Source: Ethanoligenens harbinense YUAN-3
GTDB lineage: Bacteria > Bacillota > Clostridia > Oscillospirales > Ethanoligenentaceae
Length of the DNA: 64,000 nt
Reading direction: 5' to 3'
NCBI RefSeq assembly: GCF_000178115.2
Contig: NC_014828.1
Span: forward strand, 2,015,310 to 2,079,309
In this document: positions 1 through 64,000 of the stretch, in pieces
Position numbering within the stretch: the stretch's first letter is position 1
Layout of the letters: the number at the start of each line of letters is the position of its first letter
Program-made: the position numbers and the translations under genes
Notes under the pieces: generated by a model
What the model was told of the DNA's origin: nothing
Databases searched by the model: none
Seen by the model: the letters and a program-made list of their open reading frames with translations, nothing else

Positions 1-1
1 C

Positions 2-52
2 AAGGCTTACCTCGGAATGGCCGACTACAAAATCCGTCTTTCCGTTTCGTAA
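2..52 (+). CDS. C-terminal end of an unidentified protein (partial)
   Basis: The frame beginning at base 2 reads KAYLGMADYKIRLSVS and stops at a TAA. The rest of the gene lies left of the window. It precedes two secreted-protein genes on the same strand, so it may be a third member of that cluster, but 16 residues are too few to name it. Confidence 0.4.
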   Translation, partial: KAYLGMADYKIRLSVS

Positions 53-72
53 TCAACCGCTTTTGCGGTTGA
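53..72 (+). terminator. Short perfect hairpin directly after the first stop codon
   Basis: TCAACCGC and GCGGTTGA pair around a TTTT loop, starting at the base after the stop. It is followed by AATAAAAG, not a long T tract, so it may be a weak terminator or a 3'-end-protecting stem rather than a full stop. Confidence 0.45.
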
Positions 73-95
73 AATAAAAGTATGGAGGTTTTCAA

Positions 96-686
96 ATGAA
101 AAACAGATTCAAAAGAGTTCTCGCGGGCATCGTCACCTTTGCCGTGCTCGGCATGACGGCGGCAGTCCCGGCGTTCGCCGCCGACAAGACCGACACCGGT
201 ACGGGCAGCGTCACGGGCAACGTGACGATCAACGGCTCCATCTCGCCGCTGACCATTTCCGTCACCCACCCGATCAACGTGGCCTACGCCATCAGCCCGG
301 ACGCCGAAACTTTTACCGCGCCGGACATTACCGTGACCAACAACACCAAAGTTGCGGTGATCGCCACGGTGGAATCCCTGAAAGCCGCGTCGGGCGGCTC
401 TCTTACCTTTACCGACGTTGATCCGTCCGCAAAAGCGTGGCGTTCGCTCAACCTCGGGGATTCCAAAAAGTACATCGCGCTCGGCGTTGCGGCCAAAGGC
501 AACTCCGGCTGGAACAGCGGCTACAGCACTTCCACCCATTGGGCGGTGAACGATTCGCCGTTACAGGTTGGGACGCTGAATCCGAGCACTTCCGGCGCGT
601 TGTTCCTGACAGCAGATTACGGCCTCGCCTTCGACGGGGCGTACACGGCCAACCATCAGCTTGTTTTTCAGTTCCAGCTCGCATAA
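96..686 (+). CDS. Secreted protein with repeated surface module
   Basis: A 196-residue protein. Residues 1-29 form a signal peptide: basic start (MKNRFKRV), hydrophobic core and an AFAA cleavage site, so it is exported. The mature part begins with a threonine/glycine-rich stretch, then carries a module (SVTHPINVAYAISP, FTAPDITVTN, YIALGVAAK, LTADYGLAF) that recurs at the C-terminus of the next gene. An AUG follows GGAGG at a good distance. No membrane anchor or sortase motif is visible. The function is unknown; a cell-surface or pilus-like role in mating contact is possible but is only inferred from its place beside transfer genes. Confidence 0.75.
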   Translation: MKNRFKRVLAGIVTFAVLGMTAAVPAFAADKTDTGTGSVTGNVTINGSISPLTISVTHPINVAYAISPDAETFTAPDITVTNNTKVAVIATVESLKAASGGSLTFTDVDPSAKAWRSLNLGDSKKYIALGVAAKGNSGWNSGYSTSTHWAVNDSPLQVGTLNPSTSGALFLTADYGLAFDGAYTANHQLVFQFQLA

Positions 687-701
687 AGGCACAAGTGGGA
701 A

Positions 702-724
702 TCGGCCGGGATTTTCCCGGCCGA
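702..724 (+). terminator. Strong hairpin between the two secreted-protein genes
   Basis: Ten-base arms TCGGCCGGGA and TCCCGGCCGA enclose three bases. It lies 16 bases after the stop of the 196-residue protein and before the next ribosome binding site. No long T run follows, so it probably gives partial termination or protects the upstream mRNA end. Confidence 0.5.
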
Positions 725-752
725 CCTTTCACGCCGAAAGGGGGATTTTTAT

Positions 753-2615
753 TTGAAACAATCATTCAGGCGGCTTTTTCTCGCGCCTCTGCTTGCCGCC
801 GGGATTCTGCTGTCCGGTGCTTCACCCGCATTTGCGGCCTCCGCCGCATCGGTTCTGACACTGACCGCGACGCCGAACCCGTCCGGGAACTTTGTGGCGC
901 TGAACTGGACAAACAGCGACAAAAGCCAGCCGTACAGCTACATGCTCTATTCCAAATCCGCGCATGAATCAACCTTTCAGAGCATTCCCGCCAAAGACAA
1001 CGCGAAGGTTCTGAACATCTATCCCGTTGTCGCGCCGACTGTTTCCTTTACGACATGGAAGGGTAAAAGTTACACCCTGCCAAAGTCGGCGTCCCTCAAA
1101 ATGTGGATGGAAACGCCGAACGAATACGATTCCAAGGGATACGGCAAGGGCCTCATTTCCGTGGACGCCGTGTCGATTTCCGATTTCAACGCGAACCCGG
1201 ACGCTTATCTGAAAAACGCAGACGGCAGTTACAAATACGACGTGCTGTATTTCGGAGCATGGGACGCTTTCGCCAGTCAGGATTTGTCCGCCGTAGCGGA
1301 AACCAAGACCGACGCTTTTATCAAAACCGGGCGCGGCGTTCTGTTCGGGCATGACACGATGGTGGACAATGATACAATCTCCATGCCGAATTTCTTCAAA
1401 CTCGCGCACTACTGCGATATTCAGACCATCCCGCACTATACGGTGCTCGGCAGTTCGCAGATTAAGATTTCCAAGAAGGGCCTGCTTACCAATTACCCTT
1501 GGAAAATCGGGGACGTGGGTACAGTTTTGAATGTTCCGATGTCCCATTCCAACCAGCTTGCTTTCGGGGATGTCTGGATGACCTATCAGCAGCCCTACAC
1601 CTATAGCGGCAGCGCGGAAGCAACCGGACAGAATGGCCAAGGTACGAATACGTTTTATCTGACGAGCTGGTCAAACTGCGCCATGATTCAGACCGGCCAT
1701 TCCAACGGCGAGGCGACGCCGGACGAGCAGCGTGTTACGGCAAACACCCTGTTTTACCTTGCGCAGATCACGACCGACACAAGCTGGAACGACCACAAGG
1801 GGCAGGATTTGGATGCGCCGGACGAACCGGTAATTTCCGGCGTCACGCACAATCCCGGCCGGACGCAGTACACCGTCAACTATTCTTCGCAGGACAACGC
1901 GACCGGCTATCAATATTATGTGGAGGCCACCGGCCAGAACGACGGCGCGAAATACGATTCCCCGGTTATATCGACATCCCTAAAAACAGGGATGAAAGGT
2001 TATTCCATCGTAGTGGACGACAAGCCGGATACCGTCCCGGACGGGAGCATTACGACCACATCGGACAGCTTCACTTTTTCCCGCCCGTCCGGCAGCAGCT
2101 TTTACATCCATATCGCCGCTGTGGACAATGCCGGAAACATTTCAACCGTCGCGCACTACCATACGGACGAACTCGTCTCCGTAACCCATCCGGTCAGTAT
2201 CGGCTATTCCATTGACCCGAACAGCGATACACCGTTCACCGCACCGGACATTCCGATCACCAACCATTCCACATTTCCAGTCCGGGTTTCCGTCGCGGAG
2301 TTGAAAGCGACCTCCGGAATCGGTGACGCCGCCCCCACGGCTTATTCAGACTGGAACAGCCTGACGGCGGCGCAGACCGGAAGTGAGATGGCACTAGGTG
2401 TGGGAATCAGCAAAATATCCGGTTCGGGCTGGACGGCGGTTGACCGGGCAACGCCCGTTTACACAGATGATCTTGCGTCGGAAGTACCTTTAGGTACGCT
2501 CGGAGCAAACGGAGCGTCGGGGAATCTGGCGCTTACCGCCAAATTCGGTCTGGCATGGGCGAAGGCAACGAATGTGTCACATGAGCTGACCCTAAATTTC
2601 ACGATTTCAGACTGA
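753..2615 (+). CDS. Large secreted protein, DUF5057-like, with the same C-terminal module
   Basis: A 620-residue protein starting at TTG behind GAAAGGGGG. Residues 1-28 are a signal peptide ending in AFA. The middle region reads VLNIYPVV, then YDVLYFGAWDAF and GVLFGHDT, which resembles DUF5057 proteins of Clostridia; I am moderately sure of that. Around residues 350-470 lie one or two fibronectin-like stretches (PVISGVTHNPGRTQYTVNYS; FYIHIAAVDNAGN). The last 150 residues (SVTHPVSIGYSIDP, FTAPDIPITN, LTAKFGLAWA) match the module of the preceding protein. It probably acts outside the cell, on the surface. No catalytic motif was recognised. Confidence 0.7.
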   Translation: MKQSFRRLFLAPLLAAGILLSGASPAFAASAASVLTLTATPNPSGNFVALNWTNSDKSQPYSYMLYSKSAHESTFQSIPAKDNAKVLNIYPVVAPTVSFTTWKGKSYTLPKSASLKMWMETPNEYDSKGYGKGLISVDAVSISDFNANPDAYLKNADGSYKYDVLYFGAWDAFASQDLSAVAETKTDAFIKTGRGVLFGHDTMVDNDTISMPNFFKLAHYCDIQTIPHYTVLGSSQIKISKKGLLTNYPWKIGDVGTVLNVPMSHSNQLAFGDVWMTYQQPYTYSGSAEATGQNGQGTNTFYLTSWSNCAMIQTGHSNGEATPDEQRVTANTLFYLAQITTDTSWNDHKGQDLDAPDEPVISGVTHNPGRTQYTVNYSSQDNATGYQYYVEATGQNDGAKYDSPVISTSLKTGMKGYSIVVDDKPDTVPDGSITTTSDSFTFSRPSGSSFYIHIAAVDNAGNISTVAHYHTDELVSVTHPVSIGYSIDPNSDTPFTAPDIPITNHSTFPVRVSVAELKATSGIGDAAPTAYSDWNSLTAAQTGSEMALGVGISKISGSGWTAVDRATPVYTDDLASEVPLGTLGANGASGNLALTAKFGLAWAKATNVSHELTLNFTISD

Positions 2616-2643
2616 ACCAGCCATATGGAAGGGAGTGATACAA

Positions 2644-3525
2644 ATGGCGGTTTTTCGTGTGGAACGGACGCGGGACTACACGGTCATGAGCAACCATCAC
2701 CTGAAAAACAGGGCCTTGTCCCTGAAAGCGAAAGGGCTGCTGTCCATGATGCTCTCCCTTCCGGACGATTGGGATTACACCACGCGGGGCCTTGCCTCCA
2801 TCTGTCGCGAGGGTGTGGACGCCATCGGAAAGACGCTCAAGGAGCTGGAAAACGCGGGCTATATGGAGCGCCGCCAACTTCGCGGCAAAGACGGACGCAT
2901 CACGGACACCGAATACACCATTTATGAACAACCGCGCAAGCCGCCGGGTACACCTTTGCCGGATACGGATTCACCAGATACGGAAAAGCCGTATCTGGAT
3001 AACCCGGATATGGAGAAACCGGATACGGAAAACCCCGCGCAATTAAATACTAAGGGAACTAATATCCCTAAAAAATTAAATACGTATGGAGCAAATACGC
3101 ATCTATCCAATCCGGCAGACAGGAAACCGGAGGCCGTTGCACCGGCTGATGCGATGGATGCGACGGATTCCTACCGCGAAATCATCAAGGAGAATATTTC
3201 CTACGACGTCCTGCGTCAGAGATGCGACCCGGAGCGTCTGGACGAAATTGTGAACATCCTGCTCGACACCGTATGCAGCCGGAAAAAGGAAATCCGAATC
3301 GCCGGTGAGGACATGCCCGCCGAAACGGTGAAAAGCAGGTTTTTGAAGCTCGACGACAGCCACATCGAGTATGTACTGGAATGTCTGGACAAAAACACCA
3401 CCGACATCCGCAATATCCGAAGCTACATCCTGACCGCGCTGTATCAGGCTCCGACCACCATCAGCAGCTACTACTCGGCGCTGGTCAATCACGACATGTA
3501 CGGAAACGGTCCACCCGGACGGTAG
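2644..3525 (+). CDS. Helix-turn-helix replication/initiator-like protein (DUF6017 type)
   Basis: The N-terminal 100 residues are a winged helix-turn-helix (LSLKAKGLLSMMLSLPDDWDY, then IGKTLKELENAGYMERRQ) like replication-initiator N domains of Firmicutes mobile elements. A low-complexity linker of PDTxxP repeats follows, then a C-terminal domain (SYDVLRQRCDPERLDEIVNILLDTV) of DUF6017 type. The ATG at 2644 is chosen because GGAAGGGAG ends seven bases before it; a GTG at 2635 lies inside that site. The role is likely initiation of element replication or regulation. The gene heads the transfer region and is now followed by the arsenic cassette on the other strand. Confidence 0.75.
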   Translation: MAVFRVERTRDYTVMSNHHLKNRALSLKAKGLLSMMLSLPDDWDYTTRGLASICREGVDAIGKTLKELENAGYMERRQLRGKDGRITDTEYTIYEQPRKPPGTPLPDTDSPDTEKPYLDNPDMEKPDTENPAQLNTKGTNIPKKLNTYGANTHLSNPADRKPEAVAPADAMDATDSYREIIKENISYDVLRQRCDPERLDEIVNILLDTVCSRKKEIRIAGEDMPAETVKSRFLKLDDSHIEYVLECLDKNTTDIRNIRSYILTALYQAPTTISSYYSALVNHDMYGNGPPGR

Positions 3526-3564
3526 TTATTTCTGGAAGAGGCAATTTCACAGAGATTCGCAGCG

Positions 3565-3604
3565 TAAAATCAAAGGCCGACAGTTCTTCATTAAACTGCC
3601 GGCC
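3565..3604 (-). terminator. Terminator of the arsenic operon
   Basis: Arms GGCCGACAGTT and AACTGCCGGCC pair with one mismatch just beyond the arsC stop. In the minus-strand direction the stem runs into TTTGATTTTAC, a weak T tract. Confidence 0.55.
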
Positions 3605-3618
3605 AATATGTTTTGTCT

Positions 3619-4014
3619 CTATTTTAATGATTTTGCTAAGTCTGTAATCTTATCCTCAATTGTATGCATTACGGAAATGAACTCTGCATCGCTTTTCCCC
3701 GTTGGGTCAGGTAGTCCCCAATCCTCACGGCGCTTGCATGGCAGATACGGACATTCCACATTGCAGCCCATTGTAACAACCACATCCACGGGAGGGAGTG
3801 CCTCAAGTAGCTTCGGACGCTGACTTTGTTCCATATTGATTCCATAGAGTTGCTTCATAAGGCGAACCGCATCGGGGTTTATACGGTCTTTCAATTCCGT
3901 GCCAGCGGAATAGCTTTCAAAGATATCGGCGGCAAGGTGCTTTCCCAGTGCCTCGGCGATCTGACTCCGACAGGAGTTATGGACGCAGATAAAGGCTACC
4001 TTTGGTTTACTCAT
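3619..4014 (-). CDS. arsC: Arsenate reductase, thioredoxin-coupled
   Basis: A 131-residue low-molecular-weight-phosphatase-like ArsC. The nucleophile loop CVHNSCR (CX5R) is near residue 10, and the two resolving cysteines lie in MGCNVECPYLPCKRRE near residues 82-92, the arrangement of thioredoxin-linked arsenate reductases such as that of Staphylococcus pI258. It reduces As(V) to As(III) in the cytoplasm. It is the last gene of a minus-strand arsenic operon. The adjacent small thioredoxin may be its electron donor (inference). Confidence 0.93.
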   Translation of the reverse strand: MSKPKVAFICVHNSCRSQIAEALGKHLAADIFESYSAGTELKDRINPDAVRLMKQLYGINMEQSQRPKLLEALPPVDVVVTMGCNVECPYLPCKRREDWGLPDPTGKSDAEFISVMHTIEDKITDLAKSLK

Positions 4015-4036
4015 GCTAAAACCGTCCTTATAAAAT

Positions 4037-4387
4037 TTATCTGACTTTTTGCAGAATCTTCACAACTTCCTCGGTCTTTAAAACCTTGCCGAAAGAGACC
4101 ACCTTTCCGTCTATCACAAGGGCAGGCGTTGACATGACACCATAGGCCGCGATCTGTGAGAAATCGGTCACATGGTCAATCGTCGTATCCATGCCGAGTT
4201 GCTCCAGCGCTGCTTTGGCAGCTGCTTCAAGCTGGTTGCATTTTGCGCATCCGCTTCCAAGCACCTTTACACTCGCGCCCTCGGTTTTAGCGCTCTCAGC
4301 CTTTGCCATGCTTTCCGCATCGCAGTTTCCTCCGCAGCAGCAGGAGGTTGTTTCTTCCTTTTTCTTTTCGAACAGTGACATATTCAT
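4037..4387 (-). CDS. Small thioredoxin-fold protein, TM0996/MTH895 type
   Basis: A 116-residue protein. Residues 1-38 form an extension with a cysteine cluster (SCCCGGNC), followed by a thioredoxin-like domain (VKVLGSGCAKCNQLEAAAKAAL) with a CAKC redox motif and the cis-proline region MSTPALVIDG. This family commonly sits with arsenic permeases. The N-terminal CCC-C cluster could bind As(III) or another metal. It lies between arsC and the ferredoxin-DUF2703 gene and is probably co-transcribed. Two close ATG codons (4387, 4381) make the start uncertain by two residues. Confidence 0.88.
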   Translation of the reverse strand: MNMSLFEKKKEETTSCCCGGNCDAESMAKAESAKTEGASVKVLGSGCAKCNQLEAAAKAALEQLGMDTTIDHVTDFSQIAAYGVMSTPALVIDGKVVSFGKVLKTEEVVKILQKVR

Positions 4388-4416
4388 TACGCTCCTTTAT
4401 AAGTTGTTGTTATTGG

Positions 4417-5178
4417 TTAGCAGCAATTACTCCCGCAGGAGCATGCTGATTTACTGGCTTTACCCTCGTAAAAAGTTTTCAGATTATCCGGCAGTTTATA
4501 ATCGACGCAGGAACAATTGCCTGTCGTTCCGAATATGGTTTTCAGAATTGCCTCGGCAAGCATTTCTTTGGGAGGCACTTCATAACTTTCCCCATTGTAT
4601 TCGAATACCCGGCAGTCAACATCAGTTCCGCTGATTTCGCTACAGCATCCGCAACTGTTCTCTTTCACGAACCCGCAAATATCCTGACCGTTTACACGGA
4701 TCGTCGGAGAGGAAAGAAACCTAAACCGCTCGGCAAGCTCCGCCGTCTTCATCTCGATTTTGTTATACTCGATATCAAAACCGGCAAGCTGCAGCGCGGG
4801 GGTAAGCGTCTCCATTACTTCATCAAGCACAGTGTCCGTTCCGATGCAGCGGTTACAGGTCTGCAAATCAAGATAGAGATACTCAACGACAATTTTCTTT
4901 TCAGAAGATGTTTCGCATCCGCAGGAACAGAAGGCTTCTTTGGACTCCTGTGCGCCGTTCGGCGGTGTCCAACCGGTATCGTCGCCGACATAGGTAATCG
5001 CGCCGACCGGGCACCGATTTCCGCAGCCATGGCAATGGTCAATGCAGGCCTCCGGATTTTTTACGACGGGTGACGGAGCCTTTGCGGAATCATAGACACC
5101 GTGGGAACACTTTGCAGCACAGGTGCCGCACTCTGCGCAGGTTAAATAATCAATAACAGGATACCATGTCTTTGCCAT
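4417..5178 (-). CDS. Ferredoxin-DUF2703 fusion protein of the arsenic operon
   Basis: A 253-residue protein. The first 65 residues hold two cysteine clusters (CAECGTCAAKCSHGVY and CIDHCHGCGNRCPVGAI) typical of two 4Fe-4S sites. Residues from about 95 onward are DUF2703-like (LQTCNRCIGTDTVLDEVMETLTPAL, then LSSPTIRVNGQDI), a thioredoxin-like fold. Many further cysteines (CSCGC, CGCC, CSCGSNCC at the C-terminus) suggest metalloid binding. AGGGAGG precedes the ATG. DUF2703 genes are often found in arsenic clusters; the reaction is unknown. A redox or arsenic-delivery role towards the permease is inferred. Confidence 0.85.
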   Translation of the reverse strand: MAKTWYPVIDYLTCAECGTCAAKCSHGVYDSAKAPSPVVKNPEACIDHCHGCGNRCPVGAITYVGDDTGWTPPNGAQESKEAFCSCGCETSSEKKIVVEYLYLDLQTCNRCIGTDTVLDEVMETLTPALQLAGFDIEYNKIEMKTAELAERFRFLSSPTIRVNGQDICGFVKENSCGCCSEISGTDVDCRVFEYNGESYEVPPKEMLAEAILKTIFGTTGNCSCVDYKLPDNLKTFYEGKASKSACSCGSNCC

Positions 5179-5191
5179 AATACTTTCCTCC

Positions 5192-6205
5192 CTATATAAT
5201 AAACCCCTGAATCGCGTTAAAGAAGTAACCTACAAGGATAATGCCTATGGTACAGATACCGATGAATAGCGCCAGCAGCTTTGGCTTCACCGCTTTGCGG
5301 AGCATGATCATGGACGGCAGGGACAACGTGGTTACGGCCATCATGAATGAGAGGATTGTGCCAAGCTGCGCCCCTTTGTATAACAGTGCCTCCGCAATTG
5401 GAATTGTGCCAAAAATATCGGCGTACATCGGAACACCGATAAGAGTTGCCAAAACGACGCCAAAGGGATTTTTGCTGCCGAGCACAAGCGACACCCATTC
5501 CGCCGGAATCCAGTTGTGAATAACCGCGCCGATGCCGACGCCGACTAAAATATAGGGAAACACTTTTTTGAAAGTGGACAGCATCTGCTCCTTGGCATAA
5601 ATCAGTCGGTCTTTTTTTGTCAGGTCCGGCGATTCAATGTCCACGCTGCCCGCTGACAGGATAAAGCTCTCAACATACCGTTCCATATGCAGCTTCTCAA
5701 TAATCGTGCCTCCGACGACTGCAACGATTAGACCAACGATCACATAAATAATTGCTACTTTTGCACCGAAAATGCTCATCAGCAGAAGTAGCGATCCGAG
5801 ATCCACCATCGGGGAAGAAATCAGGAACGAAAATGTAACACCAACCGGAAGCCCTGCAGATGTAAACCCAATGAACAGTGGTATAGAGGAACAGGAACAA
5901 AACGGCGTCACCGTCCCAAGGAGCGCCGAAATGCAGTTCGCCCAGACACCGTGGAAACGACCGAGAATTCGTTTACTGCGCTCCGGTGGGAAGTAACTTT
6001 GGATATAACTGATGAGAAAAATCAGCGAGCACAGAAGTATCGTAATCTTGATTACGTCGTACAGGAAGAATTCAATGCTTCCGCCCAGCCGTGCCGACGT
6101 ATCAAGTCCAATAGCGGATAGGCCTCTTCCAATCAGCCCATCCAGCCATTTCATGGCAAGGATCTGATACTGGAAGAAATCCCAAATTGCTTTTAGTATT
6201 TGCAC
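5192..6205 (-). CDS. arsP: ArsP-type permease
   Basis: A 337-residue integral membrane protein with about eight hydrophobic segments. The signature GTVTPFCSCSSIPLFIGF near residue 100 and FSFLISSPMVDLGSLLLL near residue 130 are typical of the permease family PF03773, whose ArsP members export trivalent organoarsenicals. It starts with GTG behind GTGAGG. It is the first gene of the four-gene operon, and a perfect palindrome upstream probably serves as its ArsR operator. No ArsB, Acr3 or ArsA is present in the window, so this is the only candidate arsenic exporter here. Substrate specificity cannot be read from the sequence. Confidence 0.85.
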   Translation of the reverse strand: MQILKAIWDFFQYQILAMKWLDGLIGRGLSAIGLDTSARLGGSIEFFLYDVIKITILLCSLIFLISYIQSYFPPERSKRILGRFHGVWANCISALLGTVTPFCSCSSIPLFIGFTSAGLPVGVTFSFLISSPMVDLGSLLLLMSIFGAKVAIIYVIVGLIVAVVGGTIIEKLHMERYVESFILSAGSVDIESPDLTKKDRLIYAKEQMLSTFKKVFPYILVGVGIGAVIHNWIPAEWVSLVLGSKNPFGVVLATLIGVPMYADIFGTIPIAEALLYKGAQLGTILSFMMAVTTLSLPSMIMLRKAVKPKLLALFIGICTIGIILVGYFFNAIQGFII

Positions 6206-6240
6206 TGGATAAAAACCTCACTTTCGATAAAAGGACAATC

Positions 6241-6260
6241 ACATCAAAATATTTTGATGT
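6241..6260. promoter_or_regulatory. Perfect palindrome upstream of the permease operon, putative ArsR operator
   Basis: ACATCAAAAT is followed directly by ATTTTGATGT, a 20-base perfect palindrome between the arsR terminator and the permease start. It shares ATCAA-N6-TTGAT with the element upstream of arsR, so both are probably bound by the same repressor. Confidence 0.7.
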
Positions 6261-6270
6261 ATTCTGCTCT

Positions 6271-6297
6271 AAAAAAGCCATCATCAGGATGGCTTTT
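6271..6297 (-). terminator. Intrinsic terminator after arsR
   Basis: Ten-base arms AAAAGCCATC and GATGGCTTTT enclose ATCAG. On the minus strand the stem ends in six Ts. It sits at the arsR stop, so arsR and the permease operon are separate transcripts. Confidence 0.8.
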
Positions 6298-6609
6298 CTA
6301 TTTGCAGCAGGTATTTTCTTCTGCACCTGCATTCGGTGTAGTCAAATTCTTGAGCAAAGTACTGGCATAGGCGCTGCCCTTTTCACTGATTTTGTAATGC
6401 GTCCATTTGCCTTCCTGCCGACTCTCCACAATACCCGATTCAACCAAAATCTTCATGTGGTAAGAAAGTCCTGACTGCCCCAAGTCCAGCTGTTCCAGCA
6501 AAACGCAGGCACATTTCTCCCCGCCGCGCAGAAGTTCAAGTATCCTTAACCGTTTTTCATCGCATAATGCTTTGAACACTTTTGCGTCTTCCTCATAAAC
6601 GGTCGCCAA
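6298..6609 (-). CDS. arsR: ArsR/SmtB-family repressor
   Basis: A 103-residue winged-helix regulator: VFKALCDEKRLRILELLRGG, then KCACVLLEQLDLGQSGLSYHMKILVESGIVESRQEGKWTHYKI. The cysteine pair CAC at the start of the recognition region resembles the As(III)-binding site of ArsR; a CC pair near the C-terminus (ENTCCK) may add ligands. It is transcribed from its own sigma-A-type promoter, with an operator between promoter and gene, so autoregulation is expected. Release by As(III) is family knowledge, not shown here. Confidence 0.93.
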   Translation of the reverse strand: MATVYEEDAKVFKALCDEKRLRILELLRGGEKCACVLLEQLDLGQSGLSYHMKILVESGIVESRQEGKWTHYKISEKGSAYASTLLKNLTTPNAGAEENTCCK

Positions 6610-6620
6610 GTTATCACCTC

Positions 6621-6640
6621 ATATCAAGATTATTTGATAT
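6621..6640. promoter_or_regulatory. Putative ArsR operator upstream of arsR
   Basis: ATATCAA and TTGATAT arms are separated by six bases, between the -10 box and the ribosome binding site of arsR. It matches the core of the palindrome at 6241-6260. Confidence 0.7.
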
Positions 6641-6645
6641 GTATT

Positions 6646-6674
6646 AGTATATGCGTCAAATCAAGTTTTGTCAA
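6646..6674 (-). promoter_or_regulatory. Promoter of arsR
   Basis: On the minus strand TTGACA (6669-6674) and TATACT (6646-6651) are separated by exactly 17 bases. The operator follows directly downstream. Confidence 0.8.
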
Positions 6675-6780
6675 TATGAAATACGCAATATCATTATTCA
6701 GTTTACGGCCCGCCCGGATGGTAAACGCCCGCGCGGGCTGTTTTTGAACCCAACAAAAACCGGAAAGGAGTAATTTCACC

Positions 6781-7146
6781 ATGAAACGACCCCTCGCATA
6801 CATCACCGCCCCGTGGGGCGGAAACGAAATTGAAAACACCGAGGACGCGGCAGGGTATTGCCGCAAGGTCTATGACGCAGGCTTTTCGCCTATCTGCCCG
6901 GTCCTGTTCCTGCCGCTTTTCCTCAACGACGCCATTCCGCAGGAGCACAAGGACGGCGTGGACATCGCCTGCAACTTTCTGCGCCGCGCCCATGTGCTGG
7001 TGGTCTGCGGCAGGAACGTGGACGAAACCGTGAAAAACGACATTGCCACGGCGGAACGGCTGCACATCACCGCCACCACGCTGGACGGCATCCTCACCGT
7101 CAAGGGACAGGGCCGGGAAAAATGCCCGGAAAAGGAGCGGAGATAA
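6781..7146 (+). CDS. Nucleoside 2-deoxyribosyltransferase-like protein (DUF4406/DUF7768 type)
   Basis: A 121-residue protein beginning MKRPLAYITAPWGGNEIENTEDA and containing HVLVVCGRNVDETVKNDIATAERL, the Rossmann-like pattern of DUF4406-type proteins common in clostridial conjugative elements. AAAGGAG precedes the ATG. It is the first backbone gene after the arsenic cassette. A hairpin GCCCGCGCGGGC followed by TGTTTTT lies just upstream (6728-6745) and may be the original terminator of the HTH gene. No enzymatic role is established for this group. Confidence 0.75.
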   Translation: MKRPLAYITAPWGGNEIENTEDAAGYCRKVYDAGFSPICPVLFLPLFLNDAIPQEHKDGVDIACNFLRRAHVLVVCGRNVDETVKNDIATAERLHITATTLDGILTVKGQGREKCPEKERR

Positions 7147-7147
7147 C

Positions 7148-7360
7148 GTGCCGGATTATCAGAAAATGTACCACTCGCTGTTTAATGACGTGACCGACGC
7201 CATCGCAAAGCTCCAGCAGGCGCAGCAGAAAACCGAGGAAATGTATATGGACAGCAAGGAAACCGTCCTCACCCCTTTTGTGAAAAAGAGCGAGGAACAG
7301 AAAAATGACCGGAAACCGGCCCCGGCAAAGAAAAAGCCGCCCTCTCACGATGAACGGTGA
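7148..7360 (+). CDS. Small charged conserved element protein
   Basis: A 70-residue protein with a GTG start at 7148, two bases after the preceding stop. It has an amphipathic helix (NDVTDAIAKLQQAQQKTEEMYM) and a lysine/proline-rich tail. The gene ends inside a terminator hairpin. I do not recognise a domain; similar small proteins with this helix occur upstream of PcfB in related elements. Confidence 0.65.
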   Translation: MPDYQKMYHSLFNDVTDAIAKLQQAQQKTEEMYMDSKETVLTPFVKKSEEQKNDRKPAPAKKKPPSHDER

Positions 7361-7376
7361 CGGAGGGCGGCTTTCC
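7334..7376 (+). terminator. Hairpin at the end of the 70-residue gene
   Basis: AAGCCGCCCTC and GAGGGCGGCTT pair around an 18-base loop containing the stop codon. Only a short T run follows, so termination may be partial before pcfB. Confidence 0.55.
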
Positions 7377-7396
7377 CATGACAGGAGGTGTTTTGT

Positions 7397-7888
7397 TTGC
7401 AGGAAGAAATTGAAAATCGTTCCGTGACGCTCATCATCAGCGGCACGAAGCTCACGGGCCGGGTGCTCAGAGCGGCAATTGCCAAGTATCTGGCCCACCG
7501 GAAAGAGAAGAAAAACGCCAAGGCCCGCGCCGGTCCAGTAATTCCCCATGGTAGGCAGACGGTGAAGCAGCTCGTCGGGCAAAACGCGGGCGTATCCAAC
7601 ATCGAAATCACCGACAGCAACATCCGTTTCTTTGACCGCGTGGCGCGGAAATACGGCGTAGACTACGCCGTAAAAAAGGACCGCAGCGTGTCGCCGCCGA
7701 AATATCTCGTCTTTTTCAAGGCGCGGGACGCGGACGCGCTCACCGCCGCTTTCACCGAGTTCACCGCGAAAACTGTGAACCGAGCGAAAAGGCCCTCCGT
7801 CCTCTCGCGGCTCCGGCAGTTCAAGGATCTGGTCAAAGCGAATACCGTTGACCGGGTGAGACATAAGGAACAGGAGCGGGCGCGATGA
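7397..7888 (+). CDS. PcfB-like conjugation protein (DUF3801)
   Basis: A 163-residue protein starting at TTG (MQEEIENRSVTLIISGTKLTGRVL), eight bases after AGGAGG. That N-terminus and the body (KYLAHRKEKKN, GRQTVKQLVGQ, ITDSNIRFFDRVARKYGVDYAVKK) match PcfB/DUF3801 proteins, which accompany the coupling protein in Gram-positive conjugation. The stop overlaps the start of virD4 (ATGA), so the two are translationally coupled. It probably links the relaxosome to the coupling protein (inference from pCF10 PcfB). Confidence 0.85.
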   Translation: MQEEIENRSVTLIISGTKLTGRVLRAAIAKYLAHRKEKKNAKARAGPVIPHGRQTVKQLVGQNAGVSNIEITDSNIRFFDRVARKYGVDYAVKKDRSVSPPKYLVFFKARDADALTAAFTEFTAKTVNRAKRPSVLSRLRQFKDLVKANTVDRVRHKEQERAR

Positions 7889-9675
7889 ATACAAAAACAA
7901 AAAAGCTGCTCCTGATGAATCTGCCGTATCTGTTCGTCGCGCTGTTCGCCACCAAGTTCGGGCAGGCGTGGCGGCTGGCCGCAGGTGCGGACGCTTCCGG
8001 GAAACTCCTGCACCTGATGGACGGCCTTACCGCCGCGTTTTCCTCCCCGCTGCCGAGCTTTCATCCGGTTGATGTGGCCGTGGGCGTCCTTCTCGCCGCC
8101 GCGCTCCGGCTGGCGGTCTATGTTAAGGGCCGAAACGCCAAGAAATTCCGCAAAAACGTGGAATACGGCTCGGCCCGCTGGGGCAAGGCCGAGGACATCA
8201 GGCCGTATATCGACCCGGTTTTTGAAAACAACGTCATTCTCACGCAGACGGAACGGCTTACTATGAACAGCCGACCGAAGGACCCCAAGACGTCCCGGAA
8301 CAAAAACGTTCTGGTCGTCGGCGGTTCCGGTTCCGGCAAGACGCGGTTTTTCATCAAGCCGAACCTGATGCAGTGCGATTCCAAGGATTATCCGACGAGC
8401 TTTGTTGTTACGGACCCGAAGGGCAGCATCGTCGTGGAGTGCGGAATTCTCCTGCGGCGCAGGGGCTACCGCATCAAAATTCTCAACACCATCAACTTCA
8501 AAAAATCGATGCACTACAATCCCTTCGCATACATCCATTCGGAGAAAGATATTTTGAAGCTGGTCACAGCGCTGATTACCAACACCAAGGGTGAAGGCAA
8601 GGAAGGAGATGATTTTTGGGTGAAAGCCGAGACGCTTTTGTATACGGCGCTCATCGGCTACATCCATTATGAGGCCCCGGTCGAGGAACAGAATTTTGCC
8701 ACACTGATTGAATTCATCAACGCCTCGGAAGTTCGGGAAGATGATGAGGAATTCAAAAATCCCGTGGATCTCATGTTTGAGGCGCTGGAAAAGGAAAAGC
8801 CAAACCACTTCGCCGTCCGGCAGTATAAGAAATATAAGCTGGCGGCGGGCAAGACAGCAAAGTCGATCCTTATTTCCTGCGGCGCGCGAATGGCCCCCTT
8901 CGACATTCAGGAGCTTCGTGACCTGACGGCCTACGACGAGCTGGAGCTGGATACGCTGGGCGACCGCAAAACCGCCCTGTTCATCATCATTTCTGATAAC
9001 GACGACACGTTTAATTTTTTAGTTTCGATGGCCTACACGCAACTTTTCAACCTGCTGTGTGAAAAGGCCGACGATGTGTACGGAGGGCGCTTGCCCGTCC
9101 ACGTGCGGTGCCTGCTTGACGAATTTGCAAACATCGGGCAGATCCCCAAGTTCGAGAAGCTGATCGCCACTATCCGCAGCCGCGAAATCTCGGCCTGCCT
9201 TGTTTTACAGGCGCAGAGCCAGCTCAAGGCCCTGTACAAAGACAACTCCGACACGATCATCGGCAACTGCGACAGCGCCATCTTCCTCGGCGGCAAGGAA
9301 CGCACGACCCTGAAAGAACTGACCGAATCACTTGGGAAGGAGACAATCGACACCTACAACACCGGCGAAAGCCGGGGCCGCGAAGTATCCCACAGTCTCA
9401 ATTATCAAAAATTGGGGAAGGATTTAGCTTCGGTCGATGAGCTGTCTGTCCTTGACGGCGGCAAATGTATCCTCCAGCTTCGCGGCGTTCGCCCTTTCCT
9501 TTCGGACAAGTACGATATCACAAAGCACCCGAACTACAAGTACCTGTCCGACTACGATTCCCGCAACGCTTTCCATATTGAGAAATTTCTGTCCACCAAA
9601 TTAAAGTCAAAACCGGACGAGGTGTTCAACACGTATTCCGTTGACCTCTCCGGGGAACCGAAAGCCGCAGAATAG
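7885..9675 (+). CDS. VirD4/TraG-type coupling protein
   Basis: A 596-residue membrane ATPase. Two hydrophobic segments in the first 75 residues are followed by the Walker A loop VVGGSGSGKTRFF near residue 145, the Walker B region VRCLLDEFANIGQIPKFEKLIATIRSREIS near residues 405-435, and a QSQLKALY motif typical of TraG/VirD4. It brings the relaxase-DNA complex to the secretion channel. It overlaps pcfB by four bases. An intrinsic terminator lies at its stop. Confidence 0.95.
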   Translation: MNTKTKKLLLMNLPYLFVALFATKFGQAWRLAAGADASGKLLHLMDGLTAAFSSPLPSFHPVDVAVGVLLAAALRLAVYVKGRNAKKFRKNVEYGSARWGKAEDIRPYIDPVFENNVILTQTERLTMNSRPKDPKTSRNKNVLVVGGSGSGKTRFFIKPNLMQCDSKDYPTSFVVTDPKGSIVVECGILLRRRGYRIKILNTINFKKSMHYNPFAYIHSEKDILKLVTALITNTKGEGKEGDDFWVKAETLLYTALIGYIHYEAPVEEQNFATLIEFINASEVREDDEEFKNPVDLMFEALEKEKPNHFAVRQYKKYKLAAGKTAKSILISCGARMAPFDIQELRDLTAYDELELDTLGDRKTALFIIISDNDDTFNFLVSMAYTQLFNLLCEKADDVYGGRLPVHVRCLLDEFANIGQIPKFEKLIATIRSREISACLVLQAQSQLKALYKDNSDTIIGNCDSAIFLGGKERTTLKELTESLGKETIDTYNTGESRGREVSHSLNYQKLGKDLASVDELSVLDGGKCILQLRGVRPFLSDKYDITKHPNYKYLSDYDSRNAFHIEKFLSTKLKSKPDEVFNTYSVDLSGEPKAAE

Positions 9676-9685
9676 CGGCTTTTTT
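9661..9685 (+). terminator. Intrinsic terminator at the virD4 stop
   Basis: AAAGCCGC and GCGGCTTT enclose AGAATA, followed by six Ts. It includes the stop codon and separates virD4 from the Maff2 gene. Confidence 0.65.
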
Positions 9686-9715
9686 ATATTCATAACCAGA
9701 ATTAGGAGGTACATT

Positions 9716-9931
9716 ATGAGTTTCTTTCATTCCGCAATCGGCGTTCTCCAGACCCTCGTAATCGCCCTCGGCGCGGGCCTTGCCATTTGGGGCGCGATCA
9801 ACCTTCTGGAAGGTTACGGCAACGACAATCCGGGAGCGAAAAGTCAAGGCATTAAACAGCTCATGGCGGGCGGCGGCGTAGCCCTGATCGGCATTACGCT
9901 GGTTCCGCTGCTCTCCAACCTGTTCGGCTGA
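9716..9931 (+). CDS. Maff2-family small membrane protein
   Basis: A 71-residue protein with two hydrophobic helices (IGVLQTLVIALGAGLAIWGAINLL and MAGGGVALIGITLVPLLSNLF) and the linker EGYGNDNPGAKSQGIKQ, the hallmark of Maff2 proteins. AGGAGGT lies five bases before the ATG. By position just before the VirB6-like gene it resembles a VirB2-type pilin subunit, but that is inference. Confidence 0.88.
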   Translation: MSFFHSAIGVLQTLVIALGAGLAIWGAINLLEGYGNDNPGAKSQGIKQLMAGGGVALIGITLVPLLSNLFG

Positions 9932-9993
9932 TGCCAACGCCAAAATACTCCGCGCCCCCATTCACGGGGGTGCGGGAAAGGAGGTGATGCCGC

Positions 9994-10863
9994 TTGGATT
10001 TCATCAAGCAACAGATTACCGAATGGCTGAAAGAAATACTCGTCGGCGGCATCATGAACAACCTATCGGGCATGTTCGACAACGTGAACAGCCAAGTCGG
10101 GCAGATCGCCTCTCAGGTGGGAACGACGCCGCAGGCGTGGAACACCGGCATTTACAACATGATCCGGAGCCTGTCCGAAAACGTCATGATGCCCATCGCG
10201 GGCCTGATCCTCGCGTTCGTCATGACGTTGGAACTGATCCAGATCATTACCGATAAAAACAATTTTCACGACATCGAAAGCGCCGTTTTCTTTAAGTGGA
10301 TTTTCAAAACGGCCTGCGCCATCCTCATTGTGACCAACACATGGAATATCGTTATGGGCGTGTTCGACGTGGCGCAGAGCGTGGTCAACAGCGCGGCGGG
10401 AATCATCGTTTCCGACACATCCATCGACATCAGTTCCGTCACGGCAAACCTTCAGACGCGGCTCATGGCAATGGACCTCGGCCCCCTGTTCGGGCTGTGG
10501 TTCCAGAGTATTTTCGTGGGCTTTACCATGTGGGCGCTCACGATCTGCATTTTCATCATCGTGTACGGGAGGATGATCGAAATCTACTTAGCCACATCCA
10601 TCGCGCCGATCCCGATGGCGACGATGCTGAACCGGGAATCGGGCGGCATGGGGCAGAACTATCTTCGCTCCCTGTTCGCGCTCGGCTTTCAGGGCTTTCT
10701 CATCATCGTCTGCGTGGCGATTTATGCCGTTCTGGTAAAAAGCATCAGCGTGAGCACGGACATCAGCAAGGCAATCTGGACGTGCATGGGCTATACGGTG
10801 CTGCTGTGCTTTACACTTTTTAAGACCGGAAGCCTCGCAAAATCCATCTTCAACGCGCATTGA
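9994..10863 (+). CDS. VirB6/TrbL-like channel protein (CD1112 type)
   Basis: A 289-residue protein starting at TTG after AAAGGAGGTGATG. It has about six membrane segments: MMPIAGLILAFVMTLELIQII, WIFKTACAILIVTNTWNIVMGVF, FQSIFVGFTMWALTICIFIIVYG, LFALGFQGFLIIVCVAIYAVLV and a C-terminal one. EIYLATSIAPIPMATM and the overall plan match the CD1112 group of clostridial elements. It would form the inner-membrane core of the mating channel. Confidence 0.88.
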   Translation: MDFIKQQITEWLKEILVGGIMNNLSGMFDNVNSQVGQIASQVGTTPQAWNTGIYNMIRSLSENVMMPIAGLILAFVMTLELIQIITDKNNFHDIESAVFFKWIFKTACAILIVTNTWNIVMGVFDVAQSVVNSAAGIIVSDTSIDISSVTANLQTRLMAMDLGPLFGLWFQSIFVGFTMWALTICIFIIVYGRMIEIYLATSIAPIPMATMLNRESGGMGQNYLRSLFALGFQGFLIIVCVAIYAVLVKSISVSTDISKAIWTCMGYTVLLCFTLFKTGSLAKSIFNAH

Positions 10864-10879
10864 CGGAGGTGATATTTCA

Positions 10880-11290
10880 ATGCAGGACAAATTACAGGAA
10901 CTTCTTGACCGACTGGACGCCAATCTTGAGGATTTTCGGAAAACGTGGGAATCCAGCGATAAGGCAAAGCTGATCGACGGTTCCCGCGAGATCACCGCGA
11001 TCAGGGACGCTCATTACTATCTGACCGAAAGCCACGGCTTTGAACCGGAGGAAATCGACTATCTTCTTCTGTTTGAAAACCCTTTACAGGTCGTCGCGGA
11101 CAAATGGCTGGAACGCACGGAAGATCTGAGCGATTTCAGCTTCGCGCTCGACGAGGTGTTTGACAAGCAGGACGCGCTCCGGGATTACGAACGGAAAGAA
11201 AAGCCGTCCGTGCTGGAACAACTCCGAAAAGCACCCGGCCTTACACCTGAACCGCGTGAAAAATCCGCGCCAGCGAAGGAGGCGCGATAA
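10880..11290 (+). CDS. Conserved conjugative-element protein (DUF3848/DUF3851-like)
   Basis: A 136-residue, acidic, helix-rich cytoplasmic protein beginning MQDKLQELLDRLDANLEDFRKTW and containing EEIDYLLLFENPLQVVADKWLER. Its place between the VirB6-like gene and PrgI is conserved in this element type. I am not certain of the DUF number. It ends one base before the PrgI start. Confidence 0.65.
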   Translation: MQDKLQELLDRLDANLEDFRKTWESSDKAKLIDGSREITAIRDAHYYLTESHGFEPEEIDYLLLFENPLQVVADKWLERTEDLSDFSFALDEVFDKQDALRDYERKEKPSVLEQLRKAPGLTPEPREKSAPAKEAR

Positions 11291-11749
11291 ATGGCCTATG
11301 TTCCCGTCCCCAAGGACCTGACCGCAGTGAAAACGAAGGTCCTGTTCAATTTAACAAAACGGCAGCTTGTATGTTTCAGCGGCGGCGCGCTTGTCGGCGT
11401 ACCGCTTTTCTTTTTGCTCAAAGGACCTGCGGGTTTCAGCGCCGGAGCCGCTTCCCTTTGCATGGTGCTCGTCATGCTGCCGTTTTTCCTGACGGCCGTC
11501 TATGAGAAAAACGGCCTGCCGATGGAAAAGATCGTCCGCAATATCTTTCGGGTGCTTTTCCTCCGGCCAAAACAGCGACCGTATCAGACCAACAATTATT
11601 ATGCCGTGCTCGCGCGGCAAAGTCAGTTAGACAAGGAGGTGCGTCGGATTGTCGGTAAAAAAGCAAAAACCGGCTGCGAGGCGGTCATTGTCCCACGCCG
11701 AGAGGCGTCAGATCGAAGCCGCCGTCGCAAAGGCCCAGCAGACCGATAA
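11291..11749 (+). CDS. PrgI-family T4SS membrane protein
   Basis: A 152-residue protein. The start MAYVPVPKDLTAVKTKVLFNLTKRQLVCFSGG and two adjacent membrane segments (residues 30-70) are the PrgI pattern; PrgI corresponds in position to TcpE/VirB3. The C-terminal 40 residues are basic and overlap the start of virB4 by about 100 bases, so part of the tail may exist only because of the overlap. Confidence 0.85.
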   Translation: MAYVPVPKDLTAVKTKVLFNLTKRQLVCFSGGALVGVPLFFLLKGPAGFSAGAASLCMVLVMLPFFLTAVYEKNGLPMEKIVRNIFRVLFLRPKQRPYQTNNYYAVLARQSQLDKEVRRIVGKKAKTGCEAVIVPRREASDRSRRRKGPADR

Positions 11750-14072
11750 GAAAAAACAGTCGGCGCAGGACAGCATTCCGTTTCAGCGGATGTTCCCAGA
11801 CGGAATCTGCCGCGTGACCGACAGCTATTACACGAAAACCGTTCAGTTTCAGGACATCAACTATCAGCTCAACCAGAACGAGGATAAGACCGCTATTTTT
11901 GAGGGTTGGTGCGATTTCCTCAACTATTTCGACAGCTCCATTAAATTTCAGCTCTCGTTTCTGAACCTTTCCGCGACGCGGGACAGCTTTGCGAAAAGCG
12001 TCACTATCCCGCCGCAGGGCGACGATTTTGACAGCCTGCGCTCGGAGTACACGGAAATGCTCCGAAACCAGCTTGCAAAAGGCAACAACGGCCTCATCAA
12101 AACCAAGTACCTGACCTTCGGCATCGAAGCGGACAGCCTGAAAGCGGCCAAGCCCCGGCTGGAGCGTATCGAGATCGACATTCTCAACAATTTCAAACAC
12201 CTCGGTGTAACAGCCACTTCCCTGAACGGCGCGGACCGTCTGCGGCTGCTGCACGACATCCTCCGCATGGACGCGCCGGAGCCGTTCCGCTTTTCGTGGG
12301 ACTGGCTGGCCCCTTCCGGCCTGTCCGTCAAGGATTTCATCGCCCCCAGCTCGTTTGAGTTCAAAAGCGGCAGCATGTTCAGCATGGGACGTCAAGTAGG
12401 CGCGGTCAGTTTTCTCCAAATCCTCGCGCCGGAGCTGAACGACCGGATGCTGGCCGATTTTCTCGACATGGAATCCAGCCTCATCGTCACCATGCACATC
12501 CAGTCCATCGACCAGGTGAGCGCCATCAAGACGGTGAAACGAAAAATTACGGACCTCGATTCCATGAAGATTCAGGAACAGAAAAAGGCCATCCGTTCCG
12601 GGTACGACATGGACATCATCCCCTCCGACCTCGCCACCTACGGCGAGGAAGCCAAGAAACTTTTGCAGGATTTACAGTCCCGCAACGAGCGCATGTTTCT
12701 TGTGACCTTTCTCGTCCTCAACGTGGCCGAGAATAGGCAGCGGCTCGACAACAATGTGTTTCAGGCGAGCTCCCTCGCGCAAAAATACAACTGCGCGCTG
12801 ACCCGTCTCGACTTCCGGCAGGAAGAAGGTCTGATGAGCAGTCTGCCACTTGGATTGAATCAGGTGGAAATCCAGCGGGGCCTGACCACGTCGAGCACCG
12901 CCATTTTTATCCCCTTTACCACGCAGGAGTTGTTCCAGACTGGGCGCGAGGCGCTGTACTGCGGGCTGAACGCTTTGTCCAACAACCTCATCATGGTGGA
13001 TCGGAAGCTCCTGAAAAACCCGAACGGCCTGATCCTCGGCACACCGGGCGCGGGCAAATCCTTCGCCGCCAAGCGCGAAATCGTCAACGTGTTCCTCGTT
13101 ACGAACGACGACATCATTGTCTGCGACCCGGAGGCCGAATACGGCCCGCTGATCGAACGGCTGCACGGGCAGATCATCAAAATATCGCCCGCGTCCACCG
13201 ATTATATCAATCCGATGGACATCAACCTCAACTACTCCGAGGAAGAAAATCCGCTTTCGCTCAAGTCCGATTTCATTCTGTCGCTCTGCGAACTGATCGT
13301 CGGCGGCAAGGAGGGATTGCAGCCTGTGGAAAAGACGGTCATCGACCGCTGCGTGAGGCTGGTGTACCGAAATTACCTCAGTGATCCGCGCCCGGAGAGC
13401 ATGCCGGTTCTGGAGGATTTGTACAACGAGCTGCGGCGACAGGACGAAAAGGAAGCGCAGTACGTCGCCACGGCCCTTGAAATCTACGTCACCGGCTCCC
13501 TCAACGTGTTCAACCACCGCACCACCGTGAACGTGAGAAACCGCGTCATCAGCTACGACATCCGGGAGCTTGGCAAGCAGCTCAAAAAAATCGGGATGCT
13601 CATCGTGCAGGATCAAGTCTGGAACCGCGTCACCGTCAACCGGGCCGTGGGCAAATCCACCCGCTACTATATCGACGAGTTCCATCTGCTCTTAAAAGAA
13701 GAACAGACCGCCGCTTATTCCGTGGAAATCTGGAAGCGGTTCCGCAAGTGGGGCGGCATCCCGACCGGAATTACGCAGAACATCAAGGACCTTCTTTCCT
13801 CACGCGAGATCGAGAACATCTTTGAAAACTCGGATTACATCTATATGCTCAATCAGGCGTCCGGCGACCGCCAGATTCTCGCCAAGCAGCTCGGCATTTC
13901 GCCGCACCAGCTTTCCTACGTCACCCATTCCGGCGAGGGCGAAGGGCTGCTGTTCTACGGAAACGTCATTTTGCCTTTCGTGGACCATTTCCCGAAAAGC
14001 ACGGAGCTGTACCGCGTCATGACCACCAAGCCGCAGGAAGTAACTAAGGAGCAAATAATAGAACGATCATGA
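11649..14072 (+). CDS. VirB4-type conjugation ATPase
   Basis: An 807-residue ATPase. TTG at 11649 is chosen since AAGGAGGTG lies seven bases upstream. The Walker A loop LILGTPGAGKSFAAK is near residue 461, the Walker B-like TRYYIDEFHLLL near residue 680, and GITQNIKDLLSS follows. It powers substrate transfer and channel assembly at the inner membrane. It overlaps prgI by about 100 bases in another frame. An AT-rich NYN gene with its own promoter follows instead of the usual NlpC/P60 gene. Confidence 0.95.
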   Translation: MSVKKQKPAARRSLSHAERRQIEAAVAKAQQTDKKKQSAQDSIPFQRMFPDGICRVTDSYYTKTVQFQDINYQLNQNEDKTAIFEGWCDFLNYFDSSIKFQLSFLNLSATRDSFAKSVTIPPQGDDFDSLRSEYTEMLRNQLAKGNNGLIKTKYLTFGIEADSLKAAKPRLERIEIDILNNFKHLGVTATSLNGADRLRLLHDILRMDAPEPFRFSWDWLAPSGLSVKDFIAPSSFEFKSGSMFSMGRQVGAVSFLQILAPELNDRMLADFLDMESSLIVTMHIQSIDQVSAIKTVKRKITDLDSMKIQEQKKAIRSGYDMDIIPSDLATYGEEAKKLLQDLQSRNERMFLVTFLVLNVAENRQRLDNNVFQASSLAQKYNCALTRLDFRQEEGLMSSLPLGLNQVEIQRGLTTSSTAIFIPFTTQELFQTGREALYCGLNALSNNLIMVDRKLLKNPNGLILGTPGAGKSFAAKREIVNVFLVTNDDIIVCDPEAEYGPLIERLHGQIIKISPASTDYINPMDINLNYSEEENPLSLKSDFILSLCELIVGGKEGLQPVEKTVIDRCVRLVYRNYLSDPRPESMPVLEDLYNELRRQDEKEAQYVATALEIYVTGSLNVFNHRTTVNVRNRVISYDIRELGKQLKKIGMLIVQDQVWNRVTVNRAVGKSTRYYIDEFHLLLKEEQTAAYSVEIWKRFRKWGGIPTGITQNIKDLLSSREIENIFENSDYIYMLNQASGDRQILAKQLGISPHQLSYVTHSGEGEGLLFYGNVILPFVDHFPKSTELYRVMTTKPQEVTKEQIIERS

Positions 14073-14109
14073 AACGAGAATTACCACGATGTCCTATTTT
14101 AATATGGCT

Positions 14110-14123
14110 TAATATGGTATAAT
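14110..14123 (+). promoter_or_regulatory. Extended -10 promoter for the NYN gene
   Basis: TGG-TATAAT at 14115-14123 has the extended -10 form; the -35 box is weak. It sits 34 bases before the NYN start, suggesting the gene is transcribed independently of the transfer operon. Confidence 0.4.
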
Positions 14124-14156
14124 TACAAAAAAGGCATATAAGGAGGCAGTTCGTTA

Positions 14157-14699
14157 ATGGGGAAATTTGTATACGTTGATAACTCTAACGTTTGGATCGA
14201 AGGTAAATATTACTCAGCAGTTAAAAAAGGCATGGTAGCAAATATATTCGATGCACATGAGAACAAAATTTGTGACATGCCGTGGGGGTATGATTTCGGG
14301 AAACTCCTAAATATTTCTTGCGAGGGTGACGAAAATTCATTAAAACGTGCCGTCCTATATGGCTCAAAGCCAACTGACAATGATAGTTTATGGAATGCGG
14401 CACGTCGGTTCGGATTCGAAGTGTATCACCCTGAACGAAATGTAAAAAACAAGGAAAAACGCGTAGACACTGGATTTGATAAAGAGGTATTAAAAGACCT
14501 ATACAAATCTGTTATTGGTCATGATGATAACATTATACTTGTTGCCGGAGATGCAGACCATGTTCCAGTTGCGGAAGCCATCGTAGAAGAAGGAATGAAG
14601 TTTACACTGGTATTTTGGGATAATGCGTCCGAAACTCTTAAAAATATGGCATCAAAATTTATCAGCCTGAATAACTACATAGCAGAAATCACTCGGTAA
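14157..14699 (+). CDS. NYN-domain (PIN-like) putative nuclease
   Basis: A 180-residue protein covering a whole NYN domain: VYVDNSNVWIEGKYY at the N-terminus (first catalytic Asp), KRVDTGFDKEVLKDLY in the middle and ILVAGDADHVPVAEAIVEEGMK near residue 125 (further Asp residues). NYN domains of the LabA/DUF88 group are thought to be metal-dependent RNases. AAGGAGGCAG precedes the ATG. The gene is AT-richer than its neighbours and lies between virB4 and the NlpC/P60 gene with its own promoter and terminator, so it is probably cargo. A defence or RNA-processing role is inference. Confidence 0.82.
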   Translation: MGKFVYVDNSNVWIEGKYYSAVKKGMVANIFDAHENKICDMPWGYDFGKLLNISCEGDENSLKRAVLYGSKPTDNDSLWNAARRFGFEVYHPERNVKNKEKRVDTGFDKEVLKDLYKSVIGHDDNIILVAGDADHVPVAEAIVEEGMKFTLVFWDNASETLKNMASKFISLNNYIAEITR

Positions 14700-14724
14700 A
14701 TATATCGTTCAATTTGGTGATATG

Positions 14725-14750
14725 AACCCGCACATTGTGGCGGGTTTTTT
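14725..14750 (+). terminator. Intrinsic terminator after the NYN gene
   Basis: AACCCGC and GCGGGTT around an eight-base loop, followed by a T tract. Confidence 0.7.
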
Positions 14751-14774
14751 CATGCCCAAAAGGAGGTGACTGTG

Positions 14775-16502
14775 ATGGAAAAACGAGCGCCCCGTCTGCA
14801 ATTTACGGACGAAGAACGTGCCGACCCTGTATTGAAAAAATCTGTCCGCAGAGAGCAGAAAGCGGCGGTAAAAGCTGACCGCGCACAGGCCAAAGTCCCG
14901 AAAAGGACCGCTTTAAGACGGCAGCCCGCCGTTGACCCGGCCACCGGCAAGGTCACGACGCGCCTGAAATTTGAGGAGGTGGACAAGAAGAAGCCGTCCA
15001 AGCTCACCCACGCCGTCCGGGACGCGCCCGGAAACGCCGTTCTGATGCAGTTTCATCGGGAAATCCGGCAGTCCGAGGACGAAAACGTAGGTGTAGAGGC
15101 TGCGCATAAGAGCGAGGAAGCTACTGAAACGGGCGGGTGTCTGATGCGCAGCGCCCACCGTTCCCACAAGCTGAAACCCTACCGAAAATCGGCAAAAGCG
15201 GAAAAACGGCTTGACCGCGCCAATCTCGGCTATTTGCAGAAAAAGGCCGTACGGGACAATCCGCAGCCCTCCGGAAATCCTTTTGCCCACTGGCGGCAGA
15301 AGCGGGCCGTCAAAAAACAGTATGCCGCCGCGAAACGAACCGGACAGTTTACAGGTTCCGCCGGGAAAACTGCCGAAAACACTGTCAAAGCGGGAAAAAC
15401 GGCGGCGCGGGAGAGCAGACGGGCGGCGGCTTTTGTCGGGCGGCATCGGAACGGTTTTCTGATTGTTGCGGGCGTTTTTCTGGTGCTGGTCCTGCTTCTG
15501 AACGTCCTGTCCTCCAGCTCGGTTCTGCTGGAAGGGGCGCTGTCCGGCGTTGCCGTGTCCACATATCCTTCCACGGACGACGCCATGCTCGGCGCGGAAG
15601 CCGCTTACGCCCAAAAGGAAGCGGACCTTCAGAACGAAATCAACCGTTACAAGCAGAGGCACGGCGGGTACGACGAATATCACTATACGCTCGACAAAAT
15701 CGGTCACGACCCCTATGTACTGATCTCCATTCTGACGGCGTGGCACGGCGGTGAATGGACGCTGGATGAAGTCCGGGACATGCTTTCCACCCTGTTCTCA
15801 AAAGAATACCAACTGACGCAGACCGTGGAGACGGAAACCCGCTACCGAACGGAAACGGATACCGTGACGGACCCGGACGGCACGACTCACACCGAAACCC
15901 GGCAGGTCCCCTATACCTACACCATCTGCAACGTGAAGCTGCACAACGAGGATTTGTCCCATATACCCATCTCCATCATGAACGAAGATCAGGTTGGCGT
16001 GTACTCGATGTACATGTCCACCCTCGGCAACCGGCCCGACCTTTTCCCCACGTCGGCCTATCCGAACGCCTCCACCGTCAAAAAGCCCACGGAGTATGAC
16101 ATTCCCCCAGAGGAAATGACAGACGCGCGGTTCGCCGCCATGATGACGGAGGCACGGAAATACATCGGCTATCCTTACGTTTGGGGCGGCAGCAGCCCGA
16201 AAACCTCGTTCGACTGCTCCGGCTACGTGTCGTGGGTGATCAATCACAGCGGGTGGAACGTGGGACGGCTGGGGGCGCAGGGCCTCTGCGACATCTGCAC
16301 TCCGGTTTCTCCCGTCGATGCAAAACCCGGCGACCTTGTTTTCTTTGAACACACCTACGATACCGACGGCATATCCCATGTGGGCATCTACGTCGGAAAC
16401 GGTATGATGCTCGCGGCGGGGGACCCCATCGGCTACTCGAATATCGAAACAAGTTATTGGCAGAGCCATTTTTACACGTTCGGCAGATTACCGAATCCAT
16501 AA
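14775..16502 (+). CDS. NlpC/P60 peptidoglycan hydrolase of the transfer apparatus
   Basis: A 575-residue protein. ATG at 14775 follows AGGAGGTG. The first 220 residues are basic and probably cytoplasmic, a single membrane segment lies near residues 225-245 (FLIVAGVFLVLVLLLNVLSSSS), and the outside part ends in an NlpC/P60 domain: YPYVWGGSSPKTSFDCSGYVSWV (catalytic Cys near 480) and ISHVGIYVGNGMMLAAG (His near 533). It opens the cell wall for the mating channel, like CD1107/CwlT proteins of related elements. Confidence 0.92.
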   Translation: MEKRAPRLQFTDEERADPVLKKSVRREQKAAVKADRAQAKVPKRTALRRQPAVDPATGKVTTRLKFEEVDKKKPSKLTHAVRDAPGNAVLMQFHREIRQSEDENVGVEAAHKSEEATETGGCLMRSAHRSHKLKPYRKSAKAEKRLDRANLGYLQKKAVRDNPQPSGNPFAHWRQKRAVKKQYAAAKRTGQFTGSAGKTAENTVKAGKTAARESRRAAAFVGRHRNGFLIVAGVFLVLVLLLNVLSSSSVLLEGALSGVAVSTYPSTDDAMLGAEAAYAQKEADLQNEINRYKQRHGGYDEYHYTLDKIGHDPYVLISILTAWHGGEWTLDEVRDMLSTLFSKEYQLTQTVETETRYRTETDTVTDPDGTTHTETRQVPYTYTICNVKLHNEDLSHIPISIMNEDQVGVYSMYMSTLGNRPDLFPTSAYPNASTVKKPTEYDIPPEEMTDARFAAMMTEARKYIGYPYVWGGSSPKTSFDCSGYVSWVINHSGWNVGRLGAQGLCDICTPVSPVDAKPGDLVFFEHTYDTDGISHVGIYVGNGMMLAAGDPIGYSNIETSYWQSHFYTFGRLPNP

Positions 16503-16521
16503 CAGATTGGAGGAATCAACC

Positions 16522-16767
16522 GTGAACCCGAAATTCAAGAAAATTGACGCCGAGTATGAAAAGAACGCGGCGAAAATCTCCGCGCTGCAAACCCGGCAGA
16601 AGGAGCTGGAAAAGCAGCGCCGGGAACTGGAAAATCTCGATATTGTCGGCCTTGTGCGGGGCATGGGCATGACAGCGGAGGAACTCTCCGCGCTCATGAA
16701 AGCGTCCCGCGAAAATCGGCCCGTATCCGATCAGAATAAGCAGGAGGAAAATCATGAAGAAATCTAA
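16522..16767 (+). CDS. DUF4315-family protein
   Basis: An 81-residue coiled-coil protein (MNPKFKKIDAEYEKNAAKISALQTRQKELEKQR in register, then LDIVGLVRGMGMTAEELSALM). GTG at 16522 follows GGAGGAA at six bases; the TTG at 16507 overlaps that site and is rejected. The end overlaps the DUF4366 gene. DUF4315 is a constant neighbour of NlpC/P60 and DUF4366 in this element type; its function is unknown. Confidence 0.85.
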   Translation: MNPKFKKIDAEYEKNAAKISALQTRQKELEKQRRELENLDIVGLVRGMGMTAEELSALMKASRENRPVSDQNKQEENHEEI

Positions 16768-17464
16768 AATCCGCATACTGGTTTGCCTGATGGCCGCCGT
16801 GTCCTGCACGGCGGCCTTTTCCGTCAACGCCCTCGCAGCGACTCCGACGACGAGCAGCACCGGTTCCGCGCAGAGCGGCACGGCATCGTCGGAGGCGTCC
16901 ATGAAGCCTCTGACGCCGGATGGGGCCGGAACCGTGATCGACAATGTGACAAACGAGGACGGCAAGGAGTTTTTCACGATCACCACGCCGAGCAAGCACG
17001 TCTTTTACCTGATTATCGACCGTCAGAAAGATGCCGAAAACGTCTATTTTCTTGACGCCGTTACGGACAAGGATCTGCTTGCGCTTGCAAAGAGCGACAA
17101 CGAGGACGTTTCCGGTTCTTCCCCGTCCAAGACCGTTTCTACACCGGAAACACCCCCCGCGCAGACCACATCCACGCCCACGGCTTCATCCGCTTCCCGA
17201 CCGGAAAAGCAGAACAGCAGCGCCAGAATTGCGGCAATCGCCGTACTCTCAGCCATTCTCATCGGTGTGGCGGTGTGGTTCTTCAAATTCCGCAAGCCGG
17301 GTAAAAAAGATAAGAATAGACCCGACCCGGACGATTACGATTACGCCGATGATGGGGATGAGGAATCCAAGCCAGAGGATGAACCGGATTTACCTGACGA
17401 AGAAACCGAGCAAAAAGATGAACCGGAAGCTTCCGACGATGAAACGGAGCGTGAGGACGAATGA
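16754..17464 (+). CDS. DUF4366-family surface protein
   Basis: A 236-residue protein. A signal peptide (residues 1-29, ending in ALAA), a serine/threonine-rich stretch, the core FFTITTPSKHVFYLIIDRQ and NVYFLDAVTDKDLLALA typical of DUF4366, a membrane segment near residues 155-178 and a highly acidic cytoplasmic tail rich in Asp/Glu. It overlaps DUF4315 by 14 bases and the next small gene by 4. Probably anchored at the mating channel; role unknown. Confidence 0.85.
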   Translation: MKKSKIRILVCLMAAVSCTAAFSVNALAATPTTSSTGSAQSGTASSEASMKPLTPDGAGTVIDNVTNEDGKEFFTITTPSKHVFYLIIDRQKDAENVYFLDAVTDKDLLALAKSDNEDVSGSSPSKTVSTPETPPAQTTSTPTASSASRPEKQNSSARIAAIAVLSAILIGVAVWFFKFRKPGKKDKNRPDPDDYDYADDGDEESKPEDEPDLPDEETEQKDEPEASDDETEREDE

Positions 17465-17640
17465 CCTTTTTCACCGACAGCCCTTTTGAGCGGATGATGG
17501 TGCAAAAACCGCAGTACAGGCGGGAGGAACGGCCTCCCGCCCCGCCGAAAGGCCGTCCCGAACAATCCCATGACTGTTACCGAGGCCTTATCATCACGCC
17601 GAAACGAAAGGGGAATGAAAATGCGGTTTGTAATCAGTGA
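17461..17640 (+). CDS. Small conserved 59-residue protein
   Basis: Starts at ATGA overlapping the DUF4366 stop and ends 20 bases inside topB. The protein begins MTFFTDSPFERMMVQKPQYRR, has a proline-rich middle and ends with CYRGLIITPKRKGNENAVCNQ. The four-base overlaps on both sides make translation likely. No domain is recognised; a small gene with the DSPFE motif at this place is, as far as I recall, usual in related elements. Confidence 0.6.
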   Translation: MTFFTDSPFERMMVQKPQYRREERPPAPPKGRPEQSHDCYRGLIITPKRKGNENAVCNQ

Positions 17641-19681
17641 AAAGCCCTCGGTTGCCCAAAGCATCGCCGCCGTAATCGGCGCGAAGCAGCGCGGCGACGG
17701 GTTTCTGGAGGGTAACGGCTACCTCGTTTCATGGTGCCTCGGCCATCTGGCGGAGCTGGCAAGCGCCGACGCCTACGATGAAAAATACGCCAAGTGGCGG
17801 CGCGAGGATTTGCCCATTCTGCCGGAGAACTGGCGGTTTACCGTAAGCGGGGACAAACAAAAGCAGTTTGCTATTCTCCGCACCCTGATGCGCCGCGACG
17901 ATGTGGATGAAGTCATCAACGCCTGCGATGCTGGACGCGAGGGCGAACTGATCTTCCGCACCGTGTACGATATGGCAGGCTGCTCCAAACCGATGAAACG
18001 GCTCTGGATTTCCTCAATGGAGGATGAAGCCATCCGACAGGGCTTTGCCGATCTGAAACCGGGGCGGGACTATGACGGGCTGCATCAGTCCGCTCTCTGC
18101 CGCTCCAAAGCCGACTGGCTGGTGGGCATCAACGCGACGCGCCTGTTTTCGGCCCTCTACCACCGAACTCTGAATGTCGGGCGCGTCATGTCTCCGACTC
18201 TGGCGCTCCTTGTGCAGCGGGAAGCGGAGATTTCCGCGTTTCAGCCGGAGCCATTCTATACGGTCAGCCTCGACTGCGGCACCTTTACCGCCATCGGCGA
18301 CAAGCTGAAAACAAAGTCGGAGGCCGAGGCTGTTGCCGCCGCCTGCAAAGGGAAAACGGCCACCGTCAGGGCCGTGGAGCGGAAAGAAAAATCTGAGAAG
18401 CCGCCCGCGCTCTACGATTTGACTACTCTCCAGCGCGACGCCAACCGACTGCTCGGCTACACGGCCCAGCAGACGCTGGACTATCTGCAATCGCTCTATG
18501 AAAAAAAGCTCTGCACCTACCCCCGCACCGACAGCCGGTTTCTGACGAACGACATGAAAGCCTCCGTTCCGGCGTTTGCTTCCGTCGCCGCCGCAATCTG
18601 CGGTACGGACGTTCCCGAAAGCCTCAACGCCGGTCAGGTCTGCGACAGCGCGAAGGTCAGCGACCATCACGCCGTCGTTCCCACGTCCGGCGCGGGCAAA
18701 GCGGATGTTTCCGCGCTGCCTGCCGGGGAGCGTGAAATTCTGCGGCTCGTTTCACGGCAGCTTCTCTGCGCGGTCGGCAGTCCGCACCAATACGCCGAAA
18801 CCGCCGTCACGCTGGACTGCACCGGGTATGGATTTGCCGCCAAGGGCAAAACGGTTCTCGTTCCCGGCTGGAAATCCTGTTTTCAGGAACAGGCCGACAA
18901 ACCACTGCCGGAACTGGCAGAGGGTCAGGACATCGCTGTTGCCTCTGTTTCCGTCAAGGAGGGAAAAACCTCGCCGCCCAAGCATTATACGGAAGATACC
19001 TTGCTTTCCGCGATGGAGACGGCGGGCGCGAAGGATATGCCGGATGATGCGGAAAGAAAAGGTTTGGGCACCCCCGCCACCCGCGCGGCCATTTTGGAAA
19101 AGCTCGTTACTACCGGATTTGTGGAACGGAAAAAGGCCAAGAAAACCGTCAACCTCATCCCGTCTCAGGTCGGCGTGTCGCTCGTCACCGTTCTGCCGGA
19201 GCAGCTTCAATCCCCGCTGCTGACCGCCGAATGGGAAAACCGGCTCAAGCAGGTGGAGCACGGAAAACTGGAACCGGACGCTTTTATGAACGGGATTTCA
19301 TCCATGCTCCGGGAGCTTATAAAAACCTATACGCCGGTCAAGGGCGCGGAGGTGCTGTTCCCCTCCGGGCGTGAGGCAGTCGGCAAATGCCCCCGCTGCG
19401 GCGGCAGCGTGACCGAGAGCAAAAAGGGATTCTTTTGCGAAAACGACGGTTGCCGCTTCGGGCTTTGGAAGGACAACCGGTTTTTCGCCGCCAAGAAAAA
19501 GGTCCTGACGAAAGCTGTCGCCGCAGCGTTCCTAAAGGATGGGCGCGTAAGGCTCACCGGATGTTATTCCGAAAAGACCGGCAAAACTTACGACGCCACG
19601 GTGATTTTGGAGGACACCGGGGGGCGCGTCAATTTTAAGCTGGAATTTGATTCGGGGACGAAAAAGCGTGGCGGATCATGA
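17621..19681 (+). CDS. topB: DNA topoisomerase III (TopB-like)
   Basis: A 686-residue type IA topoisomerase. The TOPRIM domain starts at FVISEKPSVAQS and holds DAGREGELIF near residue 103; the active-site tyrosine is in LCTYPRTDSRFL near residue 300; a C-terminal zinc ribbon (KCPRCGGSVTESKKGFFC...C) lies near residues 590-615. ATG at 17621 follows AAAGGGG at seven bases. It probably resolves DNA intermediates during element replication or transfer. The next gene overlaps its stop. Confidence 0.95.
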   Translation: MRFVISEKPSVAQSIAAVIGAKQRGDGFLEGNGYLVSWCLGHLAELASADAYDEKYAKWRREDLPILPENWRFTVSGDKQKQFAILRTLMRRDDVDEVINACDAGREGELIFRTVYDMAGCSKPMKRLWISSMEDEAIRQGFADLKPGRDYDGLHQSALCRSKADWLVGINATRLFSALYHRTLNVGRVMSPTLALLVQREAEISAFQPEPFYTVSLDCGTFTAIGDKLKTKSEAEAVAAACKGKTATVRAVERKEKSEKPPALYDLTTLQRDANRLLGYTAQQTLDYLQSLYEKKLCTYPRTDSRFLTNDMKASVPAFASVAAAICGTDVPESLNAGQVCDSAKVSDHHAVVPTSGAGKADVSALPAGEREILRLVSRQLLCAVGSPHQYAETAVTLDCTGYGFAAKGKTVLVPGWKSCFQEQADKPLPELAEGQDIAVASVSVKEGKTSPPKHYTEDTLLSAMETAGAKDMPDDAERKGLGTPATRAAILEKLVTTGFVERKKAKKTVNLIPSQVGVSLVTVLPEQLQSPLLTAEWENRLKQVEHGKLEPDAFMNGISSMLRELIKTYTPVKGAEVLFPSGREAVGKCPRCGGSVTESKKGFFCENDGCRFGLWKDNRFFAAKKKVLTKAVAAAFLKDGRVRLTGCYSEKTGKTYDATVILEDTGGRVNFKLEFDSGTKKRGGS

Positions 19682-19980
19682 AACTTACCAAATACGAGCG
19701 GGAGACGATTATCTGCTATAACGAGGAAGAAGCGACGGCCAGCGTTTATACGTACAATAAAAAGCTCATCCAAAAGCTCAAACGGCTCTCGAAGAAATAC
19801 CCCGACAAGGTGAAGCCGGAGCGCCCGGAGCATCGCGGGGCTGTTAGCTATCTTGTCCCCAAACGCTGTGTTTCCGTTCGGGAACCGTACAGCGACCGGC
19901 GGCGCGAAGCCGACAGTTTACGAGCCAAAGCAGCCAGAATACGCCCTCCCAGCAGGAGCATACGCTCCGAAAACAAATAA
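19678..19980 (+). CDS. Small conserved element protein after topB
   Basis: A 100-residue basic protein (MKLTKYERETIICYNEEEATASVYTYNKKLIQKLKRL). The first 60 residues resemble a family regularly found after topB in these elements, of unknown function. The C-terminal 40 residues are arginine-rich and may be an extension specific to this copy. It overlaps the topB stop by four bases. Confidence 0.65.
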   Translation: MKLTKYERETIICYNEEEATASVYTYNKKLIQKLKRLSKKYPDKVKPERPEHRGAVSYLVPKRCVSVREPYSDRRREADSLRAKAARIRPPSRSIRSENK

Positions 19981-19982
19981 TG

Positions 19983-20033
19983 AGCGCGCTCCCGCATAGG
20001 TTTATCCCGGCCTGTGCGGGGGCGCGCTTTTTT
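19983..20033 (+). terminator. Strong intrinsic terminator
   Basis: AGCGCGCTCCCGCA and TGCGGGGGCGCGCT form a 14-base-pair stem with one G-T pair, followed by six Ts. It ends the topB operon; the ArdC-like gene starts 31 bases later. Confidence 0.8.
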
Positions 20034-20063
20034 CAATTCTATGATCTGCGAAAGGAGCACACT

Positions 20064-22517
20064 ATGGCCGAAAAGAATAAGGAACGATTGAAAGAGATCA
20101 CCGACAGCATCGAACAGGGTATCAAAGACCTGTTCCAGAGCGACCGGTACGCGCAGTACCTCCGTACCATGTCGCGGTTTCACCGCTACTCCGTCAACAA
20201 CACCATGCTGATTTACATGCAGAAGCCGGACGCCACCCTTGTGGCCGGGTTCAACAAATGGCGCGATCAGTTCACCCGGAACGTCATGCGGGGCGAAAAA
20301 GGCATCAAAATCATCGCGCCCACGCCGTTCAAAAAGAAAATCGAGGAAGAAAAGCTCGACCCCGATACCAAGGCTCCCGTGCTGGACGCGGACGGCGAGA
20401 TCATCATGGAGGAAAAGGAAATCAAAATCCCCATGTACAAGGTGGTTTCCGTTTTTGACGTGTCGCAGACCGAGGGGAATCCTCTGCCGACATTGGCAAA
20501 CGATCTTACGGGAAATGTGAAGCAGTATGAAATTTTCATGGAGGCGCTGCGGCGTTCGTCCCCCGTTCCGCTTGCTTTTGAGGCGATGGAGCCGAACACG
20601 GACGGCTATTTCAGCGAAAAAGACCAGCGTATCGCCATCCGTTCCGACATGAGCGAGGTCCAGACCGTTTCCGCTGCCGTCCACGAAATCACCCACGCCA
20701 CGCTGCACAACTATGAGCAGGCCCGCCTTGCCGCCGCGCAAGGCGACGAAACCGCCGAGCCGCCCAAACCAAAAGACCGGAATACCGAAGAAGTAGAGGC
20801 CGAGAGCGTTTCTTATGCCGTCTGCCAGTATTACGGCATTCAGACCGGCGAAAACAGCTTCGGCTATATTGCTTCATGGAGCCGTGACAAGGAATTGCCG
20901 GAGCTGCGGGCCTCTTTGGAAACGATCAATAAAACCGCTTCCGGCCTCATCACCGACATTGACCGGAACTTCCGCGAGGTCTTAAAAGAGTATGGTCCCG
21001 TTCTGGAGCAGTTTGCCGGGGACGTATATCAGTACACGGCCTCCGTGATGGAGCCGCCGTTTCCTTTGAATTCCATCGAGGAAGAAGTCCCGGCCATTGT
21101 GGAAGATTTAAAAAGCGGTTACGGAAAAGACACCCGCGACGCCATTCGGAACGCCGCCAAAGTTGAGGGCGCGGCGTCCCCGGATGAACTTCTGCGGCGG
21201 CTGGACGAAATTGAAAAAATCTACCCGCCGAGAGAAACCGAGGCGATGTATCTGCTGGACAATGCCGCCTACCTTTATTTGAAGGAAAACGAGAACGGAT
21301 ACGGCTATACCCTTTACGATAAGGAAAATCTGCGGGAAACTGCAAACGGGTTTGCAGAAGAAGGCGTCAGTTCCATTCCGACCGCATACGAACAGGCGCT
21401 TGCCCTTGAACACCTGACCCCTGCGGCCTCGGAAAAGGTACCGCTTGACATTCTCCGGGATATCGCCGCCGTGCGTGAACAGGATGTACAGAAATATATC
21501 CGTAAAAATCATATAAACATGGGTGATCATCAGAACGCCGCACCAGAAGCGCAGACAGCCCCCGACCAACCGAAAGCGGCGGACATGCTGCCGGATGCGC
21601 CGGAACAGGCACTTGACGAATACCCCATGCCGGATTCGGAGCTGACCATGGTGGATCTGGAAGCCTGCGGGTATCTGGACGGCGATCTGCTGCCCCTCTC
21701 CAAAGACCGGGCACTGGAGCTTTTTGAGCAGGACCTCACCGTTTACATGATTGAGGACGGCGGCGCAAGCATGGCATTCGACCCGGATGAGATTCAGGCC
21801 CACAGTGGCCTGTTCGCCGTCAGCCACGAGGAATGGGAAGAAAGTCGGGAATTTTCCGCAGCCATAGAGGACCGGATGAAGCATCAGGAGCAGCGGGAAG
21901 CCGCTTTTTTGAAAGCTTCTCAGGACGCTTTCGCCATTTATCAGGTGAAGGACGGCGACGAGTTGCGGGACATCCGATTTGAACCGCTCAGTTGGCTGGA
22001 ATCCAAAGGCGTTTCCGTGGATCACGGCAATTATGATCTTGCCTATACCGCGCCGCTCACGGATCAGGGCAGCACGGATGACAGGCTGGGAGCATTGTGG
22101 GACAGATTCAACAACGATCATCCCGCCGATTATCACAGGCCGAGCCTGTCCGTCAGCGACATCATTGCCTTAAAGCAGAACGGCGTTGTATCCTGTCATT
22201 ACGTGGACAGCTTCGGTTTCAAGGAAATCCCGGCCTTTCTGAAACCGGAAAACTACCTGAAAAGCGCGGAAATGGCAATGGAGGACGATTACGACATGAT
22301 CGACGGTATTATCGACAACGGAAAAAATCCCACCGTCGCGGAGTTGGAGCAGCAAGCCAAAACCGGCCAGCCGATCTCCCTTCTGGAGCTTGCCGAGGCG
22401 GAGCGGCGGGAGCATGATGAAAAGAAAAAATCCGTCGTGGAACGGCTCAGAAATCAGCCGGTCAGCCGGGAACACAAAAAAACAGCGCCCGACAGAGGCG
22501 TGGAAATGGAGCGGTGA
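20064..22517 (+). CDS. ArdC-like protein with zinc peptidase, YodL and DUF4316 regions
   Basis: An 817-residue protein. Residues 1-150 match the ArdC N-terminal domain (YAQYLRTMSRFHRYSVNNTMLIYMQ, then GEKGIKIIAPTPFKKK), known for ssDNA binding. An HEITH zinc-peptidase motif lies near residue 207 (AAVHEITHATLHNYE) with EVEAESVSYAVCQYYG as the third ligand region. The second half holds YodL-like and DUF4316-like regions (LTMVDLEACGYLDGDLLPL; AIYQVKDGDELRDIRFEPLSWLESKG). ArdC protects incoming DNA against restriction, so this is likely an antirestriction protein of the element. Confidence 0.85.
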   Translation: MAEKNKERLKEITDSIEQGIKDLFQSDRYAQYLRTMSRFHRYSVNNTMLIYMQKPDATLVAGFNKWRDQFTRNVMRGEKGIKIIAPTPFKKKIEEEKLDPDTKAPVLDADGEIIMEEKEIKIPMYKVVSVFDVSQTEGNPLPTLANDLTGNVKQYEIFMEALRRSSPVPLAFEAMEPNTDGYFSEKDQRIAIRSDMSEVQTVSAAVHEITHATLHNYEQARLAAAQGDETAEPPKPKDRNTEEVEAESVSYAVCQYYGIQTGENSFGYIASWSRDKELPELRASLETINKTASGLITDIDRNFREVLKEYGPVLEQFAGDVYQYTASVMEPPFPLNSIEEEVPAIVEDLKSGYGKDTRDAIRNAAKVEGAASPDELLRRLDEIEKIYPPRETEAMYLLDNAAYLYLKENENGYGYTLYDKENLRETANGFAEEGVSSIPTAYEQALALEHLTPAASEKVPLDILRDIAAVREQDVQKYIRKNHINMGDHQNAAPEAQTAPDQPKAADMLPDAPEQALDEYPMPDSELTMVDLEACGYLDGDLLPLSKDRALELFEQDLTVYMIEDGGASMAFDPDEIQAHSGLFAVSHEEWEESREFSAAIEDRMKHQEQREAAFLKASQDAFAIYQVKDGDELRDIRFEPLSWLESKGVSVDHGNYDLAYTAPLTDQGSTDDRLGALWDRFNNDHPADYHRPSLSVSDIIALKQNGVVSCHYVDSFGFKEIPAFLKPENYLKSAEMAMEDDYDMIDGIIDNGKNPTVAELEQQAKTGQPISLLELAEAERREHDEKKKSVVERLRNQPVSREHKKTAPDRGVEMER

Positions 22518-22518
22518 T

Positions 22519-22737
22519 ATGTTTACAAACGATGAAATCAACCTGATGTGCATTTACAACACCGGGACGCGGGATGGCCTTATCGCGGAGCTGACGCAGA
22601 TGCGCAGCTATCTCGGCGCGGAGGAAACGGAGCTTCTGGCCCTAACGGATTCCGCGCTGGAAAAACTCCGGAACATGAGCAATGGGGAATATACCGCGCT
22701 CAACCTGTTACCGGATTTTGATGAGGAAGTTGAATAA
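22519..22737 (+). CDS. Transposon-transfer assisting family protein
   Basis: A 72-residue protein (MFTNDEINLMCIYNTGTRDGL, then LTQMRSYLGAEETELLALTDSALEKL) matching the small protein that follows the YodL gene in Tn1549-like elements. Its ATG is one base after the preceding stop. The exact role is unknown. Confidence 0.8.
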   Translation: MFTNDEINLMCIYNTGTRDGLIAELTQMRSYLGAEETELLALTDSALEKLRNMSNGEYTALNLLPDFDEEVE

Positions 22738-22754
22738 CAGCTTTGCTCCATGTG

Positions 22755-22783
22755 GTGACATTTCCCTGAATGTGCGATATACT
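22755..22783 (+). promoter_or_regulatory. Promoter of the GNAT gene
   Basis: GTGACA and TATACT with a 17-base spacer, 34 bases before the start codon at 22817. Confidence 0.6.
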
Positions 22784-22816
22784 GATAGACAAACAAAAAG
22801 TGGAGGTGAACCACAT

Positions 22817-23287
22817 ATGTACATCAGACGATTTAATGATGATGATGCGGAAGAAATCTCAAATCTGGTTTGCAGAAATTTTAAAGAAGTCAATATAAGA
22901 GATTATTCTGCTGATGAAATGGAAAGACTGGCAGAAAGCTATAACGCAGAAAAAATAAGTGTTTTAGCTTCCTCCGCTCATATGTATGTTGCCTGTGACA
23001 GCAACAGAGTTGTTGGTACAGGTTCAATATCCGGCTATTGGGGTAGCAAAACCGAGAGTATTTTGCTTACAATTTTTGTTTTACCCGAATATCAGCATAA
23101 AGGTATTGGAAGCAGCATTATTCAAGCTTTGGAGTCTGACGAATATTTTCTCAGAGCGAGCCGTATTGAGATACCCGCTTCCATTACCGCCTGTGAATTC
23201 TATATTAAGATGGGATATAACTTCAAAGGCGGTAAAAAAGAGCTTGACGACGAGGGACACTATCAAATGGAAAAGTTCAGATGTTGA
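22817..23287 (+). CDS. GNAT-family N-acetyltransferase
   Basis: A 156-residue protein with the whole GNAT fold: MYIRRFNDDDAEEISNLV at the start, ILLTIFVLPEYQHKGIGSSIIQALE (acetyl-CoA binding loop QHKGIG) near residue 90 and ACEFYIKMGYNFKGGKKELDDEG near the end. GGAGGTG precedes the ATG. AT-rich, with its own promoter and terminator, and placed between the transfer-assisting gene and the giant methylase-helicase, so likely a cargo gene. The acceptor substrate is unknown. Confidence 0.85.
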   Translation: MYIRRFNDDDAEEISNLVCRNFKEVNIRDYSADEMERLAESYNAEKISVLASSAHMYVACDSNRVVGTGSISGYWGSKTESILLTIFVLPEYQHKGIGSSIIQALESDEYFLRASRIEIPASITACEFYIKMGYNFKGGKKELDDEGHYQMEKFRC

Positions 23288-23323
23288 ATCCTATTATTAA
23301 TTGAAATAATTTTTATCTATCAT

Positions 23324-23351
23324 GAGAGCAGCCTTCGGGCTGTTCTTTTTT
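23324..23351 (+). terminator. Intrinsic terminator after the GNAT gene
   Basis: GAGAGCAGCC and GGCTGTTCTT around a TTCG tetraloop, followed by a T tract. Confidence 0.75.
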
Positions 23352-23382
23352 TGTCCAAAACACTGGAAGGAGGATTTTCAAT

Positions 23383-26300
23383 ATGCCGAGTAATGTGCAG
23401 GCTCTGGCACAAATGGCAGACCACGCGGCGACGCAGATCACCGCCAGTCATGAAAGCTGGACGGATTTTCTGAAAACCGCCGCCCGGCTCTACAAATATC
23501 CGTATCACGAGCAACTCATGATCTACGCCCAGCGCCCCGACGCGACTGCCTGCGCCGGGTATGAGCTTTGGAACGATAAAATGCGGCGGTATGTCCGGCG
23601 CGGCAGCAAGGGAATTGCGCTCATCGACGCTTCCGGAGACAGGCCGGGAATCCGGTATGTCTTTGACATTTCCGACACGGGCGGCAGGGAAAATTCCCGC
23701 CGCCCTTATCTTTGGCAGTACCGGCCGGAGCATGAAGACGCGGTTACGGCGGCGCTGGAACGGGAGTATGAGATTTCCGGCGAAAAGGGGCTTTCCGATC
23801 AGTTGGAGCAGATCGCCGGACAGTTGGCAAACGAATATTGGCAGGAGCATCAGTATGATATTCTCCACACCGTTGACGGCAGCTTTTTAGAGGAATATGA
23901 TGAGTTCAACATCGGAACGCAGTTCCGAAGCGCCGCAGCCGTCAGCATCACCTATGCGGTTTTGTCCCGCTGCGGACTGGAACCCGACGAATACTTTGAG
24001 CATGAGGATTTTCTGAGCATCTTCGATTTCAACACGCCCGATACCGTCGCCGCCCTCGGCTCGGCGGTCAGTGAGGCAAGCGAACGGGTGCTGCGGCAGA
24101 TCGAAGTCACCGTCAAAAATCAGGAACGCGAACATCTCGCGGAAAGGAGCGCCACACATGGAGAACAACCTGACTTACAGCCGGAACGGGGATTATCTGA
24201 TTCCCGATCTGACGATTACGGAGCAGACGGAGAGCATCGGCAAATACGGGAGGATGCGGAAAAATTACCTGAAAGAGCACCGGCCGGTGCTGTACAACAG
24301 CCTGCTGCTGTCGGAGCAACTATACCCGCACCTGTTGGAGATCGAGCGGACGGCGATGGCGCGGCTGGAACACATGATGCCGGAACTGATGAAATCGACG
24401 GGCATGACGGAAAACTTGAAAGCGTCCGACCCGATGCGCTGGGTGGGACTCATGAACGACCTGAAAGCGCAGGCCGAGGAAACGATTCTGACGGAGCTTA
24501 TCTACAGCTAAGTTTCTTCCCGTCGGAGCAGGAACAAATACAGCGAATCAACGAAGCGGAGAGCGAAAAGCCCTCCGCTTTTTCTGTGCCCGCGCCGCAA
24601 AAGCCGGAAAAGCGCAATACGGCCCAAGCCGACATTGACACCGCCCTTCAGGAGTGGAACGGCAGTATTGAAAGTAAACGCGCCGTTATCCGTTACATGC
24701 GGGAACATGCCCGAGACAAGGACACGGCGGCTTTTCTGCGTACCGAGTACGGTGACAATCTTCCGGCGTTTCCCGTAACCGTGGGACACACATCGACGGA
24801 TCTGCCTTGGTCGAAAGTGCAGCGGCGAATCGCCCAGCTCATCCGGGAAAATCGGTTTTACACGCAGGAAGAACAGCCCGCTCCGCCCGATCTGAGTGGC
24901 CAACCGATCACCCGCACCGGCGATACCATCGAGAACGGTATCACTTTCCATAATGTGGTCTTGACGCTTTCCGGCGCGCAAAGGGATGATACCCAGCGGA
25001 CGATTCCCGACAGCGCCGCAATTTTATATCCTTACAAGGTGGGCGACACGGTATATCTGGACAATAAGCCCTTTGAGATCACCGACATCGGTACTTCCGA
25101 CATCCAGCTCCGCGACCCTGCACTTGCCTATCCCATCTTTCGCGCCGAAAGCCGGGAGGACTTTGAAAGTTTGCTGCGGCAGGATTCCCGGAACGGTCCC
25201 ATCACGGAATTTCTGGCTGCGGACTTGGAGCACACGGACGCCGATCTGCGGGAAGCCCTGACCTCCGGCCTGCTGGAACAGCGGGACAAGGAACATATCG
25301 CGGGATATTTCCGCGAAAACGAGGGCAATACCCGCGTAGCCCAGCGCCTTTCCGAAACCTACGCCGGTACTTCCGATACGATGGAACTGACCACCGGCGA
25401 AACGGCGGATTTCTTTGCCACCACCACGGGTTTCGAGGTTGATATTCACGACAAATACAACAGCAAACGGAGCGCCCGGTGGGAAGAAATCTCTCCTATC
25501 CTCCGCGCTTTGTACCAGCATGAGCAGGACGGCTTTTCCCATGAGCCGGTTCTGCGGAAGCCTGCAAATCTGGAGGGCAAGCCATCCTATGAGGTTGGCG
25601 ATCACTCGGTGCTGGATTACGGCGGGCAGGAGCTGTCCGGCACCGTGGGATACGTCGGGGATAAGGATGTGCGCATCGACACCGGCCCCAATTCATGGAG
25701 CCATGAGGTTGTCAGCCGCGACGCCTTTGAAAACGGCATCCGGCGGGACGAACGCGACGCCTCTTTGTTTACATCAGAGCAGTCCACCGCCGAAAACTTC
25801 CGCATCACGGATGATCATTTGGGCGAGGGCGGCGCAAAAACCAAGTACGGCTTTAATATCGCGGCCATCTGCACCTTGAAACAGATTGAGGCCGAGGGCC
25901 GCACGGCGACGCCGGAGGAACAGGAAATCCTCTCCCGGTATGTCGGCTGGGGCGGCATCCCGCAGGCGTTTGACCCGAATAACGCCTCATGGTCAAAGGA
26001 ATATGCGGAGCTGATCGGCGCGCTGACCGCCGAGGAATACGAAATGGCGCGGGCCTCCACCCTGAACGCCCACTACACCAGCCCCACGGTGATTCGGGCT
26101 ATCTATGAAGCTGTCGGCAACATGGGCTTCCAGACCGGAAACATTCTGGAACCGGCCTGCGGCGTCGGCAACTTTTTCGGCCTGCTGCCGGAAAGCATGG
26201 CGGCGTCCCGGCTCTACGGCGTGGAGCTGGACAGCATCACGGGCCGGATCGCCAAACAGCTCTATCCCAACGCCAAGATCATCGTGGCGGGCTTTGAAAC

Positions 26301-29300
26301 CACCGACCGGAAAGACTTTTTCGATTTGGCCGTGGGCAACGTGCCGTTCGGCAGCTACAAGGTTTCCGACCGGGCCTATAACAAGCTCGGTTTCCCGATC
26401 CATGATTACTTTTTCGCCAAAACGCTCGATCAGGTGCGTCCGGGCGGCGTGATCGCATTTGTCACCAGCCGCTACACGATGGATAAACAGTCGCCGGAGG
26501 TGCGGCGGTACATTGCCCAGCGTGCGGATTTACTCGGCGCGATTCGTCTGCCCAGCGACGCTTTCAAGGCCAACGCCGGAACGGAAGTCACCACCGACAT
26601 CCTTTTTCTCCAAAAGCGCGACCGCCCCATCGACATTGAGCCGGATTGGGTGCATTTGGGCCAGACTGAGGACGGAATCCCCGTCAACAGCTATTTTGCC
26701 GATCATCCCGAAATGGTACTGGGAACCATCCAATGGGACGATAAGATGCACGGCGACAAAAAGGAAACGGCCTGCGAGCCGTTCCCCGACGCCAATCTCT
26801 CCGAACAGCTCCACGAGGCGGTTTCCCACCTTCAGGGGCAGATGGCTGAAGCGGAACTGCCCGATCTCGGTGAGAACGAGGAAATCGACGATTCCATCCC
26901 GGCAGACCCCAACGTAAAAAACTACTCCTATACCGTTGTGGACGGCAAGGTGTACTATCGGGAGAATTCCCGCATGGTGCGGCCGGAACTGAACGAAACA
27001 GCCAAGGCCCGCGTCATGGGCATGGTGGAACTGCGGGACTGTGTGCAGAAGCTCATCAGCCAGCAACTCGACGAATACGCTTCCGACGCGGAAATCCGAA
27101 ACACGCAAGCGGAATTGAATCGGCTCTACGACACTTTTTCCACAAAATACGGCCTGATTAACTCTCGCGGCAACAGTCTCGCGTTCTCGGAGGATTCCTC
27201 GTATTATCTGCTCTGTTCTTTGGAAGTGATCGACGAGGACGGCAAGCTGGAACGCAAGGCCGATATGTTTACCAAGCGCACCATCCGTCAGCGGAAAATC
27301 GTCACTTCCGTGGATACGGCATCAGAAGCTCTCTCGCTCTCCATCGCGGAAAAGGCGCTGGTAGACATGGACTACATGGCATCCCTCACCGGCAAGTCGC
27401 CGGAGGCGCTGGCCGACGAGCTGCGTGGCGTCATTTTCCGAGATTTGGGCGAACAGGACCCGGCAAGCGTTCCGAAAGCATTTTATAATCTGGAGAAAAT
27501 TCCGTTTGTCACCGCCGATGAATACCTGTCCGGCAACGTGCGCCGCAAGCTGCGGCTGGCCAAGGCTCTCGCGGAAATGCGGCCCGACCTCGCGGAGAAA
27601 ATATCTCCAAACATTGAGGCACTGGAGGCCGCCCAGCCGAAGGATCTTGACGCCTCGGAAATCGAGGTGCGCCTCGGCGCGACCTGGATCGACAAAGGGT
27701 ACATCCAGCAGTTCATGGTTGAGCTGCTCAACCCGCCGTCCGGTGTGCGCAACGGCATCCAGGTAAACTACTCCACATTTACAGCGGAATGGGCTATATC
27801 CAATAAAAACAGCGTCGGCTACAACAACGTGGCGGCTTACGTCACTTACGGCACCGACCGGGCCAACGCCTACCGGATTCTGGAGGACAGCCTAAATCTA
27901 CGGGACACGCGGATTTACGACACCGTGACCGACCCGGACGGCAAGGAGCGCCGCGTCCTCAATTCCAAGGAAACCACCCTCGCCCAGCAGAAGCAGCAGG
28001 CCATCAAGGACGCTTTCCGCGACTGGATCTGGAAAGACCCGGAACGGCGTCAGACCCTGACGAAAAAATACAACGAGCTGTTCAATTCCAGCCGCCCGCG
28101 TGAATACGACGGTCGGCATCTTGTATTCCCCGGCATGAATCCTGAAATCAAGCTGCGGGAGCATCAATTAAACGCCGTGGCGCACCAGCTTTACGGCGGC
28201 AACACCCTGCTGGCACACGTCGTGGGCGCGGGCAAAACCTACGAAATGATCGCCGCCGCAATGGAGGGCAAGCGGCTGGGGCTGTGCCAAAAATCCCTGT
28301 TCGCCGTTCCGAACCACCTGACGGAGCAGTGGGCCTCCGAATTTCTGCGGCTGTATCCTTCCGCGAATATCCTCGTCACCACCAAAAAGGATTTTGAAAA
28401 ACGCAACCGCAAAAAGTTCTGCGCCCGGATCGCCACCGGCGACTACGACGCGATCATCATGGGGCATTCGCAGTTTGAAAAAATCCCTGTCTCTCTGGAA
28501 CGCCAAAAAAGGCTTATTCAGGAGCAGATATGGGAAATTGAAAACGGGCTGGAAGAACTCAAAGGCAGTGGTGCGGAACAGTTTACCATCAAGCAGTTGG
28601 AGCGCACGAAAAAGGGCCTTGAGGCCCGGCTGAAGCGGCTCAACGACAACTCCCGCAAGGATGATGTCGTTACCTTTGAGCAGTTAGGCGTGGACCGCCT
28701 GTTCGTGGACGAGGCGCACAATTACAAAAACCTGTTTCTCTACACGAAAATGCGCAACGTGGCGGGCCTCTCCACCACCGATGCACAGAAGTCCAGCGAC
28801 ATGTTTCTGAAATGCCGGTATCTCGATGAGATCACGCACAGCCGGGGCGTCGTGTTCGCCACCGGAACGCCGGTTTCCAACAGTATGACGGAATTGTATA
28901 CGATGATGCGCTATCTCCAGTACGAAACCCTGAAAGATAGGAATCTCGTTCATTTCGACTGCTGGGCCTCGACGTTCGGGGAAACCGTAACGGCCATCGA
29001 ACTGGCCCCGGAGGGGACCGGCTACCGGGCGCGGACGCGCTTTGCCCGGTTCTACAATCTGCCGGAACTGATGACGCTGTTCAAGGAAGCGGCGGACATC
29101 AAGACAGCCGACCAGCTCAATCTTCCAACACCAAAAGCCGTATATCACAACGAAGTCGCGCAGCCCTCGGAGCTTCAGAAAGAAATGGTAAAAAAGCTCT
29201 CGGAGCGCGCCGCCGCCGTCCATTCCGGCGACATCGACCCGCATTTGGACAACATGCTCAAGATTACGTCGGACGGGCGCAAGCTCGGCCTCGATCAGCG

Positions 29301-30771
29301 CGTCATCAACCCCATGCTGCCCGACAATCCCAACAGCAAGGTCAATCTATGCGTCAACAACGTTTTCCGTTTCTGGCACGACGGGCAAGACAAAAAGCTG
29401 ACACAGCTCATTTTCTGTGATATTTCCACCCCGAAAGGCCGCGCCGCCGCCAAGGAAAACCGGGCGGTTCGGGCCGCTGGGAAACTCGCGGGCGACACGG
29501 AGCTTCACGCTTTGCAGGACGCCACACCGGAGGCCGACGCGCCGGAAGCGTTCAGCGTCTACTCGGACATCCGCGACAAGCTCATCGCGCGGGGCGTCCC
29601 CGCCGGTGAGATAGCGTTCATCCACGACGCCGACACCGAAGTAAAGAAAAAGGAACTGTTCGCCAAGGTGCGCGCCGGACAGGTGCGCGTCCTGATGGGC
29701 AGCACCGCCAAGATGGGGGCCGGGATGAACGTACAGGACCTTTTGATCGCCTCTCACGATTTGGACTGCCCGTGGCGTCCCGGTGATTTGGAGCAGCGGT
29801 CCGGGCGTATCATCCGGCAGTACAATACCAACCCCGAAGGACACATTTTCCGTTACGTCACCGAAGGGACATTTGACAGCTATTTGTGGCAAACCGTAGA
29901 GAATAAGCAGAAATTCATTTCGCAGATCATGACCAGCAAAAGCCCCGTCCGCTCCTGTGAGGACATCGATGAAACGGCGCTCTCTTATGCGGAAATCAAG
30001 GCCCTGTGCGCCGGGGACGAGCGGATCAAGGAGAAGATGGACCTCGATATGGACGTGGCCAAGCTGAAACTGATGAAAGCCAACCACCAGAGCCAGCAAT
30101 TCCGGCTGGAAGATAATCTGCTCAAATACTTCCCGGAGGAAATTGAGCGGAATAAAGGTTTCATCAAGGGTCTGGAAACGGATATGGCAACGCTGGAAGC
30201 GCACCCGCACCCGAAGGACGGCTTTGCCGGAATGGTGGTGCGCAGCGATTCTCTCACAGACAAGGACAACGCCGGAGCCGCTATTCTCGAAGCCTGCAAA
30301 GAAGTCAAGGGGCTGGAACCGATGGAGATCGGCAGTTACCGGGGCTTTACCATGTCACTGTCCGTGGAGGGGTTCGGACAGGATTTCATCCTCACCCTCA
30401 AAGGGCAAATGACTCACCGCGTCGCGCTGGGCAAGGACGCGCGCGGCAATCTCATTCGTATTGACAATGCCCTTTCCGATATGCCGAGGCGGTTGCAGAA
30501 TGTCCACGCCCAGCTTGATAATCTTCATTCGCAGATGGATGCGGCAAAGGCCGAGATCGGAAAGCCATTCCCGCAGGAAGCGGAGCTTGCGCAAAAGAGC
30601 GCCCGCCTCGCGGAGCTGAACGTCCTGCTGGACATCGATAGCCGCGCCCTCGCTCAGAGGCAGACATCGGAGGTTCTGGAGAAAAACGAAAGGCCCTCCT
30701 TACTGGAGAGCCTGAAGAAGCCCTGTATCTGCGGGACGGGTAAAAAACCGAAACATGAATTGGCCCGATAA
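23383..30771 (+). CDS. Giant DNA methylase-helicase of the conjugative element
   Basis: A 2462-residue cytoplasmic protein. The N-terminal 270 residues are ArdC-like (LYKYPYHEQLMIYAQRPDATACAGYELWN). Residues about 275-385 are low-complexity, rich in Gly, Ala, Asp, Glu and Arg, exactly where tnpV is encoded in another frame. An adenine-methylase region holds ILEPACGVGNFFG near 920 and DLAVGNVPFGSY near 981 (NVPF in place of NPPY). An SNF2-like helicase follows: HVVGAGKTYEM near 1615, VDEAHNY near 1775, VFATGTPVSNS near 1825 and QRSGRIIRQY near 2137. AAGGAGG precedes the ATG. Proteins of this plan are constant in Tn1549-like elements and may protect or remodel element DNA; the role is not proven. 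Confidence 0.9.
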   Translation: MPSNVQALAQMADHAATQITASHESWTDFLKTAARLYKYPYHEQLMIYAQRPDATACAGYELWNDKMRRYVRRGSKGIALIDASGDRPGIRYVFDISDTGGRENSRRPYLWQYRPEHEDAVTAALEREYEISGEKGLSDQLEQIAGQLANEYWQEHQYDILHTVDGSFLEEYDEFNIGTQFRSAAAVSITYAVLSRCGLEPDEYFEHEDFLSIFDFNTPDTVAALGSAVSEASERVLRQIEVTVKNQEREHLAERSATHGEQPDLQPERGLSDSRSDDYGADGEHRQIREDAEKLPERAPAGAVQQPAAVGATIPAPVGDRADGDGAAGTHDAGTDEIDGHDGKLESVRPDALGGTHERPESAGRGNDSDGAYLQLSFFPSEQEQIQRINEAESEKPSAFSVPAPQKPEKRNTAQADIDTALQEWNGSIESKRAVIRYMREHARDKDTAAFLRTEYGDNLPAFPVTVGHTSTDLPWSKVQRRIAQLIRENRFYTQEEQPAPPDLSGQPITRTGDTIENGITFHNVVLTLSGAQRDDTQRTIPDSAAILYPYKVGDTVYLDNKPFEITDIGTSDIQLRDPALAYPIFRAESREDFESLLRQDSRNGPITEFLAADLEHTDADLREALTSGLLEQRDKEHIAGYFRENEGNTRVAQRLSETYAGTSDTMELTTGETADFFATTTGFEVDIHDKYNSKRSARWEEISPILRALYQHEQDGFSHEPVLRKPANLEGKPSYEVGDHSVLDYGGQELSGTVGYVGDKDVRIDTGPNSWSHEVVSRDAFENGIRRDERDASLFTSEQSTAENFRITDDHLGEGGAKTKYGFNIAAICTLKQIEAEGRTATPEEQEILSRYVGWGGIPQAFDPNNASWSKEYAELIGALTAEEYEMARASTLNAHYTSPTVIRAIYEAVGNMGFQTGNILEPACGVGNFFGLLPESMAASRLYGVELDSITGRIAKQLYPNAKIIVAGFETTDRKDFFDLAVGNVPFGSYKVSDRAYNKLGFPIHDYFFAKTLDQVRPGGVIAFVTSRYTMDKQSPEVRRYIAQRADLLGAIRLPSDAFKANAGTEVTTDILFLQKRDRPIDIEPDWVHLGQTEDGIPVNSYFADHPEMVLGTIQWDDKMHGDKKETACEPFPDANLSEQLHEAVSHLQGQMAEAELPDLGENEEIDDSIPADPNVKNYSYTVVDGKVYYRENSRMVRPELNETAKARVMGMVELRDCVQKLISQQLDEYASDAEIRNTQAELNRLYDTFSTKYGLINSRGNSLAFSEDSSYYLLCSLEVIDEDGKLERKADMFTKRTIRQRKIVTSVDTASEALSLSIAEKALVDMDYMASLTGKSPEALADELRGVIFRDLGEQDPASVPKAFYNLEKIPFVTADEYLSGNVRRKLRLAKALAEMRPDLAEKISPNIEALEAAQPKDLDASEIEVRLGATWIDKGYIQQFMVELLNPPSGVRNGIQVNYSTFTAEWAISNKNSVGYNNVAAYVTYGTDRANAYRILEDSLNLRDTRIYDTVTDPDGKERRVLNSKETTLAQQKQQAIKDAFRDWIWKDPERRQTLTKKYNELFNSSRPREYDGRHLVFPGMNPEIKLREHQLNAVAHQLYGGNTLLAHVVGAGKTYEMIAAAMEGKRLGLCQKSLFAVPNHLTEQWASEFLRLYPSANILVTTKKDFEKRNRKKFCARIATGDYDAIIMGHSQFEKIPVSLERQKRLIQEQIWEIENGLEELKGSGAEQFTIKQLERTKKGLEARLKRLNDNSRKDDVVTFEQLGVDRLFVDEAHNYKNLFLYTKMRNVAGLSTTDAQKSSDMFLKCRYLDEITHSRGVVFATGTPVSNSMTELYTMMRYLQYETLKDRNLVHFDCWASTFGETVTAIELAPEGTGYRARTRFARFYNLPELMTLFKEAADIKTADQLNLPTPKAVYHNEVAQPSELQKEMVKKLSERAAAVHSGDIDPHLDNMLKITSDGRKLGLDQRVINPMLPDNPNSKVNLCVNNVFRFWHDGQDKKLTQLIFCDISTPKGRAAAKENRAVRAAGKLAGDTELHALQDATPEADAPEAFSVYSDIRDKLIARGVPAGEIAFIHDADTEVKKKELFAKVRAGQVRVLMGSTAKMGAGMNVQDLLIASHDLDCPWRPGDLEQRSGRIIRQYNTNPEGHIFRYVTEGTFDSYLWQTVENKQKFISQIMTSKSPVRSCEDIDETALSYAEIKALCAGDERIKEKMDLDMDVAKLKLMKANHQSQQFRLEDNLLKYFPEEIERNKGFIKGLETDMATLEAHPHPKDGFAGMVVRSDSLTDKDNAGAAILEACKEVKGLEPMEIGSYRGFTMSLSVEGFGQDFILTLKGQMTHRVALGKDARGNLIRIDNALSDMPRRLQNVHAQLDNLHSQMDAAKAEIGKPFPQEAELAQKSARLAELNVLLDIDSRALAQRQTSEVLEKNERPSLLESLKKPCICGTGKKPKHELAR
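24158..24511 (+). CDS. tnpV: TnpV-like protein nested in the methylase-helicase gene
   Basis: A 117-residue protein in a different frame of the same strand as the giant gene. GGAAAGGAGC precedes its ATG. The sequence (LTYSRNGDYLIPDLTITE, GKYGRMRKNYLKEHRPVLYNSLLLSEQLYPHLLEIERTA) is an ordered, TnpV-like protein, whereas the overlapped part of the giant frame is low-complexity. This indicates that tnpV is the older or more constrained frame here. TnpV function is unknown. Confidence 0.82.
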   Translation: MENNLTYSRNGDYLIPDLTITEQTESIGKYGRMRKNYLKEHRPVLYNSLLLSEQLYPHLLEIERTAMARLEHMMPELMKSTGMTENLKASDPMRWVGLMNDLKAQAEETILTELIYS

Positions 30772-30777
30772 AGAAAA

Positions 30778-30810
30778 GGCTCCGGCATAGATTTATTTTG
30801 TGTCGGAGCC
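30778..30810. terminator. Hairpin between convergent genes
   Basis: GGCTCCG and CGGAGCC arms flank a loop holding the stop codon of the minus-strand gene, six bases after the methylase-helicase stop. It may act for both strands; T tracts are short. Confidence 0.4.
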
Positions 30811-31053
30811 GTCATTTTGGGCGGCTACGGCTTTTGCCCTGCGTTTCTGCTTTTGCTCGGTTTTCTTCCGGCGTTTTTCATCTATCTCATGCAGCCAGAC
30901 GCTGACCGGCGCTTTCCACGGTTCACTTTTATTGGGGATGTTTTTTACAAGGCTGCTCGGGTTCAGGCCGAGGTGTTTGGCAAGCTCAATATTCTCGCTG
31001 TTCAGTCGGCATTTCTTTTTCGTATCCTGCCACATCTGTTCACTGTATGCCAT
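30793..31053 (-). CDS. Small conserved basic protein
   Basis: An 86-residue protein (MAYSEQMWQDTKKKCRLNSENIELAKHLGLNPSSLVKNIPN, then WKAPVSVWLHEIDEKRRKK) on the strand opposite to the backbone. The sequence has the look of a conserved small family of unknown function with a helix-turn-helix-like centre and a lysine-rich tail. GGGGGCG precedes the ATG. It may be a small regulator, but I cannot name a domain. Confidence 0.6.
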   Translation of the reverse strand: MAYSEQMWQDTKKKCRLNSENIELAKHLGLNPSSLVKNIPNKSEPWKAPVSVWLHEIDEKRRKKTEQKQKRRAKAVAAQNDGSDTK

Positions 31054-31120
31054 TCGCGCGCCCCCATTTATGTCGCAAATTATACCATAAATCAGGTCAA
31101 AAAAATCAGGAGGATAAAAA

Positions 31121-31885
31121 ATGAATACGATACCTGTCTACAAATATCCCGCCGCTTACACGCGGGAAAATAATGAGCTGGAACAATACCGTGCATCCCA
31201 CAAGGCGAACATTGCCTGCCGGGATGCCATCGATGACGCCATACGGGACAACTACCGCAATAATTGTCTCGGCAGCGACACCGCAAAACAGGTCATTGCC
31301 GAGTTCGGATTTGACCGCACTCTCTATGTGCTTGCGAACACTGTCCGCGAGAAAGATTGGGATGGGCGCATTGACCGCAAAAATAAGGATTGGGCGCGGA
31401 CGATTCCTGTCTTTGACGATGAGAACGGCTTTGGGGATAATCGAAACCTCGAATTTATCGTAGATAGAGCGCATCCCGGTCTGGTAGACCTTTTCATCAA
31501 TCAGGCGCGGCGCGAATATCTGCTGACCCAGCCTCTGACCAAAGAGGACATTCAGTCGGAGGCCGCGCGGCTGCTCCGGCGTCTGCAATCTGAGCGTGAA
31601 CCGAACAGCCCCAGCGGCACGCATTTCATGGCGCAGATTTCGCCGGATTTTCTGATCCGTGCTTCCACCAAAGACCAGGACCGGCTGTTCGCGCTGCTGC
31701 CATTCAAATCTCTGTCCTTTTCCGCACTCAAGGATCGGAAAGGAATTTTCGCGTTCATCCAAAAGGATGAAAACCGCGACCAACCTCTTCGCCAGCGCAA
31801 GCCGTCCGTGCGAAAAAAGCTGCAAAAAACACAGGCCGAGCCAAAGTCGCCTGCCTCATCCAAGGGCAAAGAAATGGAGCTGTAA
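31121..31885 (+). CDS. DUF3849-family protein
   Basis: A 254-residue protein beginning MNTIPVYKYPAAYTRENNELEQYRASHKAN, with AIRDNYRNNCLGSDTAKQVIAEFGFDRTLYVLANTVREKDWDGR, the DUF3849 pattern of clostridial elements. The C-terminal half (LTQPLTKEDIQSEAARLLRRLQ, then KSLSFSALKDRKGIFAFIQ) is less conserved and ends in a basic tail. It lies one base ahead of the mobC ATG, so the two are coupled. Function unknown. Confidence 0.82.
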   Translation: MNTIPVYKYPAAYTRENNELEQYRASHKANIACRDAIDDAIRDNYRNNCLGSDTAKQVIAEFGFDRTLYVLANTVREKDWDGRIDRKNKDWARTIPVFDDENGFGDNRNLEFIVDRAHPGLVDLFINQARREYLLTQPLTKEDIQSEAARLLRRLQSEREPNSPSGTHFMAQISPDFLIRASTKDQDRLFALLPFKSLSFSALKDRKGIFAFIQKDENRDQPLRQRKPSVRKKLQKTQAEPKSPASSKGKEMEL

Positions 31886-31886
31886 C

Positions 31887-32225
31887 ATGGCGAATCGCAA
31901 CCGGCAAATCCAGCTCAAGTTCCGCGTCACCCCGCAGGAGCGCGAAATGATCGAACAGAAGATGGCGCAGCTCGGTACGAAAAACATGGCGGCGTATCTC
32001 CGTAAAATCTCCATCGACGGGTATGTCATCAGGCTGGAACTGCCGGAGCTGAAGGAGATGGTTTCCCTCCTGCGCCGGTCGAGTAACAACCTTAACCAGC
32101 TCACCAAACGGGTGAATGAAACAGGGCGCGTTTACGACGCAGATTTGGAGGATATCGTCCAAAATCAGGAACGGCTGTGGCAGGCGGCTAACGATATTCT
32201 TTCCGTACTTGTAAAATTAAAATAG
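31887..32225 (+). CDS. mobC: MobC-like relaxosome accessory protein
   Basis: A 112-residue protein. IQLKFRVTPQEREMIEQKMAQLGTKNMAAYLRKISIDGYVI is a ribbon-helix-helix-type DNA-binding domain, and VSLLRRSSNNLNQLTKRVNETG is the conserved MobC C-terminal motif. It would bind oriT and help the relaxase nick DNA. It directly follows the DUF3849 gene and is followed by a terminator. In simpler relatives the relaxase follows shortly; here CD1845 and a foreign cassette intervene. Confidence 0.9.
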   Translation: MANRNRQIQLKFRVTPQEREMIEQKMAQLGTKNMAAYLRKISIDGYVIRLELPELKEMVSLLRRSSNNLNQLTKRVNETGRVYDADLEDIVQNQERLWQAANDILSVLVKLK

Positions 32226-32245
32226 GGGCGTATGTTCCGAAAAGT

Positions 32246-32285
32246 GGGGCGGTTTACACTGTGTAAGCCTCCCCGCCATTTTTTT
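32246..32285 (+). terminator. Intrinsic terminator after mobC
   Basis: GGGGCGGTTTACAC and GTGTAAGCCTCCCC pair with one mismatch and one G-T pair; a seven-T run follows after GCCA. Confidence 0.65.
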
Positions 32286-32353
32286 GCCGCATCCTTGCAT
32301 AAAACGGCATAGGCGTTATAGTTGTAGTAGAAATTGTAAAGGGGGCCGATTTT

Positions 32354-32644
32354 ATGAGGCTGATACTGAAAATACTCGTCGCTCCGGTCATCGTGGTCCT
32401 GACCGTTTTCGTCTGGATCTGCTCCGCTCTACTGTACTGCTCGGCGTGGGTATTCGGCCTCGCGGGAACGGTCCTCGGCATCTTCGGTGTGCTGGCGCTG
32501 ATTACCCATCAGGTTACAAACGGGATCATCCTGCTGGTGATGGCGTTCCTCGTCAGTCCGTTCGGAATCCCGATGGCGGCGGCGTGGCTGATCGGCAAGA
32601 TACAGGATTTGCGGTACGCAATTCAGGATCGGGTTTACGGCTGA
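32354..32644 (+). CDS. CD1845-family membrane protein
   Basis: A 96-residue, very hydrophobic protein (MRLILKILVAPVIVVLTVFVWICSALLYCSAWVFG, then GIILLVMAFLVSPFGIPMAAAWLIGKIQDLRYAI) with two or three membrane segments, matching the CD1845 family. AAAGGGGGC precedes the ATG. It normally stands next to the relaxase gene in this element type. Function unknown; possibly surface or entry exclusion (speculative). Confidence 0.8.
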   Translation: MRLILKILVAPVIVVLTVFVWICSALLYCSAWVFGLAGTVLGIFGVLALITHQVTNGIILLVMAFLVSPFGIPMAAAWLIGKIQDLRYAIQDRVYG

Positions 32645-32708
32645 AAAGATCACTTAAGTATCTAAGTATAAACATTTTGCGAAGTACAAACAGTGTACCA
32701 GCTTCATT

Positions 32709-34301
32709 TTATAGTGGCATTGACTCGAAACAAATCGCAGGTATTTTGAACGTAAAATCCCCATACTTTATGACTTGGTATGTTATTGATGCATCCTCGG
32801 GCAGGGATTCCTCGTATTCGTGGTTACGGATAGCATGGAACACACTGCTAATTGGTTTGCTCGAAAATAATTCCTTCAGCTTTTTCAAGTCAATTACAGG
32901 GATGTATTTATGCTGGGTCCTAATATTATGCCTTGCAACCACACAACAAAATAAATCAATTTTGTCACCATCGTCAACGTCAAACACTTGCTTAATAAAC
33001 CGTTTCCGATCACTCATGGCATACGTCATAATTGATTCAGATTGTTTACAGCCGTGAGTAACCTCATCTTCTCGAGCATATACCTCCTTTGAGGAATCCG
33101 CGGCAGCAAACCACTTAAGTTCACATAGCAAAGCAGCGTTTGAGGCTGCATCCAACAGTCCAAAATCCACATCAGGCAAGCGCCCACCAAGGTTTTTGTG
33201 CTTTGTGAGTTTTAGAGTAGTTGCACGAGGGATAGCAGCCTCTATTTCCTGTACCATCAAATCTTCTAAATCATTTACCTCTTTTGAGTGCTCCGAATCG
33301 CTTCTTGAACTTACAACTGCAAGTAGATTCCGTTCCGGGCGGGAGCCAAGAAATAACATAGGGGCGATGATTGTTAATTCATTACTAAGCACGGTTATCG
33401 GCTGATACATGATATCTACATTACGCTTGGACGGTTCAAAAGTAATGTATTTCACAATACTCTCGACCGATTCTTTTTTCAATCCGCTTATCGATACAAT
33501 ATAGTCTACTATCTTGCTTATTGTCAGAATTATTGTGCTATTTCGCAATCTGATTAACGGGTCTTTTATTGTAATGCAGCTGAGAAAATGTATGTAACAA
33601 AGTGCTGCGATACATGTCCATGCTTGCCGGTAGTCATCTAGTGTAAACAGGTCAAACTTCCATGAGTCGGGCAAGGTTTTTGAAGAATTCCATTGATCGT
33701 TTGCAATTTCAAGAAATGGATCTATTATTTCGTTTGTTAATTCGTAACACAGGCATCCGTCCTCAATGCGAACTCTTTTTTGTAATTCTGCATTAGCCTT
33801 TGCTATCTTTACCGGATTAATACAATCCATGAAACTGCCGAGTGTAGACTGGCTTGCTTCTCTGAGAATATCGCTCCACGCAGAATTATTGTGATCCGCC
33901 GGAAAATCAAAAGTAACTGTGTTGTCATCAACTTTGGCTAATAACCGTTTCCTTGAAAATGAAATATAGCCACTACATATCACTGAGTACGGATACGCAT
34001 AATTAGTAAGTAGAGAAACACACTGATTGTATCTCTCTTCAGAAATGTCGGTAGCAATTTGCACGGTTGCAGTGGGTAAGTCACTTTTCTCAACCCAATA
34101 CAATGCCTGGTTTAACGCATCCATATGATCTGTTATCTTTCTTAGAGCCAATGGATTCAACATGCTGCTCATTACCGAGAGAGAGCACAGGTCTTCAAAA
34201 GCAGACAACAATTCATATGTCACCTGTTCTTTCGTTCCGGAAAAAGCAGGGTGCCTCTTATGTAAATTATCAATGACGTTTTCGATTTCACGGATATCCA
34301 T
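32709..34301 (-). CDS. PD-(D/E)XK-like protein of unknown family, putative defence nuclease
   Basis: A 530-residue protein with no family I recognise. The first 370 residues are mainly helical. Near residues 372-396 lies LPDVDFGLLDAAS followed by ALLCELKWF, a good fit to a PD-(D/E)XK nuclease core (Asp, then E-x-K after a hydrophobic strand). GAGG precedes the ATG closely. The gene is AT-rich, runs against the transfer genes and follows an Abi_C gene on the same strand with a 166-base gap, so the two form a likely two-gene cassette. Phage defence is inferred from the pairing and the motif. Confidence 0.6.
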   Translation of the reverse strand: MDIREIENVIDNLHKRHPAFSGTKEQVTYELLSAFEDLCSLSVMSSMLNPLALRKITDHMDALNQALYWVEKSDLPTATVQIATDISEERYNQCVSLLTNYAYPYSVICSGYISFSRKRLLAKVDDNTVTFDFPADHNNSAWSDILREASQSTLGSFMDCINPVKIAKANAELQKRVRIEDGCLCYELTNEIIDPFLEIANDQWNSSKTLPDSWKFDLFTLDDYRQAWTCIAALCYIHFLSCITIKDPLIRLRNSTIILTISKIVDYIVSISGLKKESVESIVKYITFEPSKRNVDIMYQPITVLSNELTIIAPMLFLGSRPERNLLAVVSSRSDSEHSKEVNDLEDLMVQEIEAAIPRATTLKLTKHKNLGGRLPDVDFGLLDAASNAALLCELKWFAAADSSKEVYAREDEVTHGCKQSESIMTYAMSDRKRFIKQVFDVDDGDKIDLFCCVVARHNIRTQHKYIPVIDLKKLKELFSSKPISSVFHAIRNHEYEESLPEDASITYQVIKYGDFTFKIPAICFESMPL

Positions 34302-34467
34302 TTTTCCTCTTTTCCCCCAAGTTGGCTACTCAAAAATGACAGAACACTTAAAGCCAAAGCCATAATACCACAAATTTCTGTTTATCAAGCTGCGTGTTAT
34401 TGCTACAATCGGTTGGTCCGTCATAAACAAACTACGAACTCAGGACACTGATGTTATTGTAAAGTTA

Positions 34468-35226
34468 TTACATTTCGAGTTTATGTATGAGAGTAAGAGT
34501 TGCCGTAACTATTGTAACTACATATTCAGCTTCAGCTTTATCCAACACCTCGTTATCATGAGCGTAGCTCTTGTCGTTCCTGATTGTATTATATTTTTCA
34601 AATGTAGATATACTCATTTTCAAAGCCTGATTGGCAAACTCAGACTCAAACACTTTATTCTCTTTATAGTACTTTGCAAGTGCCCCAACCAAGCTATGAA
34701 TCGGGTAATTTTCCCCGGTATTATCAGAAACAGGAATTCCATGCTTCAAACAAATAGTTCTGAAGAATTTAGTTGAGTATGTGTGTAACCTATCAAGTAC
34801 CAAAGTCGGTTCATTTCTACTAAGTGCCTCATAAATATCTCTTGATAATATTTCAAACGATTCACCATGTTCTTCCGGAAGGATTATTTCAAAATCATCA
34901 TCAGAAATAATATAGTCTATATTTCTTATAAGATATCCTGTTGTACTCGGTCTTAGTAGTTTTTGTATCGCGTCTTTCAATACTTGGTCCTTTGGCTTTA
35001 AAAAATCAATATTACTTTGCGATCCTTCAAAAGTAAAATCCAAAGCCTTTTTATCCCAATTATCGCCCTTTAATCCTGCATAATATGCCAGCCCCTTATC
35101 TTCATACTCAATTTTGCAATGCCGAAGTACCTGTGCTATATCACTGCTTCTATTTTGTTGTAAGAATCGCACCAATTTCTCATGAAAGTTGTCAGGAACT
35201 TCATAAGTGAAGTCATACTGTCCCAT
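34468..35226 (-). CDS. Abi_C-domain (abortive infection-like) protein
   Basis: A 252-residue cytoplasmic protein. The C-terminal half (LDRLHTYSTKFFRTICLKHGIP, PIHSLVGALAKYY, ALKMSISTFEKYNTIRNDKSYAHDNEVLDKAEA) matches the abortive-infection C-terminal domain (PF14355), whose R-N-x4-H motif recalls HEPN-type RNases. The N-terminal half is unassigned. It is transcribed on the minus strand from a clear promoter at 35406-35434, leaving a long 5' leader. It is probably the first gene of a two-gene defence cassette with the PD-(D/E)XK-like gene. Confidence 0.75.
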   Translation of the reverse strand: MGQYDFTYEVPDNFHEKLVRFLQQNRSSDIAQVLRHCKIEYEDKGLAYYAGLKGDNWDKKALDFTFEGSQSNIDFLKPKDQVLKDAIQKLLRPSTTGYLIRNIDYIISDDDFEIILPEEHGESFEILSRDIYEALSRNEPTLVLDRLHTYSTKFFRTICLKHGIPVSDNTGENYPIHSLVGALAKYYKENKVFESEFANQALKMSISTFEKYNTIRNDKSYAHDNEVLDKAEAEYVVTIVTATLTLIHKLEM

Positions 35227-35405
35227 GTTTTCACCCCATATATATTTATCTCAACAAATCCCTGCTTGTCGGAATATGTATTATTGCTGTAACAGGTTTG
35301 TTCGCCATAAACAAATATTGTCTATGGCGACTTCGCATAATGCTATTATCTACAAAGCCTCAATCCCAATGGTTACTCATTTTTATTCGGCAAATTATTA
35401 CATAT

Positions 35406-35434
35406 ATTATAGCAAATTAAATCGCAATTTGTAA
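35406..35434 (-). promoter_or_regulatory. Promoter of the Abi_C cassette
   Basis: On the minus strand TTACAA (35429-35434) and TATAAT (35406-35411) are 17 bases apart in very AT-rich DNA. It leaves about 170 bases of leader before the Abi_C start. Confidence 0.65.
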
Positions 35435-35510
35435 GTCATCCACATGTTTTGCTTGAAAAACAGTTTGAGAAGCTTCATAGCTTTCTTTTCATTTTATGGG
35501 GGGAATGTTT

Positions 35511-36917
35511 ATGGCAACGACGCGGCTGATGCCGCTGCATACCGGCAAGGGCCGGGATGTCGGAACGGCAATCAGCGATATTATTGATTACGCAGAAAAC
35601 CCGAAGAAAACGGATTACGGAAGGCTTATTACTGGCTTTGAATGCGACAGCCGGACAGCCGATGCCGAGTTCCTTTTTTCCAAACGGCAGTATGCCGCGC
35701 TCACCGGCAGGACGCGCGGCGCGGACGATGTGATCGCCTACCATCTCCGGCAGTCTTTTATTCCCGGCGAGGTCACGCCGGAGGAAGCAAACCGGATCGG
35801 CGGTGAGCTTGCCAAACGCTTTACAAACGGGAACCATGCTTTCATTGTCTGCACCCACATTGACAAACACCACATTCACAATCATATCATTTGGAATTCC
35901 ACATCCCTCGACTGTACCCGGAAATTCCGAAACTTTTGGGGCAGTACAAGAGCCGTGCGGCGGCTGAATGATACGCTGTGTATTGAGAACGGGTTGTCTA
36001 TCGTGGAAAATCCGAAGCGGCGCGGCAAGAGCTACAACAAGTGGCTGGGCGATCAGGCAAAGCCCTCCAACCGGGAATTTTTGCGTGTGGCAATAGACGC
36101 ATCTCTTGCCCAGAAGCCTGCCGATTTCGACGCGCTCCTGAAGCTCTTGCGGGATGCCGGATATGAAGTCAAACCGGGGAAAATTCCCGCCCTGCGCGGA
36201 AAAAATCAAAAGCGGTTTATCCGGTTGGATACGCTGGGCAGCGGCTACAGTGAAGCGGAACTTCGGGCCGTCCTCTCCGGCAAAAAAGCACACACTCCGC
36301 GCAAAAAAATCATCCGGCCCACGTCGGAAAAACAAGTCGATCTGCTGGTGGATATTCAGGCCAAGCTCCGCGCAGGAAAAGGCGCCGGTTACGAGCGCTG
36401 GGCCAAGGTGTTCAACCTCAAGCAGATGGCGCAGACAGTGAACTATCTGACCGAGCACAATCTGCTGGGGTACGATGCGCTGGCCGCTAAAACGGCTTTG
36501 GCAACCGCCCGGTACAATGAGCTTTCCACACAAATCAAAGCGGCTGAAAAACGGATGGCCGAGATCGCCGTTTTGAAAACACAGATCATCAATTACGCCA
36601 AGACCCGCGACACCTATGTTGCCTACCGCAAGGCGGGGTATTCAAAAAAGTTCCTTTCGGAGCATGAGAGCGACATTCTTCTGCACAAGGCGGCGAAGGA
36701 ATCATTCGACGAACTGGGCGTGAAAAAGCTTCCTACTGTCAAGAGCTTACAGGCCGAATATGCGGCGCTTCTGGCAGAGAAAAAAGCGGCTTACGCTGAC
36801 TATCGCAAGGCCCGCGACGAAATGAAAGAGCTGTTGACCGTGAAAGCAAACGCCGATCATCTGCTTGGCCCCGACAGTCGCGAGGCGGAGAAAGAAAAAG
36901 GGACTGTTGCAAAATAG
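35511..36917 (+). CDS. MOBP-type relaxase, 3' end replaced by a mobile repeat
   Basis: A 468-residue relaxase. MATTRLMPLHTGKGRDVGTAISDIIDYAENPKKT at the N-terminus and HAFIVCTHIDKHHIHNHIIWNS near residues 112-132 (the HxxxHxH-type metal site of MOBP relaxases) identify it. ATG at 35511 follows GGGGGGAA. A long coiled-coil region fills the C-terminal 200 residues. The last codons and the stop (GTVAK) come from the 150-bp repeat that begins at 36900, so the native C-terminus has been lost, probably by only a few residues. It nicks oriT and leads the strand into the recipient. Confidence 0.92.
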   Translation: MATTRLMPLHTGKGRDVGTAISDIIDYAENPKKTDYGRLITGFECDSRTADAEFLFSKRQYAALTGRTRGADDVIAYHLRQSFIPGEVTPEEANRIGGELAKRFTNGNHAFIVCTHIDKHHIHNHIIWNSTSLDCTRKFRNFWGSTRAVRRLNDTLCIENGLSIVENPKRRGKSYNKWLGDQAKPSNREFLRVAIDASLAQKPADFDALLKLLRDAGYEVKPGKIPALRGKNQKRFIRLDTLGSGYSEAELRAVLSGKKAHTPRKKIIRPTSEKQVDLLVDIQAKLRAGKGAGYERWAKVFNLKQMAQTVNYLTEHNLLGYDALAAKTALATARYNELSTQIKAAEKRMAEIAVLKTQIINYAKTRDTYVAYRKAGYSKKFLSEHESDILLHKAAKESFDELGVKKLPTVKSLQAEYAALLAEKKAAYADYRKARDEMKELLTVKANADHLLGPDSREAEKEKGTVAK

Positions 36918-37049
36918 CTTTGCCGGAAAATAGTGCACAAAAAATGCGTCTTGATTGGGCTTTCAAAACCGTTTCAAGGCGCATTTTCTTGATTTTATGG
37001 CTGCTACTTTGTGCAATTTGCTATCACAAATTCATTTTGCAACAGCCCC
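36900..37049 (+). mobile_element. IS6-like MITE, left copy
   Basis: A 150-bp repeat, identical base for base to 46934-47083 and in the same orientation. Ends are GGGACTGTTGCAAAAT and, in reverse complement, GGGGCTGTTGCAAAAT. IS6-family ends (IS26: GGCACTGTTGCAAA) are very similar. Inside are inverted stretches (AAAATGCG and CGCATTTT), and no transposase is encoded, so it is a MITE-like element. No 8-bp target duplication was found around either copy. It supplies the stop codon of the relaxase. Confidence 0.85.
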
Positions 37050-37101
37050 CCGGAATGTTTGAAAATAGAGTATAGAAATATATTGATCGATATATATTAT
37101 G

Positions 37102-37130
37102 TTGAATTATGCATTATTTAGTGCTACAAT
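37102..37130 (+). promoter_or_regulatory. Promoter of the XRE regulator
   Basis: TTGAAT and TACAAT with a 17-base spacer, 37 bases before the start codon. Just upstream (37079-37096) ATATAT arms around TGATCG form a possible operator for the regulator itself. Confidence 0.65.
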
Positions 37131-37167
37131 ATTTGTGTTATTTCCATTTCGACAGAGAGGTATCAAA

Positions 37168-37377
37168 ATGAAAGCAAGCTACAAAAGGCTTTGGAAACTT
37201 CTTATTGATAAAGATATGAAGAAAAAAGACTTAATGGAGCAGGCCGGTATCAGTTCGTTTTCGATCCGTAAACTCAACCGCGGCGAGAATGTCACAATGG
37301 ATGTTCTCGGAAAGATATGCAAGGCGCTGAATTGTACACTGGATGATATCTGTGAGTTTGAAGATATCGATAATTGA
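37168..37377 (+). CDS. XRE-family transcriptional regulator
   Basis: A 69-residue helix-turn-helix protein (MKASYKRLWKLLIDKDMKKKDLMEQAGISSFSIRKLNRGENVTMDVLGKICKALN in register). AGAGAGG precedes the ATG. Its size and place at the head of a restriction island resemble restriction controller proteins, but it may instead serve the whole island. A consensus promoter precedes it and lies only 53 bases inside the left MITE. Confidence 0.85.
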   Translation: MKASYKRLWKLLIDKDMKKKDLMEQAGISSFSIRKLNRGENVTMDVLGKICKALNCTLDDICEFEDIDN

Positions 37378-37661
37378 AAGATATGGTTGCGGGACTGTGT
37401 GACAAGGCTGGCGGTAAGAAATCCGAGTTGAGGTGCAGATGCCGTTTCACTTATACTGCACGATCAAATGCCTTTCAAAGTTATCGCGATTGATAAAGGA
37501 TAAAATTGCTCCGACAGGATTTAGTGCGGAGGCATAAGACCAGTTTTGCATTGACATGCGGCTGGAATTGTAACTGAAACAACAAATTAGGAAGTTTACT
37601 GAAAAAGAAAGCTAACCATGAAGGTTATAAAAGAATTAATTGTAAGAGTGGAGGGTTCATT
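37378..37661. other. Gene-free gap in the defence island
   Basis: About 284 bases between the XRE gene and the Ymh gene. I see no convincing gene. It contains TTGACA at 37551, but with no matching -10 box at the right distance, and a purine-rich stretch ahead of the next ribosome binding site. Confidence 0.4.
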
Positions 37662-38471
37662 ATGAGCCTGCAAGTACGGTGTTTCAACCGTGGGCAAATA
37701 GAAGCACTGAGTAAGGCTCTTGGCGATTATATGACTGGAAGCGAAATTACAAAACTTCTTTGCCAATGCGAAATTGAAGATAATAGTAATCAATCTACAA
37801 AATGGCGTCGGTTGGACTATAGTTTTATTGAACGTCAAAATCAAGATCAATCCCCAAATGCGATTCTTCGTTTTGTCAAAGAAGCTCTACAGCCCGTACT
37901 TTTTATGAATGAAAAAGAAAAGTACGAAGAATTTCGGATAGATGTAAATCAAGTATTACTTACTGCCGGATTAGAAGTACAAAGAGATGGCTCTCTGAAA
38001 TTCACTACTGTCGCGACAACCATTGATGAAGTGAAGCGTAGAACACAGAATTTGGAACGTAGTTTACGTCAGAGGAATGTGCATGAATGTGTTCTGAAAT
38101 ACTGCAAGGAAGAATTACTCCAAGAAAACTACTTTCACGCTGTGTTCGAAGCAGCAAAGAGCTTATCCGATCGGATCAGGGAAATGACTTCATTATCTTC
38201 GGATGGGTACAAATTGTTTGATGAAGCATTCAAAATCAACTCTCCATATTTGGCAATTAATAAACTGCAAACAAGTAGTGAACAAAATCAGCAGAATGGG
38301 CTTCATCAAATGTTAAGTGGTATAACCTCCATGGTCAGAAATGTAACTGCCCATGAGCCAAAAATCAAGTGGATCATTAATGAAAATGATGCTGTAGATA
38401 TTCTCTGCACAATTTCTTTTCTACATAAACAACTCGACCAGTGTATTATTGTGCCACACTTTAATCCATAA
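37662..38471 (+). CDS. TIGR02391 (Ymh)-family protein
   Basis: A 269-residue protein. The C-terminal half (VLKYCKEELLQENYFHAVFEAAKSLSDRIREMT, then LFDEAFKIN and GLHQMLSGITSMVRNVTAHEP) matches the TIGR02391/Ymh domain, often found beside restriction and other defence genes. The R-N-x3-H element (VRNVTAHEP) recalls HEPN-like proteins. The N-terminal half is unassigned. GTGGAGGG precedes the ATG. It is the first structural gene of the island. Function unknown; an accessory defence role is inferred from context. Confidence 0.78.
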   Translation: MSLQVRCFNRGQIEALSKALGDYMTGSEITKLLCQCEIEDNSNQSTKWRRLDYSFIERQNQDQSPNAILRFVKEALQPVLFMNEKEKYEEFRIDVNQVLLTAGLEVQRDGSLKFTTVATTIDEVKRRTQNLERSLRQRNVHECVLKYCKEELLQENYFHAVFEAAKSLSDRIREMTSLSSDGYKLFDEAFKINSPYLAINKLQTSSEQNQQNGLHQMLSGITSMVRNVTAHEPKIKWIINENDAVDILCTISFLHKQLDQCIIVPHFNP

Positions 38472-38569
38472 GCATGCAGCCAGATAATTGGATATGAGCA
38501 TATGGTTCAACATAAACAAACATGGGGACAATTTCACGGAAGAGAATTAATTATGGAGGTCAAAATGCT

Positions 38570-40105
38570 ATGACGCAAGCCAAGAGACAATTCGTTGAGA
38601 ATTATATTAACTCTTTGTCAAATGCAGTTGATACCTATAACAATTCTGAACCATATGCAACTAATCAAGTTGAAGATGATTTGTTTGACACAATTATTGA
38701 AATCCGAAATGTGTTTTCGAAAGAGATTCCGAATATAGAAGATGTTGTTTTGCTTAAAAACGGTACAGGTCTTCGTGATGCGAATTCAGTGCTTGGAATT
38801 TTGAGATTATATTTAGTAAATGAAGATGATCATACAAATGCGAAAATTCCATTGATCACCGACAAGAAAAAAGGAGGAAAAATATTTATCAGCCACAGGA
38901 GCACTGATAAGAAGATTGCTGATATTATTGAAAATTTTTTAACTTCTTGCGGTATTTCATACAGTAATATTTTTTGTTCGTCACTACCGGGAAATGATAT
39001 TGAAGAAAAAATATCTTTGGAAGTTAAAGAAAATATGAAAGCAAGCGTACTGAACATTGCTTTGTTATCCGTTGATTATTATCAAAGCGTATATTGTCAA
39101 AATGAGGCAGGAATCATTTGGTTCCTTGATACCGAAAAAATAGTGATAGCATTACCTGAAATTGATGACAGTCTCATGGAAGGATTCCTGAATAGCGAGT
39201 ACAAAATAAGGCGACTTAGCAATAAGAGCGATATTTCCGCGATATGTGATATTGTAAAGAAGTTTTTCCCTGATTTTGTATCTTCAAATGCCAAACTCAA
39301 TGCCAACATTGATCACCTGATTGAACAATATGACAGCGTTATTAAAGCAAGAAAAATAGAGCCTTCAGCTATACCAAGTGAAACCAACGTGTTAGAGAAA
39401 AGAATTTTGTCAAATGAATTTTCTGATGGAGAGTTGTTTGTCCTTAATTACTTCTATGATACTCAAACCAATTCTATAAGCGACGATTTTAAACAAATAA
39501 ATGACTGGATTCAAAAAAAGAAAGTTACAATATCAGTGAAAGAAGCATTTGATGTATTAATAGACGATGAAATCATTATATTTATCGACGGAGGATTTAC
39601 ACACGCCAGTACATATAATATGGAAATTAATACTTATAGGGAACTAAGGAAGTTGTCACAAAAAGCCGTTGATATCTTTGAAAAGAATTGCACACGACAT
39701 AAAGCAGTAACAACTTTAATAAAAAGCGGGAACACTGTTGACAATTTGATAATCAAAGGCTTTTCAGAGCCCGAAATTTTGCTTGTTAAGTACATAATCG
39801 ATTTGCAGAGGGAAAAATTGTACGCAGGCTGGCAAAGTGATCAAGAAATTAAAATGATTCGGAATTGGGAAGAAATTAACACTTTAAACGATACCCTTTC
39901 TCAAAATTATATCGATGTGCTTTCAAAGTTTGAGATAAGGAAATTTATTGAGCCTTGTGCAAAGACTTCGTATGGCAACACAAAAGAGTATAAATTAATA
40001 GATAGTTTTTTGGAAAGTCTAAACGGACTGAGTCAGTCGGCATTGGATAAGATACAGTCAACAATGGATGAAAATCAATTTACTGAACCAGAATTGCCGT
40101 TTTGA
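38570..40105 (+). CDS. TIR-domain protein in the type III restriction island
   Basis: A 511-residue protein. The TIR domain spans residues 100-230: GGKIFISHRSTDKKIADIIENFL at its start and SVDYYQSVYCQNEAGIIWFLDT, whose glutamate near residue 178 is in the place of the NADase catalytic Glu. Residues 1-95 form a helical region; residues 270-511 are helical and unassigned, perhaps a sensor. ATG at 38570 follows TGGAGGT; the ATG at 38565 stops at once. Its stop lies 18 bases before the mod start, and a TTG of the mod frame overlaps it. Bacterial TIR proteins deplete NAD+ upon phage sensing; such a role here is inferred. Confidence 0.8.
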   Translation: MTQAKRQFVENYINSLSNAVDTYNNSEPYATNQVEDDLFDTIIEIRNVFSKEIPNIEDVVLLKNGTGLRDANSVLGILRLYLVNEDDHTNAKIPLITDKKKGGKIFISHRSTDKKIADIIENFLTSCGISYSNIFCSSLPGNDIEEKISLEVKENMKASVLNIALLSVDYYQSVYCQNEAGIIWFLDTEKIVIALPEIDDSLMEGFLNSEYKIRRLSNKSDISAICDIVKKFFPDFVSSNAKLNANIDHLIEQYDSVIKARKIEPSAIPSETNVLEKRILSNEFSDGELFVLNYFYDTQTNSISDDFKQINDWIQKKKVTISVKEAFDVLIDDEIIIFIDGGFTHASTYNMEINTYRELRKLSQKAVDIFEKNCTRHKAVTTLIKSGNTVDNLIIKGFSEPEILLVKYIIDLQREKLYAGWQSDQEIKMIRNWEEINTLNDTLSQNYIDVLSKFEIRKFIEPCAKTSYGNTKEYKLIDSFLESLNGLSQSALDKIQSTMDENQFTEPELPF

Positions 40106-40122
40106 TGATGGAGGGAGAAGAA

Positions 40123-42003
40123 ATGCCTGAAATACTGGATGGGATGAGCATGAATCTTGAAAAATCTAACATGGACAAGTTAAAAGCAGCATTTCCAGAA
40201 TGCTTTGCCGAAGGTAAGCTGGATATTGACAAGCTACTGTCGTTGTGTGGCGAGTATATCGACAATGATTTTGAAAAATACAAATTTGAGTGGAAGGGTA
40301 AGGCAGAGTGCTTGAAGCTGGCACAAAAACGTTCCACTGGTACGCTACGCCCATGCCCGGAGGAAAGTGTCAATTGGGACACGACGCAGAACCTTTACAT
40401 AGAAGGCGATAATTTGGAAGTTCTAAAGCTCTTGCAGACTTCCTACTACCGCAAGGTCAAGATGATTTATATCGACCCGCCCTACAACACCGGCAATGAC
40501 TTTGTCTATGCAGATGATTTTGCCGACCCAATGGCGCGGTATAAGGAAGTCACGCAACAGACTACCAAGTCAAACCCTGAGACTATGGGACGTTTCCACA
40601 CCAACTGGCTTAACATGATGTACCCCCGTCTTCGTCTTGCTGCAAACCTTCTGCGGGACGATGGTGTGATTTTTATAAGTATTGATGATGGTGAGCAAAC
40701 AAACCTCAGAAAACTATGCGATGAGGTATTCGGTGAAGAAAATTTTATTGCACAGATAATTTGGCAGAAAGTATATAGCCCTCGCATGGATGTTCAAGGT
40801 TTTTCAGTATCACACGACTATATACTTTGTTATGTGAAGCAGAGTTTTGACAGCATACATAAAGAAACTTTCGCTCAAAATAGTGCACAGTTTAATTTCG
40901 TCGATCAACAAAGCGGGCAAAAATATCGACGTAGGAGTGTCCGAAAAGAAGGAAGCCATTCAACAAGAAGCGAACGTCCAAATTTGTGGTTCCCCCTTAT
41001 GGCTCCGGATGGAACAGAGGTGTATCCTGTAAAGCCAGATGGCACCGAAGGCTGCTGGAGATGGAGTAAAGGCACTTATATAGAAAACCAATCAAAAGGA
41101 ATTGTTGAGTGGGTTCAAACAGAAAATGGTTGGCAAGTATACGCTAAGCAATATCTTAAAGAGGAAGCTACAAAACCGCCCGAAACTTTATGGTTTCATC
41201 AAGAAGTAGGTCATAATCATGCCGCAATGGAGGAATTAAAGAAATTATTAGGAGCTAAAGTTTTTGATAGTCCAAAGCCTAAGAATCTTATAGAAAAAAT
41301 GCTTAGAATTGCTACAACTGGTGATGAAGATATTATACTCGATTTCTTTTCAGGTTCGGCTACAACGGCCCATGCAGTTATGCAGCTTAATGCAGAAGAC
41401 GGAGGCAACCGTCGTTTTATTCTTGTGCAACTTCCCGAAGTATGCGACGAGAACAGCGAAGCCTATAAAGCCGGTTATAAGAACATCTGCGAAGTCGGCA
41501 AAGAGCGTATTCGCCGTGCGGGAAGGAAACTGACCGAAACCGATGGTCAAATGCAACTTGGCGAGGATGACAAGGAACCGTTGGATATTGGCTTCCGGGT
41601 GTATAAACTGGACTCTTCAAACCTGAAGACTTGGGATGATACACCAATTGAAGACAATCAGCTCAACATTCTATACAAACGCATGAATGGCATGATCCAC
41701 CGAGTGAAGTACGATCGGTCCGAGATGGATATGGTCTGTGAAATTATGCTAAAGCTTGGTGCGCCCTTGACTTGTCCAGTCTCTAAAATTGAGATAAACA
41801 GCAAATCTGCCTACACTGTAGGTGAGGACTGCACGCTGCTCATCTGCTTAGCTGAGAATATTCAGCCTTCCGATGTGGAGGCAATCGCTGAATATGCTGC
41901 GGCAATAGTCGTCATTGCCCGCGACAGCTTCGCCGACGATACAGCTATGGCAAATGCCTACTATATATTGCGAGATAAAGGCATAGAACTGAAACTGGTG
42001 TAA
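40123..42003 (+). CDS. mod: Type III restriction-modification methyltransferase (Mod)
   Basis: A 626-residue adenine methyltransferase of the beta class: MIYIDPPYNTGNDFVYADDF (DPPY, near residue 117) comes before DIILDFFSGSATTAHAVMQLN (near 405), with the target-recognition region between. ATG at 40123 follows GGAGGGAG. It methylates the recognition site and guides the Res subunit. The target sequence cannot be read from the protein. It is followed by an ImmA/PIN pair before res, which splits the usual mod-res order. Confidence 0.95.
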   Translation: MPEILDGMSMNLEKSNMDKLKAAFPECFAEGKLDIDKLLSLCGEYIDNDFEKYKFEWKGKAECLKLAQKRSTGTLRPCPEESVNWDTTQNLYIEGDNLEVLKLLQTSYYRKVKMIYIDPPYNTGNDFVYADDFADPMARYKEVTQQTTKSNPETMGRFHTNWLNMMYPRLRLAANLLRDDGVIFISIDDGEQTNLRKLCDEVFGEENFIAQIIWQKVYSPRMDVQGFSVSHDYILCYVKQSFDSIHKETFAQNSAQFNFVDQQSGQKYRRRSVRKEGSHSTRSERPNLWFPLMAPDGTEVYPVKPDGTEGCWRWSKGTYIENQSKGIVEWVQTENGWQVYAKQYLKEEATKPPETLWFHQEVGHNHAAMEELKKLLGAKVFDSPKPKNLIEKMLRIATTGDEDIILDFFSGSATTAHAVMQLNAEDGGNRRFILVQLPEVCDENSEAYKAGYKNICEVGKERIRRAGRKLTETDGQMQLGEDDKEPLDIGFRVYKLDSSNLKTWDDTPIEDNQLNILYKRMNGMIHRVKYDRSEMDMVCEIMLKLGAPLTCPVSKIEINSKSAYTVGEDCTLLICLAENIQPSDVEAIAEYAAAIVVIARDSFADDTAMANAYYILRDKGIELKLV

Positions 42004-42036
42004 ATACACCTATATAGTTAAGGGGGAGATGATTTT

Positions 42037-43242
42037 GTGGCGATATTAAAAGCTTTAATAAACAAGGAAACTCTTAGGATGATCTGTGAAACAAAGCGAG
42101 TTGAAGTTTCTTATATTGCAGATAAAATCAGTTGCAAGCCAACTTCAAAAGTTGATGGATGGCTTAATCTTACCTCGGAAACTCTGCCGACTTTTAATCA
42201 GGCAAAAAAAATTGCATCTTGCTTGCATATTCCTTTTGCCGGATTATATATGAAACCCGAAGATGTTCCAAAAAAGCAGCTCCCTAAAATTGTTAATCGT
42301 CGCGTTCTTCTCAACGAATTTAGTCCAAACGAAAGTTCTTTAAATATAGCTATATCAGATTTACTTGAAACCCGTGACCTACTAATTTCCATAAAGCAAG
42401 AGTTAAAAGAGCCTACTTCCTCCTTTAATGTTGCGATTGATACAAATACGACTGATGTGGCAGTAGCTTTGGCAATTCGAAAATTCTTTGAGATTAGTCT
42501 AGAGGAGCAATTCAGAAAGTCATCTGCCCGCCAGTTTTATTTATATGTGCGCCAGCAGATTGAGGCAAAAGGTGTATTCATCCAATGTTTTACGGATGTC
42601 GATTTGGAGACAGCTCGGGGATTGGCCATTTTTGATGACGTCATACCCATCATTGGAATCAATGAGAAAGATCGTCCACCGGCAAAGACATTTTCTATTA
42701 TCCATGAACTGGTTCATTTGTTAAAACGTCAGTCATCGCTATGCAATGAATTTGTAAGTGCATTTTCTAAGAACGCCGAGGAAATATTTTGCAATGCTGT
42801 TGCAGGCGAATTGCTTGTACCAAGAGATGCATTGTTTGCTAAACTGCATAGCAGGAACCTGTCTTCGAACTTTGCAATTTCTGATATTCAAAACTTAGCA
42901 AATGATTTTTCAGTAAGCAAAGAAGTTATTTCCAGGAGGTTGCTTGACAATGGGGTCATTAATGAAGTGGAATATACTGCTTATAATGACGAATTTCGAA
43001 AGCTAATAGAAACTGAAAAAGAAGAACAGCGAATAGCTCGATCCGAAGGGCGTGCACCAACGATACCAAAATATCCCGATAGAGAAGCAATTGACCGAAC
43101 AAGTTCAAGCCTATGTCGTTCTTTGTTCAAGGGCTATACCGAAGACGTTTTCAGCAAACAAGATGTGTCACGCTATCTTGGAATCAGCCAAAAGTATGCG
43201 GACAAATTTCTTGGGGAGGTGTCGAAATGGTACGTCAGATGA
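42037..43242 (+). CDS. ImmA/IrrE-type metallopeptidase with N-terminal helix-turn-helix
   Basis: A 401-residue protein, GTG start behind GGGGGAG. Residues 1-70 look like an XRE-type helix-turn-helix (VEVSYIADKISCKPTSKVDGWLNL, LPTFNQAKKIASCLHIP). The ImmA/IrrE peptidase core is TFSIIHELVHLLKRQSS (HExxH near residue 224) with NAEEIFCNAVAGELLVP holding the third ligand. It overlaps the DUF4411 gene by 16 bases. XRE-COG2856 proteins paired with a PIN-like partner are predicted toxin-antitoxin modules; the peptidase would act on the regulator or antitoxin. Confidence 0.88.
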   Translation: MAILKALINKETLRMICETKRVEVSYIADKISCKPTSKVDGWLNLTSETLPTFNQAKKIASCLHIPFAGLYMKPEDVPKKQLPKIVNRRVLLNEFSPNESSLNIAISDLLETRDLLISIKQELKEPTSSFNVAIDTNTTDVAVALAIRKFFEISLEEQFRKSSARQFYLYVRQQIEAKGVFIQCFTDVDLETARGLAIFDDVIPIIGINEKDRPPAKTFSIIHELVHLLKRQSSLCNEFVSAFSKNAEEIFCNAVAGELLVPRDALFAKLHSRNLSSNFAISDIQNLANDFSVSKEVISRRLLDNGVINEVEYTAYNDEFRKLIETEKEEQRIARSEGRAPTIPKYPDREAIDRTSSSLCRSLFKGYTEDVFSKQDVSRYLGISQKYADKFLGEVSKWYVR

Positions 43243-43715
43243 GTCTATTCTCAAAAAAACTGCCGTATAAATACATTATCGACAGCTCGTCTATTTTCTC
43301 CCAGAAGGACAACGAACCCCACAGGCGGACAGTATATCGAGGGTTATGGAAACGTATAGAACAATTAATTCAAGAAAAAGAGATAGTAACATCTTCTGAA
43401 ATAGCCGACGAGATTAAAGATAAGGATTTGGAATCCTGGCTGCAAAACCAACAGTGCGTTATTCTTCCCGTTGACGAATCCATACAGCAAAATGTAACCA
43501 GAGTTGTTTCCAATAATCCAAAGCTTGTGGACTTCAAACAAGTAAAATCATCGGGGGATGCGTTCCTAATTGCTACTGCAATGGAGTACCACTTAACTAT
43601 TATTACTGAAGAAAATCAAGATAGCCCTTATAAGATACCAAAGGTTGCCGAAAACATGGGCGTAAAGGCTATTGATATTAATGAGCTTTGTCAAATTGAG
43701 GATTGGCAATTTTAA
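43227..43715 (+). CDS. DUF4411 PIN-like protein
   Basis: A 162-residue protein. YKYIIDSSSIFSQKDNEPHRRTVYRGLWKRIEQLI carries the first acidic residue of a PIN-like fold, EIADEIKDKDLESWL the second and SGDAFLIATAMEYHLTIITEE the third, as in DUF4411. GGGGAGGTG precedes the ATG at 43227; ATG 43239 is possible too. It overlaps the ImmA gene, so the two are translated together. Likely an RNase toxin neutralised by the upstream protein (inference). Confidence 0.82.
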   Translation: MVRQMSLFSKKLPYKYIIDSSSIFSQKDNEPHRRTVYRGLWKRIEQLIQEKEIVTSSEIADEIKDKDLESWLQNQQCVILPVDESIQQNVTRVVSNNPKLVDFKQVKSSGDAFLIATAMEYHLTIITEENQDSPYKIPKVAENMGVKAIDINELCQIEDWQF

Positions 43716-43751
43716 TATGCTTTGATACTGTCTAAGAAAAGTTGGGGTTAT

Positions 43752-46700
43752 ATGAAACTTAAATTCAAAAATCAGGATTTTCAAACCGATGCGATGAACG
43801 CCGTGGTTGATCTGTTCACCGGGCAGGAAAAAACGCGAAGTACCTTTTCTGTGGTAGAAGAGAAACAGATGTCGCTCATGAATAGTCTCGGCATAGGCAA
43901 TGCTCTGTATATTGACGCGCAAACGCTTTCTGACAATATGCACACTGTTCAGAAACGTAATAATTTACCTATGACACCCAATGCGTCGGATATGCAGTTC
44001 TGTATTGAGATGGAGACGGGTACTGGCAAGACCTATGTTTACACCAAAACCATTTTTGAGCTAAATCGTAAATATGGTTTCACCAAGTTTATCATAGTTG
44101 TACCTTCTATCGCCATTCGCGAAGGGGTCTATAAGTCCTTTGAAGTCACGAAAGAGCACTTCGGACTGCAATATGACAATGTGCCGTGCCGGTATTTTAT
44201 TTACAATTCCGCAAAGCTCTCCGATGTGCGGCAGTTCGCCACAAGCGCCAACATCGAAATTATGATCATAAATATTGACGCTTTCAAAAAATCCGAGAAT
44301 ATCATTAATCAGGCACAGGATAGATTGAATGGTGAGACCGCTATGCGGTACATTCAAGATACTCACCCCATTGTCATCATTGATGAGCCGCAGAGTGTGG
44401 ACAATACACCAAAGGCAAAGGATGCCATTGCCTCCCTGAACCCACTGTGCGTGCTACGCTATTCTGCCACACACCGTGAGAAGATTAACTTGCTTTATCG
44501 TCTGACGCCGGTGGACGCATATCTGATGGGATTGGTTAAGCAGATTTCCGTATCATCCAATCAGGTGGCTGGTGGCTTCAACCAGCCGTATGTCCGCCTG
44601 CTTTCCGTTTCAAATGACAAGGGCTTCCGCGCTAAGATAGAGATCGATGTAAAGGGTAAAGATAGCATTGTGTCTCGCAAGACGCTAACTGTCAAACCAG
44701 GTGATGATCTGTTCCTGCTTTCTGGGGAACGGGATCTTTACGAGGGCTATTCCATCGTTGGAATTGATTGTACCCCAGGTTATGAACATATCGAATTTGG
44801 CAACACCGAAGAAGTGGCGCTGAACAAAGCCATCGGTGACGTAGATGAGGGCATCGTTAAACGAGCGCAAATCCGCCGCACCATCGAGGCACATCTTGAT
44901 AAAGAATTACGTTACACCAATAAGGGTATTAAGGTTCTTTCGCTATTTTTCATTGATAAAGTGGATAAATATCGCCACGAGGACGGTACTCCCGGCATTT
45001 ACGCTAAAATGTTTGAGGAATGTTATTCCGAACTGATTGCAAAACCAAAGTATGCTCCCATACGGGAGCGATTCACTTCCGATGTCTCTAAAGTACATAA
45101 CGGTTATTTTTCACAGGATAAGAAGGGACGCCTGAAGGACACCAAGGGTGACACACAGGCGGACGATGACACCTACAACACCATTATGCGCGACAAGGAA
45201 TGGTTATTGTCCTTCGACTGTCCGCTGCGCTTTATCTTTTCCCATTCTGCGTTGAAAGAGGGTTGGGACAATCCAAATGTGTTTCAGGTCTGCACGCTGA
45301 TTGACCAAAAATCCACTTTTACCTGCCGTCAGAAGATCGGACGCGGTATGCGCCTGTGCGTCAATCAGGATGGTGAACGGATTGAGGATAGGAATATCAA
45401 TATCCTTCATGTTATGGCAACCGAGAGTTTCGCGGAGTTTGCGGATAACCTGCAAAAGGAAATTGAGGACGACACCGGCATGAAGTTCGGTATGTTACAA
45501 CTCGATTTGTTCTCTGGTATGGTTTATGAAGACAAGCGAGAGGTTGAAAAGGCTGTCACGTCGGAACAGGCGGAGAAAGTCGTAGAAGCTCTCAAGGCTA
45601 GCGGGGTCATTGCGGCGAACGGCAAAGTGGATACTGCTGTAAAACCGAAAGAAATAATCCTTCCGGCAGAACTCTCCGAGATTAAACAAACTGTGGCCGC
45701 GGTAATTGAACATACGGATACCATTGCGCCGGAAACTTTTGCTGGTGAGATCTACACGAAAACTGTGGTCGAGGAAAAACAGATGACCTATGAGGATGCG
45801 CAGGAACTGATGGAACATTTTGAGAAAAAAGGCTACATCACCAGCGCTGGCAAGATGAAAGACACTATGAAAAACGCCCTCAAAACCGGAACGCTTGATC
45901 TACCGAAAAAGTACGAGACTGCGCGGAATCGTTTTGAGACAATCATTGCGAATGCTGACCGCAAGCCTCCGGTGCGCGACGCTTCCAAGGACGTGGTAGT
46001 GCACATCAAAAAGCAAGTCATGATGTCTCCGGAATTTCTGGAGCTGTGGAACAAGATCAAACAGAAAACAGTCTACCGCGTTAACATTGACACAAATAAG
46101 CTGATTGAAAACTGCATCAAGGCGTTGCAGGAAATGCCAGTCATTCCAAAAACACGGCTCATTTCTCAGACAGCGGATATTCATATTGAAAAAGCTGGTA
46201 TATATCACACGGAGCGCGAAATGCGCACAATGGATATCGATAATTCCTATCAGACACTGCCTGACCTGATTACCGCTATCAGTGATGAGACACTTTTGAC
46301 GCCTGTTACGGTCAATGAAATTCTTGTACATAGCGGGCGGTGCGGCGACTTTCTGAACAATCCGGAAGCCTTTCTGGAAAAGGCTACGGAGATCATCCGA
46401 AGCAACCGCCATGCTCTGGCTATCGACGGTATTAGCTATGTAAAACTGGATGGTAAGGAATACTATGTGCAGGAGATTTTTGACACTGCTGAACTGATTG
46501 CCAACCTTGATCGCAATGCGGTCAAGGTTGAACATAGTGTCTACGACTATATTGTCTATGACAGTAGCACTATTGAACGTCCCTTCGCCGTCGCGCTGGA
46601 CAATGACCCGGATGTAAAGATGTTCTTCAAAATACCTGATCGTTTTAAGATTGAAACACCCATTGGCACCTATAATCCTGACTGGGCAGTGTATCTGACC

Positions 46701-46880
46701 AAAAATGGCGAAGAGAAATTATACTTTATTTTGGAGACAAAGGGTAGCACCAACTTTATGGATTTGCGGACAAAAGAACAGCTTAAAATTCACTGCGGTA
46801 AACAACACTTCAAGGCGTTGGAGGATGGTGTAGAATTGCGGGTTGCTACGAACTGGAATACGCTAAAGTCGACATTGTAA
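43752..46880 (+). CDS. res: Type III restriction endonuclease subunit (Res)
   Basis: A 1042-residue helicase-nuclease. The N-terminal SF2 helicase has CIEMETGTGKTYVYTKT near residue 85, IVIIDEPQSVDN near 210, LRYSATHRE near 235 and TCRQKIGRGMRLCVN near 525. The C-terminal nuclease core is YNPDWAVYLTK followed by LYFILETKGS (PD...ExK, near residues 975-997). It cuts DNA carrying two head-to-head unmethylated sites with Mod. It is the last gene before the right MITE copy. Confidence 0.95.
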   Translation: MKLKFKNQDFQTDAMNAVVDLFTGQEKTRSTFSVVEEKQMSLMNSLGIGNALYIDAQTLSDNMHTVQKRNNLPMTPNASDMQFCIEMETGTGKTYVYTKTIFELNRKYGFTKFIIVVPSIAIREGVYKSFEVTKEHFGLQYDNVPCRYFIYNSAKLSDVRQFATSANIEIMIINIDAFKKSENIINQAQDRLNGETAMRYIQDTHPIVIIDEPQSVDNTPKAKDAIASLNPLCVLRYSATHREKINLLYRLTPVDAYLMGLVKQISVSSNQVAGGFNQPYVRLLSVSNDKGFRAKIEIDVKGKDSIVSRKTLTVKPGDDLFLLSGERDLYEGYSIVGIDCTPGYEHIEFGNTEEVALNKAIGDVDEGIVKRAQIRRTIEAHLDKELRYTNKGIKVLSLFFIDKVDKYRHEDGTPGIYAKMFEECYSELIAKPKYAPIRERFTSDVSKVHNGYFSQDKKGRLKDTKGDTQADDDTYNTIMRDKEWLLSFDCPLRFIFSHSALKEGWDNPNVFQVCTLIDQKSTFTCRQKIGRGMRLCVNQDGERIEDRNINILHVMATESFAEFADNLQKEIEDDTGMKFGMLQLDLFSGMVYEDKREVEKAVTSEQAEKVVEALKASGVIAANGKVDTAVKPKEIILPAELSEIKQTVAAVIEHTDTIAPETFAGEIYTKTVVEEKQMTYEDAQELMEHFEKKGYITSAGKMKDTMKNALKTGTLDLPKKYETARNRFETIIANADRKPPVRDASKDVVVHIKKQVMMSPEFLELWNKIKQKTVYRVNIDTNKLIENCIKALQEMPVIPKTRLISQTADIHIEKAGIYHTEREMRTMDIDNSYQTLPDLITAISDETLLTPVTVNEILVHSGRCGDFLNNPEAFLEKATEIIRSNRHALAIDGISYVKLDGKEYYVQEIFDTAELIANLDRNAVKVEHSVYDYIVYDSSTIERPFAVALDNDPDVKMFFKIPDRFKIETPIGTYNPDWAVYLTKNGEEKLYFILETKGSTNFMDLRTKEQLKIHCGKQHFKALEDGVELRVATNWNTLKSTL

Positions 46881-46933
46881 GGTAGCCAACGTTTCATTTT
46901 TTATAATGAAAAGAAGTGTTCAAATAAGCGTGA

Positions 46934-47083
46934 GGGACTGTTGCAAAATAGCTTTGCCGGAAAATAGTGCACAAAAAATGCGTCTTGATTGGGCTTTCAA
47001 AACCGTTTCAAGGCGCATTTTCTTGATTTTATGGCTGCTACTTTGTGCAATTTGCTATCACAAATTCATTTTGCAACAGCCCC
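46934..47083 (+). mobile_element. IS6-like MITE, right copy
   Basis: Identical 150 bp to 36900-37049, same orientation. It starts 54 bases after the res stop. The two direct copies bracket the whole XRE-Ymh-TIR-Mod-ImmA-PIN-Res island of about 9.9 kb, as IS26/IS6 copies bracket translocatable units. Confidence 0.85.
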
Positions 47084-47116
47084 TTTAGCATCTAAAGCGT
47101 CCGCAGGACGCGCAGC

Positions 47117-47237
47117 CGCACAATTTATTGTGCGATCAGAGGGGATTGGGGGCTTGCCACCAACAAGCAATTTCCCGGTTTTCGCGCAAGCGAAAAATTG
47201 GGAAATGGGCATCGTGGGTCCCACGATGCATTGCTTG
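47117..47237. other. Cluster of inverted repeats, possible oriT
   Basis: Four nested or adjacent repeats: CGCACAA-N4-TTGTGCG (47117-47134); TTTCCCGGTTTTCGC with GCGAAAAATTGGGAAA (47170-47206); a perfect GCATCGTGGG-T-CCCACGATGC (47209-47229); and an outer pair CAAGCAAT / ATTGCTTG (47164-47171, 47230-47237). No T tract follows, so these are not ordinary terminators. Without the MITE-bounded insertion this region would lie directly after the relaxase gene. An origin of transfer is a reasonable guess. Confidence 0.4.
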
Positions 47238-47319
47238 CCGCTTTTGTTTCGTACCTATTTTGAGGGGTAATAAGTTACCTTTTCTCATAATGGTAAGTAC
47301 TGAAAACCGCTACGTTTTT

Positions 47320-47490
47320 TTAAGTTTTTGCCTTGTTGCCCAATATGACCGTCATGGTCGCGCTTATAATTTTCAAGCCCTGCTGATCGCATAAAGACAA
47401 TATCCGCGCGATTTCATCGGACTTGTTTTCGATCTCAGGAAAAAACCGTATCGGCTGACATTCCCAATGACAAAAAGCCGCTAAATACAG
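47320..47490 (-). pseudogene. Remnant open frame without a start codon
   Basis: On the minus strand a 56-residue frame ends with FFPEIENKSDEIARILSL and QQGLKIISATMTVILGNKAKT. It reads like the C-terminus of a real protein but has no ATG/GTG/TTG start after the upstream stop. I do not recognise the family. It probably is what is left of a gene lost by insertion or deletion. Confidence 0.25.
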
Positions 47491-47507
47491 TTAAATGGCA
47501 TTTAACT
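47489..47507. promoter_or_regulatory. Palindromic operator candidate
   Basis: AGTTAAAT-GGC-ATTTAACT, perfect eight-base arms, ending 11 bases before the -35 box of the HTH gene. Probably a site for that HTH protein or another regulator. Confidence 0.5.
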
Positions 47508-47517
47508 ACTGCTATAA

Positions 47518-47546
47518 TTGACTTTGTTCTTTATGATGACTATAAT
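47518..47546 (+). promoter_or_regulatory. Consensus promoter of the HTH-EamA pair
   Basis: TTGACT and TATAAT with a 17-base spacer, 24 bases before the ATG at 47571. Confidence 0.8.
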
Positions 47547-47570
47547 AAAAGCATGAAACGAGGTGCTTCT

Positions 47571-48029
47571 ATGGATGAGCATATTTTAAATCTTGAACAG
47601 GCCGTTGAATTCATTGGCGTTAGTGAAAAGACTTTGATCAAGCTGCTCCGGGAAGAGCATATCCCCGCCCGTAAAATCGGGCGTGAATGGCGGTTCAGCC
47701 GGGATGCCTTGATCGGGTGGCTGGCTTCCGGAGATTCTATGGACTACGTAAACAGTGAGGAACGGTATATCGTCTCGGAAGATACTTCCGGCGTATCCCA
47801 CGAGTTGTTTGGAAAAATCATGGAGTCCCTGTCAACCATAAAAAAGAATGGCGGTAATATCGCTTCCATATTACAAGGTCTGGAGAAAGACATCACCATT
47901 CCCGAAGAATCCACGCTTCGTGTCAGCTATAAGCAGCAAAGGGATGTTGAGAAGCTGGAATTTAAAATTTTCTGGGAAATGCGTGAAGAATCAAAACTGG
48001 AACCAAACCAAAAGACAAAAACTCCTTGA
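47571..48029 (+). CDS. Excisionase-family helix-turn-helix protein
   Basis: A 152-residue protein. The first 55 residues (LNLEQAVEFIGVSEKTLIKLLREEHIPARKIGREWRFSRDALIGWLASG) are an excisionase/MerR-like DNA-binding domain. The rest is charged and helical with no known domain. ATG at 47571 follows GAGGTG. It is co-transcribed with the EamA transporter 49 bases downstream. It may regulate that pair through the nearby palindrome rather than act in excision. Confidence 0.8.
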   Translation: MDEHILNLEQAVEFIGVSEKTLIKLLREEHIPARKIGREWRFSRDALIGWLASGDSMDYVNSEERYIVSEDTSGVSHELFGKIMESLSTIKKNGGNIASILQGLEKDITIPEESTLRVSYKQQRDVEKLEFKIFWEMREESKLEPNQKTKTP

Positions 48030-48078
48030 TCATCTTCTCAACCTTATGCCTGCAAAAAACATAGATGGAGGGATATGA

Positions 48079-48942
48079 ATGTGGCTTCTGTTTGCCTTGG
48101 GTTCTGCGCTGTTTGCTGGACTGACCAGTATCTTGGCGAAAATCGGAATTAAAAACACCGATTCAAACCTTGCGACGGCGCTCCGCACCATTATTGTGCT
48201 TTTGTTTTCTTGGCTAGTGGTTTTCGTTGTGGGTTCGCAACGTACCATCGACCTGATTTCCACACGCAGCCTTGTGTTTCTGATTCTTTCTGGAGCTGCT
48301 ACCGGCGCTTCCTGGCTTTGCTATTTCAAAGCGTTGCAGCTCGGCGATGTCAATAAAGTGGCCCCGATTGATAAAAGTAGTACGATTCTAACGATCCTGC
48401 TTGCTTTTCTGTTTTTAAGAGAAACTCCCACCTTGTGGATGGGAATCGGGGTTGTGCTACTTGCTGCCGGAACCTATCTTATGATACAGCGTCAGGAAAC
48501 CAAAACCCCGAATGACAAAGGGAATAAATCGTGGCTTTTTTATGCCGTACTATCCGCCGTTTTTGCTGCCCTGACCTCCATTCTCGGCAAGGTGGGAATT
48601 CAAGGAATCGAGTCCAATTTAGGAACAGCTATCCGCACGATCGTGGTATTACTCATGGCTTGGATCATCGTTTTGTTTCAGAAAAAGCTGCCCCTTGTAA
48701 AAACGATTGATAAAAAGAGTTGGATATTCATCGCACTTTCCGGCCTTGCGACCGGCCTTTCCTGGCTCTGCTATTACCGCGCACTCCAGGAAGGCAGGGC
48801 CAGTCTGGTAGTGCCCATCGATAAACTGAGCATTGTGGTAACAATTGTGTTTTCCCGCATCGTTCTAAAAGAAAGGCTTTCTAAAAAAGGCATGGTTGGC
48901 TTGCTTCTTGTGGTAACCGGAACAATGGCCTTGTTGTTTTAA
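48079..48942 (+). CDS. EamA-family (DMT) transporter
   Basis: A 287-residue membrane protein with about ten segments in two homologous halves, each with the EamA pattern (ALFAGLTSILAKIGIKNTDSNLATALRTIIVLL and AVFAALTSILGKVGIQGIESNLGTAIRTIVVLL; GAATGASWLCYFKALQLG and GLATGLSWLCYYRALQEG). GGAGGG precedes the ATG. The substrate is unknown; members export small metabolites or drugs. The pairing with an HTH protein suggests induced export. Confidence 0.88.
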   Translation: MWLLFALGSALFAGLTSILAKIGIKNTDSNLATALRTIIVLLFSWLVVFVVGSQRTIDLISTRSLVFLILSGAATGASWLCYFKALQLGDVNKVAPIDKSSTILTILLAFLFLRETPTLWMGIGVVLLAAGTYLMIQRQETKTPNDKGNKSWLFYAVLSAVFAALTSILGKVGIQGIESNLGTAIRTIVVLLMAWIIVLFQKKLPLVKTIDKKSWIFIALSGLATGLSWLCYYRALQEGRASLVVPIDKLSIVVTIVFSRIVLKERLSKKGMVGLLLVVTGTMALLF

Positions 48943-49080
48943 CAAGAATCTGATTGCATAGAAAGCAACAGTTTATTTACGAACCGCCTTCTGTTTTCTA
49001 TTGTTCGTTTCATATGGGACGAAGGTTATACATATCAAGCAGTTCCGATTTAACCCCCTGTAACTGCCAGTAAAATTTTT

Positions 49081-49866
49081 CTAAGCTCGAATGAAGTACA
49101 ATGCTATGATAAGCGCACCGAAAACGAAACGATAAATTGTAAAAACAAAAAAGCTCTTGGTTTTCAAATAATTCAAAAGAAACTTAATGCTCAATAGCCC
49201 GACAACTGCGGCAGTTACAACGGCGACAACAAAAGGCAGTACATCAATATTGACATGTGCCAAATCCTTCGCGTGAAAAAGTGCGTCGCCAAGAATGATC
49301 GGTGTCGAAAGCAGAAAAGTAAACTTTGCAATACTTTCACGGTCAAGCCCGGTGGCACGCCCAACTGACATCGTAATACCAGACCGGGAAACGCCCGGAA
49401 TAATCGCAAGTACCTGTGTAACGCCAATAAAAATACTACGCTTTAGACCAATCCCATCTAAACTAATGTTATTTCGGCTGACTTTATCGCATACATACAA
49501 AACAATACCCATAATGATGAGAAGAATCCCGATTAAAAGCGGATTCGACAGCATTCCCATATATTTGTCCAAAGTAACACCGGCCAATGCTCCGGGGACG
49601 GTTGCTATGACAAGAAACCAAAACAACTTTCCGTCCTTTGTTTTTGGTTTGGTTATCCCGGCGCTAACAAGCCGGACCCAATCCTGAAAGAAAAAAGCAA
49701 TTACAGCAACCGCCGTACCGAAATGCAGGGCAACATCAAAGACATTGCCCGGATTGTTCCACCCAAAAATCCATGGTATAAGCGTTAGGTGCGCGGTGCT
49801 TGAAACAGGCAAAAACTCTGTGATTCCCTGGACAATACCATAGAGGATGGCTTGAATAATACTCAT
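49081..49866 (-). CDS. uppP: Undecaprenyl-diphosphatase (UppP/BacA)
   Basis: A 261-residue membrane enzyme. GIVQGITEFLPVSSTAHL near residue 10 and IIPGVSRSGITMSVGRATGLDRE near residue 155 are the two catalytic signatures of UppP. It dephosphorylates undecaprenyl diphosphate outside the membrane, recycling the lipid carrier and giving bacitracin resistance. It starts 14 bases after the P-type ATPase stop and is likely in one operon with it. The nearby two-component system and PAP2-like gene support an envelope-stress role. Confidence 0.93.
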   Translation of the reverse strand: MSIIQAILYGIVQGITEFLPVSSTAHLTLIPWIFGWNNPGNVFDVALHFGTAVAVIAFFFQDWVRLVSAGITKPKTKDGKLFWFLVIATVPGALAGVTLDKYMGMLSNPLLIGILLIIMGIVLYVCDKVSRNNISLDGIGLKRSIFIGVTQVLAIIPGVSRSGITMSVGRATGLDRESIAKFTFLLSTPIILGDALFHAKDLAHVNIDVLPFVVAVVTAAVVGLLSIKFLLNYLKTKSFFVFTIYRFVFGALIIALYFIRA

Positions 49867-49880
49867 ACTTTCGACTCCTT

Positions 49881-52205
49881 TTACCGCTTCTTAACAGAAT
49901 CCTGCGTCCTGCGTTTTTCTATGCTTCGTTTGATTTGGAAAAGCAGCACGAGGAGAAACGCCAGCACCACAAACGCCGCAAGCAGATAAGACCCCATGGC
50001 CGCTGTCAGAGCAGAAACTTCAAACAGCCGCGGGAGCACCCACAGCGCACCGAAAGCACCCAGCACCATTGTCACACAGATAAATGCACGCAGCTTTGTA
50101 AATGGGATGCAGCTTTTGATAACCGACAGCATCGACACGAGAATCAAAAGCAGGTACATGACCGTCTGTCTTTGCCGTGTGTCAAACGGCACGGTAAGGC
50201 TGATAAAAATGATTCCCGCTGTAATCGTCAGTGCAAACGGCGCCGCATTCTCCAACGCTGTCCTTAAGAAAGAACCCCGGATTCTCCTGGTATCCGATTC
50301 AAAGATCGTCAGGAAAGACGGATACGCTTCAATAAAGGCATCGACCAGCGTAATCTGAATGGGAATAAACGGGAAAGGCATGTTCAGCAGCAGGCAGAAG
50401 CAGGAAAGCAACAAGGAATAGATCGTCTTAATAAAGAACACGCCCGCTGTCCGAGTCACATTATGGATTACCTTTCTGCCTTCCAGCACCACCTGCGGCA
50501 GATTGGCAAAATCCGAATCCAGCAGCACAATCTGCGAAATCTGGCGGCTGGCGTCGCTGCCTTCGGCTATGGCAATGGAACAATCCGCCTCTCTAAGCGC
50601 CAACAGGTCATTCACACCGTCGCCGGTCATGGCTACCTGATGCCCACCGCGTTTCATGGCCTGCACAAGCAGTTGCTTTTGTTTTGGTGTCACCCGTGCA
50701 AACACGGTGTATTTCTGGCAGAGGCTGTCGTAATCCGCATCCTCCCCAAAGGCAGACAGATCAACTGCGTTTTCCCACGACTTCAGTCCCGTTTTCCGCG
50801 CAATCATCGATACCGTTTTGACATGATCGCCGGAAATGATTTTTACATCCACGCCCTCTTTCCGGAAATACTCCAACGTTTTCGCGGCGTTCTTCCGGAT
50901 GTGATCTGCCAGAATCACAGCGCACAACGGTTCGATCCCGTCCGGCAGTTCCTTGTCGTTCTGCCAGACCCCGTTGTAAAAGCCGATTGCGACGGCACGG
51001 TAGCCTTGCGCAATCTGCTGTTCCACAGACTCCGGCAGGTTTTTGATTAACTTCTCCGCCGCGCCGACCAGCACCGTGCCAGATTCGAAGCTGACCGAGC
51101 CCCACTTGCGAAGCGAGGAAAAGGGAATCTTGTATACCGGATGATATACAGGGTTCTTTCCAAAATGTTCCTGAAGCGCTTGAAAAGTCGCATTATTATC
51201 ATCGCTCGCGGCAAGATAGGATTGAATCAGGGACGACAACTTTTGATTTGGACGGTCCGTCAGCGAAAGCACTTCCCTGACCTTCATCCTGCCGTCGGTG
51301 ATGGTCCCGGTTTTATCCAGACACAAAACATCCACATGCGCGAGTGTTTCCAAAGAATAAATATTCTGCACCAAAATTTTCATTTTTGCCAGACGAATGA
51401 CCCCGGTCGCAAGCGATACGGCAATCAAAAGTACCAGCCCTTTGGGCAGCATTCCTAAAAGTGCCGCTGCGGAAGATATGACAGCGCCCGCTGGCAATAC
51501 ATGACGGAGTATTATAGCCTCCAAAAACAATAAAATTCCAAGCGGCACAATGAGAAAACTTGTAAACCGGGTTACTCGCTTCATGGAGCCAAGTAATTCG
51601 GACGATATCTGCTTTGCTTTTTTGGCTTCTTCCGTGAGCTTGACCGCATAATTTTCATTGCCAACATGCGTTACCTTTGCATAACATTTTCCCGAAACAA
51701 CAAAGCTTCCGGAGTAAAGTTCGCTACCCGTTGTCTTTAAGACGGCGTCACTTTCACCGGTCAGCAGCGACTCATTGACCTCTGCCATACCATCGAGCAC
51801 AATCCCGTCATTACAAATTTGGTGTCCACTTTCCAGAACCATCACATCGTCTTTAACAATGTCCTCCATCTCAACGACAAACAATTGATCATCTCTCAGC
51901 ACTTTTGCCTTGGGCCTGTTTAAGACAGACAGTTCATCCACAAGCTTTTTCGCTTTTAGTTCTTGCGCAATCCCAATTACAATGTTGATCACGATGATGA
52001 CAATAAAAGCCATGTTGGAATAAGCGCCGACCGCGAACAGCAGCGCCGCGATGACAAAATTGAGAAAATTGAACAGCGTGAAAATGTTTTCTTTCAGTAT
52101 TTGCCCCTTGGTCTTTGTAATGGAACCCGGCTTATCTCCCGATTCTCCGCGTGCCTTCCGCTCCATTACTTCCTGTGTAGATAAACCTTTTATTGGTGCC
52201 TCCAT
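49881..52205 (-). CDS. Cation-translocating P-type ATPase
   Basis: A 774-residue transporter. TGES (NESLLTGESDAV) near residue 150, the phosphorylation motif CLDKTGTITDGRMKV near 296 and MTGDGVNDLLALREADCSIAIAEGSDASRQ near 530 define it. The N-terminal region (GLSTQEVMERKARGE) and the large C-terminal membrane block resemble the Ca/Mg-type branch rather than heavy-metal types: no metal-binding N-domain or CPC motif was seen. It heads an operon with uppP, divergent from a two-component system whose probable binding site lies upstream. The ion is unknown. Confidence 0.9.
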   Translation of the reverse strand: MEAPIKGLSTQEVMERKARGESGDKPGSITKTKGQILKENIFTLFNFLNFVIAALLFAVGAYSNMAFIVIIVINIVIGIAQELKAKKLVDELSVLNRPKAKVLRDDQLFVVEMEDIVKDDVMVLESGHQICNDGIVLDGMAEVNESLLTGESDAVLKTTGSELYSGSFVVSGKCYAKVTHVGNENYAVKLTEEAKKAKQISSELLGSMKRVTRFTSFLIVPLGILLFLEAIILRHVLPAGAVISSAAALLGMLPKGLVLLIAVSLATGVIRLAKMKILVQNIYSLETLAHVDVLCLDKTGTITDGRMKVREVLSLTDRPNQKLSSLIQSYLAASDDNNATFQALQEHFGKNPVYHPVYKIPFSSLRKWGSVSFESGTVLVGAAEKLIKNLPESVEQQIAQGYRAVAIGFYNGVWQNDKELPDGIEPLCAVILADHIRKNAAKTLEYFRKEGVDVKIISGDHVKTVSMIARKTGLKSWENAVDLSAFGEDADYDSLCQKYTVFARVTPKQKQLLVQAMKRGGHQVAMTGDGVNDLLALREADCSIAIAEGSDASRQISQIVLLDSDFANLPQVVLEGRKVIHNVTRTAGVFFIKTIYSLLLSCFCLLLNMPFPFIPIQITLVDAFIEAYPSFLTIFESDTRRIRGSFLRTALENAAPFALTITAGIIFISLTVPFDTRQRQTVMYLLLILVSMLSVIKSCIPFTKLRAFICVTMVLGAFGALWVLPRLFEVSALTAAMGSYLLAAFVVLAFLLVLLFQIKRSIEKRRTQDSVKKR

Positions 52206-52273
52206 GCTTTGCCTCCGTTAACGACTAAACTTATTTTCTAATGATTCAACCATAGCATCACAACATAAACTCC

Positions 52274-52304
52274 AGTCAAATAGAAGTTAAACTCTGCTTA
52301 AACT
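52274..52304 (-). promoter_or_regulatory. Response-regulator site and -35 box of the ATPase-uppP operon
   Basis: Direct repeats TTAAACT at 52287-52293 and 52298-52304 have an 11-base period, as OmpR-type regulators prefer. On the minus strand they lie just upstream of TTGACT (52274-52279), a -35 box for the ATPase gene; the -10 box is poor, as in activated promoters. An inverted copy, CAGTTTAA, occurs at 52396-52403 before the kinase gene. Confidence 0.55.
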
Positions 52305-52462
52305 GCATAAAAAAACGGCTCTGCCAATGAGACAAAACCGTTTTACCATATGGTATTAGTAAGAACGGAAGCAAGCCTTTCTGATTGTTTATGTACAGTT
52401 TAAGATGAACCGAAAAATGTATGATATACTTTAAAATATACATCGACAAGGTGGTGTCCGGT

Positions 52463-53935
52463 ATGAAAATAAAAGACATGCTTACAAAAAAAATGACCGT
52501 AAAAAAACGGCTTGTTATTTCCAATATTCTGATGATTCTCGTGCCGGTGGTCATCACCGCGTTCATCGGGCTTGTGTGCATAAGCATCATATGGTTCTCC
52601 GTCCAGTACGGCACGGGCCTTGGCTTTAAAGACAGCGAGGACTTTTACAAGGCCAGTCGGGGAATTTCCATGCTTGTTGAGAAATCACTGGAGGAAGGAA
52701 CTCACGCAAACCTTGCGGGGAATCTATCAGGGATCAGCGGGATACTGGACAAAAGTGCCATGGCTCTATCTGTGGATTACTCCGGCAAAAATCTCTATCA
52801 ATACGGGCATGCTACCGACGCTGACGAAGCTTTGCTGAAGGCCGTAGTTACATTGGGCGGTCAGGGCTTCGTTTCCAATGGAAACCGGGAACTGTATGTC
52901 CAACAAGCCGAAATTAAGGGTGTTGTCTATCGTATTTCTATTTTTTCCAGCCCTTCGCAACTGTCCTTCGGCAGTCTGAAGGTTGCGCTCGTTTTGTCCG
53001 CCATCGTTTTGATGTTTGCCATCATTTTTTCCATTTTGCTCACGAACCGTTTCCTGACCAGGTTTGTATTCCAGAAAATCGAACAACCGCTGGAGATCCT
53101 TTCGGGCGGAGTACAACAGATCAGTGAGGGAAATTTGGAGCACCGCATCAACTATACCGGTGAGGATGAATTTTCACCCGTCTGCACCGACTTTAATAAA
53201 ATGGCGGCCCGTCTCAAAGCTTCTGAAGAACGGACACAGCAGCATGAGCAAAGCCGTAAAGAGCTGTTGGTCGGCATCTCCCATGATCTGCGCAGTCCGC
53301 TGACCTCGATTCGCGCCTATGTGGAAGGGCTTTTGGACGGCGTTGCCAAAACTCCCGAAGCCCAAAAAGGATACCTGGAAATTGTCAAAAGCAAAGCGGA
53401 AGACATAGATCGTATGCTGGCGAAAATCTTCCTGTTCTCCAAAATGGAGTTAGGCGAGTACCCGGACCATCCGGAACTGCTGCGGCTTGACGACGAAGTA
53501 CGGCAACTTATACGGGCATTGGGTACGGAATACAAGGAAAGAGGTCTGCTTCTAACAACCGATGATCTTGTTCCGGCGACCGTTTCAGCCGACCCGGATC
53601 AGCTCCGGTGCGTACTGACCAACATTATGGAAAACAGCGTAAAGTATAAAACAAAGGACATGGGAACCTTGACCATCTCCCTCCGGGAGGAAAACGGAGA
53701 GTACCGCCTGTCCCTTTGTGACGACGGTCCCGGCGTTCCTGAGGAAGCGCTGCACCATCTGTTCGAAGTGTTTTACCGCAGTGATCCATCCCGGCAGAAT
53801 CCTCAGCGCGGAAGTGGCCTTGGACTTGCCATTGCCGCTAATGCAATACAACGGATGAACGGAACGATTGAGGCAAAAGTCGGCGAAAACGGCGGTTTGA
53901 AAATTGTGATTTGCCTGCCGAAAGCGGAGGAATAA
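52463..53935 (+). CDS. Sensor histidine kinase
   Basis: A 490-residue membrane kinase. Two membrane segments (near residues 20-45 and 175-195) enclose an outside domain of about 125 residues. A HAMP-like region follows, then the H box LVGISHDLRSPLTSIRAYVEGLLDG (His near 272), N box CVLTNIMENSVKYKTK, and DDGPGVPEEALHHLFEVFYRSD and GSGLGLAIAANAI. It phosphorylates the response regulator encoded one base downstream. The signal is unknown; cell-wall antibiotics are plausible from the neighbours. Confidence 0.93.
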   Translation: MKIKDMLTKKMTVKKRLVISNILMILVPVVITAFIGLVCISIIWFSVQYGTGLGFKDSEDFYKASRGISMLVEKSLEEGTHANLAGNLSGISGILDKSAMALSVDYSGKNLYQYGHATDADEALLKAVVTLGGQGFVSNGNRELYVQQAEIKGVVYRISIFSSPSQLSFGSLKVALVLSAIVLMFAIIFSILLTNRFLTRFVFQKIEQPLEILSGGVQQISEGNLEHRINYTGEDEFSPVCTDFNKMAARLKASEERTQQHEQSRKELLVGISHDLRSPLTSIRAYVEGLLDGVAKTPEAQKGYLEIVKSKAEDIDRMLAKIFLFSKMELGEYPDHPELLRLDDEVRQLIRALGTEYKERGLLLTTDDLVPATVSADPDQLRCVLTNIMENSVKYKTKDMGTLTISLREENGEYRLSLCDDGPGVPEEALHHLFEVFYRSDPSRQNPQRGSGLGLAIAANAIQRMNGTIEAKVGENGGLKIVICLPKAEE

Positions 53936-53936
53936 C

Positions 53937-54626
53937 ATGCAGAAAATACTGATAATAGAAGACGATACCGCCATCGCTGCCATTGAGCGGGATTACCTTT
54001 TGGTTGAACAGTTCGAGGTGGTGATTTCGCAGGACGGCAGGAGCGGTATGGAAAAAGCGTTACAAGGTAGCTTTGACCTGATCCTACTGGACCTGATGCT
54101 TCCCGGTATCGACGGTTTTACCGTCTGCCGCAGGCTGCGGGAATCGCTGGATATTCCCATCCTGATGGTTACGGCCCGGCGGGAGGATATTGATAAAATA
54201 CGCGGTCTGGGCCTTGGTGCGGACGATTACATTGAGAAGCCCTTCTCACCAAGCGTATTGGTAGCGCGAGTCAAGGCGAATCTGGCGCAGTACGCCAGAC
54301 TCAGGAAAACGGATAGAACTGCTCCAATACAAATCGCCATAGGCAGTATCCGCATAAACACCGATACCCACAGAGTCTATGTAAACGACACGGAAATTGA
54401 GCTGAAAAACAAGGAATATGAGCTTTTGCTGTTTATGGCGCAAAACGCCGATGTGGTGTTAAACCGAGAAACGCTTTACGAGCGTATCTGGGGCATGGAC
54501 GCCATGGGAGACAACGCCACGGTCGCCGTCCACATCAACCGGCTGCGGGACAAAATTGAGGAAGATCCGGGCAATCCCCGGTATATCCAAACGGTTCGGG
54601 GAGCGGGTTATCGTTTTAAGGCGTAG
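53937..54626 (+). CDS. OmpR-family response regulator
   Basis: A 229-residue regulator. Receiver domain: KILIIEDDTAIAAIERDYL, phospho-acceptor in DLILLDLMLPGIDGF near residue 51, lysine in GADDYIEKPFSPSVL near 101. Winged helix from about residue 130: LKNKEYELLLFMAQNADVVLNRETLYERIWG, ending in YIQTVRGAGYRFKA. It follows the kinase by one base. Likely sites are the TTAAACT repeats between the kinase and the divergent ATPase-uppP operon. Confidence 0.95.
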   Translation: MQKILIIEDDTAIAAIERDYLLVEQFEVVISQDGRSGMEKALQGSFDLILLDLMLPGIDGFTVCRRLRESLDIPILMVTARREDIDKIRGLGLGADDYIEKPFSPSVLVARVKANLAQYARLRKTDRTAPIQIAIGSIRINTDTHRVYVNDTEIELKNKEYELLLFMAQNADVVLNRETLYERIWGMDAMGDNATVAVHINRLRDKIEEDPGNPRYIQTVRGAGYRFKA

Positions 54627-54792
54627 ATGATATTTTTGGCCCTATATTTTTTCCGATTGCTTCTGCCGCTTTGTGCCGGAAAGCAAGTGGATCTTTTATT
54701 TATAAAGACTCATGATACAGAAAACAAGCAGGGCAGAAGATTTTCTAAAAGTAGTTTATCCTCAGTTTATCTCCAAGAAAACGGTAGTTTAA

Positions 54793-55375
54793 ATGCGGCT
54801 GATACAATCGACGCATAAGCTGGTTAAGGATGTGGCCTTCTTGTTATCAGTTGATTTTACGATCTTGAATTTCATCTATAACCACTGCCGAGCACCGTGG
54901 CTCGATGTGTTTATGCCCTTGGTCACGAAGCTGGGCAATTTCGGAGCCATTTGGATCGTTTTAGCGCTCTGTCTGCTCGTTAGTCGAAAATATCGAAAAA
55001 CGGGAATCGCCCTATGCTGCGCACTGGTTCTGACAGTTATCATCTGCAATGGGATATTAAAGCCGTTTGTTGCCCGTATCCGGCCCTGTGATGTAAATAA
55101 GACAGTAAAGATGCTGATACCGCGTCCCACGGATTTTTCTTTTCCATCCGGGCATACAGCAATGGCCTTTGCGTCGGTATCCACATTGTTCTTCTGCCGC
55201 CGAAAACTGTGGACCCTCATTGGTGCTGGCGGCACTCATCGCCTTTTCACGGCTCTACCTCTATGTACATTATCCATCTGATATATTGGCCGGGATGCTG
55301 CTTGGCTGTGTTTTCGGATTTTCAGCATACAAACTGGCTAAACATATTGAATATATCATATATCAACGCCGCTGA
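54793..55375 (+). pseudogene. PAP2-family phosphatase, frameshifted
   Basis: The first frame has five membrane segments and the PAP2 motifs KPFVARIRPCD and [19 protein letters not shown], then loses its reading near 55215. The continuing part, [34 protein letters not shown] in register (third PAP2 motif), lies in the next frame. One lost or gained base explains both. The enzyme would hydrolyse undecaprenyl or phosphatidyl phosphates and would complement UppP. It is either a recent pseudogene or a sequencing error. Confidence 0.8.
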
Positions 55376-55538
55376 TTTTTGGGATTTTGTGGCTATTGTT
55401 TTCGGCAGGCTTTAACACGATGAATTCAAAAAGAATGCAATACCTGCCCAACAAAAAATGTGAGTTTTGGGGGCTGTTGCGATACCTGAATGATTAATAT
55501 TGTACCCCTCTAAGCTCACCGTTTGGAGGGGGTACTCT

Positions 55539-55598
55539 ATGCGTATTCGATATAACGTGAACTTCAAGCGACCGCTGCCATGTAGCGGTCGAGCGTGA
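55539..55598 (+). CDS. Possible 19-residue leader peptide
   Basis: ATG at 55539 follows GGAGGGGGT; the frame reads MRIRYNVNFKRPLPCSGRA and stops. It overlaps a hairpin whose stem would be opened or blocked by ribosomes stalled on it, and an intrinsic terminator lies 140 bases downstream. This is the layout of attenuation leaders. No downstream resistance gene is left, so it may be a remnant or may act on the sigma-like gene. Confidence 0.35.
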   Translation: MRIRYNVNFKRPLPCSGRA

Positions 55599-55740
55599 TG
55601 AAGCGGATTTTTATCTGGTACATACCTCTCTAATTGGTAGACTTCTCCCCAAAAGTCCGTACTATCTAACAGATAATTACGGGCAACAACAGAAACTGAC
55701 AAAGTACAAAAACAGGATATATAGAATCCCTATTTGCACT

Positions 55741-55777
55741 AAGGTCCATTTGGTTTACATCCAAATGGACCTTTTTT
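55741..55777 (+). terminator. Intrinsic terminator ahead of the sigma-like gene
   Basis: AAGGTCCATTTGG and CCAAATGGACCTT form a near-perfect 13-bp stem with a seven-base loop, followed by six Ts. It is 94 bases before the sigma-like start. Confidence 0.85.
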
Positions 55778-55870
55778 GTCGTATAAAAGGAAATTTAGTC
55801 GGTTGCCGCTCACCGCCTGCCTCTGTTTCGATTTGCCGTACCCCAAAAAATCGAAACGGAGGAAAGACAA

Positions 55871-56296
55871 ATGACAAGGATCAATCTGCGGGACTACTAT
55901 CCCGATTTCTATACCACTGACTGCATCATCGAAGTGCCTGACGAAGTTGCGGTGCTCATGGATTCCTATGAACGGGCCGAAGCTGCCTACTACCTGCGGA
56001 GATACCGCCATAAGGCGTATTACTCTCTGGATCGCGGAGACAGCATTGAGCGCGACATCCTGTTTGTGTCCCTGTCCCCCTGCGAAATCTATGAGCGCAA
56101 AGTGACCATAGAGCAGCTTCACGCTGCCATTGCCGCATTGCCGGACAAGCAGGCCAAACGCATCTATGCTCATTACTTTTTGGGTATGAGCAAGAGTGTC
56201 ATTGCCAGAGCCGAAGGTGTCAGCAAGACTGTGGTTGGTGAAGCTATCGACCGAGGACTAAAAAATATGGAAAAGTTTTTAAAAAAGTCTCTCTAA
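55871..56296 (+). CDS. Sigma-70-like regulator of the mobile element
   Basis: A 141-residue protein. The C-terminal part IEQLHAAIAALPDKQAKRIYAHYFLGMSKSVIARAEGVSKTVVGEAIDRGLKNMEKFL is a sigma region 4-type helix-turn-helix, and the N-terminal region (MTRINLRDYYPDFYTTDCIIEVPDEVAVLM) matches the short sigma-like proteins of Tn916/Tn1549-type elements. GAGGAAAG precedes the ATG. It probably controls recombination or transfer genes. The recombinase genes downstream are broken. Confidence 0.85.
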   Translation: MTRINLRDYYPDFYTTDCIIEVPDEVAVLMDSYERAEAAYYLRRYRHKAYYSLDRGDSIERDILFVSLSPCEIYERKVTIEQLHAAIAALPDKQAKRIYAHYFLGMSKSVIARAEGVSKTVVGEAIDRGLKNMEKFLKKSL

Positions 56297-56787
56297 GCTC
56301 ACTTACTTCTGCCCTAAAAATGAAAAGGTTTATGAGGGATATGTTTTTATTCTTCGCTGAACCTTGAAAATCGAATAAAGGACAAGCCGGATACATACCG
56401 CAAGCAGCGGCATACAGGGAGCCGGACGGCGGGTGCGCCACGATCTTTCCTTACGCGGGAGAGGGTGACTGATTTCAGCGTGACGGAAAGGGAGCGAAAA
56501 ACACCAGCGCCGCAGGCAGAGCAGCGTCTTTCAGGCGCAAGGCAGCTCTGCGGCAATTATCTGTATGTAATGAAACTTCCGTTCAGTCACAGTCCGAGCG
56601 TGATAAAACCGTCGCAGGCAATGAGAACGGCCCGCCATCATCATGGGGGGAGGTGCGATTCCTATGGTAACAGGTACGCCGCCTGTTCGTCCGGAATGTC
56701 TGTAAATATAAAAAGCAAATCGAAACAAGGAACAGCCGCGCCGTAATTGTTTCGCGTTGCCCGTGAGGGCAGTGCCAATATGCAATA
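56297..56787. other. Gap without intact genes
   Basis: About 490 bases between the sigma-like gene and the recombinase remnant. It has an imperfect inverted repeat (CCGCAGGCAGAGC and GCTCTGCGG, 56507-56556) and a 13-codon frame after GGGGGGAGGTG near 56664. The first half of the serine recombinase gene should be here but cannot be found, so a deletion is likely. Confidence 0.45.
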
Positions 56788-57736
56788 AATGGCAAGTGCA
56801 AATATGCAAAACTGTGGATGTATGCCACCGTGAAAAACGTCCTGAACAACGAAGCCTATCTCGGAAACCTGATTCAAAATCAAACCGGTTCCCTCTCTTA
56901 TAAGGACAAAACCACGATACGAAAGCCGGAAACGGATTGGATCTGCCATGAGAATGCCTTTGACGCCATTATTTCACCGGAAGTATGGGACGCGGTTCAG
57001 GAAATCAACCGGCTGGCAAAGTTTCGTTCCATAAATAACGCCGCACCGCAGCCACACCTGTTTACCGGCAAGTTGATATGCGCCGACTGCAAGGGGCAGC
57101 TTTTGGCAAACAGAGAGACGCAGCATAGAAAAAACGGCGATGTCAGGAAATATGTTTCTTACTTTTGCGGGAGATATGCCAATTCCGGCCGAAGCGCGTG
57201 TTCGCGTCACGGTATTTCCGAAATCAAGCTGAAAAAACTCGTCATGGCTGAGATTAAGGCGCGCGCCGAAGCGCTGGAATTTGACGAAACCGCCGTGCTG
57301 GACATGCTGAAAAAAAAAGATGTCAGCCGACGACACCCAACGTCAGGAAGATACCCGGCAGGAGGTCGGCAGGCTGCACCGCCGTATTCAGGAGCTTGAG
57401 CACATGACTGCGAAGCTCTACGAGGATAAGGTCAGTGGCACGATCAGCGAGGCCAGTTTCACGGTGCTAATACAAAAAAATGAACAGGAGCGGCTTCAAA
57501 AGGCGGAACGCCTCGACACGCTTCTTTCCAAAATCAGAAAATCTGAACAGAATGCCGCCAACATTCAGAATTGGGCGGCGGTTATCCGAAAGCATCTGCA
57601 CTTACAGGAGCTTGACCGTGAGACAGTGGACGAACTGATAGACCATATTGAAGTCGGTGAGCACACAGACGTCAACGGCCAACGCAGCCAGAATATCAGA
57701 GTGTTTTACCGCTTCATAGGGTCAATAGAAACTTAA
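56788..57736 (+). pseudogene. Large serine recombinase, 5'-deleted and frameshifted
   Basis: The frame from about 56788 carries the recombinase domain (YATVKNVLNNEAYLGNLIQNQ, then AFDAIISPEVWDAVQEINRL) and the zinc ribbon (GKLICADCKGQLL ... YFCGRYANSGRSACSRHGI). Near 57309-57317 a run of nine As marks a frameshift; the coiled-coil C-terminus continues in the next frame (VGRLHRRIQELEHMTAKLYEDKVSGTISEASF) to 57736. The catalytic resolvase domain with its serine is missing. It was probably the integrase of the element or of an older neighbour. Confidence 0.85.
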
Positions 57737-57838
57737 TATTGAAGAGAAGTCATTATTATTTGCAGGAGCGCAAACGATTTGCGATTGATTTCTGCCGGTC
57801 TGTCATAAAAAAGCGAGAGTGAGAAGCCCCCTTCCTAA

Positions 57839-58405
57839 ACAGCGCATGTTCTTGATGAAATGCTTAATGCGCGGATATGCGATGTGAAAACGGGATCTCC
57901 GGCAACGATGCAGTTGTTTGGCAAAGGAAAAAAAACCAGACGTGTTCCGCTGGCGCAGAGAACCGCCAGTCATTTCAAAAAATATCTACAGAGATTTCAT
58001 CCGGATGAAAACGAATACTCGCAGAAATATATTTTCTACACCATGAGATACGGTGAGCACCACAGGATGACAGCCAACAATGTTCGGGTATTCCTACGAG
58101 AATACGGACAAAAAGCAAGGAAATACTGTCCGGAGATTCCTGAGAATGTCCATCCGCATCTGTTTCGCCACAGCCGAGCGATGCATCTGTACCAGAGGGG
58201 AATGGATTTGACGCTTGTATCTCAATGGCTTGGGCACGCAAACCTACAGACAACGCTTGTATACGCTCATGCCGATACCGAGCAGAAACGCAGGGCAATT
58301 GAGCTTGCAGAAAGTTCAAGCAGTCCGGCGAAAAAGAATCCTTCAACCGGAAAATATACAGTCAGTGACGAGGAAACATTGAAAAAGCTGTACGGGCTTA
58401 GGTGA
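57839..58405 (+). pseudogene. Tyrosine recombinase, C-terminal catalytic fragment
   Basis: The frame (first ATG at 57860) begins VLDEMLNARICDVKTGSPATMQ in the catalytic domain and contains PHLFRHSRAMHLYQRGMDLTLVSQWLGHANLQTTLVYAHAD, which holds the H-x-x-R, H and Tyr of the active site. The N-terminal DNA-binding domain and the first catalytic Arg region are missing and an in-frame stop precedes the fragment. It resembles XerC/D or TnpB-like recombinases of Firmicutes. Confidence 0.85.
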
Positions 58406-58413
58406 GAACAGCC

Positions 58414-58572
58414 TTATTGTTATCACCAATTTCCCGATTCCTGGTTTTGCGTGAATAAAAAAGAGCGTTGCCTTTGCATTATTGTTATCACCAATCCGAT
58501 GCTTAAAAAGCAGGCTGAATCGTTGCTCTACGCAGCTTTTCAACCTGCTGTCACGTCCTTTAGTGATAACAA
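58414..58572. repeat. 17-bp direct repeats with an inverted copy beside the recombinase fragment
   Basis: TTATTGTTATCACCAAT occurs at 58414-58430 and 58479-58495. GTGATAACAA (58563-58572) is an inverted partial copy, and a weaker TTGATAAC follows at 58580. Repeats of this kind beside a tyrosine recombinase gene are typical of recombinase binding or attachment sites. Confidence 0.5.
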
Positions 58573-58606
58573 TTTTTTGTTGATAACTACTTTTGTTTCT
58601 TTTTTA

Positions 58607-58645
58607 ATCAGCGCCCATCTGAAAGCCTTTCAAATGGGCGCTGAT
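58607..58645. terminator. Long hairpin between the recombinase remnant and the ferredoxin gene
   Basis: ATCAGCGCCCAT and ATGGGCGCTGAT pair, with further pairing inside. It lies beyond the stop of the minus-strand ferredoxin gene. T tracts are poor, so it may be a terminator or 3' stabiliser of the hcp operon. Confidence 0.5.
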
Positions 58646-58651
58646 TTATGA

Positions 58652-58840
58652 TTATTCTACCGTGATAACAGAGACGGGACAGTTATCCCGTGCTTCCGTT
58701 GCCGTGTCTTCCGCAGATTCAGGAACAGGGTCCGCGCAAACCTCCGCATGCCCGTCATCAGCCATCCGAAATACCTCCGGACAGGTTGATGTGCATAATC
58801 CGCAGGAAATACAGCCCTTTCTGTCGATTGTTGCGTTCAT
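58652..58840 (-). CDS. Small ferredoxin
   Basis: A 62-residue protein (MNATIDRKGCISCGLCTSTCPEVF, then EARDNCPVSVITVE) with C-x2-C-x2-C-x3-C and a distant CP pair, as in single 4Fe-4S ferredoxins of Clostridia. ATG at 58840 follows AAGGAGAT. It is the last gene of the hcp operon and may pass electrons to Hcp (inference). Confidence 0.88.
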   Translation of the reverse strand: MNATIDRKGCISCGLCTSTCPEVFRMADDGHAEVCADPVPESAEDTATEARDNCPVSVITVE

Positions 58841-58862
58841 ATGCCAAATCTCCTTTTTTAAA

Positions 58863-60494
58863 TCAGGCATTCATAAACAGCTTGATGTCATCGTCAACTG
58901 TTCCCACGCCTGCGATTCCGAATTTTTCAATCAGGACCTTTGCCACGCTGGGTGACAGGAAACCCGGCAGCGTGGGGCCTAGGTGGATGTTCTTTACGCC
59001 CAAGTACAGCAAAGCCAAGAGAACGATGACGGCCTTCTGTTCGTACCAGGCGATATTGAAAGCAATCGGCAGCTTGTTAATATCGTCGAGTCCAAACACC
59101 TCTTTGAGTTTCAGGGCGATGACCGCCAGAGAATAGGAGTCGTTGCACTGTCCGGCGTCCAGAACTCTCGGAATACCGCCGATATCGCCCAGCTTCAGTT
59201 TATTATAGCGATACTTCGCACAGCCCGCCGTAAGAATTACCGTGTCCTTCGGGAGCTTCTCCGCAAACTCGGTGTAGTATTCCCTGGACTTCATACGTCC
59301 GTCACAGCCGGCCATAACAAAGAACTTTTTGATCGCACCGGATTTGACGGCATCGACGATCTTGTCTGCCAGAGCCATCACCTGATTATGGGCAAAGCCG
59401 CCGACAATGCTGCCAGTCTCAATCTCATCGGGCGCGGGAAGAGTCTTGGCAAGCGCGATGATCTCGGAAAAGTCCTTTTTGCCGTTCTCATCGGCTTCAA
59501 TATGCTTGCAGCCGGGATAGCCGGTGGAACCCGTGGTAAAGATTCTGCCCCGGACCTCCTCGCTTCTTGGCGGGACGATGCAGTTGGTAGTAAAGAGGAT
59601 GGGGCCATGGAAGGAGACAAATTCCTCAAGCTGCTTCCACCATGCATTGCCGTAGTTTCCGGCAAAGTTGTCGTATTTTTTGAAAGCCGGGTAATAATGG
59701 GCAGGCAGCATCTCGCTGTGGGTATACACATCCACGCCAGTACCTTTGGTTTGCTCCAGAAGCTGCTCCAGATCGGTCAGGTCGTGACCGGAAATCAGGA
59801 TCGCAGGATTTTTTCTGACGCCGATATTGACCTCGGTGATTTCAGGATTGCCGAACCGTGACGTGTTGGCCTCGTCCAGTAGCGCCATAACTTTGACGCC
59901 GTATTCGCCGGTTTTCAGCGTCAGCGCGACAAGATCGTCGGCGGAGAGGGAGTCGTCCAGTGTTGCCGCCAGTGCCTCATAGATGAAGGCGTTGATGGTC
60001 AAATCTTCTTTTCCGATGTTTTTCGCGTGCTCGGCGTAAGCAGCCATACCCTTAAGGCCGTATGTGATCATCTCGCGGAGAGAACGCACGTCCTCGTTTT
60101 CGGTTGACAGCACGCCGACGGTAGCGGCCTTTTCCAGCATGGACGCTCTGGAACTTACCATAAACGTGGCCGCATCGTGTAAACCCGCAGAAGCAACGGA
60201 ATTTCTGAGCTTGTCTCTTACGGCAATCATTTTCATGATCTGTTTTTCAATCGAGCCGTCGTCGAAATTCGCGTTGGTGATGGTCATGAACAGGCTGCTG
60301 AGAACTTCATAATTTGTCTCGCCGAGGGTTTTGACGTCCAGCTTTCCTTTGACTACAATTTCGGAAATGCCCTTGAGCGTGTAAATCAGAAGATCCTGGA
60401 GTTTTGCCACTTCTTCGTTTTTTCCGCAGACGCCGCGCACCGCGCAGCCCTTTCCTCCGGCAGTTTCCTGACACTGATAGCAAAACATACTCAT
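58863..60494 (-). CDS. hcp: Hydroxylamine reductase / hybrid cluster protein
   Basis: A 543-residue protein. The N-terminal cysteines [26 protein letters not shown] bind the Fe-S cluster, and later conserved motifs ([40 protein letters not shown]) supply hybrid-cluster ligands. Hcp reduces NO or hydroxylamine and protects anaerobes from nitrosative stress. It lies in an operon with rubredoxin upstream and ferredoxin downstream. Confidence 0.96.
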
Positions 60495-60515
60495 TTTTGC
60501 TTCCTCCTTTAAAAT

Positions 60516-60680
60516 TCAGTCTTCAACAGGTTCAAAATTGTCCTTACCGACAAAACAAATCGGGCACTGCCAATCATCGGGTAAATCTTCAAATGACGTG
60601 CCGAGCGCGATGCCGCTGTCAGAATCGCCAAGCGCGGGATCATAGACATACCCGCAGGGAATACATCTGTACTTTTTCAT
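60516..60680 (-). CDS. Rubredoxin
   Basis: A 54-residue protein: [19 protein letters not shown] near the start and [19 protein letters not shown] at the end give the two CxxC iron knuckles of rubredoxin. It lies between the cupin and hcp genes on the same strand. Probably an electron donor in the stress-response operon. Confidence 0.93.
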
Positions 60681-60700
60681 CTGGTTTTCTCCTCGTTTTC

Positions 60701-61015
60701 TCAGCTTTTTGGGGCGGGCGCTTTTACGACAATTAACTCCATCGTTTCGTCATGAACATTTCTGACATTCATTTTAGTTTGAAACGGGATTTTCACCAGA
60801 GTTCCGGCCTCGTACTCATGGATTTCCTGATCATCAAGGCCGATGGAGAGTCTTCCGCGAATGACGGTCATATACACGTTTGAATTGGAAAAGTGCTCCG
60901 GCAAACCCTCATTCTTGTTGAACACCATGTGGAGGTAATGAAGGTTTTCGTCAAATATGATCTTTTCTATCGCTTTTTCATTGGTTCTGGACAGCTTATA
61001 TTCTTTTTCTATCAT
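60701..61015 (-). CDS. Cupin-domain protein
   Basis: A 104-residue single cupin: [34 protein letters not shown] (His and Glu positions of the first cupin motif) and [20 protein letters not shown] (second motif). It lies 15 bases after the 4Fe-4S protein gene and 20 bases before rubredoxin, in the hcp operon. The substrate is unknown. Confidence 0.85.
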
Positions 61016-61030
61016 TGTGCGTACCCCCTT

Positions 61031-61735
61031 TCAATCAAGTATTCTGCCATCGGTCGAAATCGTGACAACCTGCCAGGGAATCATTTTGCCGCTGTTTTGA
61101 AGCGCTCTTTTTACTGCGTTTTCAATCCCGCCGCAGCAGGGAACTTCCATTCTGACGACCGTAACGCTTTTTATATTGTTGTTCCGAATGATTTCTGTGA
61201 GTTTGTCGCTGTAATCTCCTTCGTCCAGCTTGGGGCAGCCGATCAGGGTCACTTTGTTTCGGATAAACCTGTTGTGAAAATCTCCGTAAGCATAGGCCGT
61301 ACAGTCGGCGGCGATCAGGAGGTTGGCGTCCGCGAAATAAGGAGCGTTGACCGGCGCAAGTTTGATTTGGACGGGCCACTGTGACAACTGGCTTTTGTTT
61401 TCGCTGATATTGGGATGGACGGCCTCACACTTATTTTCCCGATGGATGGTTTTAGACTGCGTACCGGGGCAGCCGCAGGCCAGCGTTTCTCCCTGTTTGC
61501 TCAGCTTGTTTTTCTTCACGGCGGCTTCATCATATTCTTTTGCATCGCGTTCCTCGAAACTGATAGCCCCTGTCGGGCAGGCCGGCAAACAGTCGCCGAG
61601 GCCGTCGCAGTAATCGTCGCGGAGAAGCTTGGCCTTTCCGTTTATCATTCCGATTGCCCCTTCGTGACAGGCTTTTGCGCACAGTCCGCAGCCGTTGCAT
61701 TTCTCTTCATCAATTCTGATAATTTTTCGAATCAT
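61031..61735 (-). CDS. 4Fe-4S binding protein heading the hcp operon
   Basis: A 234-residue protein. Residues 8-65 hold two ferredoxin-type clusters (CNGCGLCAKACHEGAI; CDGLGDCLPACPTGAI). The C-terminal part (YFADANLLIAADCTAYAYGDFHNRFI, TLIGCPKLDEGDY, VVRMEVPCCGGIENAVKRAL) is of the kind seen beside Hcp and in Fe-S oxidoreductases of anaerobes. It is the first gene of the five-gene minus-strand operon, divergent from a Crp/Fnr regulator 98 bases away. It may deliver electrons to Hcp. Confidence 0.85.
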   Translation of the reverse strand: MIRKIIRIDEEKCNGCGLCAKACHEGAIGMINGKAKLLRDDYCDGLGDCLPACPTGAISFEERDAKEYDEAAVKKNKLSKQGETLACGCPGTQSKTIHRENKCEAVHPNISENKSQLSQWPVQIKLAPVNAPYFADANLLIAADCTAYAYGDFHNRFIRNKVTLIGCPKLDEGDYSDKLTEIIRNNNIKSVTVVRMEVPCCGGIENAVKRALQNSGKMIPWQVVTISTDGRILD

Positions 61736-61806
61736 GTTCCGTCCCCCACTTTCAAGTTGTTGTTGACTTTATGATTTGAGTTTACTATTCTTAAATTAAT
61801 AAGTCG

Positions 61807-61820
61807 GTTGGAATTCCAAC
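61807..61820. promoter_or_regulatory. Palindrome between the hcp operon and the Crp/Fnr gene
   Basis: GTTGGAATTCCAAC, a perfect 14-base palindrome, ends 13 bases before the regulator start. It may be an autoregulatory site of this Crp/Fnr protein and may also act on the divergent hcp operon. Confidence 0.5.
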
Positions 61821-61833
61821 GAAAGAGGATTTT

Positions 61834-62493
61834 ATGAAAGATTATTTGGATGTGCTGAAGACAGTACGATTATTCAAAGGCATTGAAGAATCAGATTTAC
61901 TGTCGCTTTTGTCTTGCCTTACCGCAAAATCGGTTCATTACGAAAAAGGGCAAACGGTATTTTCCAGCGGCGAAAGCATTGAAAAATTCGGCATCGTTTT
62001 ATCGGGGCAGGTTCAGGTCGTGCAGGACGACTATTACGGGAACAGAAGCATTCTTGGAAAAATTGACATTGGAAATTTGTTTGGGGAATCCTTTGCCTGT
62101 GCGGAAATAAAAACGCTTCCGGTCAGTGTAATCACAACGACCGAAAGCGATCTTCTCTTTATCGACTGTCACAGACTTGCCGTTCCGTGCGCCAAGGCGT
62201 GCGGATTTCACAGCAGGCTAATTCAGAATATGTTGAATATCGTATCCATGAAAAATATATTGCTGACGCAGAAAATTGAATTCACCTCGAAACGCACCAC
62301 CCGTGAAAAGCTTATGGCCTACCTTTCGGTTGAGGCCAAGAAATCGGGAAGCAGCAGCTTCAATATCCCATTCAATCGGCAGGAACTCGCGGATTACCTT
62401 TCCGTCGAACGCAGCGCCATGTCGGCTGAGCTTTCAAAGCTCAGGGACGATGGCGTTTTGAGCTACCACAAAAATCAATTCAAGCTGTTATAA
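61834..62493 (+). CDS. Crp/Fnr-family regulator, probable regulator of the hcp operon
   Basis: A 219-residue protein. Cyclic-nucleotide-binding-like domain (YEKGQTVFSSGESIEKFGIVLSGQVQVVQ, then GNLFGESFACAEIKTLPVSV) and a helix-turn-helix near residues 180-205 (FNRQELADYLSVERSAMSAELSKLRDDGVLSY). AAAGAGG precedes the ATG. Divergent placement from the hcp operon suggests that it senses NO or redox state like HcpR/Fnr-type regulators; no cysteine cluster typical of Fnr is seen. Confidence 0.88.
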   Translation: MKDYLDVLKTVRLFKGIEESDLLSLLSCLTAKSVHYEKGQTVFSSGESIEKFGIVLSGQVQVVQDDYYGNRSILGKIDIGNLFGESFACAEIKTLPVSVITTTESDLLFIDCHRLAVPCAKACGFHSRLIQNMLNIVSMKNILLTQKIEFTSKRTTREKLMAYLSVEAKKSGSSSFNIPFNRQELADYLSVERSAMSAELSKLRDDGVLSYHKNQFKLL

Positions 62494-62613
62494 GAAACCA
62501 GCGCGGTAGTCAGTCTCAACGATACCTCTGACGTTAATGATAAAATAAACCATATTTCTTGCCGCAAAGAATGACATAATTATGGCACTGTTTGCTTCAA
62601 CATAATAATATTT

Positions 62614-63297
62614 TTAGGAATCAATGTGCAGTTTGTTCAGCAAATCAACATCCGTGATGGTAATCTGTTTTGAATCATAGATAATAAGACCATCTTTTCT
62701 CATTTTATTTAGCTCTCTTGATAAGGAAGGCCTTTGAACTCCTATTTTTTCAGCCAACTCTTTTTTTGTCATATCCAATTTAATGGTTGTAGACTTTTGA
62801 ACGCGATACTCGTAAAGTAAAAACTCAATGATGCACTGCCTGATAGTTTTCAATGCCAAAGTCTTGATTTTCCCCATTAAAATCAATGTTTTGTCTGATG
62901 CAGACTGGAGAAAACCATTTAAGAACTTCATGTTTTCCTGGCACAGCTTTATAATTAATTCCTTCTTGATTTGGAGAATTTCCGTATCACACTTTGCTGT
63001 GATCGTCATGGGATAAAAATTTCTATGTGAAAAAAGAAGATTTTCTCCCATAGCCTCACCAGCCGAAAAACTGCAAATCGTGAGCAGATCCCCATCCGAA
63101 TCAATTTTTTGTACTAAGACAGTCCCGCTCAAAATGATGTCAAGGCTTTCACATTTTTCGTTCTGAAGATGTACTATGGAATCTTTGAAGTAAGTGCTGG
63201 TACGGTAAAGATTATTTTGAAACAATTTATCCAGTTCATTATTCGAGAAGCACTTAAACAGATTTACCGTTTCTAGAAAAGAAATAAAATTATCCAA
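62614..63297 (-). CDS. Second Crp/Fnr-family regulator
   Basis: A 227-residue protein with TTG start behind GAGAGGTG. The sensor domain is SIVHLQNEKCESLDIILSGTVLVQKIDSDGDLLTI and GEAMGENLLFSHRNFYPM; the helix-turn-helix is LDMTKKELAEKIGVQRPSLSRELNKMRKDGLIIYD. It is divergent from the hydroxyacyl-CoA dehydratase-like gene, with a 26-bp palindrome between them. It is only distantly similar to the first regulator. It probably controls the divergent gene and itself. Confidence 0.88.
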   Translation of the reverse strand: MDNFISFLETVNLFKCFSNNELDKLFQNNLYRTSTYFKDSIVHLQNEKCESLDIILSGTVLVQKIDSDGDLLTICSFSAGEAMGENLLFSHRNFYPMTITAKCDTEILQIKKELIIKLCQENMKFLNGFLQSASDKTLILMGKIKTLALKTIRQCIIEFLLYEYRVQKSTTIKLDMTKKELAEKIGVQRPSLSRELNKMRKDGLIIYDSKQITITDVDLLNKLHIDS

Positions 63298-63315
63298 AAT
63301 ATCGCACCTCTCTTC

Positions 63316-63341
63316 AAAGGAGTAACCATGGTTACTCCTTT
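63316..63341. promoter_or_regulatory. 26-bp perfect palindrome over a ribosome binding site and start codon
   Basis: AAAGGAGTAACCA and TGGTTACTCCTTT are perfect reverse complements. The core GTAAC-CATG-GTTAC has the form I recall for HcpR-type Crp/Fnr sites in clostridia. On the plus strand it holds AAAGGAG and the ATG at 63328, so it could also fold in mRNA. Confidence 0.6.
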
Positions 63342-64000
63342 CACTTTTGTTTTTGATTATAATACAAAAGTATCAAAGATGAAAGGGGCCTTAAATGTTT
63401 TGGATAAAAAATATGAGGATCAAATCCTGAAATCGATGGATGCCGTGCGCGAAAAAGCACCAGATATCCCGCTGGATTATTTTTTCGATATCTGGAAGGG
63501 ATTCTGGTTTGGGGAACAAAAGACAGAAATGCCGTCCATAGCGGTATTGGGAACCGGTATTCCTGAATTATATATCCGGGCTGCCGGTGCAAACCCGCAA
63601 TTTCTGTTTGGTGGTAATTACTTTACGGATCAATACGCAGAACAGGTGTTTCCGCAGATTTCGGACCCTGTGCTCAAATCCGCAAGCAGCATTCTCTTTT
63701 CCGGACAGCTCTCCTGCATAAGGGATATCACCGGGATGGTTGTGCCGGTAAGCAACACAGATACGCGTAAAGTTGTGCCTTATTTAAAAGACCTAGGGCA
63801 TCCGGTGATCGTGATGGAGGAGGAGCCATTTCTGGATTCAAAAGCCACATCACGGTTTCGGTCGTCACAGATGGATTTAGTTATGGAGCTGCAAAAGCTC
63901 ACACACCGACCGATCACCGCCAAGAGCATCCGAACTGCCGCGAAGCAAATCACCAGCGCACATGATGCCATCCGGCGCCTTAAGACTATGGATATTCCGC
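63328..64000 (+). CDS. 2-hydroxyacyl-CoA dehydratase D-component-like protein (partial)
   Basis: The frame runs off the right end of the window after 224 residues. ATG at 63328 follows AAAGGAG; ATG at 63379 is an alternative without a ribosome binding site. The text (ILFSGQLSCIRDITGMVVPVSN, YLKDLGHPVIVMEEEPF, MDLVMELQKLTHRPITAKSIRTAAKQI) follows the plan of HgdB/BcrC-type subunits, which carry an Fe-S cluster. The first 50 residues are unassigned. Its divergent Crp/Fnr neighbour probably regulates it. Confidence 0.55.
   Translation, partial: MVTPFTFVFDYNTKVSKMKGALNVLDKKYEDQILKSMDAVREKAPDIPLDYFFDIWKGFWFGEQKTEMPSIAVLGTGIPELYIRAAGANPQFLFGGNYFTDQYAEQVFPQISDPVLKSASSILFSGQLSCIRDITGMVVPVSNTDTRKVVPYLKDLGHPVIVMEEEPFLDSKATSRFRSSQMDLVMELQKLTHRPITAKSIRTAAKQITSAHDAIRRLKTMDIP

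Follow-up and report, generated by a model that had tools for sequence, protein, structure and literature searches.

We analysed a window of 64,000 nucleotides from Ethanoligenens harbinense YUAN-3, in which a conjugative element carries two genes in the interval from its DUF5699 gene to its relaxase gene. One encodes a protein of 530 residues, here called p530, and the other an Abi_C family protein. The features of this region are as follows.

32354 to 32644, plus strand: DUF5699 protein, left border of the slot (PF18956, E = 7.8e-25)
32645 to 35495, no strand: cargo slot from DUF5699 to relaxase (comparison of gap length and contents across 20 related stretches)
32684 to 32698, no strand: inverted repeat GTACA...TGTAC, with counterparts at 9094-9109 of L008 and 8230-8244 of L009 (sequence comparison)
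32709 to 34301, minus strand: p530 (tentatively "mini-Upx"), 530 amino acids (open reading frame, homologue alignment, models, fold matches and residue conservation)
34302 to 34367, minus strand: conserved leader of p530, 66 bp of which remain in the window (comparison with the leaders of L002, L003, L008 and L009)
34468 to 35226, minus strand: Abi_C family protein, 252 amino acids, predicted HEPN-type RNase (PF14355 and motif conservation)
35406 to 35435, minus strand: best promoter-like site upstream of the Abi_C gene (CTTACA-18-TATAAT, with TG before the second hexamer)
35496 to 36917, plus strand: relaxase, right border of the slot (PF03432, E = 3e-33)

A preliminary description had placed two AT-rich genes, opposed to the conjugation genes, between a "CD1845-like" gene (its name for the DUF5699 protein) and the relaxase, and this arrangement was borne out: both genes are on the minus strand, with GC contents of 40% (p530) and 35% (Abi_C), whereas the relaxase gene has 54% and the large gene at 23383-30771 has 57%. 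The host genome, a single 3.0-Mb contig, contains one match each for p530 and the Abi_C protein. The same description credited the pair with a consensus promoter of its own. The site at 35435-35406, upstream of the Abi_C gene, does agree with the consensus at 10 of 12 positions, but such sites are no commoner in the region than chance would give (12 observed, 9.8 ± 3.5 expected). Given the 166 bp between the two genes and the conserved leader that p530 has to itself, a shared transcript is not established. To the right of the relaxase lies a second defence block (37662-46880), comprising a PD-Lambda-3_B/Hypoth_Ymh protein, an SpbK-like TIR protein, a type III methylase and a type III restriction subunit, the last two separated by an IrrE-type peptidase-domain protein; PADLOC recognized PD-Lambda-3_B, SpbK-like and type III restriction-modification components here.

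The interval occupied by the two genes was surveyed by way of the relaxase, which was matched in 38 of 245 genomes of the order. From these we chose 20 matches, mostly the best scoring (some genomes appear twice, and one match is a second copy in the host's own genome), and compared the stretch 5′ of each. A DUF5699 gene was present in 11 of the 20, separated from the relaxase by 851 to 2785 bp (2852 bp in the window); the remaining nine, some of which end at a contig end, had none in the DNA examined and are counted neither way. Ten cargo proteins from 7 of the 11 stretches were scanned against Pfam. AbiEii was matched in L084 and L087, and AbiEi in L087 (and below the cut-offs in L081); L082 carries a YhcG PDDEXK nuclease, L085 a Schlafen AlbA_2 protein and L087 also a SLOG match below the cut-off, while the non-defence cargo consists of a sigma factor in L083 and a GGDEF protein in L079. 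The 228-residue gene ahead of AbiEii in L084 matched no Pfam family, the cargo of L088 is the same as that of L087, and a truly empty slot was not seen among the stretches compared. Because the contents of the gap differ among related stretches, the DUF5699-relaxase interval is a variable cargo site, often but not always holding defence or toxin genes, and the earlier notion of a hotspot beside the relaxase stands. The interval is directly minable for such genes in these conjugative elements.

The Abi_C protein is an ordinary member of its family. It matches PF14355 with an E value of 3.5e-11 and 43.5 bits (Pfam cut-off, 24). An alignment of 18 Abi_C proteins (from 13 other genomes, three phage or plasmid stretches, L008 and the window; 11 to 68% identical to the window's) is invariant at R216, N217 and H223 only. 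Its assignment to Abi_C and the three residues had been recognized previously; the spacing, given then as R-N-x4-H, is in fact R-N-x5-H. In HEPN RNases, the arginine of an R-x4-6-H motif is followed by a polar residue, and we take the invariant R-N-x5-H of Abi_C to be the pattern expected of such an active site. With all three residues present (as in 18 of 18 proteins), the window protein is predicted from its sequence to be a HEPN-type RNase. The gene of a full-length relative with 68.5% identity precedes that of the terminase large subunit in Ruminococcus phage NatCom_2329. Two Abi_C proteins used as queries against viral contigs found no match.

p530 had been described as unrecognized, and so it proved: Pfam, PADLOC and NCBIfam gave no family match at an E value of 1, and PHROG gave one match (E = 0.04) over 33 residues. 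Full-length relatives number 2 in viral contigs and 8 in the genome contigs of 84,980 species (L009 and L013 among them). Within the class, 1 other genome of 391 was found (the contig of L013), and within the order, the host's own genome only (345 genomes); a search of the phylum (398 genomes) added one fragment (L006) and one chance match (L007), phage-labelled records gave one broken copy (L004), and plasmid records gave no match. Scanning the viral contigs again with p530 alignments turned up no locus beyond the two already found there, and L015 as the query matched none. These searches draw on overlapping samples and their counts are not independent frequencies, but the family looks rare; most of its records carry labels such as Clostridia, Lachnospiraceae and Ruminococcus. 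In total, the gene was found in 10 independent loci, counting the window, with differing neighbours. The L007 gene reads by eye as a signalling kinase and was rejected, as was the broken L004 copy. L006, from the same phylum, holds a p530 relic (64 residues matched, at about 1500-1708) between two insertion-sequence-like genes.

The alignment on which our further analysis was based leaves out L004, L006 and L007, as well as L009, whose reading frame is broken. It contains 11 rows, of which 10 are distinct because L005 and L013, both included, come from the same contig (as does L048). Identity to p530 ranges from 33% to 95%, and all 10 distinct proteins, p530 included, are about 522 to 546 residues long with a conserved start. 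The ratio dN/dS was 0.15 against L002, 0.24 against L008 and 0.14 against L003, which argues that the protein is maintained by purifying selection. Weak Pfam matches within the family (HARP, inorganic pyrophosphatase and others) were scattered and below cut-offs, as was a TnsA_C match at residues 393-457 of the L012 protein (E = 4.3e-4); we regard all of these either as chance matches or as a reflection of the nuclease fold.

An AlphaFold model of p530, made with the 11-row alignment, had a mean pLDDT of 83.9 and a pTM of 0.80. The C-terminal third of this model forms an α-β-β-β-α-β core, made up of helix 336-356, strands 363-369, 378-384 and 389-396, helix 404-430 and strand 449-456. D377, D379, E394, K396 and Q420 do not vary across the 11 rows (10 distinct), the spacing from D to E-x-K is constant, and invariant columns are most numerous in the block from 391 to 420 (15 of 30). 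Thus, the PD...ExK core suggested near residues 372 to 396 was found both in the modelled fold and as the conserved D377 and E394-x-K396, and the profile searches and structure prediction proposed as a check gave no family match but a predicted fold that contains this core. A PD-(D/E)XK nuclease core in p530 is supported by the model and by the conserved residues. The protein as a whole would consist of a helical N-terminal part, possibly a winged-helix middle part and the C-terminal nuclease; residues about 210 to 324 aligned weakly (Z, 3 to 5) with a variety of proteins, and the titles of many of these name a winged helix or DNA binding.

When the model was compared with the PDB using Foldseek, the sole match with an E value of 0.001 or better was Upx (PDB 9wuf; E = 8.2e-6, probability 1.00). 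VIA-align superimposed 381 residues of the two (model 1-487 on chain 767-1272; Z = 10.6, rmsd 5.9). Since one domain can carry a match of a whole model, residues 1-334 were also folded alone (pLDDT 79.9). Upx again ranked first by VIA-align, with a Z of 13.3 over 241 residues (chain 767-1113, rmsd 4.4) and the next match at 5.3, although such high Z scores are commoner with helical models; Foldseek gave no match for this part at an E value of 0.001 or better, and Upx was absent among the best 50 of 120 matches. Sequence and profile searches of the PDB with whole p530, its nuclease part, its N-terminal part and L015 gave a best E value of 0.2 and never Upx. PADLOC searched at an E value of 10 returned nothing for the 11 rows, the presence of an Upx model in that copy being unconfirmed, and a library of viral protein structures gave no match to p530 at 0.001 or better. 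The link between p530 and Upx is one of predicted fold: the superimposed residues are about 13% identical, and there is no match at the level of sequence.

Upx is a single-gene PD-(D/E)XK phage-defence protein of over 1,200 residues. The name is said to go back to Gao et al. in 2020. In p530, which has 530 residues, the predicted N-terminal and nuclease parts are collinear with residues 767-1272 of Upx and in the same order, whereas the residues before about 767 (entry numbering) have no counterpart; p530 is thus not a large chain with some 760 residues ahead of this module, as Upx is. Upx is listed as a defence system in Pseudomonas (PMC12629846, PMC10855318), and short relatives are not mentioned where these two papers treat Upx; our literature search found no paper on its structure or mechanism.

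The nuclease part of p530 also resembles the cleavage domains of FokI (Z = 9.8) and of nicking endonucleases (Nt.BspD6I, 8.9 to 9.0), as well as Cdn1/Can2 (7 to 9) and McrBC. For FokI and Nt.BspD6I, however, the well-fitting alignment is confined to p530 residues about 335 to 499, the N-terminal part of p530 differs, and p530 has no recurring methylase partner. The catalytic motif of FokI is D-x-K, in place of which p530 has E-x-K. Shedu (SduA), another single-gene nuclease, likewise has its PD-(D/E)XK domain towards the C terminus, but the match is weak and limited to the nuclease part (Z = 6.9); p530 and its relatives matched nothing above the cut-offs in Pfam or PADLOC, the presence of Shedu models there being unconfirmed.

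The DNA around the p530 copies bears on how the gene travels. Similarity between the window and L003 or L008 covers little more than the leader and the gene, from 34367 to 32707 and 32702, respectively; L002 stops at a contig end, which sets the downstream limit of its similarity. The leaders of L002, L003, L008 and L009 have 73 to 95 bp in common pairwise, and that of L009 (the copy in Caproicibacter) has 89 bp more than the window retains at 34302..34367. Judged by these comparisons of sequence, p530 moves as one gene together with its leader. Downstream of the stop codon, a 36-bp stretch that includes the inverted repeat is common to the window, L009 and L008 (a scan of viral contigs with its L008 form found no copy), and L010 and L011 have a hairpin-like stretch in common at this place.

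As had been anticipated, defence genes lie near several p530 homologues. By PADLOC, GajA and GajB precede p530 in L008 (where an Avs3a-like protein follows it) and in L013, HamB and LmuB precede it in L002, an AbiLi-like ATPase (together with a STAND match below the cut-off) is close by in L011, and a REase_II/SpbK-type protein in L012. L003 has a PDDEXK_4 nuclease nearby, and L014 a DUF4379 protein and an AAA_15 ATPase; the single neighbour scanned in L015 matched no Pfam family. These neighbours thus include Gabija twice, Hachiman/Lamassu, AbiL-like and TIR or restriction-type genes. A PADLOC-recognized defence protein occurs in the examined flank of 6 of the 10 independent loci, a count that is only suggestive, since the neighbours scanned (10 with PADLOC, 20 with Pfam) were picked for closeness or a defence-like look and there is no background control. 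L003, L010, L014 and L015 were outside the PADLOC scan, and no neighbour in L010 was scanned in any library. An all-against-all comparison of 106 proteins from the 10 loci (E = 1e-4) found, besides p530, GajA common to L008 and L013 (24% identity), the serine recombinases and a small ORF common to L003 and L010, Abi_C to L008 and the window, and a TIR-type match to L012 and the window. A partner in trans that provides the missing half of Upx was considered and rejected, as no neighbour protein occurred in more than 2 of the 10 loci.

We favour, with a probability of roughly 0.7, the view that the slot holds two independent single-gene anti-phage modules, p530 being a stand-alone, Upx-like PD-(D/E)XK nuclease that matches the C-terminal 500 or so residues of Upx, and the Abi_C protein a separate HEPN-type RNase. 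Binding and sensing of foreign or phage-processed DNA is the most likely task of the N-terminal part of p530, and would license the C-terminal domain for metal-ion-dependent DNA cutting. Because p530 lacks a recurring methylase or motor partner in most loci, the nuclease would presumably be restrained by its own fold. The Abi_C protein most likely halts the infected cell through RNA cutting. DNA cleavage by p530, its trigger and phage protection are what we infer; the computed basis is fold similarity, conservation of catalytic residues, purifying selection, mobility of the leader and gene, and defence neighbours in several loci.

The preliminary description had instead proposed one two-gene abortive infection system, in which the nuclease would sense or cut phage DNA and the HEPN RNase would kill the cell. 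The two genes are indeed adjacent on the same strand, similarly AT-rich and together again in L009 (a Caproicibacter copy of the same element), and these are the only places where p530 adjoins Abi_C; a further Abi_C gene in L008 (2011-2814, E = 3e-20) lies about 4.6 kb from p530, with GajA and GajB between. This is the only Abi_C gene among the nine other independent p530 loci: the flanks examined in the other eight (from none, downstream in the one-sided L002, to 8 kb, and short in L010, L013 and L015) contain none. In the opposite direction, a class search matched Abi_C in 14 of 274 genomes, the host's own included, and none of the 13 other Abi_C genes has p530 within 8 kb to either side, or within the shorter flank where the contig ends sooner, nor do one phage stretch and two plasmid stretches with Abi_C contain it (L017 to L019, taken from 1 and 143 matching records). 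The gap of 166 bp and a leader that travels with p530 also count against a joint unit. Within the limits of these data, the co-occurrence counts in both directions would make the pair one juxtaposition rather than a system, and p530 and the Abi_C gene are probably two unrelated, independent cargo genes. We therefore consider the two-gene system very unlikely; the broader expectation that p530 homologues keep company with Abi_C or other defence genes largely failed for Abi_C and held for defence genes in several loci.

It could also be argued that p530 is an accessory subunit of an adjoining large defence system (Gabija, Lamassu or Hachiman) that has become stranded in the window, given that in L008 and L013, two distinct Gabija loci, it comes directly after GajB (in the latter, the GajB gene runs to 2267 and that of p530 begins at 2306). 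GajA, however, is common to these two loci only, and the all-against-all comparison found no match to GajA or GajB in any other, which makes this origin distinctly improbable. Somewhat less improbable, though still unlikely, is a role of the nuclease in element biology (DNA transfer, maintenance or competition between elements) rather than phage defence. p530 does sit on a conjugative element here, and its neighbours include serine recombinases at L003 and L010 and, at L013, an integrase-like gene (each named by eye), but it is no constant part of any single element type, several of its loci have defence systems next to it, and its slot is filled in some relatives by other defence or toxin genes, though also by a sigma factor and a GGDEF protein.

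Within the reading of p530 as an independent nuclease, one further possibility, which we hold tentatively and at slightly less than even odds, is that it corresponds to the smallest Upx unit able to work on its own: an immune protein that is mobile as one gene, in essence a sensor-nuclease of about 500 residues, of which full-length Upx would be an elaboration with a large accessory N-terminal half and "mini-Upx" a second branch. If so, the profile libraries searched are missing a compact family of single-gene defence nucleases, and a natural "half-Upx" would allow experiments to assign phage sensing and cutting to separate parts of Upx.

Several observations on individual loci may be recorded here. 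In L009 (5613-8219, Caproicibacter fermentans EA1), single-base differences disrupt the reading frames of both cargo genes, whereas that of the relaxase is open; the assembly being a draft, sequencing error and decay are indistinguishable. L008 contains a 295-bp direct repeat (636-930 and 9193-9487, 90% identical) over a small ORF, which brackets the block of Abi_C, GajA, GajB and p530 and is followed by the Avs3a-like gene; this repeat may be a mark of how defence blocks are exchanged. Finally, L003 (769-4315) and L010 (3020-6568) contain related pairs of large serine recombinases, again so named by eye, which suggests another carrier element for p530.
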